In this document: positions 1 to 64,000 of the stretch, one piece after another
Position numbering within the stretch: the first letter of the stretch is position 1
Layout of the letters: every line of letters begins with the position of its first letter
Assembly: GCA_019054805.1 (NCBI GenBank)
Contig: JAHQIY010000014.1
Coordinates: 1,488,001-1,552,000, forward strand
Length of the DNA stretch: 64,000 nucleotides
DNA from: Brachionus manjavacas
Lineage: Eukaryota; Rotifera; Eurotatoria; Ploima; Brachionidae
Direction of reading: 5' to 3'
Notes under the pieces: generated by a model
What the model saw: the letters and a program-made list of their open reading frames with translations, nothing else
Database searches by the model: none
Told to the model about the DNA's origin: nothing
Made by a program: the position numbers and the translations under genes

Positions 1-687
1 AATAAAACTAAAGAAAAAATTTTAAATTTAATGATTATAATAACTATTATTTAGATTTAGATATTTTTTTTAATTTTCATTTATTTAAAATTTTTTTAAC
101 TAGAAGGAGCTAATTTTCGAAAGAATTTTTCAAAAAAAAGCTTCACAATCCCAGATATTGAATTCTATTCAAAATTAATTTTACAGCTTAACATCATAGA
201 AATAGTTTATTCAGTTCCAAAAATGGAGTTTTTACTAAAACATAAACAAATACGGCGGTGTTATTATCTTAAATTTTTGGATAAAATAGTTCATTAAGTT
301 TATTTTTGGAAAATTAACTTTTACGTAAAAAATTGCATTTTGGAAATCAAGAAAAAATCTAGAAAAATCATCACAGTAAATTTTATACTAAAAATATTTT
401 CATTTTTGCATAATATAATTCTTTATTTTAATCATTGCAGCAAACATTCTAATACACTTAATATGAAAAAAGTAAAAAACATCAAATTTGTATTTAAAAA
501 TTCATTTTAGATCGTTAATTTAGCAAGAAATTTTAACGAATTTAGAAATCATTCAAGTCAAACATGTTAAATTAAACTTGATTAAAACTTGAATGTAAAA
601 CTAAATTTTGATCAGTAATTTTTTAATAAAAATTCTATAAAAAAGAAAGTCCTACTGATTAAAAGAATAAATTCAAGAAAATTTTAC
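1..687 (-). other. intron of ZNFX1 copy 1 with a decayed P-loop exon
   Basis: This is non-coding AT-rich DNA after the splice donor at 687/686. On the minus strand, about 222 to 165, it carries a degenerate match to the ZNFX1 second-exon start (GGAACTGAATAAAC followed by GTTAAGCTGTAAAATT). The match has stops and no usable P-loop. No further exon is visible before the window edge. Confidence 0.5.
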
Positions 688-2237
688 CCTTGTATCAGAG
701 CCAACTTGTTTGTCAAGGCTAATTGTATAGCTTCATATTGAGATTGATCTAGACGCATTTGCTCAGCCGATGGCCAACTTTTAATATTTGAAATAAAACA
801 CTCTTTAACATTGGTAATTTTTTTATCTTGGTTAACAAGTACTGTGAAATCAACACAAGCTTCTTTTAAATATTTTGGTAAAGGCATCATTGCATTCTGG
901 CAATAAACTAAATTTTCTTTGAAAGGAAAACTTTCCTCGCCTTCTCTTTTAAAAGTTTTCAATGCCTTTAAAACATGCTTGTAGGACTCAAAAAACGCCG
1001 AAGTTTCCAGCATTATATAAGATTTGCCAAACTCTGGATAACTAATGACTTCGCCCGCTTCAAAATCAAATTTTACATTAAAGCAGCCTTTTTTTCTTAG
1101 CTCGTTCTCATCTCTTTCACAAACAATGCCAATCAAACACTCATTGAGAAAATAGTCTGAACTAAAACAAATCAGTGAACCATAAATCAAGCGTTTTGAT
1201 GTCTCCCAATTGATTGACTTGATCTTTTCATTATCTAACTGCATCACATAAACAATTCCTTGTCCACTTGTTGTCACATTTATACAAGACACATCAAAAT
1301 ATGTGTTCAAATATTGGATTTTTTTTATCTTAGTTATAATCTGTTTGGTAAGTTCGGCACCTTTTTTGTGCTTTTGGACAATTTCTTTGAATTCAGATAA
1401 GCCTTCGCGAAGAGGTCTCATAAAATCTTCCCTCAACAGTCTAAACTGAACATCCAAATAATGATGTACATCTTTGTAGCTTCCATTGGTGATGTTTCTT
1501 CTCAAAAATGTTTCTTGATTGTTCAAAATGTCATCCAAAGATGGAACTATGCTCATTGTTGTAAAGTCTTCGTCAGGTTCCTCATCTTCGTTCTCAATGT
1601 TTTTAAATGTTTTGTTTTTTCTTTTTAATAAATTATCTAAAATTTCTGTTTCCACTTTTTGAATATTGTCAAACAGTGATTTTAGTTCCTCATTTGGTAT
1701 TCTATTCAAGACCAGCAATTCGAGTCGATCTTTCATTGGGCCTATTGAATGAAGATTGTTTTCATTTACATTCAAAATTTCAATTAATAATTTCAGGGCC
1801 AGTCTTATCAAATTGATGTTGTAGCCAGAATGAGTTCTTTCGTTGACAGAATTGTACAATAATGTCTTGAAAAAATTTGAATCTGCTATTTTAGTAGATA
1901 GCTCTCTTAATTTAGTAGGCATAGAATTGCATTCGAATGACTTTACAAAAGAAAAAGTCAAATCATGAATAAGCTTTTCTCCCATTCGATCAGCATTTAG
2001 ATAATGCTCAAGACCAAACTTGGCATCAAATAGACCAAGAACTATTTGCTCAGACTCTTTGACCTTTAGACCTTCTACTGCTCTTAAGCTTAAGTGAAAT
2101 TGACCATTTAGTCTCTGTGGGTTGTTGCCCAAAAATTGTCTTGTTTGACCATTGTTTCGTTTTCTCCTTTCAGCATTTTTGCTGTTTTGTTGGGAAATCT
2201 TTCTGTTCAAATTCGGTTGGCGACCAATTGAAGCCAT
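688..2237 (-). CDS. ZNFX1-type helicase, copy 1: first coding exon (partial)
   Basis: This exon encodes the N-terminal helical region of an NFX1-type zinc-finger protein 1 (ZNFX1), an SF1 RNA helicase of RNA surveillance. It opens with an ATG at 2237 and ends in a glycine codon split by a GT donor at 687/686, exactly where the intact second copy breaks before its P-loop. The rest of the gene would lie left of the window. From about residue 48 to 465 the protein is almost identical to the second copy at 11295, while its first 45 residues are unrelated. The intron holds a degenerate P-loop exon at about 165-222. No stop interrupts the exon, but whether a functional helicase exon follows cannot be seen, so this may be a live gene or a truncated duplicate. 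Confidence 0.8.
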
Positions 2238-4371
2238 ATTTTGTAAATTTAAAAATTTGAATTTTTATTTAACTCTAAAAAAGAGGATTTTTTTTAAATT
2301 TAGACCTTAAATTTAAATGGGAGTGCTTTAACTCCACGTGTTATTTTCAAAATGTTTAGTTAATCGCGCCCAATAGAAAAATTTAAGCTTAGTAATAGAT
2401 GATGTGAATAGATTTCATGCTTTCAAGTTTTAAAATAAATTCTAAAAATAATTGTGTTTTAATTTCAAAAAGATGAATCCTCATAATTTTTCTATATTAT
2501 CTGATCTAAATAATAAAATAGAAAATAAGATTTTTTCAGCTGAAGATAAAAAATAATATTTTACTAAAAAAATTTTATTAGATGAATCGTTCAGGTAAAT
2601 TTAGGAAACTAAAGTTCGTCATTTACGAAGCTGATAAATTTAAAAATAACTTCATCATTTGATGTCTTTGTTTTCATAGAAACATAAAAAATATGCTACT
2701 CAATGTTTTTATTATCATATGATAACATTATCGATTAAAACCGATTATATTGTTGCCTCTATTCATCTGAATTCTTAAAAAATTTAATTTAATTTAATTT
2801 AATTTTTTGCAGGTTGTTTGACTGAATTTCTGCAGGTTGTTTGACTGAATTTCTGCAGGTAGTTTGACTGAAAATTAAAATTTAACATTTAGATAAAATA
2901 TAAGGGAATTTTAATTTAGTTAATATTTTTTGGTTTTTAAATAAATTTTTTTTATTTAGTCATTATTAAATGTGATTAAATTTTGTTCATCTAATATAAA
3001 AATTGAAAAGTAGACTACCATTGGTCTCACTTTTAAGAATAATTATTATAAAATTTTGAAAACAATAAAATCATATCCCGGGAACTATTCCCGCAAGAAA
3101 TCACTGACATAAAATCCCTTTTAACAACATTAGACAACATTTATCAATATTAGATAACCTTAATATTAAAATTCAGAAAATACTTCTAGTAAATATTCAT
3201 TTAACAACTTAAAATTTATAATTTATTCAATTGTTTGAAATTAAGCAGTTAAAAAGTTTGAAATTTTTTAATTTTTTTAATTTTACTTGGCTGTTTTCAA
3301 ATATAAATTTTAATGTTAAAAATTTTAATTTTCCAAATGATTTATTTTTTGAGTTTGCATCACAAAACGTATCAAATGCTGAAATAAAATTGAAAAAGTG
3401 CAATTTTTCAAACTTTTTTTCAGTTTCCAAGTCGGTAAGGTAACTTATGGTTAACCTGTTATATATAAGGTAACCTATGGTTAACCTGTATTGAACCAAT
3501 TATTGTTCTCAGGTTTTAGACTTATTAGTTCACCTTGTCTAAAATTTGTTCACCTATTAAAATTTTTTTTTATCTATTTAGAAAAAAGCTAATATACATA
3601 ATATTAAAAAATAAGATAGAAAAAAAAATAATTACATTAAAAATTTAAAGTTGAGCGGAGTAGGTAAAATTGACGAAACTATATTCCTCAAAGTCAAACA
3701 CTTGAAGTGTGCAAAATTAATTTTAATTCTTTAATTTTTTCTATTTAATGTTTATAAGAAAAGATTTAAGTAGAGAGCGCATTTGGGTATTTGGAATTTT
3801 CGAAAGGGTAATACCAAGTCAACCATACCAGAGCAAATGCTTTATTCAAAAACAAATATATATTAACTAAATTAAAATTCACTTTTATTTTATTTAAATG
3901 TTAAATTTTTATTTAAAAGTTAAAAAATGCTTGCAATTTTAACCTAAAATTATTTTTTTTCAAACTGAAATAAACATATGAAACATCGCATTTTTTCAAT
4001 GTTATTTCACTATTTGATACATTTGTAATTCAAACACAAAAAATAAACCATATCGTACCAAAATTTAATTTAAAAAATAAAAAAAATTTTGTAAGTTGAT
4101 TTTTGACCCCGCACTTTGAAAGCCTATTTTGTAAAATTTAATTTAATTTTTATTTTCAAAAGTTAATGTCGTATGAAAACATTAATTCTAGATCTAAATT
4201 TTGTTAAATTAACATGGAGTCGATGAAATTGGAGTTTTATGCATGAATTAATTAACCATTTCCTTTATTTGCAGTTAATATTTGAAGAAATTGTTTGAAG
4301 ATTTTCAAATTGATTTAAATTATTTTAAAATAAATTTATTTTTAAAATTAAATACAAGAAATTATAAAAGT
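2238..4371. other. intergenic region, low complexity
   Basis: This stretch shows no convincing gene. It contains an (AATTT)n run at about 2781-2803, a 23-bp minisatellite at 2808-2871, and two copies of a GGTAACCTATGGTTAACC-like unit at about 3435-3490. Around 3525-3565 there are GTTCACC motifs resembling the subterminal repeats of the MITE at 23699. The short overlapping ORFs near 3230-3500 are A/T-driven and share no family features. Confidence 0.5.
2808..2871. repeat. 23-bp minisatellite, about 2.8 copies
   Basis: The unit starts TGCAGGTTGTTTGACTGAAT and repeats at 2808, 2831 and 2854, with one G-to-A/T-type change in the last copy. It directly follows a pentanucleotide AATTT run. Confidence 0.85.
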
Positions 4372-5314
4372 TTAAAAAATTAAATTTATATTAAATCTTT
4401 CAAATAAAGCCTTAAATGGCTCAATATTGACTTTTGGACACCTTTTTACATTTAAGCATTTAAAATCATTATTTATAACTACATATTTAGAAATAAAAAT
4501 TTCCAAAACTAGTGATGTAATATTTGGTATGTCCTCCAAATCTAAAAATTTTAGTTTTCTAAAATCACCTTGCACCAAGACATCTACCAAATTATCATCT
4601 ATTCGGTAGCATCTAGATAGTTTTAAGCTTTCTAAGTTGTGATTGCATGTGGACAAGTCTTTTACATGGCTGGTACATACTCGGCTTGAATCGCTCAAAT
4701 CTACATGCACCAGATTAGAGAAATTGATATTCTTGAACCAGCCAATTGGTATTTCGCAGCGAATCAATTTTAAACAAGATATAGAATCAGGTAGATCATT
4801 TACTTGAATTGAACTCATATCTGCATACTTAACTTCAAAAGTTTCCAAAGAAGTGCATGTTGAGCACAGTTTTTCCATAAAGGATGAACTCAAGGTGCTT
4901 TGATTTTTATGATCAACTAAATTTTGAAAAATTAATCAAATTAAATTAGAAAGTAAAATAAAAACTTTTATTTAAATTTCCCATAATTCTAATTGATTTT
5001 GCTTTATTGAACTGTCTGTGACGCACAAGCTTCCACAATTTTTTTAAATTAATGAACGAATGGACCTCAATGTGGTGCCAAAGCGTTTCATCATAAACTG
5101 CTTGGTACCATGACCAACAAACACTACTACAATTTTTAATCACTGGCTAATTATTTGAAAAATACCTAGCTATCCGGCACCGAGTTTGTAAGTTCAAGTA
5201 CTTGAAAATTTTTAACAATATTTCATGTGGTAAATTCGAAAAACCAGATTCACTGTCACTTTTTTGACATTTTGTTTGGCCCTGGTTCGGATCGGCCTTT
5301 CTTTTTCGACCCAT
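4372..5314 (-). CDS. F-box and leucine-rich-repeat protein (FBXL-like)
   Basis: This is a likely substrate-recognition subunit of an SCF ubiquitin ligase. Three exons (5314-5166, 5126-4966, 4916-4372) join in frame to 284 aa. Exon 1 carries a basic N-terminus and the F-box (LPHEILLKIFKYL, then CRIA). Exon 2 completes the box with SVCWSWYQAVYDETLW. Exon 3 encodes leucine-rich repeats (LKLIRCEIP, LESLKLSRCYRIDD, LKFLDLEDIPNITS, CLNVKRCPKV). The first intron appears to be only 39 nt and the second 49 nt. The size and order resemble short FBXL proteins such as FBXL12, but I would not assign orthology. The substrate is unknown. Confidence 0.8.
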
Positions 5315-5454
5315 TGAGAAAATAAAAACTAAAAATTATGTTTTTATAAATTAATTTATTCAATTTTTATTAATTATGTGATTTGAAAAATTTTGATTTT
5401 TGAATTTAATTTAGCAAAAAAAACGAATTAACAAAAAGAAAGTTTAAAATATAA

Positions 5455-6156
5455 CTATTGATTCTCAATTGATTTGAAAAAATCAGACAAATTTTTTAAA
5501 CTATGTTCATATTTTTTGCTTTTTTTTTTCCACTTTAAAAAAATATCAGAGTTTATTACATCAAGATTAAACAATAAGGTAAATACATGAATCAAAAAAT
5601 TGCTTGGTTTGTTGACCTTATCAGCTAGATACCTTATGGCTGAGAGTGCTTCTAGCTTGAATTTTTCGTTTGAGTTTAGATATTTTTTGAGCAAAAAAAT
5701 TCTTTTGATAAAAAAGCTTGTATTAAATGAGTTGTTTTCTAGACATTTTTTGCATAAAACAATTGCCAAAGTGCCGCAAAAAGCTTTCGAGCTTAGATCG
5801 GATGAAGTAAATTCTGACAAAATCCGATCCATTATTAACTCATTTGAATCACTCGGGTCCATCAGCAAAGCTTTTAGTTTGATATGGAAAAATTTCACTG
5901 GATCTAGGTTAGTTCTTACAATTGACACTCTGTAAAGATCAGTATAAAGATTGCTGTCTGTTGCTTGTGCCGTTTCTTTACAATTAATTTTTGGATTAGA
6001 CTGATTCGAGTCTATAACTGGAATTTTTTCATTTAGGTTATCATTAACTGATTTGGTTTCTTTTTGGTTTGAATATTCTTCAATTTGGAAATGTTTGCTA
6101 GGTTCTTGGGCTCGTGATTGAAGAAAAACCAGAAAATTTCTATCATAACGCTTCAT
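5455..6156 (-). CDS. W2-domain protein resembling an isolated eIF4G C-terminus
   Basis: The C-terminal half of this 233-aa protein looks like the W2 (HEAT-like) domain of eIF4G, eIF5 and eIF2B-epsilon. It has FLLKKYLN, LEALSAIRYLADKVNKPSNF, LLFNLDVINSDIFLKW and a final FFKSIENQ. In eIF4G this region recruits MNK kinases; in eIF5 it binds eIF2. No MIF4G or MA3 domain is present and no second exon is evident. I start at the ATG at 6156. The frame stays open upstream to a GTG at 6198, with an AG acceptor-like site just upstream of 6185, so a 5' exon is possible. A second eIF4G-tail-like gene lies at 24963. Confidence 0.6.
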   Translation of the reverse strand: MKRYDRNFLVFLQSRAQEPSKHFQIEEYSNQKETKSVNDNLNEKIPVIDSNQSNPKINCKETAQATDSNLYTDLYRVSIVRTNLDPVKFFHIKLKALLMDPSDSNELIMDRILSEFTSSDLSSKAFCGTLAIVLCKKCLENNSFNTSFFIKRIFLLKKYLNSNEKFKLEALSAIRYLADKVNKPSNFLIHVFTLLFNLDVINSDIFLKWKKKSKKYEHSLKNLSDFFKSIENQ

Positions 6157-6198
6157 TTCTACAAATTCTATTCTCAACTTTTTCCTGGTTAAAATCAC

Positions 6199-7104
6199 GT
6201 GACAAAGTCAAGAGTCGAAGGATTTCAAAACTAAAAGTGAACAGCTGGAAAAGCAATCTAAAAAATCCAAAATAAAATCATATTTTTAATTTATTTTAAA
6301 TTATTTAAAAACGAAATCTTTTTAATTTTAAAAATTAAAGAACTAAAAAAATTTACTCATCTTTAAATATGAAACGATTTATACTAAAAATAAGACAACA
6401 TAGGAACAAAACCATTCTATTAAAATATTTCAATGCATATTTTTTGAAAAGAATGTGATTTAAAAAACAAAATAATTAAATTTTGTACAAATCAGTTGTT
6501 TTGCTTTTTCAATCAAACTTTATGTCATTTAATTCCGAAATTAAACAATTTTTAAAAGAATTTATTTTAATGAGAAATATAAAATTTTTCAAAATTTAAA
6601 TTAAAAAAATAATATTTAGATTTCAATTAATTAAAAATTTGAAATTTTTGGGACTTAGCATTATTTAACTTATCGTTAGACAAAAATCTTTTGAATATTC
6701 AATTGAAAAAAATTTATTTTGTACTTATTATGGGAAATAAAAATCTAAATTAACTCATTAAGACTAGATAATTTAGGAATATTTAAATTTTTAAAGTAAA
6801 AGGATCATAAAAATAATTTATCAACTAAAGTTCTTTTATTTTGTACAAATTTTATTTTGATCAAAATTTTAACAATTCAACTTTTCAAAAATTTTGGTAT
6901 ATTTTTAAAATTGAGTTTCATAATTAAAAGAAGTAGAATCTAATTTTTTTTAATTGAACTTTTTTGAATGGAAAAATAATAAATTTTGAAAGACTGATCA
7001 TTCATCAGTCAGTCTTTTGCCTAAAACTCAAATAAAAACTCAATGCATTTTTTAATGCTAAAAAAAATTAATAACAAAAAATTTTTATTAAAAAAATTAT
7101 GATA
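6199..7104. other. intergenic, nothing recognisable
   Basis: This is AT-rich spacer between two minus-strand genes. A CTGATCATTCATCAGTCAG stretch near 6992 forms a short imperfect hairpin. I see no coding or RNA-gene signal. Confidence 0.4.
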
Positions 7105-10104
7105 CTACCAACCAACACTTTTGGGCAGAATATTTTTACGCAAAAGAAACTTTCTTAGCTCATCAGCCAAAATAATCACCATAGAATAACCGAACGCAAA
7201 AGCATAATATTCAAATCCAATTGGTTTGGCATTGATCATTGAGCCTAAAAATTTAAGATTTACCAAAATTGAGAGGATGAAAATGTTCATGAAAGACGAA
7301 AAAAAGAGAAATAAATTTCTATTTTTCCTTTTGGTTGGAAAAGTTTTGAAAAGAGAAAGATACCGAGTCCTGGTAGCCAAAATATTTCCAATCGACTGCA
7401 TTATGAGCATGGATACAAATGCAGCAGTCTGTGCACCACTTAAACAATTATCAAATTTAGCTTCGCTAATTCCATCAATTGGTGTCCATTTGTCGAACAG
7501 AAACACCAAGTCTTTAAACCTTAACCCGCAACATGAATTAAAATAGACAAAAAAATTCATACTGGAACAAAAAGACATAATTGGTCCTAGAAATACAAAA
7601 GCCTGGAGCATCAAGCGCTTATCTACTAGAAAGTCACTTTTTTTACGCGGCGCCTTTTTAAGCAAATCTTCCTCTGGTTTCTCAAATATAAGTGCTATTG
7701 ATGGCAAGATATCGGTCAATATGCAAATAATAATCATTTGGTAGGAGGACAATATCATGGGTAGGCCAACCAATGTGTTCAATAGAGTCGAAACTATTTG
7801 GCAAAAAACACAAGACGGCAACAAATAGAGCAAAATTTTTCTTATATTTTGGTATAAAAGTCTTCCGTTTTCAATGGATGTCACTATATATGAAAAACTG
7901 TTGTCTAATAAAATTATATCAGCAGCTTGTAGAGCCGCCTCTGAACCAGAGCCAACAGCTATGCCAATGTCAGCATTTTTTAAGGCAGGCGCATCGTTCA
8001 CTCCATCCCCGGTCATGCCAACAATAAATCCATTTAACTGAAATTCTTTTATGCATCTTAATTTGTGGTCTGGTGAAGATCTTGCCAAAATAATCTCCTC
8101 GTATTTGTTGCATATCAAATCCCACTCATCTTTGGTCAACAGATCAATGTCTCTTCCGCTGAGGACAATAGAGCCAGAGAACTTTTTGTTTTGATTTAGA
8201 TTATATTTTTTGCTTGAACGAAGTTTCATCAGGGTATCATAAGGCATGTTGGATAAAATTCCTATTTGGCTAGCTATAGATGCGGCAGTAAGAGAATAGT
8301 CACCAGTGCACATGATTATTCTTATACCAGCATTGCGCAATTTGTGAACTATATCACCCAAATTTTCCCTTGGAGGATCAATCAGACCAACTAGGCCCAC
8401 GATGCACAGATCACTGCATTTTTTGACAAAATTTTCCATGCCCAGGTGATTTAAATGGTCTTGTTCGCGAATATTGATTACTTTTTTGCACAAAAGTATC
8501 ACTCGTCTGCCCATATTGGTCCATGATGTGAGCATATACTTAAGCCGGGTCCATGCATTTGTATCAATTGGTGCAATGTTGTTGTTTGATTCTATGATCC
8601 ATTTGCATTTTGGGAAAAGAATGTCCGGTGCTCCTTTGACTATGATTATGTTTAGTTCTCGGTCTGCGAGAGATTTGAAGGCGAAAATTTGACCATGTGT
8701 TGCCATATCAATCGGTTTGAGTAGCTTGGCATGATACTTAAGTTTAGATGAAAATTTTATTTCGTCCAATAATTTATAGCACTTTTCCAATTTGGGTATT
8801 TTGAGATTTTTGTTGGAAAAATTGAACAAAGCCTGGTCAATTGAGCTATCCGTTTTGGATAGAAAATTGTAGCCAAGATAACATATGGCTAAAAGTTCCA
8901 TTATACATTTGTCAACACCTAGGTAAACCACTGGACTAAAATAACAAGAGCCAATGTCAATTTCCTTAAGTCCAAGAAGAACAGACACCACATTTACTTT
9001 GTTTTGGGTCAAAGTACCAGTCTTGTCCGACACTATTACATTTACTGAGCTCAAAGCTTCAATTGAATTTATATTTTTGACAAGTATGTTGAATTTTTTT
9101 AGTTTTTTGGAGTCAATTATAAGCGCCAAGCTTATGGTTACTGGCAGACCAAATGGCACTCCGCTAATTATTATCTCAAAAACATCCATCAAAAAATTTC
9201 TAATGGAAGAATCATAAAAAGATCTGAGCCAAAATAACCATACCAGAATGTAAATTAGAACAGCTATTGAATAGAAAATGATAAGGGTTATGGAAAACCG
9301 GTTCATTTCACGCTGAAGGAGGGTTTTTTTCTGAGTTAATTTCAAATCGGTGAGATATGATATTCGGCTAATGAGCGTCTCACCTCCTACTCCGACCACT
9401 ACACCTTTGGCACTGCCATAAGTGATTATACAGCTCATAAAGGCCATGTTATTAGCCTCATAGTATTCAACTTTTCTATCAAAATTTTTGCATTTTTCCG
9501 CAGTGGCATCTATCTGTTCGCTCTCACCGGTAAGCAAACTTTTGTCCATGCGCAGTGATGATACCTCTATTAGACGAATGTCAGCTGGAACTTTGGTATT
9601 ACTGTTCAAGAGAACTATGTCGCCCATTACCAATTCGACTGATGGGATTTTTTGTACTTTTCCGTCCCGGATTACAGTTGCAATATTTTCCGATAAATTT
9701 TGAATGCTTTTCATGGTATTGTAAGATGACCAATCTTGAAAACTGATAAAAAAAGACTGAAAAAATATGATTATGATTATCAAGATGGCTATGACCAGGT
9801 ATGCTGGATTGGACGGGTCAGACAATGGTTTGAATACTAGAATACTGAGTATTACAGAAATCCATAATAATGCCGCAAACCCGCTGAACAAGCTGCGGAA
9901 TATAGCCAGATAAAGTGTAGAGTATGAGATCGGAATTTTGTTTAGACCAGTTTTGTTAAGCTGCTGTGAAGCTGTTTCTGAGCTAAGGCCATTTTTAAAA
10001 TCTGTTTTAAGCAGGCGTTCGATATCGTTTAATTTTAGATTATGGAAATTTTTCTTTTGATTGAAAAAGCTGAATGGAGAGATTTTTTTTTTTTTTAGAA
10101 TCAT
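7105..10104 (-). CDS. P2C-type (Na+/K+-ATPase alpha-like) P-type ATPase with altered ion sites
   Basis: A single 3-kb exon encodes 999 aa with the full P-type ATPase plan: cation-ATPase N-terminal region (about 25-95), TGES actuator motif (192-195), phosphorylation motif DKTGT (D360), KGAPD nucleotide site (490-494), DPPR (576-579), TGDGVND hinge (698-704) and about ten membrane segments. DELRKFLLRK near the C-terminus matches Na+/K+-ATPase alpha and H+/K+-ATPase, not plant or fungal H+ pumps. The catalytic residues look intact. The ion-coordinating positions are not: the M4 motif reads PFGL instead of PEGL (F318), M5 has Cys at the Asn776 and Glu779 positions (C765, C768), and M6 has Cys at the Asp804 position (C794). 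Only the Asp808 equivalent (D798) remains. It may be a divergent transporter or a non-pumping signalling relative. It is intronless. Confidence 0.85.
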   Translation of the reverse strand: MILKKKKISPFSFFNQKKNFHNLKLNDIERLLKTDFKNGLSSETASQQLNKTGLNKIPISYSTLYLAIFRSLFSGFAALLWISVILSILVFKPLSDPSNPAYLVIAILIIIIIFFQSFFISFQDWSSYNTMKSIQNLSENIATVIRDGKVQKIPSVELVMGDIVLLNSNTKVPADIRLIEVSSLRMDKSLLTGESEQIDATAEKCKNFDRKVEYYEANNMAFMSCIITYGSAKGVVVGVGGETLISRISYLTDLKLTQKKTLLQREMNRFSITLIIFYSIAVLIYILVWLFWLRSFYDSSIRNFLMDVFEIIISGVPFGLPVTISLALIIDSKKLKKFNILVKNINSIEALSSVNVIVSDKTGTLTQNKVNVVSVLLGLKEIDIGSCYFSPVVYLGVDKCIMELLAICYLGYNFLSKTDSSIDQALFNFSNKNLKIPKLEKCYKLLDEIKFSSKLKYHAKLLKPIDMATHGQIFAFKSLADRELNIIIVKGAPDILFPKCKWIIESNNNIAPIDTNAWTRLKYMLTSWTNMGRRVILLCKKVINIREQDHLNHLGMENFVKKCSDLCIVGLVGLIDPPRENLGDIVHKLRNAGIRIIMCTGDYSLTAASIASQIGILSNMPYDTLMKLRSSKKYNLNQNKKFSGSIVLSGRDIDLLTKDEWDLICNKYEEIILARSSPDHKLRCIKEFQLNGFIVGMTGDGVNDAPALKNADIGIAVGSGSEAALQAADIILLDNSFSYIVTSIENGRLLYQNIRKILLYLLPSCVFCQIVSTLLNTLVGLPMILSSYQMIIICILTDILPSIALIFEKPEEDLLKKAPRKKSDFLVDKRLMLQAFVFLGPIMSFCSSMNFFVYFNSCCGLRFKDLVFLFDKWTPIDGISEAKFDNCLSGAQTAAFVSMLIMQSIGNILATRTRYLSLFKTFPTKRKNRNLFLFFSSFMNIFILSILVNLKFLGSMINAKPIGFEYYAFAFGYSMVIILADELRKFLLRKNILPKSVGW

Positions 10105-11294
10105 TTTTTTGTTGCGAAGTGTTTTTGCTGGCTTTTTAAGCTCTGATTCTCGTTTTTATCTTATCAGTATTTTCTGAAATAGTAAAATTTCCGCAAATTT
10201 TTAACTTTGACATTATCGCAAATTAAAGATAAAGATTTAATTAAATTACTTTATTAAAACAAAATAAAATGTGTATTTATTTAGTTGTTATTTGATATTC
10301 AAAATTAGAAGCCAAATAAAATAATAAAATTTCGGAAAACAAATCTTCGATTTTTTTAATTAAAATAAAATCAAAATTATGTCATAAAATCAATTTAATT
10401 TAATTGAAGCTCGATTTATAGACCTTATCGTATTATTTGTCAATTTTGAAGAAACCTTCTATAAATATGGACGTAATGTTAATATTTAAAGAATTTTTTG
10501 ATAAAAAGCTTGCTAAATCATGACACAAAATTTCAGTAATTTTAAACAATTTATTGAAAAAGGTTTGAATTATTAAATTGACTGCTAAACTCATTTTTTC
10601 ATTCAGCAAAAAGTTTAAAATTGCTCATTAATGAAATAATCTTTGTCAAAGTTCGGCAAGAATTTTTGAATCAAATTCAAACTAAAAAATTTTTTTTTAA
10701 ACATAAAAATTATTCTAAACAAATTAATTAGACGATATAGGTAAACTAGACTAGTAATTTGCTGTAGATGTTGATAACTTGTTACTGGAAGAATAACAAG
10801 GATAGTTATTTAAAAGTTTATTGCTATAATTTAAATATAATGTAATATATATCATCCCGGGAAAAAAAACCGGAAAGAACCGTCAGTGTATATGACCGGT
10901 TTGTCTTGACCGTATCCAACACTGGTTCAAAGTATTAAAAAATTCAAAACTCAAAAAAAAACAAAAATTATTCTAATGGAATTTTAATTTTTTAATAAAA
11001 ATAATGAACATCGGCTTATCTATTAGTTTTGACTTACAAAATTCGCCGAATAGATTTAACAAAAGACTAAAATTGAAATTCATGATGCTATTTTATTTTG
11101 TTATCATCTATTTGACTTTATTTTAAAATTATAAATATGCTTTTAACTAAGCGCTAAAAAATAAATTTTATCTCAAAAATAGCACATGATATAAAAACAC
11201 TCCCTTCATAATTTTTGAATCTTAAATTAAAATAGAATTCCTTTAGCTAGAATTTTTTTTTTAAAAAAAGCTCTAAATTTTAAAATATTTAGAG
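10105..11294. other. intergenic region upstream of two divergent genes
   Basis: This 1.2-kb AT-rich spacer separates the ATPase gene (minus) from ZNFX1 copy 2 (plus) and must hold both promoters. A CCCGGGA motif at about 10856 is followed by a short GC-richer patch. No ORF or repeat is convincing. Confidence 0.4.
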
Positions 11295-14200
11295 ATGACT
11301 TCAAAACATGCTAAAATATATCGTCAAAATTTTTCCGATAACAAAAGTCAATTACCAAGACTTAGTGAACGAAGCGGTCCATTTCGACTGAGCTTAAGAG
11401 CAGTAGAAGGTCTAAAGGTCAAAGAGCCTGAGCAAATAGTTCTTGGTCTATTTGATGCCAAGTTTGGTCTTGAGCATTATCTAAATGCAGATCGAATGGG
11501 AGAAAAGCTTATTCATGATTTGACTTTTTCTTTTGTAAAGTCATTCGAATGCAATTCTATGCCTACTAAATTAAGAGAGCTATCTATTAAAATAGCAGAT
11601 TCAAATTTTTTCAAGACATTATTGTACAATTCTGTCTACGAAAGAACTCATTCTGGCTACAACATCAATTTGATAAGACTGGCCCTGAAATTATTAATTG
11701 AAATTTTGAATATAAATGAAAACAATCTTCATTCAATAGGCCCAATGAAAGATCGACTCGAATTGCTGGTCTTGAATAGAATACCAAATGAGGAACTAAA
11801 ATCACTGTTTGACAATATTCAAAAAGTGGAAACAGAAATTTTAGATAATTTATTAAAAAGAAAAAACAAAACATTTAAAAACATTGAGAACGAAGATGAG
11901 GAACCTGACGAAGACTTTACAACAATGAGCATAGTTCCATCTTTGGATGACATTTTGAACAATCAAGAAACATTTTTGAGAAGAAACATCACCAATGGAA
12001 GCTACAAAGATGTACATCATTATTTGGATGTTCAGTTTAGACTGTTGAGGGAAGATTTTATGAGACCTCTTCGCAAAGGCTTATCTGAATTCAAAGAAAT
12101 TGTCCAAAAGCACAAAAAAGGTGCCGAACTTACCAAACAGATTATAACTAAGATAAAAAAAATCCAATATTTGAACACATATTTTGATGTGTCTTGTATA
12201 AATGTGACAACAAGTGGACAAGGAATTGTTTATGTGATGCAGTTAGATAATGAAAAGATCAAGTCAATCAATTGGGAGACATCAAAACGCTTGATTTATG
12301 GTTCACTGATTTGTTTTAGTTCAGACTATTTTCTCAATGAGTGTTTGATTGGCATTGTTTGTGAAAGAGATGAGAACGAGCTAAGAAAAAAAGGCTGCTT
12401 TAATGTAAAATTTGATTTTGAAGCGGGCGAAATCATTAGTTATCCAGAGTTTGGCAAATCTTATATAATGCTGGAAACTTCGGCGTTTTTTGAGTCCTAC
12501 AAGCATGTTTTAAAGGCATTGAAAACTTTTAAAAGAGAAGGCGAGGAAAGTTTTCCTTTCAAAGAAAATTTAGTTTATTGCCAGAATGCAATGATGCCTT
12601 TACCAAAATATTTAAAAGAAGCTTGTGTTGATTTCACAGTACTTGTTGATAGAAAGAAAAAAATTCAAATGAGTATAAATGTTCCCCGCAACAATCCAGC
12701 TAATTGTTATATATCAAATCCTGCTAGTTGGCCATCAGCTGAACAAATGTGTCTAGATCAATCTCAATATGAAGCTATACAATTAGCCTTGACAAACAAG
12801 TTGGCTCTCATACAAGGGTAAACTTTTCAAGCTAATAAACTTTTAATTATCAGGAGTTTATTTTAAGGTTTGAATATCATTTTAAATTATTAAAAATTAT
12901 CAAAGTTTTAAATCAAGTTAAAATTGAGATGTTTAATTTCATTGCTTTCTAAATTCGCAATTTTTGTTTGTTATTTAAATTTAATGATTGATATTGAATT
13001 TTTAAAGACATCTTTCATGTCTATCACTTTATATATATTCAGTGTTTAAGAATAATTTTTCAGATTTTTAAAAATATCGAAATCAATTGTGTTAAAAATG
13101 AAATTATTTAAAATTTTATTTATTGTGATGATTTGATTTGGTTTTTGCTTGATCTCAAATATAAATTTTTGTTACGTAAAAAAGATAATTTCCTATTAAT
13201 GCCTGAAAACTTAAGATCATTAATCTTCTGTGATAATTGAAATTGTTTATTTTTGGGAAAAAAAATTATCTGGAACTGAAAAACCTTTTTTTTAGGTGTT
13301 TAGCTCGCTAAATTCTTTCAGGATAGAATACAAAAAGTCTTAATTTTAAATTAAATTTTAAGACAATTTTTGTGTCAATGTAAATCGAGATTGCAATTTT
13401 TCCTAAAGCATAAAGATTAAATATTGATATTGCATGCATTGACTAGTAGCATTTATTTGTTTAGTATTGCAATTTCAAAAAACATCGCCTAATTAATTGT
13501 CTTATATTTTTTCAATTTAAAAAAAATAAATACTTAAAATTTAAATATCAATTTAAGCTATTGAATAATAAATATTTTTTTTGAAGACCACCTGGTACTG
13601 GAAAAACCTTTTTAGGCGTTAAGCTTGTCAAATTTCTGCGGGATAACAAACACTCATGGTGGAACAAGCCGAATGAAAGGCACAAGCCAATTCTAATGAT
13701 TTGCTATACGAACCATGCATTGGATCAATTTTTGGAGTATTGCATAAATGAATGCAAATTAGATAGTGGCGTTGTTCGTGTTGGTGGTCGGTGTAAATCC
13801 GAAAATTTGGAGCCTTTTTTACTCAAAAATATTAAGAAAAAAGAAAGAAATTGGAATCAAGAAGATAAAGTCATTCACCAAAGTCTTAAGAATCAATATT
13901 ACGAAATTTCTGAAATTCAAAGAAACATTAATTATTGCTCAAAAAAATTAGATTTAATTTATAACTGCAATGCGATACTTTCATTCAAAAAACTGGCAGA
14001 TTTAATCAGCCCTTTACACTTGGAGCAATTCCATAATTATTGTAATAAAATATTTTCAGAAATAGACAAAACTTATATTCTAATTGAATGGCTTGGCTTG
14101 CTGAGCTTTGATCAAGAAGACTTTGTTGAAAAATTTGAAGATCTTAAAATACAAGATGAACAATTGGTGTCTGATTTTAGCACAGAGAATAACTATGAAG

Positions 14201-17200
14201 ATGAGTCAATTGTTAATAATGAAGATTTTGGAGGACTTAATCAGATTGAGACTGGCGAGGAAGAAATACAAGATAATGAATTTAATGATCGAATGTTGGA
14301 TGACTCTTTTTTGAAAGTGACATCAAACACACAAAACTCAAGAATTGTAATCAATGATCTAATTGAAATTTCAGAATTGAACAAAAGAATTAAAGATTTA
14401 AAAAAAAATTTGGATCCTGACAGAAATGATGAGTGGTATATACAGAGTGGAAAAAAAGCAAAAGACGCCGATCTCGTAAAATTAGAAAAAACTTTGAATA
14501 AAATTTTCACAAAAACTTCCAATAAATATTCAAACAGTGACTTGAATCTGATTGAAAATTGTGCCAATATTTGGCGACTTGATTACACTCAAAGATACTT
14601 GCTTTATTTCCACTGGGTTAATAAATATAAAAATGAACAAGAGGAAGAAATAAAAAAATTAAGCAATCAGTTCAATAATGAAATAAACCAAATGCAAGAA
14701 TTGCGTTTGCAAGAAGATAGATCAATAATGCAAGATGCTTACATAATTGCAATGACAACTACCGGTTCGTCACGGTACCACTCGGTTCTGAAAGACATTG
14801 GACCTCGTATTGTCATTGTCGAAGAAGCAGCAGAAGTGTTTGAAGCTCATATAGTGAGCGCTTTGTCCAAGCATTGTGAACATTTGATCCTCATTGGTGA
14901 TCACGTGCAACTAAGACCAAATCCAGCTGTGTACACATTGGCAACTCAGTACCACTTGGATGTGTCTTTGTTCGAAAGACTAATAAACAATGACACCAAA
15001 CGAGTCATGCTTAATAATCAACACAGGATGAGGCCAGAGATTAGTGTTCTGATGAAACACTTTTATGAGGAAACAATAAATAATGATCCTTCAGTAAATT
15101 CACATCCCGCTATTAGAGGACTAAAGAAAAGCATCTATTTCATTGACCATGATCAACTAGAAAGACTCACTGCGGACAGTACGACAAAGTCGAACATCTT
15201 TGAAGCTGAATATTTGGCCAAGCTAAGCTTTTATTTGACTAAACAAGGATATGATCAGTCCAAAATAACTGTTTTAACAATGTACTTGGGTCAATTTAGT
15301 GAAATAAAAAAGAAACTGCGTAATTTGGGACTTAAATTGATCAAAGTAAGTACTGTGGACAATTACCAAGGAGAAGAAAATGACATTATTTTACTATCTC
15401 TTGTGCGTTCAAATTTGAATGGCAAAATTGGATTTTTAAATATTAAAAATAGAGTTTGTGTGGCTTTGTCCAGAGCTAGACATGGTTTATTTGTCATTGG
15501 AAATTTTGAATTCATAACAGAATCAGAAAAAAAAGATATTTGGAAATCTATAGTCGAAAATGTTAAATCAAATAATCACTTTGGTCGTTCGTTAAGTTTA
15601 ACTTGTGGTTCTCATCCTCAAAATGACTTGGAAGTTATTGAACCAAATGACTTTGACAAAAGACCCGATGGTGGATGTTTATTTCCATGTAATTTTAGAC
15701 TCAAGTGTGGACATGTGTGTGCACTCAAATGTCATGGAAACTTTGACCAAGATCACACAATTTATGAGTGTAAAAAATATTGTGATAAAAAAATGGAAAG
15801 ATGTGGCCATTTGTGCAAACAAATTTGCAGTACTGAACACAAATGTAATAAGTGTTCTGTTTTGGTAAATAAAGAAATAGTTGAGTGTGGCCATATGATC
15901 AAAATAAATTGTGACACTGAGCCTATTAGAAAATATTGTACATTCATTTGTGAGAAAATACTTTCATGTGGACATAAATGCATAAAAAAATGTAAAATTC
16001 TTGATTGTGGTAAATGTATTACCAAAATAAATGTGCCCTCACCATGTGTTCACAAATCAACTGTAGTTGTTAATTGCTCAGATCCCAAATGGACCTATTT
16101 AACTAAATGTGCAGTACCATGTGATGAAATGCTTGATTGTGGTCATAGATGCAATGGTACATGTGGTTCTTGCCTAGGAGGGCTCTTGCATCAAAGTTGT
16201 GTGCAAAAATGTGACCGAATGCTTTTCTGTGGTCACAAATGCTCAGTGCCTTGCTCTAAACAATGCGAACCTTGTAAGGAAATATGTGAAAACGAATGTT
16301 ATCATTCAAAATGCAAGCAACTATGCTCTGAACCATGCGCTGATTGTAAAGAAGAATGCCGAATATCATGTCAACATTCCAAGTGTACAAAATTGTGTAA
16401 TGAACTCTGCGATCGAAAGCCATGCAATGAGCCATGTGATAAAAAACTAAAATGCAAACATAATTGCATTGGTCTTTGTGGTGAAAAATGTCCACCTTTG
16501 TGCCGCATTTGTCACCAAAATCAAGTTGGTGAAATATTTTTCGGCAATGAAGACGAACCAAATGTACGATTTGTTTATTTGGAAGAGTGTTCACATGTAG
16601 TTGAAGTATCCGGAATGGACCATTGGATTAATTCCAGATATTCAGATGAGAACAACAACTCCTCTTCCAATTCAATTCAGCTGCCCCAGTGTCCAAAGTG
16701 TAAAACTCCGATAAGAAAAAGTAAGCGTTATGCAAATGAGATAAAAACTCAACTGAAAGCAATAAATGAAATAAAATTAAAACATTTTGGAGACAAAATC
16801 GAAAATAAAAAAATCTTCCAAGAATTAAGGAAACACCTAGACGAGTATTCATTAACAAAACAGAATAAATTTATGGACATTTTTGTAATTGAGAATATCA
16901 ACAGAGTGCTGAGACAAGATTTGTCATTTAATTCTCTTGCTGCAATCCAAAACACTTGGAATATTTATTTGAGAATAAAAAAAATTCAAAAAAGTGTCCA
17001 GGAAAACGGATTCAATGAATACTCAGACCAAAGCGAACATTTCAAATTTGAAATTGAAAAAATTTTTGATTCATTGAAAACAAAAGGAAATGAGCTTTTG
17101 ATGTTGAAAGAAGGACAAAAGTTAAGAGATATAAGCACCGAGTTGAATCGAGTTGCCAATATTGTGGAGTTTGAGCGCATGACTAATCTGGCTCTTAAAA

Positions 17201-17586
17201 CTCCAAACTCACCACAAAAAGGATTGACTATTTTATCGAGATTAGAAGATTTGCTCGTAAAAAATGTGATAAGATTTGATAAAGTAAGAGATGAAGTCAA
17301 AAATTGTTTTAATGAATTGGCGCCGTTGCTTAAAACTGAGCTGAGTAAAGAAGAAAAATCTATGATTGTACAAGCAATTGGTCTATCGCCCGGACACTGG
17401 TACAAGTGTCCAAATGGTCATGTTTATTGTATTGGTGAATGCGGTGGTGCAATGGAAAAAACAAAATGTCCTGATTGTAAAGCTGAAATTGGTGGTCTAA
17501 ATCATCAAATTGCTACGGACAATCAATTGGCAAGTGAAATGGATGGTGCTTCTCATCCAGCATGGCCTACTGCTTTGTTTCGTTGA
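11295..17586 (+). CDS. ZNFX1: NFX1-type zinc finger-containing protein 1 (ZNFX1), complete
   Basis: Two exons (11295-12817 and 13587-17586) join in frame to 1840 aa, close to the vertebrate protein. Exon 1 is the helical N-terminal region. The split glycine begins the Walker A motif GPPGTGKT (about 508-515). The SF1 helicase continues with VIVEEAAEVFEAH (Walker B, about 918), GDHVQLRPNP, NNQHRMRPEIS, DNYQGEENDIILLSLVRS and VCVALSRARHGLF. A long Cys/His-rich run of NFX1-type zinc fingers follows (about 1206-1486), and an RZ-type finger (WYKCPNGHVYCIGECGG) ends the protein. Known relatives bind RNA in cytoplasmic granules: mammalian ZNFX1 senses viral dsRNA and nematode ZNFX-1 sustains small-RNA inheritance. 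The 769-nt intron contains a decayed copy of the exon-2 start. Much of exon 1 is nearly identical to the inverted copy at 688-2237. Confidence 0.95.
13265..13333 (+). pseudogene. degenerate duplicate of the ZNFX1 P-loop exon inside the intron
   Basis: This segment (ATCTGGAACTGAAAAACC, then GTGTTTAGCTCGCTAAAT) aligns by eye with the true exon start at 13587 (CCTGGTACTGGAAAAACC, then GCGTTAAGCTTGTCAAAT). A one-base deletion and stops prevent coding. It lies about 450 nt after exon 1, the same spacing as a similar relic in copy 1. Confidence 0.7.
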
Positions 17587-18040
17587 TTTTTTGTTTAAAA
17601 ATTTAAAAATCTTGTTTCCTTCTTTTTTGTTATTTATTCTTTAATTTATTTAGTTATCCAAACTTAAATTTAGATTTAAAAGTTAATAAATTATTAAATT
17701 TTTTTCTTATTTATGATTTAATGATTTTTTTGACTCCTAATAGCTTTCTTTGAAATTTATAAAGAGAATATTTAATTTTATTGTCAAAAATTTATTTTTT
17801 AATAAATTTTCTTCATAATTTTTAAAAATAAAAAAATATTTGAATCAGATAAATAAATTGATTTAATTCAATTTAGTCATAAATTCTAATTCAAATCTGG
17901 TCATTAAATAGGCCTTTCTCACTGTAAAATGGTAAATCTAGATAAAAATTAAAAATTCAATTGCTATTTAGATGGATCGCTTTTGAAGTAGATGAATCTG
18001 AGTATTCATAGTAAATAGTGGCATCAGTGGCTGATAATTT
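17587..18040. other. intergenic spacer
   Basis: This is the AT-rich 3' flank of ZNFX1 and of the convergent YHYH pseudogene. Several AATAAA-like signals occur, for example near 17685 and 17800. No gene is seen. Confidence 0.4.
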
Positions 18041-18940
18041 TCACGAATTGGGTCCGGTGTTACCAGGTAAAATATTCCCTCTGTAGTAAGGACCAACAAC
18101 AAAAGGATAAATAGGAGTTAAAGACGAAGCAGTTGAAATAAAGTAAGCCTAAATGCCATCGGGATATTCAGGCGTTTTGCAATATCTTCAATTTTATTCA
18201 TCTAAATCACCATAACCAGCCTGATATTCATTCTGTTGTATAAAATTAGATAAATTATAAGAAGCGATTGATGGTCCATAATAAGTTGAATCAAGAACTG
18301 TTCCATTAGGGAGGCTATTTCTATCTGAAATAGTTCTTAGTTTGTAGCTAGTCTCTATTCTTTTGATTGATGAGCTTGAATCATTAGCAGATGAATGGCC
18401 ATAGGGACCGTAAATTGGAAACAAAAGCAAAGCCAATCAATGGAGAATGATGTGACGAGCTAGTATTGTACAAACACCTGAGCTGATATGCTGATGGTAG
18501 CCGTCTGGATGTCCTTAACATGAATCAAAAGAGATCCCTTCCCAAATGTAAGCATTTCTTTTCCATACTCCCAAATTGTTGTAAGTCATTCCATCATCTG
18601 CATAAAATACGGTTTCTCCATTTATCCATAAGCCAATGTGTCCTATGGGAATTTATATTAGAGTACCAGCATTGTAACTTGGTTTTAGAGGAAATTTAAA
18701 TGTATTTTCCATTCCTTTAGCTTTATTAGGACTATTGACCCATGGAACGATTGAAAAACTTGGTATGCTATTTGTGCTAACCAAAACATAGTTAGAAGAA
18801 TACTCTATTTTGTAAACATTATTATTGAAACCACCATATCCTGAGCCGGTCGACTTGGTCCATTCTGTAATTATTGGGTTTGTTTGACAAAAATATTTTG
18901 ATAAGCAAAAACTTAAAATAATGATTTCAAATAACTTCAT
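18041..18940 (-). pseudogene. broken YHYH-domain secreted protein
   Basis: The reading frame starts with a good signal peptide (MKLFEIIILSFCLSKYFC) at 18940. It continues through motifs of the YHYH family: IPIGHIGLWINGE, GVWKRNAYIWEG, GHPDGYHQH, FPIYGPYGH, TPEYPDG and a final IYPFVVGPYY. The main frame is cut by several stops, including TAA at 18653-18655 and about 18516. The stretch between GYHQH and FPIYG shifts into another frame, which reads HHSPLIGFAF, and returns after what looks like a 4-bp loss. Three more stops (TAA, TGA, TAG) lie before the end. So many lesions mean it is not expressed as one protein. The biochemical role of the YHYH domain is poorly known. Confidence 0.8.
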
Positions 18941-18985
18941 TTTTTTATTCTCCATATTCTCATTTAATGCTTTTATATTTGGCAA

Positions 18986-20711
18986 TGCATGATTTTAAAG
19001 ACAGTCTAAAGTCTTACCCAAAATTATAATAATACACATTTTTTAATTGTTACTTTTTCTCTAGCCCAATATTAAATCAAAATTTTTTTTTGGATTTATT
19101 TTACCACGAACCTTTTAATTTTTGACTTACTTTTTTAAATTTCGCATTCACGTAAAAATCCATTAAACTTAATATTCACCATGGAAATTTTTTTTTATTT
19201 TTTAGATTCTTATTTTTATTTTTTGGTAAAATAATAATAACAGAACACGTTGACATAGAAAAAGTCAATTCAAATTTAATTTAAAACAAAATGAAGAGAA
19301 TAACACTATCCGGTTAAATAATTGGATTTTTTTATGTAGTAAAGGAAGATAAATTTTATTTTATTTAAAATAACTATTTTTTTAACACTGAAGTAACCTT
19401 CAGATAAGATGGATCCAACTTAAAGTAATTCGAGAAATAATTCGATTCATCCAGATTTGTAGATTTATATATATTTTTTTTCAATTTTCATCAAATTACA
19501 TTAATAATGATTTAAAAGCTTAAAGTAGCACTTTAAGAAATCTTCATGTTAAGATCTTTATGACCCAAAGATCCCTTTAGGTATGGTTTCATTTTTTCAT
19601 AATATTGTTTTATTTTAATATTTATAATAACTTGAAATACAAAATAAAAGACCCACTTCTTCTGGCATTGTGAATTTAAAATAAAAGTCATAAATTTTTC
19701 TTTTTTATTGAAATAAAATTAAAGTTAATAAAAAATATTGCGAAATAGTGCAACATACTTTTTTACATCTTTTTTACCAGAAATAAAATTTTGTTCACAA
19801 AAATACAAATATTTTGTTTGCAAAATAGGTATTTTGCAAACAAAATAGGTATTTTATAGAGTAAAATTATAGAATTAAACCTAAATTTAATTTTAACTTT
19901 AATTTTTATTTTATTTTTTATTTATTAAATGATCTGCTAAAGATAGCTTTATATTTAATTATGTCTATTACTCCAATATATTTCTACAAACTCTTTCCCT
20001 ATGGTATAAGTCCTTGGAGTTAAATTAATAAACTTAACGATTATACAATTTTTAAATAGGCATTTAATTGTAATTTTTTTTTCTGATTTTTCTTGTTATA
20101 TTTAAATAAATAAAATCTTTATCTTATTTTTTAGTAAATCGAATCAATAATCAATTTAAAAATAATTGATGTCTTATTATTTTGTCTTTTTTAACATCAG
20201 AAAAATTATTTTAGTTAAAAAAGATGCAATGTATGTTGCACTATGTGGCAATATTTTTTTAAATATTTTTTATCAACTTTAATTTTATTTCAATAAAAAA
20301 GGAAGAATTTTTGTCTAATTTGTATTTGAATTTCACAATACCTTGCTTCTTCAAAAAAATTTGAATTAAATGTAAAATCTAAAAATCAAAATAGACTAAC
20401 AACACACTGAAAAGTTTTTAAATCGAAAATGCTGGACATAAATTTAAAAAGAATTCTTCAAGAATACAATTAAAATTTTTGAAAATGAAATTCAAATAAT
20501 TAAGAATATTTAATTTAAAATAGTTAAATTGATTTAAAAAAAAAATTTAAGACTAAATTTTATTCAATTTATTAAAGCATTGTAAAACAACAATTTTTCA
20601 AATCATTCAACTTGATTTAAAAATCAATCTTAGAGATCCAAGTAAAACATTTTAGAAAAAAAAACTCTCTACTAAAAAGAAAAAAAATTAAATTTTCAAA
20701 GCTTATTAAAA
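18986..20711. other. intergenic region containing a long-TIR element
   Basis: No gene is seen. Its centre (19664-20342) is an inverted-repeat element described separately. The remainder is AT-rich flank, including the MCM5 promoter. Confidence 0.4.
19664..20342. mobile_element. long terminal-inverted-repeat element (MITE-like, degenerate)
   Basis: The left arm (19664-19790) and right arm (20215-20342) are reverse complements with scattered mismatches. Shared blocks include ATAGTGCAACATAC, TTTTTTATTGAAATAAAATT and a terminal ATTGTGAA. The arms are about 130 bp and the interior about 420 bp with no ORF. The left end GGCATTGTGAA resembles that of the palindromic element at 38676. Flanks share only TTCT-like sequence, so the target-site duplication is uncertain. 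Confidence 0.6.
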
Positions 20712-23031
20712 ATGTCTGGATTCGACGACATGGGCCTGTTCTTCGTGGACACTTTTTCCACGGATGAAATAAATGGCGGAAACGACTCGAGCAAAATAAA
20801 CTTTATGAACATTAAAAAAAAGCTCAAGGATTTTCTACGCGTTTTTCACACCGGCAATTTCAACTACATTTACAGAGACTCGCTGAGAAATAACTACAAC
20901 TCGGCTCGCTACTGGCTTGAGGTTGATCTCAAAGACTTGAACTCTTATGATGAAGAACTTGGCGAATTGCTCAAAAAACAACCTACTGAAGTGTTGCCGC
21001 TATTCGAGGACGCAGCCAAAGAAATTGTTGATGAAATTACTCGGCCGCGTCCCGATGGAGAGGAACAGGTCAAAAATATTCAAGTAATGCTCCGTTCTGA
21101 AGCTAATCCAATGTTTATTAGACAACTCACTGCTGATCAAGTGGCCAAACTTTTTAAAGTAAGCGGAATTGTGGTCGCTGCATCCAACATTCGCTCCAAA
21201 GCAACCAATTTAACTATTCAATGTAGAAGTTGCCGTTCCACAGTTCCAAATATACCTGTAAAACCGGGCCTAGAAGGCTACGCTTTGCCCAGAAAATGCA
21301 ATGCAGACCAAAGTGGTAGACTTAAATGCCCGCTGGATCCTTTTTTTGTGCTGCCTGATTCTTGTAAATGTGTTGACTCACAAATTCTAAAGCTTCAAGA
21401 GACACCGGAAAATGTCCCCAATGGTGAAATGCCAAGACATATGCAGTTGTATGTAGATCGGTATTTGTGTGATAAAATTGTGCCTGGTAATCGGGTCACT
21501 GTGACTGGTATTTACTCAATCAAAAAGGCAAGTGCTTCTAAGACTGGCCTAAAGGAAAAATTGAATATCGGAATTAGGCAACCTTATCTCAGAGTAGTGG
21601 GAATACAGATAGATTCGGATGGGTCAAGCACCACAAATGCCACTCAAGCAAACATTGGTTCGAGCAGTTTTTTGACCAGCCGTATTGAAGAAGAGGAAGA
21701 ATTCAGAAGAATGGCTAAACAGGGTGATATCTATGAAACAATTTGTAAGAGCATAGCGCCATCTATTTACGGCTTTCATGACATTAAAAAAGCTATAGCT
21801 TGTTTGCTATTTGGCGGATCTAGGAAAAGATTGCCGGATGGTTTGACACGTAGAGGTGACATAAATATTTTGTTGCTTGGCGATCCTGGTACCGCCAAAT
21901 CTCAAGTGCTAAAATTTGTAGAGAGAGTGGCTCCAATCGGTGTGTACACTTCAGGTAAAGGAAGTTCTGCAGCGGGTCTAACTGCATCAGTGATCCGAGA
22001 CCCGACCAGCAGAAATTTTATGATTGAAGGTGGTGCCATGGTTTTGGCTGATGGTGGAGTAGTTTGCATTGATGAATTCGACAAGATGAGAGAAGAAGAT
22101 CGCGTTGCCATTCATGAAGCTATGGAACAGCAGACTATTTCAATTGCCAAGGCCGGAATTACCACCACACTGAATTCCAGATGCTCAGTGCTAGCTGCAG
22201 CAAACAGTATATTCGGCAGGTGGGATGACATGAAAGGAGATGATAACATTGACTTTATGCCCACCATTTTGTCACGTTTTGATATGATTTTCATTGTAAA
22301 AGATGAACACAACGAGGCTAGAGACTCGGTATTTTTTTTCTTTAATTAAAATAATGTTTTTCCCAATTGAAAAAATTTTAATATTTATTTTTTATTTTTT
22401 AAAGACTTTAGCCAGACATGTAATGAATGTGCACATGAATGCGACACATAATGCTGGAAGTAATCAAAATCAAGCAAATGGAGAGATTAGTTTAGAAGTT
22501 TTGAGAAAATTTATTCAATTTTGTCGAGCTAAATGCGGCCCGAGACTTGGCGAACAAGCAGCTGAAAAGCTCAAGAGCCAGTATGTGTTGATGAGATCAG
22601 GCACTTTGGCTCATGAAAGAGACACGGGAAAACGCGTCAGCATTCCGATTACAGTGAGACAGCTAGAAGCGGTAGTGCGTATATCGGAATCATTGGCTAA
22701 AATGCGTTTATCACCGTTTGCCAACGATCAGGATGTGAATGAAGCACTGAGATTGTTTAATGTGTCCACAATGTCGGCAGCAATGTCAGGAAACTTGAAC
22801 GGTGCTGAAGGATTTACTTCTCAAGAAGATCAGGAGCAATTGCAGAGAATTGAAAAGCAGATTAGAAGACGCTTTGTTGTTGGATCCCAGGTTAGTGAGC
22901 ACGCCATTGTCCAAGACATGGTTAAACAGCGCTATTCGGAAAAAGGTGTCTACAAAGTAATTCAAACAATGATCAGGCGTGGAGAGATACAACACAGAGC
23001 TCAACGAAAATTATTATACAGAATTAGGTAA
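20712..23031 (+). CDS. MCM5: DNA replication licensing factor MCM5
   Basis: This encodes a subunit of the MCM2-7 replicative helicase that loads at origins and unwinds DNA. Exons 20712-22328 and 22405-23031 flank a 76-nt intron and give 747 aa, near the usual 730-740. It opens with [10 protein letters not shown] as in other MCM5 proteins. The zinc-finger region starts at QCRSCRS and includes CKCVD. The AAA+ core has Walker [10 protein letters not shown] (about 391), Walker B CIDEFDKM (about 452) and arginine finger SRFDMIF (about 522). The C-terminus [15 protein letters not shown] closes a winged-helix region. No anomalies are seen; the call rests on close similarity along the full length. 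Confidence 0.98.
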
Positions 23032-23414
23032 TTAGTTAAATTTTGAGTTTTTTTTTGGGTAAATTTTACATGTGGTATTACCATTATTTTTGTAAATTAG
23101 ATATTTTGTAGAAAATTAAAATGAATAATCTAAATGTAAATGTTAAAATTCAAATTAATAAACTAATTTTAGGTTAAAATTTTTTTTGGGAATTTAAAAC
23201 TTGTATTAATAAATCATTTTAATGTGAAAATTTATTTTTTTTGTAAAATTAAAATTTGAATTGAATTCGTGTCTTGAAACTTTGTTAAAAAATTCTTCTA
23301 AAGCTATGTGAAAAAGCGACGGATCTTTTCCAAACAAATATTAATCATAAGCTGAAACTCAAAATGAATTTTTTTTGTCAATATAATTTTCCAAAAAGTA
23401 TTATATCGACTTAA

Positions 23415-24640
23415 TTTTAGTCGAGAATCATTAAGACTACTCTATACATCACTTGAGAGACCCCATCTGGAGTATGTAGTAGGAATCTGAACCACGTATT
23501 TAAAAACAGACATTAAAATGTTTGAAAAAGTAATAAGAAAAGCGTCAAAACTGATTGATTCTACTAGAACTAAATCTTATGGAGACAGATTGAAATCTAA
23601 TGAGTCTTGAAAATCGTCGCTTAAGGGGAGACTTAATTCAAATATACAAAATTTTTAAGGGTTTTGAAAAAGAATCGTTAACAAATGGTATCAATTTCGG
23701 GTCTAGTCCGTTAGGTGAACAAGTGTTCACGGTATAAGTGGACACATTGTTCACCTATTATAATAAATTAATTAATAATAAATAATAAATAATAAATTGA
23801 TAATAAATTTTCATGTTTACCCTGATAGGTGAACATGAAAATTCAAAAAATTTTAGTTAAAAAATTTAGGTGAAAAATATTGAAAATAGGTGAACATTTG
23901 AAAAATAAGTATAATTTAAAAAAAATTTATTTGAGTTTTCGAATAAAGAATTTTATGTCTTGTGTCTTGTTCAATTAAAAACTTTTACTTATGACTCCGA
24001 GTTTTATGGCTTTTTATACCACGCTCACCTTCAAATTAGCGTAATTCATATTCTTAAGATTTAAAAACTTTATTCCTTTTTTTCTATTAAATTTTCAAAA
24101 AATTTAAAAAAAAAATTTTTGATTTCAAAAAAAGAATATTTATATTTACATTTAAATTTGCTGTATCATTCTATCAAATTTGTATCTAATTTTTTTTTTT
24201 TTTTTTTAAATATAAATTTTATGAGGAACAGTAAAAAATTGACTTTTTGGCAAATTATAAAGATAGATGAACATTTTTAAATGTAGGTGAACAACTTTTG
24301 TTCACCTATTTCGTGAACACCTGTTCATCTAATGGACTAGACCCTCAATTTCGCTTGAAGTGTAAAAAACCTAAGAAGATCACATTACAATAGACTGGTT
24401 CGAGAAATAAATCGCAGAGGCTCATTGAGATATAATTTCTTAACAAATCGCTTCGTAAAAATTATGGAACAGTTAATCTGTCTAGCTTTTAATGCGCAAA
24501 CAAATAATAGCAATAAACCAGTCATTTACAATGAAGTCTTTGGAATCCAAAGCTTACAGCTAATAAGGCTTTTGAGCATTAGTTTAAACAGAAATATCTT
24601 TACTGCAGATATCACTCCTACTACTACTTCTAAAATATGT
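23415..24640 (+). mobile_element. non-LTR retrotransposon 3' relic, split by a MITE
   Basis: Fragments of the LINE reverse-transcriptase C-terminal region are readable in broken frames: SLRLLYTSLERPHLEY near 23430, KMFEKVIRKASKLIDSTRT near 23517, and after the interruption LVREINRRGSLRYNFLTNR near 24391. They match, motif for motif, the LINE relic at 35885. The element is truncated, has stops, and is interrupted at 23699-24344 by a MITE. Confidence 0.8.
23699..24344. mobile_element. 646-bp non-autonomous DNA transposon (MITE), 8-bp TSD
   Basis: The ends are inverted repeats: left GGGTCTAGTCCGTTAGGTGA, and the right end reversed reads GGGTCTAGTCCATTAGATGA, with similarity continuing for about 58 bp. 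It is flanked by TCAATTTC at 23691-23698 and 24345-24352, an 8-bp target-site duplication inside a LINE relic. Multiple AGGTGAACA/TGTTCACCT motifs lie near both ends. There is no transposase ORF. An 8-bp duplication fits hAT or Merlin-type elements; the family is not settled. Confidence 0.92.
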
Positions 24641-24962
24641 TTCAATAAATTCAATTGTAATTAACACAGGAAATATAAATGATCAATTAAAATATCAATA
24701 TTTGAGATTTATTTATTTTTTCTCTATGATCAATTCTAATTAGAATTTTTTTTGAAATTTGTAAATTTTTATTCAATTTGATTGAAAATAATAATTTTCA
24801 ACGATATTTTTAATTTTTAATTTCGGGGAGAACAGAAAACTTTAATTGTAATCGAAGGTGATTTTTTTCAATTTAAAAAAAAATTTGAGATCTAAAAAAT
24901 AACTAATATTATTAGAAAAATATCTTGAATTTAAAAAAATTTATTAACAGAAATCATAAAAT

Positions 24963-26258
24963 TTATGAATAGATTTCATTTTTTGATCTTTGAAAAGCAC
25001 GAAGATTCTGAATTGAAGCTGGATTTTTTTCGAAACCAATAAACCTTTTATACTTTGCCAAAACCGATTCGGAAACTAGATTTTTGATAACCAGATTCCA
25101 GAAAATGTTTTCCAGCAGTCCTAAAATTAAATTGATTAAAAGCCAAAAATAAAAATTTAAAATAACACTTTTATTTTCCTCAAAAATACTTTCAAAATGG
25201 GTCAGCACAAAAAGAGGCTCATATTTAAAATGTGGACGGTCCATCATAGCCTCCAAAATCATAGATTCGACATTACTGAAAAAATTCTTCAAAAATACAT
25301 CTTCCTGTATAGACTCTTTAATGCAGAAATAAAGCAGTGATCTGAAAAAAATATTGGAATTAAGCTCAATAGCTATGAATTCGTCCTTCAGATACGAATA
25401 CAAATTACACTTGTTTTTAGCACGAGTCGTATTTATAAGACTTAAAAGGGTCTTTTTAATCCGCTGTTCGAATCTAGTGAACATTCTAAGCCTCTGGTCA
25501 TAAACAATCCAGCCAATGCTGTTGGTTGCAAGAAACTTCTTCAAACCACCTTGGTAATAGGTTTTGAAAATAAAATCCTCTATTTTTAAATTGGACATTG
25601 AAAAAATAAGTCGAACCTTGTTGTAGCCAATTTTTTTTGCAGCCAAATTCAATGTGTGAAACATAATCACCGATCTCTGGGATTTCATCACCCCCTTTAA
25701 AAGCACTGGGCGCATAAACTCGACCGATATTGGCTCGCTTTCGCTAAAAAAACAAGACAAAATCTCACTAATCGCCAAATTATGGTCCATTTGATGCCGT
25801 ATTTCGACAAAGACTGCCTCAAATACTCTGACCAAAAACGAGTATGTAATGAAACCTTTGGACATTAATTTGAAGATAAAAAATCCTATTTTTTTAATCA
25901 AAAAATCATTTTTTATCATCCTAAGAATCATTAGAGAAAATGAAGACACCTCTTTTGGATCAATAGAAACCGAATAAAGTTCTTCAATGGCATGTTTTGT
26001 ATCAAAAGAGCTAAGAGCACGCTCAATAGCGATTCTGGTCACACGGTTTAACTCGAATTTTTTGGCTCTTTTAGAAGCAGTTCTCTCACCCGGCAGAACT
26101 GGGTCTATATTCAAGTTTTCGTGTGAACGACTTATGGAAATGTCTGAAAAAATTGAAAAAGAATACGACAATGAATCGTTTTCAGGACTTGATTCACCAT
26201 TGAGCCCGAAGTCTAAGACGGGTATTTGTTGATCTCTTGATTTTGCAGATGAAAGCAT
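24963..26258 (-). CDS. protein with eIF4G-like MA3 and W2-like regions
   Basis: This intronless 431-aa ORF starts with a Ser-rich segment (1-55) and a basic stretch. Residues about 75-225 read like an MA3 domain: RALSSFDTKHAIEELYSV, a repeated helical pattern, and a second half around ISEILSCFFSES and AAKKIGYNKVRLIF. The last 150 residues resemble the terminal HEAT/W2 region, with EDVFLKNFF and NLVSESVLAKYKRFIGF. In eIF4G the same order (MA3 then W2) follows MIF4G, which is missing here. It could be a translation regulator of the PDCD4/eIF4G class or a germline-specific paralogue. The similarity is distant and judged by eye. Confidence 0.5.
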   Translation of the reverse strand: MLSSAKSRDQQIPVLDFGLNGESSPENDSLSYSFSIFSDISISRSHENLNIDPVLPGERTASKRAKKFELNRVTRIAIERALSSFDTKHAIEELYSVSIDPKEVSSFSLMILRMIKNDFLIKKIGFFIFKLMSKGFITYSFLVRVFEAVFVEIRHQMDHNLAISEILSCFFSESEPISVEFMRPVLLKGVMKSQRSVIMFHTLNLAAKKIGYNKVRLIFSMSNLKIEDFIFKTYYQGGLKKFLATNSIGWIVYDQRLRMFTRFEQRIKKTLLSLINTTRAKNKCNLYSYLKDEFIAIELNSNIFFRSLLYFCIKESIQEDVFLKNFFSNVESMILEAMMDRPHFKYEPLFVLTHFESIFEENKSVILNFYFWLLINLILGLLENIFWNLVIKNLVSESVLAKYKRFIGFEKNPASIQNLRAFQRSKNEIYS

Positions 26259-26592
26259 CTTTTCTTTCTAAGAGTGAAAAGAAAAATTTTCAAACAACTT
26301 TTCTTTCAAGGATTTAGATTGCGAAAAATTCAAATCCTGTGGGTGGTAGTTTGAATGCATGCGCTTAGTATAAAAGAATTTCAAAACGTGGTCGCAAGCA
26401 GTTAGTTGAAAAAAGATGAGCCTTTTCGATAAAAATATTTCAAGCCATCAAGAAACGTCATATGAAAATTTTACGAACATTTTATTTTAATTTAATTTGA
26501 ATTTTTTATTTAATTTTTTTTTAAAAAAATTTAAATAAAATTTTTATTTGAGAATTTTTTAATGTCCCGATCAAGCATTTGATTAACTTGAT

Positions 26593-27882
26593 ATGTTTTC
26601 TTTGTTGTATCAACTGCTGTCTATTCGAAGCAATCCAGACAATTTTGTTAGCGAGTTGTACGCAGAGCTAATCACCAAGATGAGCCTAAAACAAGAAATG
26701 CTAGTTCAAGAATTTGTTTCCAAATTTGGCCATGTTTACTCGGATTTTTTGTTCCAAATGCAAGAACGGAAAGCTCCATGTGCGGATAGAATCAAGCTAG
26801 CAATAGACGAGTGTCTTGCTGCTAATTTTGGTTCCAGAATGCCTTATCTGACCGTGCCAGGGATCAAAAATATTCTTGTGGAGATAAAATCTTTAGCTAA
26901 CGAGATTCTCGTTAGCGAGCTAAATTCTTTAAACACGAAATTTGATGTTGACGCTGAATTTGTCATGGGTGAATTTGAGCTCAAACCAAGCGGACTACTT
27001 AACATTCAGATTCAAAATCTACCCAATTTGGAAAATATACGTCAATTTAGAATTCTTAAAAAACATTTTGGAGAAATTTATAAACTAAGCAAAGTTGTAA
27101 ATAAAAATCAAGTGCTGAGTGCCTCAAAAGATAATTCGATAAAATTGTGGGATTTGGACAAGATGGAATGTTTATGGACCATATGTGTCAATAGACCTGA
27201 GTTTGTTATTGCCGACAATCGGGTTATTTGTGCCGAAAATGAAGGTTGTATCAAAATTTTTGATCTAGCTAGTGGCAAAATGGTCAGAACATTGGTCAAT
27301 GTATTCTTGGAGATATCAAGTATGTTATTATTGAATAAGAACAAAATTTTAACAGGGCTGATGAATGGTGAAATTTTGATGTGGAACATGAAAAATTTTA
27401 AAATATGTGACACAATACCTGGTCATTTAATGAAAGTGACAGATCTAAAAATGCTAAACGCATCGAGTTTTATAAGCTCATCTTGGGACAGAAGCATAAA
27501 GTTATGGAATGTGGGGGTCGATGATGCTGTCCGTACTTTCAATGGACACAGAGATTGGGTTATGTGTTTAGAAGTGTTTAATGAGAATGAATTCATTAGT
27601 GGGTCTAAAGATGGAACTATTAAGATTTGGCACAAAAATTTGACTTGTTGTGTCGAGTCGTTAAGTGGACACTTATCTGGAGTCAATGAGATAAAAGTGT
27701 TTGAGAATTATCAGTTGTTGAGCTGTTCGGAAGATGGAACTATAAAACATTGGGACAGTGTTCGAGCAGTTTGCTTAAAAACTTTGAAAATATCCGATCA
27801 ATTTAGTATTAATGATTTTATTGTAATGAATAATGGGTTAATGATAACTGCCGAAAATAAAGAGATTAAAATCTGGATTTAA
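26593..27882 (+). CDS. WD40-repeat protein of unknown function
   Basis: An intronless ORF encodes 429 aa. Residues 1-150 are helical with no motif I recognise. From about 160 a beta-propeller follows, with readable blade ends SASKDNSIKLWDL, ENEGCIKIFDL, NGEILMWNM, SSWDRSIKLWNV, SGSKDGTIKIWHK, CSEDGTIKHWDS and a last strand ENKEIKIWI, making about seven blades. Such propellers are scaffolds. Neither neighbours nor the N-terminus suggest a complex. Confidence 0.8.
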   Translation: MFSLLYQLLSIRSNPDNFVSELYAELITKMSLKQEMLVQEFVSKFGHVYSDFLFQMQERKAPCADRIKLAIDECLAANFGSRMPYLTVPGIKNILVEIKSLANEILVSELNSLNTKFDVDAEFVMGEFELKPSGLLNIQIQNLPNLENIRQFRILKKHFGEIYKLSKVVNKNQVLSASKDNSIKLWDLDKMECLWTICVNRPEFVIADNRVICAENEGCIKIFDLASGKMVRTLVNVFLEISSMLLLNKNKILTGLMNGEILMWNMKNFKICDTIPGHLMKVTDLKMLNASSFISSSWDRSIKLWNVGVDDAVRTFNGHRDWVMCLEVFNENEFISGSKDGTIKIWHKNLTCCVESLSGHLSGVNEIKVFENYQLLSCSEDGTIKHWDSVRAVCLKTLKISDQFSINDFIVMNNGLMITAENKEIKIWI

Positions 27883-28330
27883 TTTTAAAAATTGTTTTGT
27901 TTTTTTTTTATTAATTTTATAAATTTTATAAATTTGTTTATTTATTTATTAAATAAATTAATGTTGAATTTTTGTTATTAAATTAGCTTGTGAAAGTGTT
28001 TATTTTATTATTTCAAAATAAAATTATTTTAAATAAAATTTTAAGATCTTTTCCTATATTAAAATATTTTTGGAGTATGTTCTTAAGTTTAAATATTTTC
28101 CGTTTAACTACAGAAGCTTCAAGTGAATTTTAAGTGGAAAAAAAGTAGAAAGTGTTAAAAACTGAAATTGAATTAAATTAATGATTAAAGCTAGTTTTTC
28201 TAACTGAAAGTTATATTATAAAAAACAAAAAATTAAAGTATTATGCCAATAACTTGAATAATTAAGTTTAAAATAAAATGCTAAAAAATTTTGGTATTTA
28301 TTTAAGAAAAAATATCAAGATATGATTAAG
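27883..28330. other. intergenic spacer
   Basis: AT-rich 3' flank between the WD40 gene and the first micropeptide gene. No feature is seen. Confidence 0.4.
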
Positions 28331-28333
28331 TTT

Positions 28334-28347
28334 ATTGATGCATCAAT
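28334..28347 (-). promoter_or_regulatory. palindrome overlapping poly(A) signal, copy 1
   Basis: ATTGATGCATCAAT is a perfect 14-bp palindrome about 75 nt past the stop, merging into AATAAA on the minus strand. The same element follows all four micropeptide genes. Confidence 0.75.
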
Positions 28348-28420
28348 AATTTACAAATAAAAAAAAACATAAACTGGATTGAAAACATTTTCTAGAAAAA
28401 TTAAAATGTCTACAATTTAA

Positions 28421-28564
28421 TTACCAAAGACCATATTGAAGGGATGTGAATGGCAAAGCGGTGGTGGCGGTTGATCCATAATATTCAAGTCCAGTGTATG
28501 GGAGAGCTGAATATGAATCCAAACCATAACCATAAGCAGCGGCTTCTAATCCCCAGTAAGACAT
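28421..28564 (-). CDS. 47-aa Tyr/Gly/Leu-rich micropeptide, copy 1
   Basis: An intact 48-codon ORF starts at 28564. The peptide begins MSYWGLEAAAYGYGLDSY, continues with SALPYTGLEYYGSTATT, and ends TSLQYGLW. It is rich in Tyr, Gly, Leu and Ala, with almost no charge, no Cys and no signal peptide. This is the most divergent of four copies (Phe and Gln where the others have Tyr and Pro near the end). It shares a promoter with copy 2 at 28993. TATAAATA lies at 28635-28642, about 75 nt upstream, and a palindrome with AATAAA follows the stop. I do not recognise the family; structural, eggshell-like or signalling roles are all open. Confidence 0.8.
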   Translation of the reverse strand: MSYWGLEAAAYGYGLDSYSALPYTGLEYYGSTATTALPFTSLQYGLW

Positions 28565-28992
28565 TTTAAGATTTATTTATCGTATTTTTAATTTTTATGT
28601 TTTTCTAATATTGAGTTTGAAAACAAAAACTTTTTATTTATACTAATTTGCTATGAAATAAAAAATAAATGTATTTTTACTTTAAAGATCTTATCTTTTA
28701 TTTTGAAAACAAAAAAATCTCTAATTCAAATTAACATTCATCATTATTATCTTTTTACTAAACAAAACAAAAACATAAATGAACATACCTACATATTTTA
28801 GAAATAGTTTTACTAAATGACAAGATCAATTATTGATTTTTGACAAATTTGTATCGGAGGAAATTCTAGAAGAAAACCTGGATAGTATTATGATAGAAAA
28901 TTTTGGTTGAGTATAAAAAGTGGCATGGTTTTCTATCAAAACAAAAATTTTTAGAAATAAATCAAATTATAATTCAATTAAAAAAACCAAAA
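28565..28992. promoter_or_regulatory. bidirectional promoter between micropeptide copies 1 and 2
   Basis: This 428-bp spacer lies between divergent start codons. It carries TATAAATA for copy 1 (28635-28642, minus) and TATAAAAAG for copy 2 (28912-28920, plus), each 75-81 nt before its ATG. The same spacer is present, inverted and nearly identical, at 42366-42794. Such conservation of AT-rich non-coding DNA points to recent duplication, selection, or both. Confidence 0.75.
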
Positions 28993-29136
28993 ATGTCTTA
29001 CTGGGGATTAGAAGCCGCTGCTTATGGTTATGGCTTGGATTCATATTCAGCTCTTCCATACACTGGACTTGAATATTATGGATCAACCGCCACCACGGCT
29101 CTGCCATACACATCTCTTCCATATGGTCTTTGGTAA
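28993..29136 (+). CDS. 47-aa Tyr/Gly/Leu-rich micropeptide, copy 2
   Basis: An intact ORF of 48 codons begins at the ATG at 28993 (context CAAAAATGTC). The peptide begins MSYWGLEAAAYGYGLDSY and ends TALPYTSLPYGLW. It is identical in sequence to copy 4 and differs from copy 3 by one residue. The frame is open upstream without another ATG, but TATAAAAAG at 28912 places transcription start inside that stretch, supporting this ATG. It belongs to a divergent pair with copy 1. No known domain is present. A nearly uncharged Tyr/Gly peptide could self-assemble, but that is speculation. Confidence 0.85.
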   Translation: MSYWGLEAAAYGYGLDSYSALPYTGLEYYGSTATTALPYTSLPYGLW

Positions 29137-29198
29137 ATAATCCTACCAATTTCATCTTTTTTTTTCTTTTTCAAATTAAAATTTTTTTATTGTAAAAT

Positions 29199-29212
29199 AT
29201 TGATGCATCAAT
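29199..29212 (+). promoter_or_regulatory. palindrome overlapping poly(A) signal, copy 2
   Basis: ATTGATGCATCAAT lies 62 nt after the stop and overlaps AATAAA at 29210-29215. It could be an RNA hairpin or a dyad DNA or RNA protein site. Confidence 0.75.
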
Positions 29213-29637
29213 AAAATTTATTTTAAAAAAAATTTTTTTTCTTTGCCTTTAAACTTTTTTTTAAATTAGAATATTTCTTTAAAATGATGAAATATTTTAT
29301 TAGATTTACATCTAATTTAAATAATTATTATTTCTAGATTTTTTTCTAATTAAAAATTTTATATTTTTCCAATAGTTTAGATTTTAATCTTTAAAATCTT
29401 TTTAGTTACGCTAATAATAAAAATTGAAAAAAGAAAATTTTTCTATCCTATTCAAGAAAAACTAATTTTGAATATATCTTTCCAACATCAAGACAAATAT
29501 TCAATCATTTGAAGAAATTCAAATATCCCTTGACAACTACCTTGACCTTGTTTTAAAATTGAAAAAATCAAAAAATCCAGCTCTTCGATTCAAATTATGC
29601 TTAATTTTTTTTAATTAATTTTTTAATTCAATCTAAA
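29213..29637. other. intergenic spacer
   Basis: AT-rich DNA between micropeptide copy 2 and LRRCC1, presumably with the LRRCC1 promoter. Nothing specific is visible. Confidence 0.4.
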
Positions 29638-32034
29638 ATGGACGAAGAGGACACCGACTTGAGTATGATTGACTGCGGCATCAAGTCCATAAAAGATCTT
29701 AATTTACGATACAACTTAAAATCGATAAATCTTCACTCGAACTCGATAACCAAAATCGAAAATTTAACATATCTTCAAAATCTAATACACCTTGATCTAT
29801 CATCGAACAAGATCACAAAAATCACCGGACTACACGGCCTCGTGTCGCTACGAACACTTAACCTCTCTTGCAATCAAATTGGATCAGTTGAAAATCTAGA
29901 TGGACTCAAAAAACTTGAATTCCTAAACTTGTCTTACAACAAAATTCAATTAATCACTGGCCTCAGCGATCTCTGGGGCTCGGACTACTCGCTTGAAACA
30001 CTTTTGCTAAACTCGAACTACATCCTATCACTAGAAGAGCTCAGTTATTACTTGAACGGACTGAACTACCTAAAGCACACCGCTCTTAACAACAACAAGT
30101 TTAGCCAAGACCACAGACCATTTCTATTCAAGAACTTGAAGCATTTGCTGAGCATTGATGGCAGAGATAGGCAAAATAAACCAGTAAGTTACAAAATAAA
30201 TAAAAAAATAGACAAATATCCAAATTTTATTGAAAATTCACCAGTTCTAAACACCCAGGATAGTGACGAAAATGTGTCGGGCACTTCATTTGGTCCAAAG
30301 CTTGACCAAATAGAGGAAAAAATTCACAAGCTTCTTTACATAAGAGACAAAATTAAGTGCAACAACAATGAAATGCCTAAACCGGTTGGTTTTATCAGGC
30401 AAACTAATGTCCAAGTGTCTAAAATAGACCAGTCCACGTCCACTATTGACTCGAGCATTGATGAAACCAATTCTTTGAATGAGCTAATTAAAAATTTAAA
30501 TTGTGAAATAGAAAACTACAAGAGTCAAAATGACAAAAATATTTTGCTCATTACAGATCTTGGTCGAAAAGTGGAAAGCTTGGAAATGGAAAAAGAGACC
30601 AGGAATACTGAGCTGGTTGGTGAGCGAAAAAAAAATGAGGATTTAGAGTCCAAATTAAAAGATTTGGAGAATAAATTGGACAAAATGGAAAAAACGTGTA
30701 AAGAAAAATTCGCCAAAAAGGAGGAAAAATTGAGAAAAAATTTCAAAAACGAAATTAAAGTCTTAAATGAAAGACTAGAGGGTCTAATTAGGCAAAAAGA
30801 TGACAAAATACATCAATTAGAAGAACAGTATAAAAGCTTAGAAGATGAGTTTAGACAAGCATTGGTCATTGAGTCGAACAGATTTAATGATTTATTTAAG
30901 AAATACGAATCTAATTTGGAGGAATTGAGCAATTTGCGCGTTGATTCAAAGCACTATGATGCTGAGAGGTCACGTGACAAGGCTTTGATAAACGAATTGA
31001 ATGACTTGATCCGCGAGCAAAAGGCCCGCGTCCAACAATTGAACAAGCTAAGACAACAAAGCACTGACGAAATTCAGAAAAGAAGCGCAAAACTGAACGA
31101 AGCTGTCAACGATTTGGCCAAGCTGAAGGAACAAAACGAGTTGATGAAAAAAGAAAAGCTTATGTGTGAGAATGTTCAGAAAAAATTGGCAACAGAATTC
31201 GATGCCATCAAGTCAGAGCGGGGACAATGGTCAACTAAGTTGAATGAGCAGAAAAATTTCTATCTGAACGAAGTAAATCGTTTGGACACAGAGAACAACC
31301 AGCTTAAATCTGATTTAAATTACCAAACTAATTGTTTGAATAAAGAAATAGATAATTGTAAAATTAAGAGTAAAATAATTGAGGATCAGACAGAGACTAT
31401 AAAAAAGTTGAAGCAGGCTTTGGTCGAGCGGGACGACTTGCTCAAGTCGACCCGTGAAGAGTCGTTGCATCACCAGAAGCAGCTTGAAAAGCAGTTGAAT
31501 GACGAAATGGATTTGTGCAATGAACTGCAGCTAAGATTGGATAAGAGCAATGAAAAAAAAGAGGCCCTGAAAATGGAAGTCGAAGACATGAGGCTGGATT
31601 TGGCTGAAAATAAGAGAATTTATGATGAACTGGCCGAGAAGTGGAAACAAAAAAGCGAGTCGATTAACGAGCTAGATGTGAAAGTGAGGCGAATGAAGGA
31701 AAATTTTGAAACAAAAGAAAAACAGCTTAATGAATTGACAGGCAAGTTGAAGGAAGAAAATGAGGCTTTAAATTTGAGGCTGAGAAAGGCGGATGACACT
31801 TTTCGGCTTCAGTATGATGCCGAGAAAAAAGAGCATTTGATTCAGATCGAGAAGCTTCGTGCTGAAAATAAGGAACTAGTCAAAAGCTATGAGGCCCGGA
31901 TTAAAGATCTTGAGGACGAAATGAGATGTATTTTAGTCGAATGTGAAAATAAGAAAAAGTTCTATGATGATAAAATAAATAGTTTTACTCAAGTATTCAG
32001 CAAATTTCAGTCAGATCTAAAGAGCAATTTTTAA
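29638..32034 (+). CDS. LRRCC1: LRRCC1-like centrosomal protein (LRR plus coiled coil)
   Basis: The 798-aa ORF has about five leucine-rich repeats (residues 18-185: LKSINLHSNSITKIENL, LIHLDLSSNKITKITGL, LRTLNLSCNQIGSVENL, LEFLNLSYNKIQ). A long coiled coil runs from about 270 to the end. Similarity to animal LRRCC1/CLERC extends into the rod (KIIEDQTETIKKLK near 580 and the closing INSFTQVFSKFQSDL), which argues for true LRRCC1 rather than a generic LRR protein. LRRCC1 sits at centrioles and supports centriole structure and cilia. The protein is shorter than the roughly 1030-aa human form because the low-complexity linker after the LRRs is compact. No intron is needed. Confidence 0.88.
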   Translation: MDEEDTDLSMIDCGIKSIKDLNLRYNLKSINLHSNSITKIENLTYLQNLIHLDLSSNKITKITGLHGLVSLRTLNLSCNQIGSVENLDGLKKLEFLNLSYNKIQLITGLSDLWGSDYSLETLLLNSNYILSLEELSYYLNGLNYLKHTALNNNKFSQDHRPFLFKNLKHLLSIDGRDRQNKPVSYKINKKIDKYPNFIENSPVLNTQDSDENVSGTSFGPKLDQIEEKIHKLLYIRDKIKCNNNEMPKPVGFIRQTNVQVSKIDQSTSTIDSSIDETNSLNELIKNLNCEIENYKSQNDKNILLITDLGRKVESLEMEKETRNTELVGERKKNEDLESKLKDLENKLDKMEKTCKEKFAKKEEKLRKNFKNEIKVLNERLEGLIRQKDDKIHQLEEQYKSLEDEFRQALVIESNRFNDLFKKYESNLEELSNLRVDSKHYDAERSRDKALINELNDLIREQKARVQQLNKLRQQSTDEIQKRSAKLNEAVNDLAKLKEQNELMKKEKLMCENVQKKLATEFDAIKSERGQWSTKLNEQKNFYLNEVNRLDTENNQLKSDLNYQTNCLNKEIDNCKIKSKIIEDQTETIKKLKQALVERDDLLKSTREESLHHQKQLEKQLNDEMDLCNELQLRLDKSNEKKEALKMEVEDMRLDLAENKRIYDELAEKWKQKSESINELDVKVRRMKENFETKEKQLNELTGKLKEENEALNLRLRKADDTFRLQYDAEKKEHLIQIEKLRAENKELVKSYEARIKDLEDEMRCILVECENKKKFYDDKINSFTQVFSKFQSDLKSNF

Positions 32035-32460
32035 TATGTAATTTTTTTTAATTTTAAAATTTTGTTATCAATTCTAGACAAAAATTATTTTTTAATAAAA
32101 TTTTTATTTGTGAGCATTTTAAAGTGTTGTTTTATTTAAAATTAAAAATGAAATTATGAAGTTTAGATACATTTATTTTTGATGGAATTATGATAAATGT
32201 TTGTTCATACAGTTAAAATGATGCAAATTTTATCTTAAAAATTTTTGGTTATATTAATTTCTAACCATTTATAAAAAGGAAAATAGCTTGTACATATTAG
32301 AATAAAAAAAAAGAAAAATCTAATTTTGATAAAGAAATAAAGATCATTAAAAAAGTGTTTTATACTTAATTTCACAAAAAAATACTTATCAATCGAATCT
32401 TCTAAATTCAAAGAGTATTTTTGGGAACTCGGCTCTATTCTTATGGCTAAATATTTCTTG
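32035..32460. other. intergenic spacer
   Basis: AT-rich 3' flank of LRRCC1. AATAAAA near 32094 is a likely poly(A) signal. No gene is seen. Confidence 0.4.
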
Positions 32461-32523
32461 TGTTTATAATACAAGGTCCTCTTTTGATGCTTTCAAATCA
32501 GTCTTGACCATGAATTGTCTTCC

Positions 32524-33055
32524 TCAGAAAAAACCTTTAAGCTCGTCTATTTCAGATACAAGACTTTGAGAAATTTCTATTGTTTCAGTGAATCTAAGGA
32601 TCCCTCTGGTGTATCCATTTCGGCTCAGTAACTCATAGAAGTCACCTTTTAAAGTATTGAGGCGGATAATGGTTGGCCCGGTATTAAGTGCAAGAAGTAA
32701 CTCAGTGGTTTTACATCTTCTTAGTATTCCAATGACATTGCCTTCTATTTGTTTTATCTTAAGTTTCTTAATTGAGCCCATTTGAAATTCTCTAGTCCAA
32801 AAAAAAAGAATCGTCTTATCCAGATGTCCTTTCATAAATGGGTACATAGTATTACTAACGATTCCAAGGACTTTCAATTTGGCCAAGGAAGCAACATAGT
32901 CTTTTTCCTTTTATTAATTTTTTTATGTTCACAGTTTTTATCATCATCATTGAATGTGACCTCAAAGTATTTCATAGATTTCACCTTTTTAATTGAGGTT
33001 TGGATACATAATTGGACATTTTCTTGCGAGAGATCACGCTTTCTCTCATCTGCAC
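32524..33055 (-). pseudogene. decayed ORF, possibly a beta-propeller protein fragment
   Basis: A 120-codon frame (32886-32524; it contains LKVLGIVSNTMYPF, ELLLALNTGPTIIRLN, YELLSRNGYTRGILRF) opens with TTG, not ATG. Just upstream, in another frame, lies a second coding-like stretch (RKRDLSQENVQLCIQ, KKVKSMKYFEVTFNDDD, KRKKTMLLPWPN then a stop) that would join only by a frameshift. The strand and spacing suggest one broken gene. The repeated turn-and-strand texture recalls WD/NHL propellers, but I cannot name a family. Confidence 0.35.
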
Positions 33056-33410
33056 TTCTGTAAACTGCTTGTTTACATATGTGTAATCTTTTTAATTAAA
33101 AAAAAGTATATTTCCTCTTAATAAAAAAATGGTTTTAAATCGCTTAAAAAGGGAAAGAAAAAATTTAATAACTCAATTTATTTTTTTTTCAATCTAAATT
33201 TTATCAAAAAGGAAATTTTTTTCCTTTTTTTAATTATTTGTATTATGCTACGGAAGAAAAAAGGAAAGTGTTCAAAAAATTAAATAAAATTGTTGACTTT
33301 TAAAAAAAAACAATAAATTATAAAATATTTTTAATTATTTACTCAATTAGCTCAAGAATTTTTATTCACAATTCTTATAAAACCTAAAACCGAAATCTTT
33401 AATAAAAAAA

Positions 33411-34389
33411 ATGAAACTCATAAACTTTTGTATGATCGTTATTTTTAATTTGAAATCTTCTCTGATTAATGGACAAAAAATGGGGAGATTCGAAATTCTA
33501 CGATTTAATGGTTCTACTGAATTGATTTTAGCAAAATCTTTCCGCGATTCTTATTCCATTATTATTTTTAAAAGCCATAGTCTTATAAGATGTGCTTCAG
33601 ATTGTTCTATCAATAAAGATTGTCTTCTCTTTACATTCAGTAAAAAACAGAACTATTGTGAATTTTTTTCTTCACAAAATTTTGTTGATTCCGAAGTTAT
33701 GTCCCAAAAAGATTGGAAAGTTTATCGAAAATTTATCGAAAACCACCAGGATTTAACTGCAACCTCTGCTACAGCAGCATCAACAAAAAATGTTGTATCA
33801 AGTAGTACAAAAGCTTTATCTATCAACATTCAATATAAAAGCTGTCCAGATAATTTAAGGTAAGCTTCAGTAGTTTTTTATTTTTTATGTACAGCTCTAA
33901 TATTTTATTTATTTATAAAGTTATTTTTCAATAGCTCAAAATGAATGTGTCAAATGTAGAGGTGGTTGGTCAGGATACAAAAATGTTTGTTATAAAGGAT
34001 TCACTGATACTAAAAATTGGCAACAATTTGTAGACTTTTGTGCATCACTAAATTCAACTTTATTAATTGCTGATAATGGTGAAAAATTTAAATTTTTTCA
34101 AGCAGTTTCTAAAAATCTCACTTTAATTAATAATAACCAAAGAACATGGGTAAATATCTTTAAAATTAGCTTTTTAATAAAAGTTAATTACTTTCTAAAG
34201 GTTTATGCTCGATATGATGTTATTAATGAGTTTAAATGGGTGAATTTAAAACCAATTAATATATCTAATATAATGGAATATTCAACAAGCTACACTGGAT
34301 GCTTTGGATATTATACAACACCAGATTCTTTTTTAAGTGTCACTTTGTGTAACTCGAATTCAAATGGAATTTGTGAATATGATTACTAA
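33411..34389 (+). CDS. secreted PAN/apple and C-type lectin-like protein
   Basis: Three exons (33411-33859, 33921-34149, 34201-34389; introns 61 and 51 nt) join in frame to 288 aa. A signal peptide (MKLINFCMIVIFNLKSSL) is followed by a PAN/apple-like region (about 45-105; SLIRCASDCSINKDCLLFTFS and NYCEFFS). A Ser/Thr/Ala linker comes next, then a C-type lectin-like domain (from about 155; CVKCRGGWSGYKNVCYKGF, CASLNSTLLIADN, TWVYARYD, GCFGYYTTPDSFLSVTLCN, GICEYDY). Typical Ca2+-site motifs (EPN/QPD, WND) are absent, so sugar binding is doubtful. The first splice choice is fixed by the frame leading into CVKC. It is probably an extracellular adhesion or recognition protein. Confidence 0.75.
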
Positions 34390-35880
34390 AATTTTGGCAA
34401 CAAAAAAATAATATCAACAAGATAATAGAAACGATGCTTTTTAATTAAAAACAAAATTTAGAAAAATGAGAACAGCTTCCAAAATGAAATTAAATTTCTA
34501 AAATTTTAAATTTTATAGTTTATCTTAAATTTTCATTGTAATAACTTAAATGATTTAACGACAATTATAAAAACTCAATGTTAAAAATAAAGAATGAAAC
34601 AAATTACATTGAGGAAAGTAAATTTTTTATTGTTAATAAGTTGGGTAAAAATTTAGGCTCTCATTTAATTTTGAATTTTAAACTAAATAATCATATTAAA
34701 TTTTTCAATAAAAAGTGAAATTTAAATAATTGTATAATTCATAAGTTTACAAGTAAAACTTTTTATTTAAAATTTTAAAAATTTTTGTATCCCATTTCAA
34801 AACAACTCAACTTGTGAATCAAGCGGGGTTGTGTATATTTTAAAATGTTCAAAATGCAATGTTTATTATATAGGTGAATCAGGTAAAAAGCTAAAGAAGT
34901 TTTTGCTAAATTTTACTAAAAACTTATCTAAGTATAATTAATTTAAGTGAAAACCGCCAAAAAAATCAAAATATAATCAATCTCGTGTTAGTAACCTTGG
35001 AGTGTTCGGCCAAAAAAAAATTATTGAAGAGGATGAAGATGAAGATGATCATATGAAAATAGACGTTGACCCCGATATAAATAATAATTACTATATAAAT
35101 ATATACCATAGTAAAATTTAGAAAAAAAATATCAATAGAATATTAATATACAAATTTGTTAATTATCACATGATTTGAAGACATTTTTTAAGAAAAATAA
35201 AGCAATAAAATAAAAAAGTTAAACCATAGAATTGTTCAGAATTTTGTCTAGATTTAAAAAGAAAAAAAAATTCGGGTCATAATTGATCCCTCGGAGGAGA
35301 TACGATTTAAACAAGAAAAAACACATTTTTTTCCTTTTTTTAGCCAACAAAAACCACCACACCTTTTTTTTTTCTTCTAAATTACATTGTAGAGAATTTA
35401 ATGCTCTTTCAGAATATATATACTTTTTTAGTATATTTAAGAATTATCGTTGAGATTTTGAGTCTTAAAGAACACCAACTTTTTAAAGGGTTTGCTATTT
35501 TTGGAACCCTGGGTGTAAAAAAATTTTTTTTTTGCGTTTTTTGAGGGCGAATATTACGAATTTCAAGTCAAAAATGTGAAATTCAAATAGCACTAAAGTT
35601 TTGAATTTCGTGAACTTTATATATTTTTTATTCAATTATAGAAACGCAGGGTTCTTAAATTTTATATTGAAAAAATCATTATAAAAAATGTTAAATTTGA
35701 TGTTGGTTTTTTTTAAAATATCTTTAGCAAGTTTAGAAAAATCAACAAAATAATTTTCTAATGGTATTTTTTATTTTACTAAAAAACTGAAATTGTTAAA
35801 AACTAATCAAGTGCGTGACTAGATTCTTTTAAAAAATAATATCTGATCAAAGGCAAGTTTCTTCGCCCTAATTTTCAATA
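34390..35880. other. intergenic region with Penelope relic
   Basis: AT-rich DNA. The only readable trace is a GIY-YIG-like fragment at 34804-34902, listed separately. A GATGAAGATGAAGATGA run lies near 35033. No intact gene is seen. Confidence 0.4.
34804..34902 (+). mobile_element. Penelope-like element relic (GIY-YIG endonuclease fragment)
   Basis: Thirty-three open codons read NSTCESSGVVYILKCSKC then NVYYIGESGKKLKKF. This is the zinc-knuckle-like CxxC followed by the YIGE core typical of the GIY-YIG endonuclease in Penelope-like retroelements. The surrounding frames are broken, so only a fragment survives. Confidence 0.6.
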
Positions 35881-35884
35881 TCAA

Positions 35885-36662
35885 ATGATTAATCAAGCAA
35901 ATGGTCTTTCTCATACTCTAAGCGAAACGATTGAAGAAAAAGATCTTGGTATTTATATAACAAGTGATCTAAAGTGGAAAAAACAATGCTCAGCAGCATC
36001 GGCAAAAGCAAATAGAGCACTAGGTATGATCAAGCACACTTTTAAAAACTTAAGTGTTTTTTCGCTTAGACTACTCTATACAGCACTAGTCCGTCCTCAT
36101 TTAGAATATGCTGTAAGTGTCTGGAGCCCAACAGCAAAAGGTGACATATATATAATCGAAAAGGTGCAACGTAGAGCGACCAAGTTTCTAAGTTGTCTAA
36201 AAAATCTACCATATGAATCAAGGTTAAAGATCTTAAATTTGACAACTCTTGAAGAAAGACGTAAAAGAGGTGATCTAATCCAAATGTACAAATAAGTCAA
36301 AGGTATGGAAAATATAAGTTTAATAAACGGAATTAATTATGCGAAAACAACAACAGGGCCAGCTAGTAATCTGAGAAGACATGAAAAGAGGCTAGTAAGA
36401 GATCTAAACAAGAATGGTCCGCATCGCTTTAACTTTTTAACAAACAGAGTAGTGGACATATGGAATGGTTTGTCAACACGAGCTATAAATGCGGTTTCAC
36501 TCAATGGTTTCAAGTCAATAATCGACAAAGAAGTTTTTGTAATAAATAGAAGCATAGACTGCTAAGGCTCTTAATGGGCCAGACGTCATATTTGGCGTTG
36601 GTAAAGCGTTCATTCGCTGTACAGCAGTTTATACTACTACTACTACTACTACTACTACTACA
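35885..36662 (+). mobile_element. LINE 3' fragment with ACT microsatellite tail
   Basis: Two frames, separated by a TAA after IQMYK, encode the end of a non-LTR reverse transcriptase: DLGIYITSDLKWKKQC, LRLLYTALVRPHLEYAVSVW, ATKFLSCLKNLPYESRLK, and then RRHEKRLVRDLNKNGPHRF and FLTNRVVDIWNGL. The GIY and RPHLEYA motifs are typical of this clade. A short 3' UTR ends in a (TAC)n run at about 36630-36661, likely the element's own tail. The element is 5'-truncated and dead. Confidence 0.88.
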
Positions 36663-36921
36663 ATAATTAAAGTTTCAAAGGAAACTTATCTGTAATCAAT
36701 CAGCGATATTTCTAATTTTTTTACCTCATCAACTTAAGACTGCTAATAATTTTTTTTTGAAAAATACTTCAAAAATTCATTTCCAAAATTTTAAAATACA
36801 AAAATTACTAAAATTATTTATTTTATTAACAAAAAAAAATGATTTACATTTAAATATTAAAAATATAATCAACAAATATAAAGATAACCTGCCATTCAAC
36901 ATAATAATCATTTGATAAAAA

Positions 36922-38108
36922 CTAACGAGTAGAAAGACTAAATGACAATTTAGGCCGAGTGCCTTGTTTGCCCAAGATTAATTTTTGTTCATCCATTTCC
37001 CTCTTGCGTTTGTCTTCCTCAAATTTTTGTCTTTCCTCGAGCAACTTTCGCTGCTCTTCGACCAATCTTTGCTGATCCTCAGCCTATTTATATGCCAAAT
37101 TAACTAATATAAAAATTTAATTCAATTTAAAATTAATTTACAATTTTAATTTGCTGCATTTCTATTTTTCGATTGTTTTCGCTGATTAAACGATTGAGCT
37201 CAGCTCTTTTGCGATTTTCATCCTCCTTTTAAATATCTTAGATTAGTTCAAAAATTGGCACAAAAGCAGAAAGAAAATCAAAATGAAAAACTCTATGTGT
37301 AAGAACACAAACCGATCTGGAGCGCATCGATTTCGGAAAAATGCGGATGAGCTGAAACTAAAAATTAACTTTTTTTTTATGCGATAGAAATTGCTTAGAT
37401 CATTAACTAAAAACATGTTTAAGTACTTCTTTTTCAAGAAAAGCCTTAAACTGTGTCTGCTTTTGCTTTTCTAGTTCATCTAGCATTTCTTTTTCCATCA
37501 TTTTTTTGGCAATCAAAAGACGCTTTTGAACTTCAAGCTCAACATCCGCATCACGCTTTGCCATTTCTTCTTGCATTAGTCTTTCGATTTCGACCCCAAC
37601 ACGTCTTTGTACTTCTTCCTCTATTTTTTTTTCAATACTTTCACTCGATTCACTTAAAAAAAAAATAAAATAAAATACCAAATAAAAAAATTTCATTAAT
37701 TTCTACCTAGTAGCATTTTTTTGATTTTTCTCTACTTCTCTTTTTTTTAGCTCGGCCTCGATGTCAACTGAGGACTTTGAAGAAGCTCTAGATAGTGATC
37801 TAGACCTGTTATGTGACCTTAATTAAAGTTAAATTATTCTAAACAATTTTTTTATTTTTCAAAAGTCAAACTTCAAAGAAATATTTAAATCACAAAAAAA
37901 AAAATTTATTAAAAAATTTAAAAATCAAATTAATTGAATTATTTTTTATTTACTTTTTGCTAATTTTTCGTCTTTCTTTTGACCGTGAGCGAATTTTCTT
38001 GTGTTTGCTTGATTTAGAGTGTCGCCTCGATTCAGAGTAGCTATGGGACCTGCTTCTGGATTTTCTCTTTTTCTGTTTTTCAACTGATCTTGACCTTGAC
38101 CGGCCCAT
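36922..38108 (-). CDS. ARGLU1: arginine and glutamate-rich protein 1 (ARGLU1)
   Basis: Five exons (38108-37954, 37817-37707, 37652-37427, 37225-37142, 37083-36922) join in frame to 245 aa; human ARGLU1 has 273. The N-terminus is an RS domain (MGRSRSRSVEKQKKRKSRSR). The rest is a Glu/Arg-rich helix (IEEEVQRRVGVEIERLMQEE, ENNRKIEMQQIKIAEDQQR). The protein ends with the family's conserved signature LILGKQGTRPKLSFSL. ARGLU1 is a nuclear splicing modulator and Mediator-linked coactivator. It is the most intron-dense gene here for its length (one per 49 codons). The exon-3/4 boundary is supported by loss of helix character beyond the donor at 37426. Confidence 0.93.
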
Positions 38109-38667
38109 TATGGAACTTTTTTTGACAAAAAGTGATTTTAATCGTCAATTTTAGTAAAGCAAAATAAAAGGGTTAATGTAAATGGACTCAATGGTCCGAG
38201 ATTTTCCGCGTTTAGTTTATGTATCATGCTTGCTTTGATTTGTTCAGAAGTTAGCTGAAATTATGATTTTAATTTAAATAGAAATATTCTTAGATTTATA
38301 TTTCATCTAATTGAAAATACAAAGCTCTAAATAAAATATTCTATTTAATTCATTTTTTATTTAGAACAAAAGGCTTATATATGAAAATATTTAAAGCATT
38401 TGGATTTTTTATTAGAAAAATAAATTGCATAGAAATATTAACAATCTGACAAGTAATTTTTTAAGACTATTTGTTGAGTTAAAATTCAAGAAAAAAGAAA
38501 GAAAGTTCAGATTAATGTGCCCTCCTTACGACTGCTAAAGAAAACATAATAATTTTTTTTAAGTACAAAATTTTTTTCGACTGTTCGTCTTAAAATTTTT
38601 TGATCAAAAAAATTTTAAATTAATTTTATGGAAATAGTAAAATTTAAGCTTTTTGTAAAGATAGTTT
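38109..38667. other. intergenic spacer
   Basis: AT-rich DNA upstream of ARGLU1. No other feature is seen before the MITE target site. Confidence 0.4.
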
Positions 38668-38675
38668 TTTAAAAT

Positions 38676-39028
38676 GGCAATGTGAAATATTAGTACAAAA
38701 ATTACAGTACAAAAAGTAAAAACGCTATAATTTTTTTTCTAATTGTGTAAAAATGGTTCTGTAAACAGTACAATATTGTACAAATTTTTTAGAAACGAAT
38801 ACCAAGCTCTGCAAAAACTCTGCAATTTATTGCAAATATTAATCATATATTTTTTAATGGTGTGCATTATACAGAAAAATGCAGAGTTTTTGCAGAGCTT
38901 GGTATTCGTGTCTAAAAAATTTGTACAACATTCTACTGTTTACAGAACCATTTTTTCACAATTAGAAAAAAAATTATAGCGTTTTTACTTTTTGTACTGT
39001 AATTTTTGTACTAATATTTCACATTGCC
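38676..39028. mobile_element. 353-bp palindromic MITE, 8-bp TSD
   Basis: Two arms of about 150 bp are near-perfect reverse complements around a spacer of about 55 bp. Each begins GGCAATGTGAAATATTAG and ends near CAAAAACTCTGCA. Identical TTTAAAAT octamers flank it (38668-38675 and 39029-39036). The whole unit could fold into one long hairpin. It lacks a transposase, and an 8-bp duplication suits hAT or Merlin-type elements. Confidence 0.93.
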
Positions 39029-39036
39029 TTTAAAAT

Positions 39037-40465
39037 TTTGTTTATTAACGCAAAATTACAAAAAAAAATACGGTAATTTTACGTTTAATTTACCAATTAA
39101 TGGATCAAAATGGCTCTTGTTTTTATTATTTTTCAATTTTTCAGCTACTTTTATCCAAAAAGGTATAACGTAATATTTCGTAATTTCATGTAAAATTTTG
39201 CATAAATTTGGTAAAATCTAGAATAAAAAGCAAAATAGCATAAAAAATGTAAATTTTTTAATTAAATTTTTTTAAATTAAATACGGTTAAAGTTTTTAGT
39301 GATTAGACCAATCTCCATTTTTTTCAATTAATCTTTTGATTACCTTTTTTGACAAGATAAGTTTTTTTGAAATAAAACAATTTTTATAAAACCTATTATT
39401 TTGAGGCTTTGTGAAATTCAGTACAAATGATAAAAAATCAATCAAAAAATTAATTTTAAAAATAATTTAATTAATATTGATGACTAAAAGATTAATTTAA
39501 TTAACCAAAAATAAGTGAATCTTATTTTTATTAGATATGTATATCGTTTATTAATTATAGAAATCAATTATTTATTTTATTTTTCAAAAAATAATTTTAG
39601 ATTATTTTTTTATTATTTTATATTTTTCAATTAATTATTTATGTAGATCAAAAAAATACATCCCATTAATTTTATTCCTATTGTATTATATTTATTTTTA
39701 TTGACAAGCAAAAACATTGATTAGAGTCTGCAATCATTTTAAATAACTTAATATGCAGACAAAAAATTTCTCTTGTTTATTTTCATTTTAACTAGAGAGT
39801 CAATATTAGTGATCTTAAAATAATAAATGCTATCAAAAAAGTACAATTTTCAAAAACATCCAAATTTAAATTTAAATTTTATGACTCAATTTCAGACTGG
39901 TTTTTAGTCACAGGTATTAAGTCAAGTCAACATGACTTAAATTTTTTTTTAAGTCAAAGTTATAACTTGACTTAAATATTTTTTTCAAAGTTAAGTCAGT
40001 GACCTAAAATTTTTTTTTAAATGAATAAATCTCTAAATAAACCATAATCTTAAAATTAAATCGGTCAGAGTTTTCTAAATTTATTCATAAGGTTCAGCCT
40101 TCAGACAAAAAATATATTTGGTTGAATAACGCACATTTAAAAATAGGTGATACATTTCTAATAGAAATAGAATCAAATTTTTTAACATTAAAAAACATTT
40201 TATGATTTTTGTGATTGTTAATTATAAAAAAAATTTAGTTCGACTTAGACTTAAAACTGTGACTTTTAAACAAGTTTGATCAATTTTAATGTGACTGAAA
40301 ATCCTAATACAAAAAACATATAAATAAAATAAAATAGTAAATCTCGAGATTTAATTAATATATTTTCATTCTTAAATAACAATTAAATATTAATAAACTC
40401 TAATAAAAAAGTTTTGATTAAATATCTAAATGGATTGAGCATCAGTTATTTTTACTTCTATGTGA
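39037..40465. other. intergenic, with an AAGTCAA-rich patch
   Basis: No gene is seen. From about 39893 to 40306, loosely inverted ends (GGTTTTTAGTCACAG at left; GGATTTTCAGTCACA at right when reversed) and repeated AAGTCAA/TTGACTT words suggest a decayed MITE. Its motif content is similar to the element at 47488. Support is weak. Confidence 0.35.
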
Positions 40466-41063
40466 TTATATTTCTTCTAATTCAATCAAAGTACCACAAC
40501 AATCTTTGGGATGTAGGAAAACTACTGGCTTTCCGTGAGCTCCAATTCGTGGCTCTTCGCTCAGACATCTAATTTTATTTTCTTTTACTGTCTTCATAGC
40601 TTCATGTATGTTGTCAACTTCAAGGCAAATGTGATGAATACCTCCATTCGCATTTTTATCCAAAAAACCTTTGATAGGACTTTTTTCACCAAGCGGATGC
40701 AAAAGCTGAAAGATTAAAAATTTAGTAAAAATTTTATTTGAAATATCTAATTGAATTACTTCAATTTTGGTATTTCCTAATTCAACAAACACAGTATAAA
40801 CGCCGTGTTCAGGTTGAGCAACTTTGTCTGAAATTTTGGTGGCTGACAAAGCATTTTTATAGAATGCTACTGCTTTGTCCATATTTGGAACAGCAATTGC
40901 AACATGGTTCAATTTTCCCAAATTCCACAATTTCTATGAAAAAAAAATAATCGTTTTCTTAATTAAATTGATCATTTTTTACGTCAGGGACATTTGAAAA
41001 ATTCCTTGTTGTTATAGATTTGACATTTGATAATTTTGTTACTTTTGAAACTAGTTTGAACAT
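40466..41063 (-). CDS. MCEE: methylmalonyl-CoA epimerase, mitochondrial
   Basis: This enzyme interconverts (R)- and (S)-methylmalonyl-CoA in propionate breakdown, a VOC-fold reaction. Three exons (41063-40983, 40933-40760, 40705-40466) give 164 aa. Exon 1 is a typical mitochondrial presequence (MFKLVSKVTKLSNVKSITTR). The mature protein starts KLNHVAIAVPNMDKAVAFYK and shows LLHPLGEKSPI, GGIHHICLEVDNIHEA and IGAHGKPVVFLHPKDCCGTL. The metal ligands expected for the family are visible (His of LNHVAI, His of IHHICLE, Glu of LIELEE). The 54-nt second intron is a multiple of three and has no in-frame stop, so retention would insert 18 residues before LLHPLGE. I treat it as an intron because the family has no insert there. 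Confidence 0.95.
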
Positions 41064-42101
41064 CTTATCTAAAAAAACTTAGTCTGAATTTTAATACTCT
41101 TTAAAAAAAAATATTTGAGGGCTTGATTAAATGCCGAATGAATTCTTTCATTTAAAAATTGAAAAATAAGCGGAATTATTTATAAAAAGACTCTAACAAG
41201 GACTCACACCCTATTTCTTGGAGATTCACTGTAAACTGTTTTTTTTATGCAGAATTTTTTGGCTCTAAAAATTGAATAGATGAATTTAAAAAAATCGAAA
41301 TTATGCACATTTTACTTGAAAAATTAATTTAGGTTAATTTATCATTAAAGTATAAGTTTCTTAAAATATTAAAATTAACTTGAATTAATGTAAAGTTTTA
41401 AAAAATTAATAAGAAATAATCTTTATTTAGAATTTAAAAAATAAAATCCTAATCAAAAATTATTTGATGAGAAAACTTTCTCTTAAAATTGAATATTTGT
41501 GCATTTTTCTAATTTAAAAAAAATTTTAAATATTTGTTTAAAATGGCATAGTGCAATTTGCTGTTTTGTCCAAATTTTTATATTTTTCTTGCAATTGATC
41601 ACTTTATTACTAATTTATTGATTTTTTTAAAATTTCTTATTCTTGTGTAATATTTTCAGTACAATAATATAGATAGGTTTTTTGCAATAAATTCTTCGAA
41701 TTTTGGAAAACCAAAGCTACCACTAGATAGATCTTGAATTTTTCTAGCCTTTGGCTTTTACAAAAAAAAAAAAAATCAAAGATTCGAAAAGTTATGCACA
41801 TTGGAAACTTAAAAGTGATTACCAATGACTCAGTTTTCAAGTTGCTGCAGAATGGTCAATTTTTTAGCTACGATAATGATAAATAGCTCAAATTCAAGAG
41901 CGCAAAAAGTTCTACATGATACAATTTACATGAGTAACAGGAGATCGAAGAAACAAAGAAACAGGAGATCATCTTTCTACGAAAAAATAAAAGAATCTAA
42001 GTATGCAATCCAGTCAAGTTCAAATATTGAAAAGATTTTCATTATTTTTATAAGATTCGTCTTTAGAAATAATTTTTTGAGAAAGCTTTTTAAAAGGAAT
42101 A
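41064..42101. other. intergenic spacer
   Basis: This is AT-rich DNA. A plus-strand open frame at about 41825-42124 has no family features or supporting signals and is not called. Confidence 0.4.
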
Positions 42102-42149
42102 ATGCAATAATTTCAAAGCAATAACAAAAAATTAAGTGATATAAATTTT

Positions 42150-42163
42150 ATTGATGCACCAAT
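42150..42163 (-). promoter_or_regulatory. palindrome overlapping poly(A) signal, copy 3
   Basis: On the minus strand ATTGGTGCATCAAT merges into AATAAA. It has one mismatch from the perfect palindrome, shared with copy 4. Confidence 0.7.
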
Positions 42164-42221
42164 ATTTTACAAAAAATAAATTTCAATTAGAAAAAGAAAA
42201 AAGTGAAATTGGTAGGATTAT

Positions 42222-42365
42222 TTACCAAAGACCATATGGAAGAGATGTGTATGGCAGAGCGGTGGTGGCGGTTGATCCATAATATTCAAGTCCAGTGTAT
42301 GGAAGAGCTGAATAAGAATCCAAACCATAACCATAAGCAGCGGCTTCTAATCCCCAGCAAGACAT
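42222..42365 (-). CDS. 47-aa Tyr/Gly/Leu-rich micropeptide, copy 3
   Basis: An intact ORF differs from copies 2 and 4 by one residue: Cys replaces Tyr at position 3 (MSCWGLEAAAYGYGLDSY). This is the only Cys in the family. The gene is the minus-strand member of the second divergent pair. TATAAAAAG lies at 42438-42446, about 75 nt upstream. Its 3' flank is nearly identical to that of copy 4. Function is unknown. Confidence 0.82.
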   Translation of the reverse strand: MSCWGLEAAAYGYGLDSYSALPYTGLEYYGSTATTALPYTSLPYGLW

Positions 42366-42794
42366 TTTTGGTTTTTTTAATTGAATTATAATTTGATTTA
42401 TTTCTAAAAATTTTTGTTTTGATAGAAAACCATGCCACTTTTTATACTCAACCAAAAATTTTCTATCATAATACTATCCAGGTTTTCTTCTAGAATTTCC
42501 TCCGATACAAATTTGTCAAAAATCAATAATTGATCTTGTCATTTAGTAAAACTATTTCTAAAATATGTAGGTATGTTCATTTATGTTTTTGTTTTGTTTA
42601 GTAAAAAGATAATAATGATGAATGTTAATTTGAATTAGAGATTTTTTTGTTTTCAAAATAAAAGATAAGATCTTTAAAGTAAAAATACATTTATTTATTA
42701 TTTCATAGCAAATTAGTATAAATAAAAAGTTTTTGTTTTCAAACTCAATATTAGAAAAACATTAAAGTTAAAAAAACGATAAATAAATCTTAAA
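42366..42794. promoter_or_regulatory. bidirectional promoter between micropeptide copies 3 and 4
   Basis: This is a nearly identical inverted copy of 28565-28992. TATAAAAAG (42438-42446, minus) serves copy 3 and TATAAATA (42717-42724, plus) serves copy 4. The spacer itself is not palindromic, so its two sides keep distinct TATA elements even though the flanking genes have become mirror images. Confidence 0.75.
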
Positions 42795-42938
42795 ATGTCT
42801 TACTGGGGATTAGAAGCCGCTGCTTATGGTTATGGTTTGGATTCATATTCAGCTCTTCCATACACTGGACTTGAATATTATGGATCAACCGCCACCACCG
42901 CTCTGCCATACACATCTCTTCCATATGGTCTTTGGTAA
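42795..42938 (+). CDS. 47-aa Tyr/Gly/Leu-rich micropeptide, copy 4
   Basis: An intact ORF encodes the same peptide as copy 2. By position next to the TATAAATA side of the promoter it corresponds to copy 1, yet its sequence and 3' flank match copies 2 and 3. This is the pattern left by conversion between arms of the inverted repeat. ATG context is AAAATGTC. No domain, signal peptide or Cys is present. Confidence 0.85.
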   Translation: MSYWGLEAAAYGYGLDSYSALPYTGLEYYGSTATTALPYTSLPYGLW

Positions 42939-42996
42939 ATAATCCTACCAATTTCACTTTTTTCTTTTTCTAATTGAAATTTATTTTTTGTAAAAT

Positions 42997-43010
42997 ATTG
43001 GTGCATCAAT
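42997..43010 (+). promoter_or_regulatory. palindrome overlapping poly(A) signal, copy 4
   Basis: ATTGGTGCATCAAT followed by AAAA forms the AATAAA signal 59-75 nt after the stop, as in copy 3. Confidence 0.7.
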
Positions 43011-43849
43011 AAAATTTATATCACTTAATTTTTTGTTATTGCTTTGAAATTATTGCATGATTAAATTTTTTTATTAAAAATCAGAATATTTTTTTAAAAG
43101 AAGGAAAATATTTTATTAGATTTTTTATTTAATATAAAGCTTGATTCAAAATTTAGCGATTATTTTTTTGCTAATTCAAATATTTAAAATTAACTTTAAT
43201 TAAAATTAAACTTGTCAAAGAATTTAATAGATATCTTAATTTTAGGGGTTTGGAGATTTCACTGGCAAATATCTGAGAACTTTTTTAAAAAATGTTTGAA
43301 AGAAGATCCAATGAAGAATTTTCAAAACCATATTGAAAACTTTAATAGTAATAAATTTGAATCTATGACATCAAAGGCTTTTCTAAAGTCAATTAACAAA
43401 GAGATAGTTGTTAATTTTTTTTTGGTATATTTCACTAATAAATTCATGAATGTCTGTTGACAAGAATTTCCAAATAAAGAATAAATAATAGCAAGTTTCT
43501 GATCTTCCGGTATTTTTTTATAACTAAACTTTTAAACAATTTATATTAATAAGGCTTTAACATAAATATCATACAGATTAAGAATTAAAATTAATTTAAT
43601 AAAATAAAATCAGATTTCTCATATAAGTTGTTGTTTTTTTGTTAAAATGACTTGGTAAAATTGATTTTAATTCTCTTTTTTTACTATTTTCTATGCTTAT
43701 TTTAAACAAAACAGTTTTAATTAAAATTTAAAAAATAGAACAAAAAAATGAAGTCAAAGATTTTATTGAATATACGAAATGTTTAAAAATTTCGAATATG
43801 GTTTAGTTCTCCCTCCTAGTTTTTTTATATATTCTAATGTAATAAACTT

Positions 43850-44250
43850 AACCAAGGAATGGAGCCTTACTTGCAAAGATGATCTAAAGATGCAAAAAAT
43901 AAATTGCTATATTGGCGATGTTCAAGTTGTGGTAGATTTAAGTCTGTCTTTAAGGACTCGTTTTTCTCTACTTTTGAAAAATCATCTGGTATTATCATGG
44001 CATTATTGAAAGCATTTTTAATGCGGAAGATTTGGATTTAAATAAAAATGTTCAGCTTGATATCAAGACCAGAACCAAAAAAGATCAAATCACAAGAAGT
44101 TCTTCATAGTTCAAGGGAATTTTTAGATGCAATCAATAAATTGTTGAGCACCAAAAAAATTCCAATTGTATGGCAATACTGTAGAGAGTAAATGGAAGGT
44201 GAACGTGGTTTAAAGGTTCGTTTGAGAAAAAAGGATAAAAAGTAAAATTA
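43850..44250 (+). pseudogene. ISXO2-like (Merlin-type) transposase relic
   Basis: After a one-base frame shift near 43905 the sequence reads YWRCSSCGRFKSVFKDSFF followed by STFEKSSG and a short helical run, then a stop. The zinc-ribbon half-site followed by K-S-V/I-x-x-x-SFF is typical of ISXO2-like transposases of Merlin/IS1016-type elements. Later frames are broken. Merlin elements make 8-9 bp target duplications, so a source of this kind could have mobilised the 8-bp-TSD MITEs here. Confidence 0.5.
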
Positions 44251-44477
44251 ATTTTATATTTAAAATTTAATTTGCCAAAAATTAATTAATAAATTTGATT
44301 TAAAATAAAAAAATTAATCACAGTTAACGTTTTTCTTTAATAACTTTTTTGTTATCAAATTGATGACATAACCAGGAAGGATAACTATGATGACAAAAAA
44401 TGTTATTAACTAGACCCAATTTTTTTCATGCTCATTTCTAAAATGAAGACAAAAATCACCTTTTTTAATGAATGAAC

Positions 44478-44545
44478 TTGGCTATTATGGATCAACTGCC
44501 ACTACTGCTTTTCCATACACACATCTTCCCTATTGTTTTTTGGTA
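44478..44545 (+). pseudogene. decayed fifth micropeptide copy
   Basis: GGCTATTATGGATCAACTGC and what follows matches the C-terminal half of the micropeptide genes (YYGSTATTAFPYTHLPY), then departs from the family ending. The first half is missing. It shows the family was larger or older than the four intact copies. Confidence 0.75.
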
Positions 44546-44792
44546 AAATTTTTTCTAATTAAAATTTATTTAATTTTTAAAATTTAAGACACCTAATTTT
44601 ACATTTTATAAGTCTAAAAAAAGTAATTCATTTATTAGCTTCTTATAGAGTTTTTGTAACTATGACAACCACTTCACAACAAATTTATTTTATTTATGCT
44701 TTGATCTTAGCTATATTCAAAGTTTCCAGCAAAAATATAAAAAAAAATTTAATTTTAACTTGAAAAACAAGCTCACTAAAATCATCTTAAAA

Positions 44793-45834
44793 ATGTCTGA
44801 TTACGACGAAGAAGAAGAATTGGAAGAAGAATCTGGAGTTTACATCGGAGTATTTATTTTTTATCGAATTATTTTAGACAGTTAATACTAAATGCTTTCA
44901 AAAGGAATACGAAGGTGAAAGAAATGAGGAGAAAGAAAGACATGGCTACGGTAAAGCAGTGCTACCAAACAGAGACTCTTATGAAGGATATTATCAGCAC
45001 GGTAAACGACACGGCCAAGGAACATATAAATTCAAAAATGGTTGTCGGTATATTGGAGAGTATGTGAAGAACAAAAAACACGGCCAAGGAACTTTCTTCT
45101 ATTTGGATGGTTCTAAATACGAAGGCTCCTGGGTCGATGACTTGAGAGAGGGCTACGGTGTTTACCATTATGCCAACGGAGATAGATATGAAGGAGAGTG
45201 GAAACAGGACTTACGTCATGGTCAAGGAACCTATTTTTACGCCGAAACAGGCAGCAAATATGTCGGCCTGTGGAAAAAAGGAAAAATGACTGGACACGGT
45301 GAAGTTATTCACAAAAATCATAAATATGTGGGAAAATTTAAGGAAAACTTTGTAAGATTTTATCTTTATTTAACTATTGAATAATTGAATTTTTATCAGC
45401 CCAGAGGAAATGGCAAGTATGTGTTCGACATTGGTTGTGAACAAATTGGAGAGTATTTGACATCTGCTCAAGTAAATTAATTGAATTTAAAAAGCTAGAA
45501 AAATTTGGAAACACATTTGAATTTTTTCAGCCTTTGGAAGACGGTGCTGATGAAGACGCTCCGCCAGTAATGACCAGTAAATGGATTGCTCATAAAACAC
45601 AGCAGCTGTCCAACATGCTTGAACCATCGCCTGAAGATTTAATTGACAATGATGACGAGGAAAAAAACAGCGAGTCGAACGCTGGCAATGATGGAAACCA
45701 AGATGACAACACAGAAAACGGAAATAATGACAGTAAGAGTTTTTGTTAAAATTGAAAAAAGTTTATTTTATTTATTTTTTGAAGATGACGTGTCCGAAGA
45801 CCGAGGAGATGACCAAAATGAAGCAGAAGATTAA
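44793..45834 (+). CDS. RSPH1: radial spoke head protein 1 (RSPH1)
   Basis: This is a component of the radial-spoke head of motile 9+2 cilia. Five exons (44793-44849, 44905-45351, 45400-45471, 45531-45732, 45785-45834) give 275 aa. An acidic start ([15 protein letters not shown]) precedes six MORN repeats (residues about 20-165: [87 protein letters not shown]). [16 protein letters not shown] follows, as in other RSPH1 proteins, and an acidic Asn/Asp/Glu tail ends it. The tail is shorter than in vertebrates. The introns are 48-59 nt. Its presence implies motile cilia. Confidence 0.95.
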
Positions 45835-47487
45835 ACTAGATTTTGTTATTTTTTTAAGACATTTAATACCATTTTTTTGAATAAAATATGTTCCAGATTA
45901 TTTAATTGTTAAATTGTTAAATAACCAATGAATTAGATTTTTCAGTGATTAACGACTAATGTCCTACATTTAATATTTTTAATAGGAATTACTTTGAAAT
46001 TCTTGACCTTTTTTTAGTTTCTTCATCATTAATAGACAAAGTTGATTTTTGTGTTCTCAATAGTCAAGATATGACTAGTGACCATTTTCCAATTGAAGCA
46101 TCTATTTCCATTGACTACTTAATTAAAAGCAAATCTACAATTAGGAAATTCAACTATAAGAAAGCAAACTGGCAACTTTTTAAAGACACCTTAAATGAAG
46201 ATAGAGATTACCTAGTGAAAACACACTTTCAATAGATGAGCTGATTAAAAAAATTACAAAAAAAATCATTTCTGCTTCACATAAATGCATACCTTATCAA
46301 TCAGAGAAAATATACAAAACTAGTCTACCACCAGATATAGTTATGCTGATCAAAGAACGTAGAAAAATTAGAAGAAACTTTCAAAGAACTCGTTGTCCAT
46401 TACTTAAGAAAAGATTTAATCACTTAACCTCAGAGTTAAAAATATCAGTAAGAAAATTCTGGAATCAAAATTCGTTTGATTTCATTCAGAAAATGGGGAA
46501 AAATCCATTTTCAAGCAGGTCTTTTTGGAAAAAAATAAACAAATTTAGAACACAGAAAGGATCAAAATTTATTCCAAGTTTGATCTCAAATAACAAGGAA
46601 TTAAAAACTGATAAGGAAAAAGGAAAATGCTTCGGAGATATATTATCTTCAACATTTAGTCCTCACTCTGATCTAATAGATACTGAAAAAGATAATGAAA
46701 TAATTAGCTTTAATTTTGAATACCTCAAAAATTACAATCAGTGTAATTTCAATGATCCTATTTGCCCAAACGAACTTATACTGGCTTTAAAAAGACTGAA
46801 GACTGAAGCGGCCTCAGGACCTGACCAAATACATAATCTAATGCTTAATATTTACCAAGAAATTCCTTAATAGAAATCTCAAAACTTTTTAACTTATCTC
46901 TGCGACATGGTATTATTCCAAAATCATGGAAAACTGCGAACATAACTTTGATTCAAAAAAATGCATCTTCTCCACAAGATCCTTCAAACTATACCAATCA
47001 TTATAACAAGTTATCTAGGAAAGTTACTTGAGAGTCATTTAATAGAAAGAAAAGAGTTTGTTCCCTTTTCTTTGATATTTCTAAAGCCTTTGATAGGGTT
47101 TGGCACGAAGGTTTAATTTATAAATTAATTAAAATAAAAATAAATCCACAACAATACTTAATTTACTGGATTAGATCCTTCTTAGACTCAAGGACATTTA
47201 GGGTGAATGTGAATGACTACTTGAGCGACGAATATCAAATAACTGCAGGTGTTCCTCAAGGCTCAGTTATTAGTCCTCTTTTATTTAGCATTTATATTAA
47301 TGATATCCCTAAAAGAAACAAAATAAATAATGAATACTCTCTTCTTTTTGCAGATGATCTAGTTACATTTTTTATTTACAACAAGAAGGGGAATCTTGAA
47401 AATAAGATAAATAAATACACCAACGAGCTAGAACAATGGCTAATTAAGTGGAAAATGAAGATGTCAGTTGAAAAGTCGTGTTCAGTA

Positions 47488-47983
47488 CAGAGTTGGTCAA
47501 AAGTCAAACTTTAGAGTCAGAATCGTTAAAAGTCAAAGTCAAAGTCTGACTTTAACTTGGATCTAAAATAATTTCAAAGTCAAAGCCTGACTTTGACTTG
47601 GATCTAAAATAATTTCAAAGTCAAAGTCTGACTTTGACTTGGATCTAAAATAATTTCAAAGTCAAAGTCTGACTTTGACTTGAGTATAAAATAATTTCAA
47701 AGTCTAAGTCTGACTTTGACTTGAGTCTAAAATAATTTTATTAACAATAAAATTCAAGATTAACACCAAATAACTTGGAAAAATTAACAATGATAAAATG
47801 TAATTTGAAAACATTAAAATTCGAGTACTAAACTTTTTTTAAAATAAATATTTTAAAATGTAAATTTTAATTTTAACTTGATATGAAAAAAATAAAATTT
47901 AAAGTCAAAGTCCTGACTTGACTTCAAAAAAATAAATTTTAAAGTCAAAGTCCAGACTTGACTTTGACTTTTGACCAACTCTG
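47488..47983. mobile_element. 496-bp hAT-type MITE with internal tandem repeats
   Basis: The ends are perfect 21-bp inverted repeats beginning CAGAGTTGGTCAAAAGTCAA. The octamer GTTCAGTA flanks both sides (47480-47487 and 47984-47991). The CAGAG terminus and 8-bp duplication are hallmarks of hAT elements. The interior holds a tandem 41-bp repeat. No transposase is encoded. It sits inside the reverse-transcriptase region of a LINE, so it is younger than that LINE. Confidence 0.95.
47530..47735. repeat. 41-bp tandem repeat inside the MITE, about 4-5 copies
   Basis: The unit begins ATCTAAAATAATTTCAAAGT and contains the inverted words AAAGTC and GACTTT. Copies start at 47561 and 47602 and continue at 41-bp steps. 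Each unit can form a small hairpin. Confidence 0.9.
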
Positions 47984-49096
47984 GTTCAGTAGTATTCTCT
48001 TAGTACAAGAAAGAAAGTGATATTCTTAACTTAAAAACTAATGGAAATAGAATTAAAAGCCAAAAAGAAATTAAGTTTCTAGGTATTAAATTTGATTCTA
48101 AATTAAATTTTAATACACTGGTTGACGAAATAAAAGAACGTTGCAATACAAGACTAAATCTAATTAAGATTCTGTCAAACAAAACATGGGGTCTTAATCA
48201 AAAAACGTTGGGAAATCTTTATAAATCTTTAGTTGGTTCAATTCTAGACTATTCGTTTCCTTGCTTGAATTCATTTTCAGAAAATAATATCAAAAAGTTA
48301 CAAGCAATTCAGAATACAGCAGTCAGATCTATCCTCAAATTAAAATATGATTCTCCCTCCAGCATCATGCATCAGGAGGCTTTTAATAAACTAAAATTAC
48401 TGACAGTCTCGAATCGACTTCTTGAGTTGAGTGAGAGATATGTTGGGACAGGACTGAGTAATTCCATTCCATTGGTTGTCAGACTGGTGGATGAATACAA
48501 AGCGGGTTTCGAATCAAGAAATATCGAATACCCGACTCCATTGTGTAATTACTACCTTACAATTTCCTCTTTTTTTCCTGAAACTAAACTTTGTAAGCCT
48601 GAATGACCTAAAACTCTCATTATCATATATCTATTTTTTATTCCAGGTTATTAACTCTTTCAAACTTTATTCATATTTTTATTTTTATTTTTTGATTTTA
48701 TTTTACTTAACTTAATTTTTTATTTTTTATTTTTATTCTGAAGGAGCTTTAGCTCGGTACAGTTAACAAATAAATAAATAAATAAAATAAAATAATAAAT
48801 TAATTGTTAAATTTTTAATAAATTTTTTTTTGTTGAAGACATGTTATTGAGTCAGTGCCTGGAATCAAATTTCGGCACTGTAACTCATTTAGGAGTTGCA
48901 ATTAAACCCTTTTCAAACGGCGTACCCTTTTCCCACATTTTTTCAATTCAAGTAAATCAAAATAGACTTTTTTTAAATCACGTGAATTAAATTTTAAATT
49001 CCTTAAATTTGTACATGAAATATTTAAAAGTTTGAATTTATTTTTCTTAAGCTCTATTTTAATTTTATCAAGAAATTTGAAAGTATAAAATAAACT

Positions 49097-49327
49097 ATGG
49101 ATAGCGTTAAGCCGATTTCAGATGCTGGTTCAGCCAAAATAGGCTATGGTCATGGTCATGGTTTGGATTTGAACAAGGGCAATATTAGTCTAAAAAACAC
49201 TCAAATTGTTTCTTGTTATTCAATCGGATCCGGATGTGGACATGGAAAGTGTTTTTTCAAGAAGTTAGAAGAATTGTATTCCGAATCGGACATAGAATAT
49301 ATTGATTCGGAAACCGATGAAGAATAG
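49097..49327 (+). CDS. small His/Gly and acidic-tail protein, unknown
   Basis: An ATG-started 76-aa ORF follows the LINE. It has a KIGYGHGHGLDLNKGN segment, a second GSGCGHGKCFF segment with two Cys, and a strongly acidic end (ESDIEYIDSETDEE). The two GHG motifs and Cys residues could bind a metal, but no family is recognised. The AT context lowers the chance of an open frame this compositionally odd, which favours a real gene or exon. No intron, signal peptide or homologous neighbour is evident. Confidence 0.5.
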   Translation: MDSVKPISDAGSAKIGYGHGHGLDLNKGNISLKNTQIVSCYSIGSGCGHGKCFFKKLEELYSESDIEYIDSETDEE

Positions 49328-51148
49328 ATCTGTTTAATTAACTCATTTTATTTTTGATCAAAAATGTTTCATTTTCCTATGCTTGATTTTTTATTATTTG
49401 AAAATATTGAAAATATTTAATAATTTGTAAGAATAAATAGCATCTTTTTCTAAATAATAAATCGTTATAATTTTATGTCAGAAAAATTAAAATAAGCATT
49501 TTTTAATTTAATAAAAGTATATTGAGAAAAAATTTTGAAATCAATTATTTTTCGTATTCAAATCCGCCTAGAAATGATGGAAAAATATTTTTTTCAAATA
49601 ACTTTGCGGTAGTTTTTATCAGATCTGGAAATTCTAGAAAAAAATGCTTAGATTTCTTAATGAACAATTAGCACTTTAAAATTTAATTAACAATTCAAAT
49701 TTTAGTACACCTGTTTAACATTTATTTACAGAAAATTTAATAAATATTTATGTAAAAACGAATTATTTAATTCTTGAAAAAAATAATTAAGTCTATTTGC
49801 CGGCTTTAGAAAATAAAAGAAGTTTGTTAATAAATATGAGTTACGTGAGTAATTCGAGAATAAGATTATGTTAAGAAGTTATTAAAGAATATGTTTTGCT
49901 AATTGACTCATTTCTGCATCTCAAAAAGGATTTAAATTTTAAATTAATTATTAATTTCATTTTTCAAATTTTGTTTATTTATTAAGTTTAATTTCATTTT
50001 GGTCTAGAGTCAATTGATTATTTGATGTAAATTAAGATAAAGGTGAATGATAGTATTTAACTTTAGTTTTTAAAACAAGCCAAATATCCAAGAGAGTTAC
50101 AGCTAAATTTTGAAATTTTTTATAATCATTATTTTTGGGTTTATGTTGCTAAAAAGCTTAGAGAATTTTTTTTTAAATTTTATTAGTCAGAGATCAGATG
50201 AGCTAAAAATAAAAAAAAATTACTTATCAATTTTTTCCTATTATGTAATTTATTATTGATCAAAAGTAATAAATTATGAATTTAAAAATTAATTTTTTTC
50301 TAATTACCATAATCTCTTACTACTCTTAAAGTTAAAGCCAATTTCAAGTTCATTTCTTTCGGAACTATTACCATCCAAACCATGCTTTAAAAATATTTTA
50401 ATTTTTTTCAAATAAAGCTTTTCTTTCGTTGTTTTACAAAAAACATATAAAATTAGCTTTATCCTAATTATTACGCGTTGTTCTAAATTTTTAATTAATT
50501 CAAAAAATTTAATTTTCGTCTAGATTAATGGACATTATTTAATACAACATAGGCTAAATTTAAGTTTATTTTTATAATAAAAGAAACAAAAATTGTTTTA
50601 ACACGGCTTGGATGGTAATAAGTCCAAAAGAAATGAACTTGCGCCAAATTTTTTTTATTTAAATTATTTATTCAAATTTATTTAGCATTTTTTAATTACG
50701 GTATTTTTATGACATTGACCTGAATAGCAAAAAAATCCAAAAAAAGGAGCTATTAATTCGCAGAATTTAAAAAATTTTTTTTTGAATTTCTCCTTCATTT
50801 TATCATTTTGTTGATGCAAATTTAAAGTTTTATTTGAAACAAATTTGAGCCTAGTTGCAACCGATATTGCAACAACAACAACAACAAAAAATTACTAAAT
50901 ACAAAAGTAAATTGCATTTTGTCTTAATTCATAATTTGAATTGCATATTCGTCATCACTATTCTATCTTCATCAATTCAATCTTTCAAAACCCACTTGGC
51001 AACATTTGTAATTCAATTATAAGCTTTGAATGTGTAAGAGAGCTTGGATTTTTTTCATTTAGATTTAACTCAAGTATGAATGGATTTGTGATTTACTAAG
51101 CACGCCGCCAATTGAGTTAATTAATTTTTATTAAAAAAAAAAAATAAA
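49328..51148. other. long intergenic region
   Basis: These 1.8 kb of AT-rich DNA show no gene. A (CAA)n run lies at about 50870-50886. It holds the furin-like gene's promoter, with no motif I can assign. Confidence 0.4.
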
Positions 51149-54100
51149 ATGAGACTTTTTTTATCAATTTTATTTCTAAATTTTATCCTGCTATCTAATC
51201 AAAATCAAAATGTAAAACTGTCCAAACATTATCTGCTTCGAATGAACACAAATGATGCAAATGAGGCGGCCAGCTTGCTCAAGGACACGGGATTCCGCAT
51301 TTTGCGCCAAGTTGGCTCACTGAACGGTGTCTACATGGTCGAGTCCGACCACCACCGAATCTCGAAGCGGTCCGCTCACGATCTGAACCAAGTGGCCCAG
51401 AAAATAATCTCTCATCCCAAAGTGGAGCTATTTGAGCGCGAAAAAATCCTAAGCAGGCGCAAAAGAGATTTCATCGAGCTTCCCCTTGAGATGCACATAG
51501 AAAAGCTAAGTCGGTCGGCAAGCAAAAATGGCAACGAGGACCCGTTCTGGAGTGACATGTGGTACCTAAATCGTCACAACAAAAATCCGTCCCTATTCGA
51601 CATGAACGTGACCGGAGCCTGGTCCCAGGGCTACTCGGGCAAAGGAGTATCTGTGACATTTTTGGACGACGGTCTCGAATGGGACCATCCGGACATACAC
51701 CAAAATTACGACCCCAAAGCCAGCACTGACATAAACAACCACGACGACGACCCGATGCCGCGCTACGAGGAAACCAACGAGAACAAGCACGGCACTCGAT
51801 GTGCTGGTGAAGTGGCGGCAGTGGCCAACAACAGCATTTGTTCGGTGGGTATCGCGTACAACGCGGGCATAGGCGGAATAAAGATGCTGGACGGCGATGT
51901 GACCGACTCGGTCGAGGCCAGCTCGCTCGGATTTAATTCTGATCATGTGGCCATCTATTCGGCAAGCTGGGGTCCGGACGACAATGGAGAAGTGGTGGAC
52001 GGACCGGGTCCTTTGGCCAGGAGGGCGTTTGTGGACGGTGTCAAAAATGGACGCGCCGGACTAGGCTCGATTTTTGTGTGGGCGTCGGGAAACGGCGGCA
52101 GATTTCATGACTCGTGTGCGTGCGATGGCTACGCGAACAGCATTTACACTCTTTCTATAAGCAGCACTTCGGAACGAAGCGAGAAACCGTGGTATCTGGA
52201 AGAGTGCGCGTCCACACTTGCCACCACTTATAGCAGTGGTGACGAGAGGGCAGGCGAAAAAGAAATAATCACCACTGATATTAGACACAAATGCACTGCT
52301 AAACATACTGGCACTTCGGCCGCAGCGCCCATAGCCGCCGGAATTATTGCTCTGGCTCTGGAGGCCAACCCTAAGCTCACATGGAGGGACATTATGTTCA
52401 TTACGGCTCTCACCTCGAGGCCCAAAGCCATCAAGTCGAACAATTACATTGAAAATAAACGCGGGCTTCTGGTCAGCTCTAGGTACGGTTTTGGGCTCAT
52501 GGATGCTGGTCGCATGGTCGAAGTGGCCAAAGATTGGATCAGTGTGCCTCAAATGGTCTCGTGTTCTATACAGAATTCAAATTTTCAGGTGAAGACAATA
52601 CAAAAATCTCACGTTATCGAGGCTGTTTTGACCACTGATGCTTGTCATGGAACCATTAATGAAGTGAATTATATTGAGCAGGTTGAAATTATTGTGAGTA
52701 TTCGGGCACAGCAAAGAGGTCTTTTGGAAATCTATCTTACCTCGCCCATGGGCACCAAGACTCAAATTTTGCCGGTAAAAATTTATTCTATTTAAAATGA
52801 TTGAATTTATTGAAGGAGTGTCAAAAAGCAGTGCAGTAGATTTTTTTTGCCAAGGGTGCTTAGGTTTTGTTAAGAAGAAAAATTCTAAATTCAAATTTTA
52901 GTAAAAATGTGCTATAATTTGGAAAAAAAAACGACAATCAACTTCTTTTGATTTAGGTCCAAAATTAATTCTGCAAAAACTCTGCAAATCTGCATAGCAC
53001 TTTATATTTTAGAAAATAATTTAAATTGAATAGCACAGTTAATGCATAGACTAAACTTGGGTGATATAAAGTTGGTGTCAGCTGACACATTTTGCAGAAA
53101 TATTTTTGGACCTAAACAAAAAAGGCGGCGGGGAAGTTTTGATAAATAAATAAAGCAAAGCCAAGTATTTTTTAAATTGAAAATATAATTTAATAATATA
53201 AAATTATTTTGTGATTATAACAACTTGATAAAATAATTTTATTTTTGAAAGTTATATAAATTTAGAAAAAATTCAAAAAAAATAACATGAAGTACTATTT
53301 ATATCAATAATCGATCTTAATATAAAGAATTTTTTAATTTTTTGTTTACGTTTTCGTTTTAACAGATTAATTTAAAAATAATTGACAATAATTGGTGTTC
53401 AATTTAATACAGAATATTTTGTACCATTTTGTAAATTTCACCACCGCACAAAAAAGTTCAGCTTTAGATACATTAACTTTATTTAAAAGACATTTAGCTT
53501 CTTTAAATTACTTTTTTTCTTTTGACTTTACTTTCTTGGAATTTTACAAAAACAAAAAAGTTTCACAGTGAATTTCTAACAAGTTAAAGAAATTTTTTTA
53601 GATTTTATCATTTAAAATAAATTAAAATCAGCAAAGTTCTGCTGTTTACAATTAAAACTTTTATTAATTAAAAAGCTATTGAGCCTAAATTTTTTTGTTT
53701 AATTAAAATATAATTAAAAAAAAATTATAATGAAAATTTGCCTTAATTTAAAATAAACTTGAAGAAAAACAAAATTTTTTTTGATTTAATTTTATTATTT
53801 TTATAAAAGCAACGGCCAAGAGACATGAGCCAGGATGGATTTAGAAAATGGTCGTTTATGAGTGTTCAAACATGGGGTGAGTTTCCAAAAGGTGATTGGA
53901 CTCTAACTATGGGATCGAGCGACAGATCTCAAGGTAAATACGTAGTAAAATTTTTTCCACTAAAGTCTTCAAAGAAAGCTTTATTTTAAGTTGAATTAAA
54001 CGACTATGAATTAGTTATCCATGGTACTAAAGAAAAACCATGTGACTATGAAAAGTTCATAAATGCTGATCAAACGACTGTAAGTTTTCTAAATAATTAC

Positions 54101-56536
54101 GAGCGTTTTCAATACTTAAAAAATACTGCTAATCCAACGCTGATAATCTCTATTAATACAATTATATTTTTTTCAATTAATTTATATTATTTGATTAATT
54201 ATTAATATGCCTGAATTTTTTTTTTTAAATTAAGCAATTATTTTTTTTTCAAACTAACTAGAACTACTCAAGTGTCGTAAAGAATTTTTGACAAAAACGC
54301 TCTTGAGTGCTCTATTTTTTCTAACACCGTGTAAAATTTATTCAAATGATATTTTCTACCTCAATGCACATATTTTAGCCTCTAAAAACATCAACGGAAT
54401 CGTTAGAACAAACTAGTGGTGCTAATGAGAGCGATGCGCTCTCGGATATTCTAAATTTCAAAAATAGGAGCTTGTTCGACTATATTATGAAAAAATATTT
54501 TATCTAATTCAATTATTTTTTTCAATTTTTTAAAATGTAAAATGCCATGCAACGAATTTTTTTTTAAACATTTATTAAACTTAGTTTAATTTAAAATAAA
54601 TTTTGAGAAATAAAATTTTTGCTTAATTTTCAAATTTTGCTTTTAATTCGCTTGCTTAAATGCTTTTATAAAGTAGCTTTTTTAAAAGTGTCATTACGAG
54701 TGTCTTGCTAGCGGGTATCCGTGCGGTCCCACACCAGAAGAATGCCAAAAATGCGCTCATTTAACTTATATAAATGAGTATGCCAAGCAAAAATGTGTAT
54801 CCTACTGTCCAAGCGGTTTTTACGCTGATTACGACTCAAAAAAGTGTCTTAAATGCCACGCTAGTTGTGCTGAATGCGCTGGACCATCTAGCAATAACTG
54901 TACACAGTGTCCGTCGGGTCTGGTTTACAACCTGGACAGCAAACAGTGCGGCCAAACATGTCCTACCGGTTATTTCATAAGTATGCATCTTAAAGCCCAA
55001 AAAAATCACTTAATTTAAAAAAAAATTTTCTCAAAAGATCAAAATATTCAATGTGAAAAATGTGATGAAAAATGTGAAACATGTGAATTTAGTCCCCTTA
55101 ATTGTCTTTCATGTAAAAATATTATTGCCCAACAGTATAGTCTTGTTTTTAAAAATAATTACTGTGTATTGAATAAGAAAAATAACGAATGTGACACTGG
55201 TGAATACTTCGATGATTCGGCATCCAAGTGCAGACAATGTGACATTACATGTAAAGAATGCAGTTCTAGCACTCAAGATTCTTGTTTGAGCTGTAGTGAT
55301 CCGCGTAGGCCATTTTTGAAGCATGGTCAATGTGTAAGTGAGTGCGAAAAAGGATTCTATTTGAACGAAACCCTTCAAAAGTGTTTCAAATGTAGCGACA
55401 GTTGTCAGACATGTAGTTCGAATACAAGTTCTTGTTTAAAGTGCAAAGATGGTTTTAGGCTGAGTGAATTGGGCAAATGTGAACCTTTACCTTTCATTGA
55501 GAGCGAATGTTTGGACAAAAATTGCTTACATTGTAGTGGAAACAAAACAGGAAAATGTAAAATATGCAAAAATGGATAGTAGGATATTAAATTGATTATT
55601 GTAAATCTTAAAAAAATAAAAATTTTTTGAAGTTATTTATTAAATGGAAATTGTGTACAGAATGCACCGGAAGGTTATTTTAAGCAAATACTGCTGACTA
55701 ATCGAGGATTCATGAGCGTAATCCAGAAATGCCAGGATAGCTGTTTGGCATGCTCGAATGAAACTCAATGTTCAAAATGCAAGAATGATTACCATTTATC
55801 TGGTAATACGTGCATAAAAAATTGTCAGCCAGGATTTTACCAAGATGATGACAAATGTTCAAAATGTCCATTTCCATGTGAAAAATGCATCAATTCGACT
55901 AATTGTTTGAGCTGTGCGGGAAATAAAATTCTTTTTGGTTCCAAATGTTTAGACAAATGTCCAATTAGTTATTATCAGAAAGGGAATTTGTGCAAACAAT
56001 GTCATCCTTCATGCGAAACATGCAGCTCGGATGACAAGACATCGTGCCTCACTTGTAGCATAGGCTTTACCTATAAAAACAGCAAATGTGAAAGCAATTG
56101 TGCCGAAGGTACTTTTTATGACAAAAATGAAGAATTATGTTCTTTGTGCAATACTACAATATGTGCCAGCTGCATCTCGAGTCCAAATACTTGTACCAAA
56201 TGTTTGGATTCGTTTGCATTGGATTTGAAAAGCAAGAGTTGTAAACCTTGTTGTTCCCACGATCTTCGAGGAAAGACAAAATATCCAGCATGCTGTATTT
56301 GCGATGAAAGCGACCCTCCAATGTGTTTGAGTAAAGTGGACAATAACGAAACTGCACCCGAGGAATTAGAAATGAGAAAAAAATCAGTTTATAGTATTTT
56401 TATAATAATTTTATTTATTTTTTCAATAATTCTTGTATTAATTTCTATAATATACTTTTTAAAATCCATTAAAATGTCATCTTCAAAAGCGAGTGAATTC
56501 AAAAATGTCGAATATACGGCTCTTGATGAATTTTGA
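51149..56536 (+). CDS. furin/PC5-like proprotein convertase with Cys-rich repeats
   Basis: This is a type I membrane serine protease of the secretory pathway that cuts precursors after dibasic sites. Six exons (51149-52774, 53810-53933, 53991-54079, 54689-54980, 55038-55578, 55633-56536) join in frame to 1191 aa. Order: signal peptide; prodomain ending SRRKRDF; subtilisin domain with catalytic Asp (FLDDGLEWDHPDI), His (NKHGTRCAGEV), oxyanion Asn (WASGNGG) and Ser (HTGTSAAAPIAAG); P domain (DGFRKWSFMSVQTWGE, LVIHGT); about ten furin-type Cys-rich repeats; one membrane helix; and a short tail ending EYTALDEF. The repeat array and anchor match Drosophila Fur2 and PC5B more than short furin. Exon 1 is far richer in G and C than its neighbours. 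An alternative last exon lies at 54379. Confidence 0.95.
52956..53112. mobile_element. 157-bp mariner-like MITE in convertase intron 1
   Basis: The ends are inverted: left GGTCCAAAATTAATTCTGC, and right, reversed, GGTCCAAAAATATTTCTGC. TA flanks both sides (52954-52955, 53113-53114), as for Tc1/mariner insertions. A GTGTCAGCTGACAC palindrome lies at 53076-53089. It has no coding capacity. Confidence 0.75.
54379..54507 (+). CDS. candidate alternative terminal exon of the convertase
   Basis: After an AG acceptor, 42 open codons (PLKTSTESLEQTSGANESD then FKNRSLFDYIMKKYFI) end in a TAA. It is in phase with exon 3, and no phase-0 donor lets it splice on to the Cys-rich exon. Used as a last exon it would give a soluble form lacking the Cys-rich repeats and membrane anchor. 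There is no transcript support. Confidence 0.4.
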   Translation, partial: PLKTSTESLEQTSGANESDALSDILNFKNRSLFDYIMKKYFI

Positions 56537-56714
56537 TTTAAACAGTTACATTCCGCCAAATAAGTTTATTTTTACTATCTTCCAATATTTTTTATTTTTT
56601 TATGCGGATTGATTCTTTAATTGAAATTTTGATTAGTTTTAATTAATTTTTTTTATTAAATAAAAATAAAGAATAATAAGGAAACAATTTTATTTACTAT
56701 AAAAAAAATTGGTT
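56537..56714. other. spacer between convergent genes
   Basis: This short AT-rich gap separates the convertase and Ly6 copy 1, which face each other. AATAAAAATAAAG near 56660 could serve as a poly(A) signal. Confidence 0.4.
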
Positions 56715-57114
56715 TTAATAATATTTATGTAATTGTAGAAAAAAAACCATAGATAAAAGGATACGCTTTGAGTACTTCAAATTTAAGACTGAATTGCACC
56801 CATCGGTTTGGCAACACGAAACTGTACCTCCATTTCCAAAAATTACCGGAACGTTTGTTTCTGTACACTTTGAAGCACATACTCGAACGACATTAAGATT
56901 CCATGAAAGAAAACCATAAGTTTTCTGTAAAGGGAGAAAAAAATAAAGTTAAATTAATTTTTATATTCAATATCACTTTGCAGAAAGATTCTCCGCTTGC
57001 ACAATCTGTTAATGACTCAGCAGTGCTACAACCATTGCAAACATAACACTTTAGTCCATTAGTAGCTTGAATCAAATTTAAAAACACAGGTATGAAAAGA
57101 ACAATCAAAAGCAT
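56715..57114 (-). CDS. Ly6/uPAR three-finger protein, copy 1
   Basis: Exons 57114-56977 and 56924-56715 (intron 52 nt) join in frame to 115 aa. A signal peptide (MLLIVLFIPVFLNLIQATNG) leads to LKCYVCNGCSTAESLTDC, the first finger. Exon 2 carries CASKC and the closing CCQTDGCNSVLN, i.e. the CCxxDxCN box of Ly6 domains. A hydrophobic end (RILLSMVFFLQLHKYY) suggests a GPI-attachment signal. Ten Cys are visible in the domain. Such proteins are extracellular modulators of receptors or junctions. Its exon 1 and upstream flank are almost the same as in copy 2, but exon 2 is very different. Confidence 0.88.
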
Positions 57115-58062
57115 TTTGAAAACGAAATTAGCTTTAGATATGTTGAATTATAAATTTTAAATTAAAAAAAACATTTTCTTTTAAAAAAATTTATTTACAT
57201 AATTAAAGTAATTTTAATGCTTCCATTAATTGTTTTGGTTACAGTTTTAAGTAAAATTTTAAAAAATTTTATTTATTTCAAAAAACACCACTTGGGTGAT
57301 AAAAGATTTATTTTTATTATTTTAAATTTAATATTACAAGTTCAATGAATTACTTTTTCGATTCAATAAAAATTTTTGATTTTTATTAATACCGAAAAAA
57401 AATTGCAAATATTTAATGAATTTAATGAATAAATGATCTAACTTTTGAAATTATTCTAAAAAATAAGATTTTAAGATTTTTATTAAGAAATTTGTATATA
57501 GATATCTTGCTGCAAATTTTTAGAATTATTAGTCTTTATTGAACATTTATTTCAATTGATTGATAAAATGCTTTATTTCTATCTTTCTTAATTCAAATCA
57601 AACAAGAATTACAATTGAATTATTAACTAAATAAAGTTTTATCTTTAAATTAAAAAAAGATACAAAATTCAGATAATTGTTCTTTTAATTTTAGAAAAAG
57701 TAAGCCATGAAAATATATTTCTGTTAAAAAGAAAAATTTTTTTTCAAAAAAGACTTGAACAAAATAAAATTTACATAACATCTTTCTTTTTAGAATCCTT
57801 AAGAAATATTTTAATATAAATACAATTGCTGGTTTATTTTTGAATAAGTTAGCAGGGTTTTAAACGAACTGTGAATTTCTTTTTGAATGAATATTTCATT
57901 ACGAATACAAGTTTAATTTTGTTCGAGATAAAAATATTAATTTATTAAAAGAATCTAAAAAATCTTAAGAAATCAAAATATTTTATTTTTACACTAGGGT
58001 AAATTGATTTTTAATTTGAGTAAAATAAAAATATGGATTTGCTGAATGCCTGTTAATAATGG
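57115..58062. other. intergenic spacer between Ly6 copies
   Basis: The first 140 bp (to about 57255) match the 5' flank of copy 2 nearly base for base and so include a duplicated promoter. The remainder is unrelated AT-rich DNA without a gene. Confidence 0.5.
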
Positions 58063-58462
58063 CTAAGGAAAGAATAACAAAAAAATATTAAATAAAAATA
58101 ATGAAAAATTATTAAATTTTGACCATTTTAAATTTAAACTTAAATTACAGCCATCAGTTAAGCAACAAGATATTCCAGCACCATTTCCAAAAATAGCAGG
58201 AACATATATTTCGGAGCATGTTGCAGAGCATGTACGTGAAACTGTCAATGAATATGATATGATTTGGTAATTTTTCTAGAAAATAATTTAAAAAAATTAA
58301 AAAATGTTTTACACTTAAAGTTACTAGGCAATAATTTTGACCACTTGGACAATCTGTTAATGACTCAGCAGTGCTACAACCATTGCAAACATAACACTTT
58401 AGTCCATTAGTAGCTTGAATCAAATTTAAAAACACAGGTATGAAAAGAACAATCAAAAGCAT
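58063..58462 (-). CDS. Ly6/uPAR three-finger protein, copy 2
   Basis: Exons 58462-58325 and 58275-58063 (intron 49 nt) give 116 aa. The signal peptide and first finger repeat copy 1 with few changes (TDCPSGQNYCL in place of TDCASGESFCK). Exon 2 reads VSRTCSATCSEIYVPAIFGN then GISCCLTDGCNLSLNLK, with the CCxxDxCN box. The protein ends in a hydrophobic GPI-type tail (FSLFLFNIFLLFFP). It is a tandem paralogue of copy 1, same strand, 950 bp upstream. Partner and tissue are unknown. Confidence 0.88.
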
Positions 58463-58872
58463 TTTGAAAACGAAATTAGCTTTAGATACGTTGAATTATA
58501 AATTTTAAATAGAAAAAAACATTTTCTTTTAAAAAAATTTATTTACATAATTAAAGTAATTTTAATGCTTTCATTAATTGTTTTGGTTACAGTTTTAAGT
58601 AAAATTCGGAAGGGTTAATTAAATTTTTTTTAACAAATACTAGATAGATCAAAAGCCTTTTCTAATAAAATATAATACAATTTTTAGAATTCTTTTATTA
58701 ATTTAAATACAGTTAATTTTTTTTTTCAATTTAAAAAAAGAGATTTCTTTTATTTTACATCAAACAATTTCCTTATTAAAAAGTAAGGTGCTATTTAAAA
58801 TTCTCTCTTAATTATTTTAAAATTTTATTATTATTTTTGAGTTATTTTCTACTAATTAAAAAAACAATCAAT
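58463..58872. other. intergenic spacer
   Basis: The first 140 bp are the duplicated Ly6 5' flank. The rest is AT-rich 3' flank of the SLC5 gene. Confidence 0.45.
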
Positions 58873-60711
58873 TTAGAATGTTTTAAATCTAAAATTTTCT
58901 ACAACTGTCTTTTGTCTAAAAGCTCGATAAATAATCAATTTATCGTCAACTTTATTATTAATTTTAAAAGCCTTGTTTGTCACAGCACTTACTAAAATAC
59001 CAATCACTATGGTAAAAAAAACTCCGATCGGGCTCAACCACATGTAAGAAACAGAATAAATTTGATTAAAACCATCCAAATTTGTTGCTTGTGAATGAGA
59101 TTTCAAGAAGCTGTCGGTGCAGTTCAGAATAGACACGGGGGGTTTAGGATAATTTGGTTTGGTCAAAAACGAGCCAAGACTAAGCCAGCATCCAATCGAA
59201 AAACCACTCAAAGCGCCGGCATACAAGCCAAATATGTTGTTAAACGGAAAGAGGCAAGATAGAAAAAAAATCCCAATTATAGGTGCCTGAAGTGATCCAT
59301 TTATAGTTCCACTTATTTGAGCCAAGTTGGTTCCAAGCATTGAAATTAGGAATCCCATGCCGGTACAGATCAATCCACATACCAAAGCAATTATTTTTGT
59401 AGTCCAGCTACTTTTGGTATCGTCAAAATTATTAAAATATTTTATCCTCATTAAATAGTCACGCCAAATGCAAGCAGACATGCTGTTCAATGCCGAGCTT
59501 ACTGAGCTCAGTGATGCACAAAATATACTAGACAAAAATAGACCCGGAATAAAAATTATATTACTAAATTTTTGCATAACAAAAAATGGAACCAATTGAT
59601 TAGGATTTTTGACGGTGTTGGCTTCATCACTCAATGGGTCGCATCCACTAAAATTGGCAAAAAGAACCAGACCGGCAAAACAACACAAGCTTATTAAAAT
59701 AATCACACCTGGAATGTTTAAAAGAATAGCTGCTTGAGCTGTTCTTCTATTTTTGGCTGCTGCATATCTCTGAACCATTTGTTGATCTATACCATATGAG
59801 CTTATCCATGCAACAAAACTTCCAATTACAAGTGACCAAAATGACTGCCTAATCAATGGATTGGGGTCTAGGACAAAAAAATTCAATCTTTCTCCTTGAG
59901 AATTTATCTCCCATAAATTTGATAGTCCACCTACATCTACAGTTCCTTTAACTATTACTGCAATAACTCCCGCAAACATTATAGTTGTTTGAAATACATC
60001 AGTCCAAATAACTGCTTTTATTCCTCCAATTGTCTTTGTATGATAATAAGATATTTTAGAAAATTTAATTTTTCAAAAATTACCGTATAAAAGGTAGCAA
60101 TTAATCCTATGAGTAAAATAGATACTTCACTTGATATGTCTGTTACTGAGCTCAGTGCTGTTGCTGGTCCGTAAATAACAATGCCCATGGCTATCAGTGT
60201 ACGAATAAGATAAAGTGTAACACCCAAGAGACGGGCGTACTCGGATTTATATCTCATCTTAAGATACTCAAATACACTGACAATTTTTAAATTTTCAAAA
60301 AATGGTCCGGTTAAGAATGCTTTATTAAAAAAATATTAATATGAAAAAAATAAATATTTTTTTACCTCCAACCAAAGGTGCAAAAGATACACCTATTACA
60401 GCCATCCAGTATTGAATGCCGTATTGGTAGACTTCAGCTGGAAATCCCAGCAAGCTGGATGAGGAGAAAAAAGTAGAAAGAAGTGATAAAGCAATCGGAA
60501 ACGCTGACATGGATTTGTTTGCTGTCAAATATTCCATTGTTTTGCTTCCATTATTTTGCTCGGTGTGTATTTCATTTTTTTTAAAATAACGTGACCATAA
60601 TATTTTCAACTTTTCGTTTAAATGAAAACCAAAAAAAAGACCAATAAAAATTGTAATTAACAGAATCAAAATAAATATAAAATAATCATAAAAATCAAAT
60701 TTTGTTTTCAT
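58873..60711 (-). CDS. sodium-coupled solute symporter (SLC5 family, SMCT-like)
   Basis: Three exons (60711-60366, 60319-60084, 60033-58873; introns 46 and 50 nt) give 580 aa. The ATG at 60711 (MKTKFDFYDYFIF) is preferred over an in-frame TTG upstream. About 13 membrane helices follow the LeuT-like SSS fold. Family landmarks are SMSAFPIALSLLSTFFSSSSLLGFPAEVYQYG, the TM5 region TIGGIKAVIWTDVFQTTIM, SYGIDQQMVQRYAAAKN and FCASLSSVSSALNSMSACIWRDYL. These resemble SLC5A6/A8/A12-type carriers of monocarboxylates, biotin or iodide. The exact substrate cannot be read from sequence. It acts in the plasma membrane, driven by Na+. Confidence 0.92.
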
Positions 60712-61613
60712 TTTTTTTTGAAACAAATAAAATTTAAAAATATTATTAACTCTTAAATTTTTATCAAAATCTAACTTAAGTTGTTATAAAATGAACTATT
60801 TTTTCATAGCTTGAAATTATAATTTAGATAATATTTTTCTTTTAAAATAATAAAATTAAAATATCGCATCATTTCAAAGAAATTTATTCAAACTTTTGAA
60901 TTAATTTTGAGAGTTGAAGATAATCTTTTAAAGTGTTATCAAAAATTTAAGCATATCAAACTAAACAGAATATAAAAATAAATCTATCTTGTAAAAAATA
61001 AAATAATAAAATATAGGAGTGTTTAATTGATATAGTCTTTTTTTTAATTCATAAAAATACATCTTTAAATAATCTGCTGTTTTAAAACTTGATATCAAAG
61101 ACTAAAATTGTTTTTTACTCGTAAAGTCTATTAAAAAATTTCCCGGCACTAAAATTAAACTGAAAAATATTTTTTTTTTTTTTATTCCGATTCATTAAAA
61201 AATTAAAAAAATTAATTTTTTTTGTGATTTAAAAATTTATTTTGTTGACAAAATAAGTAAAAGTAAAAAAATTATGACTTAACTTGTATTATCTATTGAT
61301 CGATTCTAGAGGATAGAGATCATTGTTTAAATATTCATATCTTTTCCTTATTTTTTTTAAATTTTAAGAAATATTATCATATTCTTAATTTTTTTGTAAA
61401 ATTAAACCCAGACCATGAATAATCTTTTTTTTGAGAAATTTTTTAAAAAAAATTTTTAATGTGAGTTCTTACAGTTTAGAATTTAAAAAAATATAGACGC
61501 TATTTTTGTCTGATTTTATTATAAATTATAAGCTTATCTATGGCTAATTCTGAATATGTACGAATTTTTTTTATAAATTTGAGAATTATTCATCGAAGAA
61601 TCAAAATATCTAA
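60712..61613. other. intergenic spacer between divergent genes
   Basis: These 900 bp of AT-rich DNA lie between the SLC5 gene (minus) and ILK (plus). No repeats or motifs stand out beyond poly-A/T runs. Confidence 0.4.
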
Positions 61614-63391
61614 ATGGACGAAATTTTTCACCTGGTCCGCGAAGGTAACAGCTACATGGTCAAATCATGGATTGATTGTGTCCAAAACGACTTTAATCTG
61701 GTGTAAGCTTAATAAAAATTAACTTTATTAAATAAAAACTTTAAATTAAAAGAGATGACCATGGGTTTAGTCTTCTACACTGGGCCTGCTGGGATGGACA
61801 CTTAAATATTGTAGAAATTTTGGTGAACAAAGGTGCCAAAATAAACAGTGTTAACAAATGTAATAAAATATTAAAATTATTTATTTAAAAATTAATTTTT
61901 TTTTTAACTTATAGGTGAAGATACTCCACTACACAATGCCTGTCAAAATAACCATTTAAATGTTGCTCTTTATGTAAAGAAATTAAATTTTATTATTAAT
62001 TTGTTATTATTTTTTAAATTTTTAGTTGATAAAAAACAAAGCAAATATAAACGCCGTAAATATTCACGGAAATAGTCCTTTACACTATGCATGCCACTTT
62101 GGTTATCAAGATTTGGCTATCGAACTTATTAGATACAATGCTTGTTTGGGCATGTGTAATAGATTCCATCAAACAGCCATAGACATGTGTCGTGATGAGC
62201 TAAAAGAAAATATTTTAGGTTTAAATAACTTTTATCTAATGATTAAAGAAATTAAATTATTATTTGTAAAATTAAGAAATGGTCAAAAAGCTTAACTTAG
62301 ATCTAACGCGGATAGCATTTAGACAAGAGTCTATCTCGAGATATAGCAGACAAAAAAGCAGTAAATTGAGTTAAAGTTAATCTAAAAATCTTCCATATTT
62401 TTTTTCTTTGAAGAAGAGGCAACTTTTGCCATTCAATCGACCATCAATATAGACGAATTGCCAGTTGAAAAAATGCTAAATTCAAATCATCTAAGCACTG
62501 TACTATTTGAAAAAAAAAATTTGAAAAAAATAGAAAAATAATTTATTTAGATTTGGAAAGGATATTGGCAAGGAAATGAGGTTGTTATCAAAGTGCTGAA
62601 AACAAAAGAGTCCTCACCAAAAATAGCCAGTGCTTTTAACCAAGAATCGAAACTATTGCGTATTTTTAACTCAGTTAATATACATCCTGTTCTTGGAACT
62701 TGTGTATGTTTGCCTGATCTGATAATTGTCAGTCAATATTTAGACTACGGGTCTCTGTACTCGATCCTACATGAGAACAATAATTTAGATCTTGATTATA
62801 GTTTTAATATTGGGTTAAATTTTTCCATTGGTATAGCGAGAGGAATGGAGTTTCTACACTCATTGGAGTCTGGTATTAATTTTGATTTAAATAGCAAAAA
62901 TGTGGTTGTAGATGATGATTTAACTCCAAAATTAAATATGGCTGAGTGCAAGTTTTCTTTCACTGAAAAATATAAAATTTTCAATCCGGCTTGGATGGCA
63001 CCTGAAAGTGATTTGATTTAGTTTAATTATTTCAATTAAAATTAAATTTGGGTTTAAGGTTTGCAAAAAAAAGCAGAAGAATGTAACAAAAAAATGTCAG
63101 ATATGTGGAGTTTTGGGGTGATTTTATGGGAACTTTTCACTCGAACAATACCTTTTCGGGATTTGCCTGCTATGCAATGTGGAATGATGGTAAAATTTTT
63201 CAAATTAAAAAAAATATGGTTTTAATATATTTGATTTTGAAAAGATTGCCAAAAATAATCTCAGACTCGAGCTTCCAATTGAAATACCAAATCATGTAAA
63301 AAAACTGATAAAAATATGCACTAATGAAGAGCCAAATAAGCGTCCAAAATTTGATATGATTATTCCCATTTTGGAAAAAATGGCTAGATAA
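61614..63391 (+). CDS. ILK: integrin-linked kinase (ILK), pseudokinase
   Basis: ILK joins integrin beta tails to actin as the core of the ILK-PINCH-parvin complex. Nine exons (61614-61702, 61753-61859, 61915-61973, 62026-62218, 62301-62369, 62414-62499, 62551-63007, 63059-63189, 63245-63391) join in frame to 445 aa; human ILK has 452. Ankyrin repeats fill the N-terminus ([60 protein letters not shown]). The kinase-like domain starts [17 protein letters not shown] and ends with [14 protein letters not shown]. It lacks the HRD and DFG motifs ([30 protein letters not shown]), as in other ILKs, so it is a scaffold rather than an active kinase. The small exons 5 and 6 were found through similarity to LNRIPYKD-type sequence. 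Confidence 0.96.
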
Positions 63392-63562
63392 TTTTTTTCT
63401 GATAAATTTTTTACCTTAAAAAATAAAAATCAAAGTTTTATCATTTAAGAATTTTGATTAATTTGAAGCATTTGGAAATCTTATAAACTTGACAATAAAA
63501 ATAAATTCGAAAAGTTAAAAAAACATAAATTAATACTTGAAATTATTATTTTTTTGAAAAAA

Positions 63563-63703
63563 AAGCACAATGTAGATATAGATCAGGACTGTTTCTGTCC
63601 AGAATGTACAAAATGTTCATGTTGCATTTTTTTGGATTCAGCTGTCTGTACCCATCTTGTGGAATGCTGTTTATTAGATTCAAAAGAATTTCCTGGATTA
63701 TAG
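63563..63703 (+). pseudogene. SWIM-type zinc-finger fragment
   Basis: This open frame of 46 codons reads DCFCPECTKCSCCIFLDSAV then CTHLVECC and stops. The CxC...CxH order fits a SWIM finger, often found at the C-terminus of MULE transposases. It lacks a start and neighbours in frame, so it is probably debris of a transposon. Confidence 0.4.
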
Positions 63704-63916
63704 AAAAAAATTTTATCAAAAACAAAATCCAGAAAAAGAAAAGCCGGTGCTTGACATGAAAAAGTTTAATTCATTTTTTGTAAAAATAAGTCTATGTCTT
63801 TGTGACTTTTTTATAAAAATAAAATTTTACTTATGCGTGAGTCACATAATTTATGTTTTTATAACTTTTTCTATGTTTTTTTTCAACCTAATCCACACCT
63901 AAAATTGATGAGGGTA

Positions 63917-63964
63917 AAGGTCTGAAGACACCACAACATAGGCGTTATGGTGTCTTCAGACCTT
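63917..63964. repeat. perfect 17-bp inverted repeat (hairpin)
   Basis: AAGGTCTGAAGACACCA at 63917-63933 is exactly complementary to 63948-63964 across a 14-nt loop. It is GC-richer than its surroundings. It could be a transposon end, a structured RNA, or the start of a longer repeat beyond the window. Confidence 0.8.
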
Positions 63965-64000
63965 AAATGGACATTTCAAGTAAAGAACGCGTGCGCGAAA

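Follow-up and report, generated by a model that had tools for sequence, protein, structure and literature searches.

Four near-identical genes for a tyrosine-rich 47-residue peptide in two head-to-head pairs, one with a probably inverted promoter spacer

Two head-to-head gene pairs (A_L with A_R, and B_L with B_R), whose four intact members lie within 14.5 kb of the 64,000-nucleotide stretch of DNA analysed here (the window), probably represent real RNA polymerase II genes for a single tyrosine-rich, acidic and probably intracellular peptide of 47 amino acids (Table 1). Expression appears likely because promoter, coding and 3'-end features combine, and the new finding is that one of the pairs probably has its promoter spacer inverted. 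A preliminary description of this DNA had reported four intact, nearly identical 47-residue ORFs arranged head to head in two pairs, on which the ORF list and the alignment agree. It had also called real transcription plausible, a view that gains from the gene-like features at the promoter, in the coding sequence and at the 3' end, with expression being read from the sequence.

Table 1. Positions, in window coordinates, of the genes, spacers, flanks and 3' elements of the two pairs
Feature	Position	Strand	Remarks
A_L 3' element: palindromic block that leads into an AATAAA poly(A) signal	28331..28346	-	contig C14 1516331-1516346; common to the A_R 3' flank
A_L: 47-aa ORF, variants F39 and Q43	28421..28564	-	ORF list and alignment
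Pair A divergent promoter spacer, 428 bp	28565..28992	.	TATA boxes toward both genes
A_R: 47-aa ORF, majority peptide	28993..29136	+	ORF list and alignment
A_R 3' element, 16-mer identical to that of A_L	29200..29215	+	
Pair A right flank, like the pair B right flank in direct orientation	29249..29321	+	79% identity, E 1.5e-8
Pair B left homogenised arm: B_L ORF, 3' UTR and beyond	42098..42368	-	98.9% to 42792-43062
B_L: 47-aa ORF, C3 variant, promoter type of A_R	42222..42365	-	
Pair B spacer, 429 bp, probably inverted relative to the pair A spacer	42366..42794	.	
B_R: 47-aa ORF, peptide identical to A_R, promoter type of A_L	42795..42938	+	
Pair B right flank, like the A_R flank	43061..43138	+	
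Fifth copy, decayed: codons 25-44, then frame change	44474..44547	+	

The majority peptide is encoded identically by A_R and B_R, as had been said of two of the intact copies, and relative to it A_L carries the changes Y39F and P43Q and B_L the change Y3C. Start, frame and stop are retained in all four genes, an alignment of the four (144 x 4 nt) contains no indels, and each has its whole coding sequence in a single open frame, with room for introns outside the ORF. The conservation of the coding frame across the set, to which the earlier account had pointed, is thus confirmed, but by itself it is weak evidence because only nine substitutions are available and the set is homogenised by gene conversion, which makes the four genes less independent of one another. 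The additional, fifth copy is indeed decayed, although it begins at 44474 and not at 44478 as first given; its codons 1-24 are unmatched and, as read by eye, it has one extra base near the end.

The genome searched comprises 114,169,980 bases in 61 contigs, and all five protein matches at E<=1 in a six-frame search, in which only the best candidates were scored, fall at this locus. Across the genome, the first-codon pattern is confined to three of the intact genes, the fourth, B_L, differing by its Cys change. The resemblance is not a matter of chance: a core of 806 bp matches between the pairs at 97% identity, and the genome matches all lie here. Distant paralogues were also sought by means of the ending Tyr-Gly-(Leu/Phe)-Trp-stop, and were rejected, as this ending occurs at 18 sites compared with 35 for the reversed control. 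Known copies account for four of the 18; of the remaining 14, 12 were inspected by eye and have no similar peptide upstream. The GC content of the window, 22 to 37% in 2-kb steps, is compatible with that of monogonont rotifer assemblies, given as 24.95-31.14% in PMC11954553.

For the 47-aa peptide, no Pfam family was found at E<=1 and no NCBIfam family at E<=10, in keeping with the earlier statement that it contains no known domain. No relative was found in the viral contigs, prokaryote genomes and phages searched, and the PDB yielded only two weak matches (E 0.057 and 1.3), which were rejected as homology because the alignments are short and repeat-like. The designation of an unrecognised micropeptide family is therefore kept for the Pfam, NCBIfam, PDB, viral, prokaryote and phage collections, and limited to those. 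A word-based search of open-licence papers gave no description of the peptide among the matches listed.

Coding identity across the set is 95-99%, with 95.1% between the A_L and A_R ORFs, the most diverged pair, and the 60-nt flanks of these two ORFs are at the level of shuffled sequence (0.69 against 0.72 for shuffles on the 5' side, and 0.62 against 0.69 on the 3' side). The 5' edge of this conservation is not perfectly sharp, because the BLAST match between A_L and A_R continues for 44 nt upstream of the ATG. With regard to the comparison of dN and dS among copies that had been proposed, the nine substitutions among the four genes comprise three nonsynonymous and six synonymous changes, whereas about 71-75% of changes are expected to be nonsynonymous under neutrality, and this synonymous excess has P = 0.011-0.020. 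For the fifth copy, with 5.5 synonymous and 5.5 nonsynonymous changes, constraint is not clear. The sense frame is open in all four genes, whereas the best antisense frame is interrupted in A_L and open only in the other three. Strong codon adaptation was considered and rejected, as the fit of the codon usage to the highly expressed actin/histone set is only marginal (matched by 0.04-0.19 of background draws).

Downstream of the genes, the 3' flanks of A_L and A_R score 59 against each other, where none of 40 shuffles exceeds 43, and the part that they share is the palindromic block, which closes with AATAAA. Pair A contains both genomic occurrences of the exact 16-mer, and pair B has a one-base variant. 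With only two such sites genome-wide, a wider gene set carrying the block was rejected for the exact form of the 16-mer, its variants lying outside that count. An RNA hairpin in the block was likewise rejected, as it folds no better than shuffled sequence in any of the four cases (z -0.12 to -0.56).

The spacers, at 428 and 429 bp, agree with the shared promoter of about 428 bp per pair that had been proposed, and the TATA boxes placed 75-81 nt before the ATG on both sides are present in all four genes, with TATAWAW at -78 in A_L and B_R and at -81 in A_R and B_L. In pair A these are TATAAAT (78 nt upstream of the A_L ATG) and TATAAAA (81 nt upstream of the A_R ATG). The motif lies 70-128 nt before the ATG in 15 of 18 actin and histone starts used as a control from the same genome, starts that are not independent because several histone copies are near-identical, and its background frequency is 93 of 608 strand-stretches (100 nt, GC <28%, in the window). 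The control set was picked by the N-termini of actin, H3, H4 or H2A and represents 16 distinct coding sequences, from 20 loci; the ORFs of loci L013, L028 and L029, the H2B-like ORFs and an actin-related ORF in L019 were left out. Four substitutions and one indel separate the spacers of the two pairs (99% alike), and a whole-genome search places the spacer sequence at two sites only.

Judged from its flanks, pair B is more than a simple inverted copy of pair A. The core matches in inverted orientation, whereas the right outer flank matches in direct orientation, from which it follows that the spacer has probably been flipped in one pair. Beyond 125 nt past the stop codon, the A_R and B_R flanks score 67, compared with at most 36 in 40 shuffles, and the A_R and B_L flanks 26 (shuffle maximum 42). 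Between 115 and 275 nt past the stop, the A_R/B_R pairing scores 70, compared with 21-24 for the five other pairings, among them A_R/B_L with 21, and with 44 for the highest-scoring of 448 AT-rich control segments taken from real DNA. Two of the 448 control segments score 67 against the A_L flank, and the AT-rich DNA here yields sizeable chance matches, near the right-flank score. The matching part of the A_R right flank has the B_R flank as its sole match in the genome (79%, E 1.5e-8). Further than 125 nt past the stop, no similarity is detectable between the left flanks (28, with a shuffle maximum of 36), so that the case for a flip is one-sided and comes from the right flank.

Several other similarities involve these flanks. 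Another match to the A_R flank, on contig C2, involves a separate section of the query sequence. For the B_R flank there is an additional match on contig C1 (81% over 59 nt, E 9.9e-8), but the C1 segment scores 63 with the B_R flank and only 38-43 with the A_R flank, and the match looks like chance AT-rich similarity. At about 43233 the B_R flank passes into a dispersed repeat.

Over 271 bp the two pair B arms agree at 98.9%, which indicates that one of them has been overwritten by the other. B_R shares its peptide, 3' UTR type and flank with A_R but has the promoter type of A_L; a flipped spacer together with homogenised pair B arms would explain how A_R and B_R, the genes for the identical peptide, come to lie under opposite promoters. 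The difference between the 99% identity of the spacers and the 79% of the right flanks suggests later exchange or strong constraint. On the evidence of the flanks, the following history is probable: a duplication in direct orientation would have placed a second copy of an ancestral pair about 13.8 kb from the first, after which the inverted-repeat arms would have recombined or switched template, flipping the spacer in one pair and homogenising the pair B arms; the spacers would have been held alike by exchange between pairs or by strong constraint.

Template switching between inverted repeats in yeast is described as giving both arm homogenisation and spacer inversion (PMC8604942), and homogenised arms with an apparently inverted spacer are likewise found here. 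The yeast repeats, as presented in that study, are short and non-identical, whereas here entire genes serve as the arms (144-271 bp) and a divergent promoter region forms the spacer. Of the two marks of template switching or recombination between inverted repeats, homogenised arms are seen in pair B, and an inverted spacer is indicated on one flank, where chance AT-rich matches approach its score. Ordinary recombination between the arms could have had an equal outcome. A further reading, which is improbable, is that the inverted gene arms render the spacer an invertible, naturally switching bidirectional cassette, in which each flip would exchange two unlike promoters between the flanking genes. 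The cassette would then feed an intracellular structural peptide like the keratin-associated proteins (KRTAPs) but of independent origin, and its orientation might be polymorphic in populations.

The 47 residues of the peptide include 9 Tyr, 7 Leu, 6 Gly, 6 Ala and 2 Trp, and lack Lys, Arg and His; cysteine is missing from three of the four copies and occurs once in the B_L variant. The earlier view that the peptide has no charge pattern does not hold, since three acidic residues stand against no basic ones and the calculated pI is 4.05, for a mass of 5.2 kDa. An internal repeat, ALPYT.L.Y with a spacing of 16, is matched in strength by 32 of 5000 shuffles. The maximum 19-residue Kyte-Doolittle mean is 0.25, and by hydropathy alone there is no stretch fit for an ordinary signal peptide. 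A single-sequence AlphaFold2 prediction gives a low-confidence fold with a mean pLDDT of 57 and one 4-residue helix.

Because the spacers are as conserved as the ORFs, much of the similarity among the copies would reflect homogenisation and not coding constraint, and the 99% agreement of the spacers between pairs is what might be expected if the loci were transcribed but the conserved unit were a non-coding RNA or regulatory DNA, with the ORF incidental. This is improbable given the fall to shuffle level of the pair A flanks outside the ATG and TAA, the indel-free alignment with its intact starts, frames and stops, and the excess of synonymous substitutions. A unit of ~885 bp (28331-29215), present in two copies, is bordered on either outer side by the same 3' block, as would be the case for a mobile element with palindromic blocks as terminal repeats. 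A mobile element would be expected to show dispersed copies with unrelated flanks; however, no further copies were found in the genome, the right flanks are similar beyond the unit, which points to segmental duplication, and the only ORFs of at least 40 aa in pair A are the two genes and one antisense ORF. Such an origin is disfavoured as highly unlikely. False duplication of one locus during assembly would likewise produce cores that are 97% identical, but it is extremely unlikely, as the flanks differ, there are coding differences among the copies, and right flanks that are just 79% identical indicate old, separate loci.

A different alternative accepts the genes as real and translated but makes their product a regulatory or phase-separating disordered microprotein, or a stage-specific protein of the germline or resting egg. 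The low pLDDT and single short helix, the Tyr/Gly/Ser-rich composition without basic residues, and the presence in both spacers (at 28864 and 42488) of the core TTCTAGAA, presumably of the heat-shock type, are all compatible with such a product. However, a single-sequence model of 47 aa is no evidence of disorder, and in raw counts the window contains five occurrences of TTCTAGAA, of which three lie within or next to the gene pairs; this alternative is considered less likely than not.

The role put forward here, tentatively, is that of an abundant intracellular Tyr-rich structural filler or cross-linker, which may work like a high-glycine-tyrosine KRTAP; the functional step is a weak one, drawn from composition. 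The mammalian high-glycine-tyrosine KRTAPs are Tyr-rich proteins without a signal peptide that are encoded by short, clustered genes and expressed in keratinising tissue together with keratin filaments; they are defined by high glycine and tyrosine and, usually, cysteine. The parallel is drawn because the genes described here are multi-copy, TATA-driven, short and Tyr-rich. The peptide is said to work like a KRTAP, and not to be one, because its glycine and cysteine contents do not fit: tyrosine is high, but glycine accounts for 6 of 47 residues (13%) and cysteine for 0 of 47 in three of the four copies. KRTAP genes are described as single-exon and restricted to mammals (PMC12101200); the complete ORFs in one frame and the clustered copies resemble them, whereas the host here is probably an invertebrate, and homology finds no support in Pfam (no match at E<=1), whichever KRTAP models it holds. 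According to the same source, the KRTAP-like proteins of lamprey indicate that such families arise independently, and are proteins of 15-32 kDa, two-exon, slightly basic and with 23-36% Gly, four of seven having >8% Cys (PMC12101200), unlike the 5.2-kDa product of one open frame, with its calculated pI of 4.05, found here.

In this proposed structural role, the peptide would be produced in quantity, and its Tyr and Trp contacts would fill or cross-link an intracellular scaffold. Rotifers have an electron-dense intracytoplasmic lamina within their syncytial epidermis (PMC13403294), and this lamina would be the natural candidate site. Short genes without known relatives are easily overlooked by annotation. 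The flipped promoter, if true, would be a clean natural example of spacer inversion between gene-sized arms, and the peptide, should it prove abundant in the integument of rotifers, would offer a molecular way into a rigid skeleton that lies inside cells.

The motif TTCTAGAA, which we take to be the core of a heat-shock-type element, occurs five times across the window, including a site in each of the two spacers that separate the head-to-head 47-aa ORFs (pairs A and B) and an additional one just past A_L, the minus-strand ORF of pair A. A segment belonging to a dispersed repeat begins just outside the right flank of pair B; at least 23 other sites in the genome match this repeat.

Several other repeats are found in the window. 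The inverted repeat contains the same ORF twice, at a length of 508-517 aa, and the large ORF presumably encodes a protein resembling NFX1-type helicases with zinc fingers. The direct repeat overlaps two ORFs whose first 38 residues are identical, and there is also a long palindrome, as well as a tandem repeat that is itself partly palindromic.

Repeats, motif sites and the large ORF in the window
Feature	Position	Size	Identity
Inverted repeat	319-2105 / 11376-13181	1.8 kb	90.8%
Large ORF	from 13696		
TTCTAGAA, past A_L	28390		
TTCTAGAA, pair A spacer	28864		
Palindrome	38667-39035	369 bp	90% (inverted self-match)
TTCTAGAA, pair B spacer	42488		
Dispersed repeat (part)	~43233-43330		
Tandem repeat	47533-47738	41 bp x5	
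Direct repeat	56993-57258 / 58341-58606	266 bp	97.7%

Two loci from the search for actin and histone control genes (L028 and L029), located about 5 kb apart on the same contig, encode H3-like histones with an unusual N-terminus that begins MARNKQTARKST.
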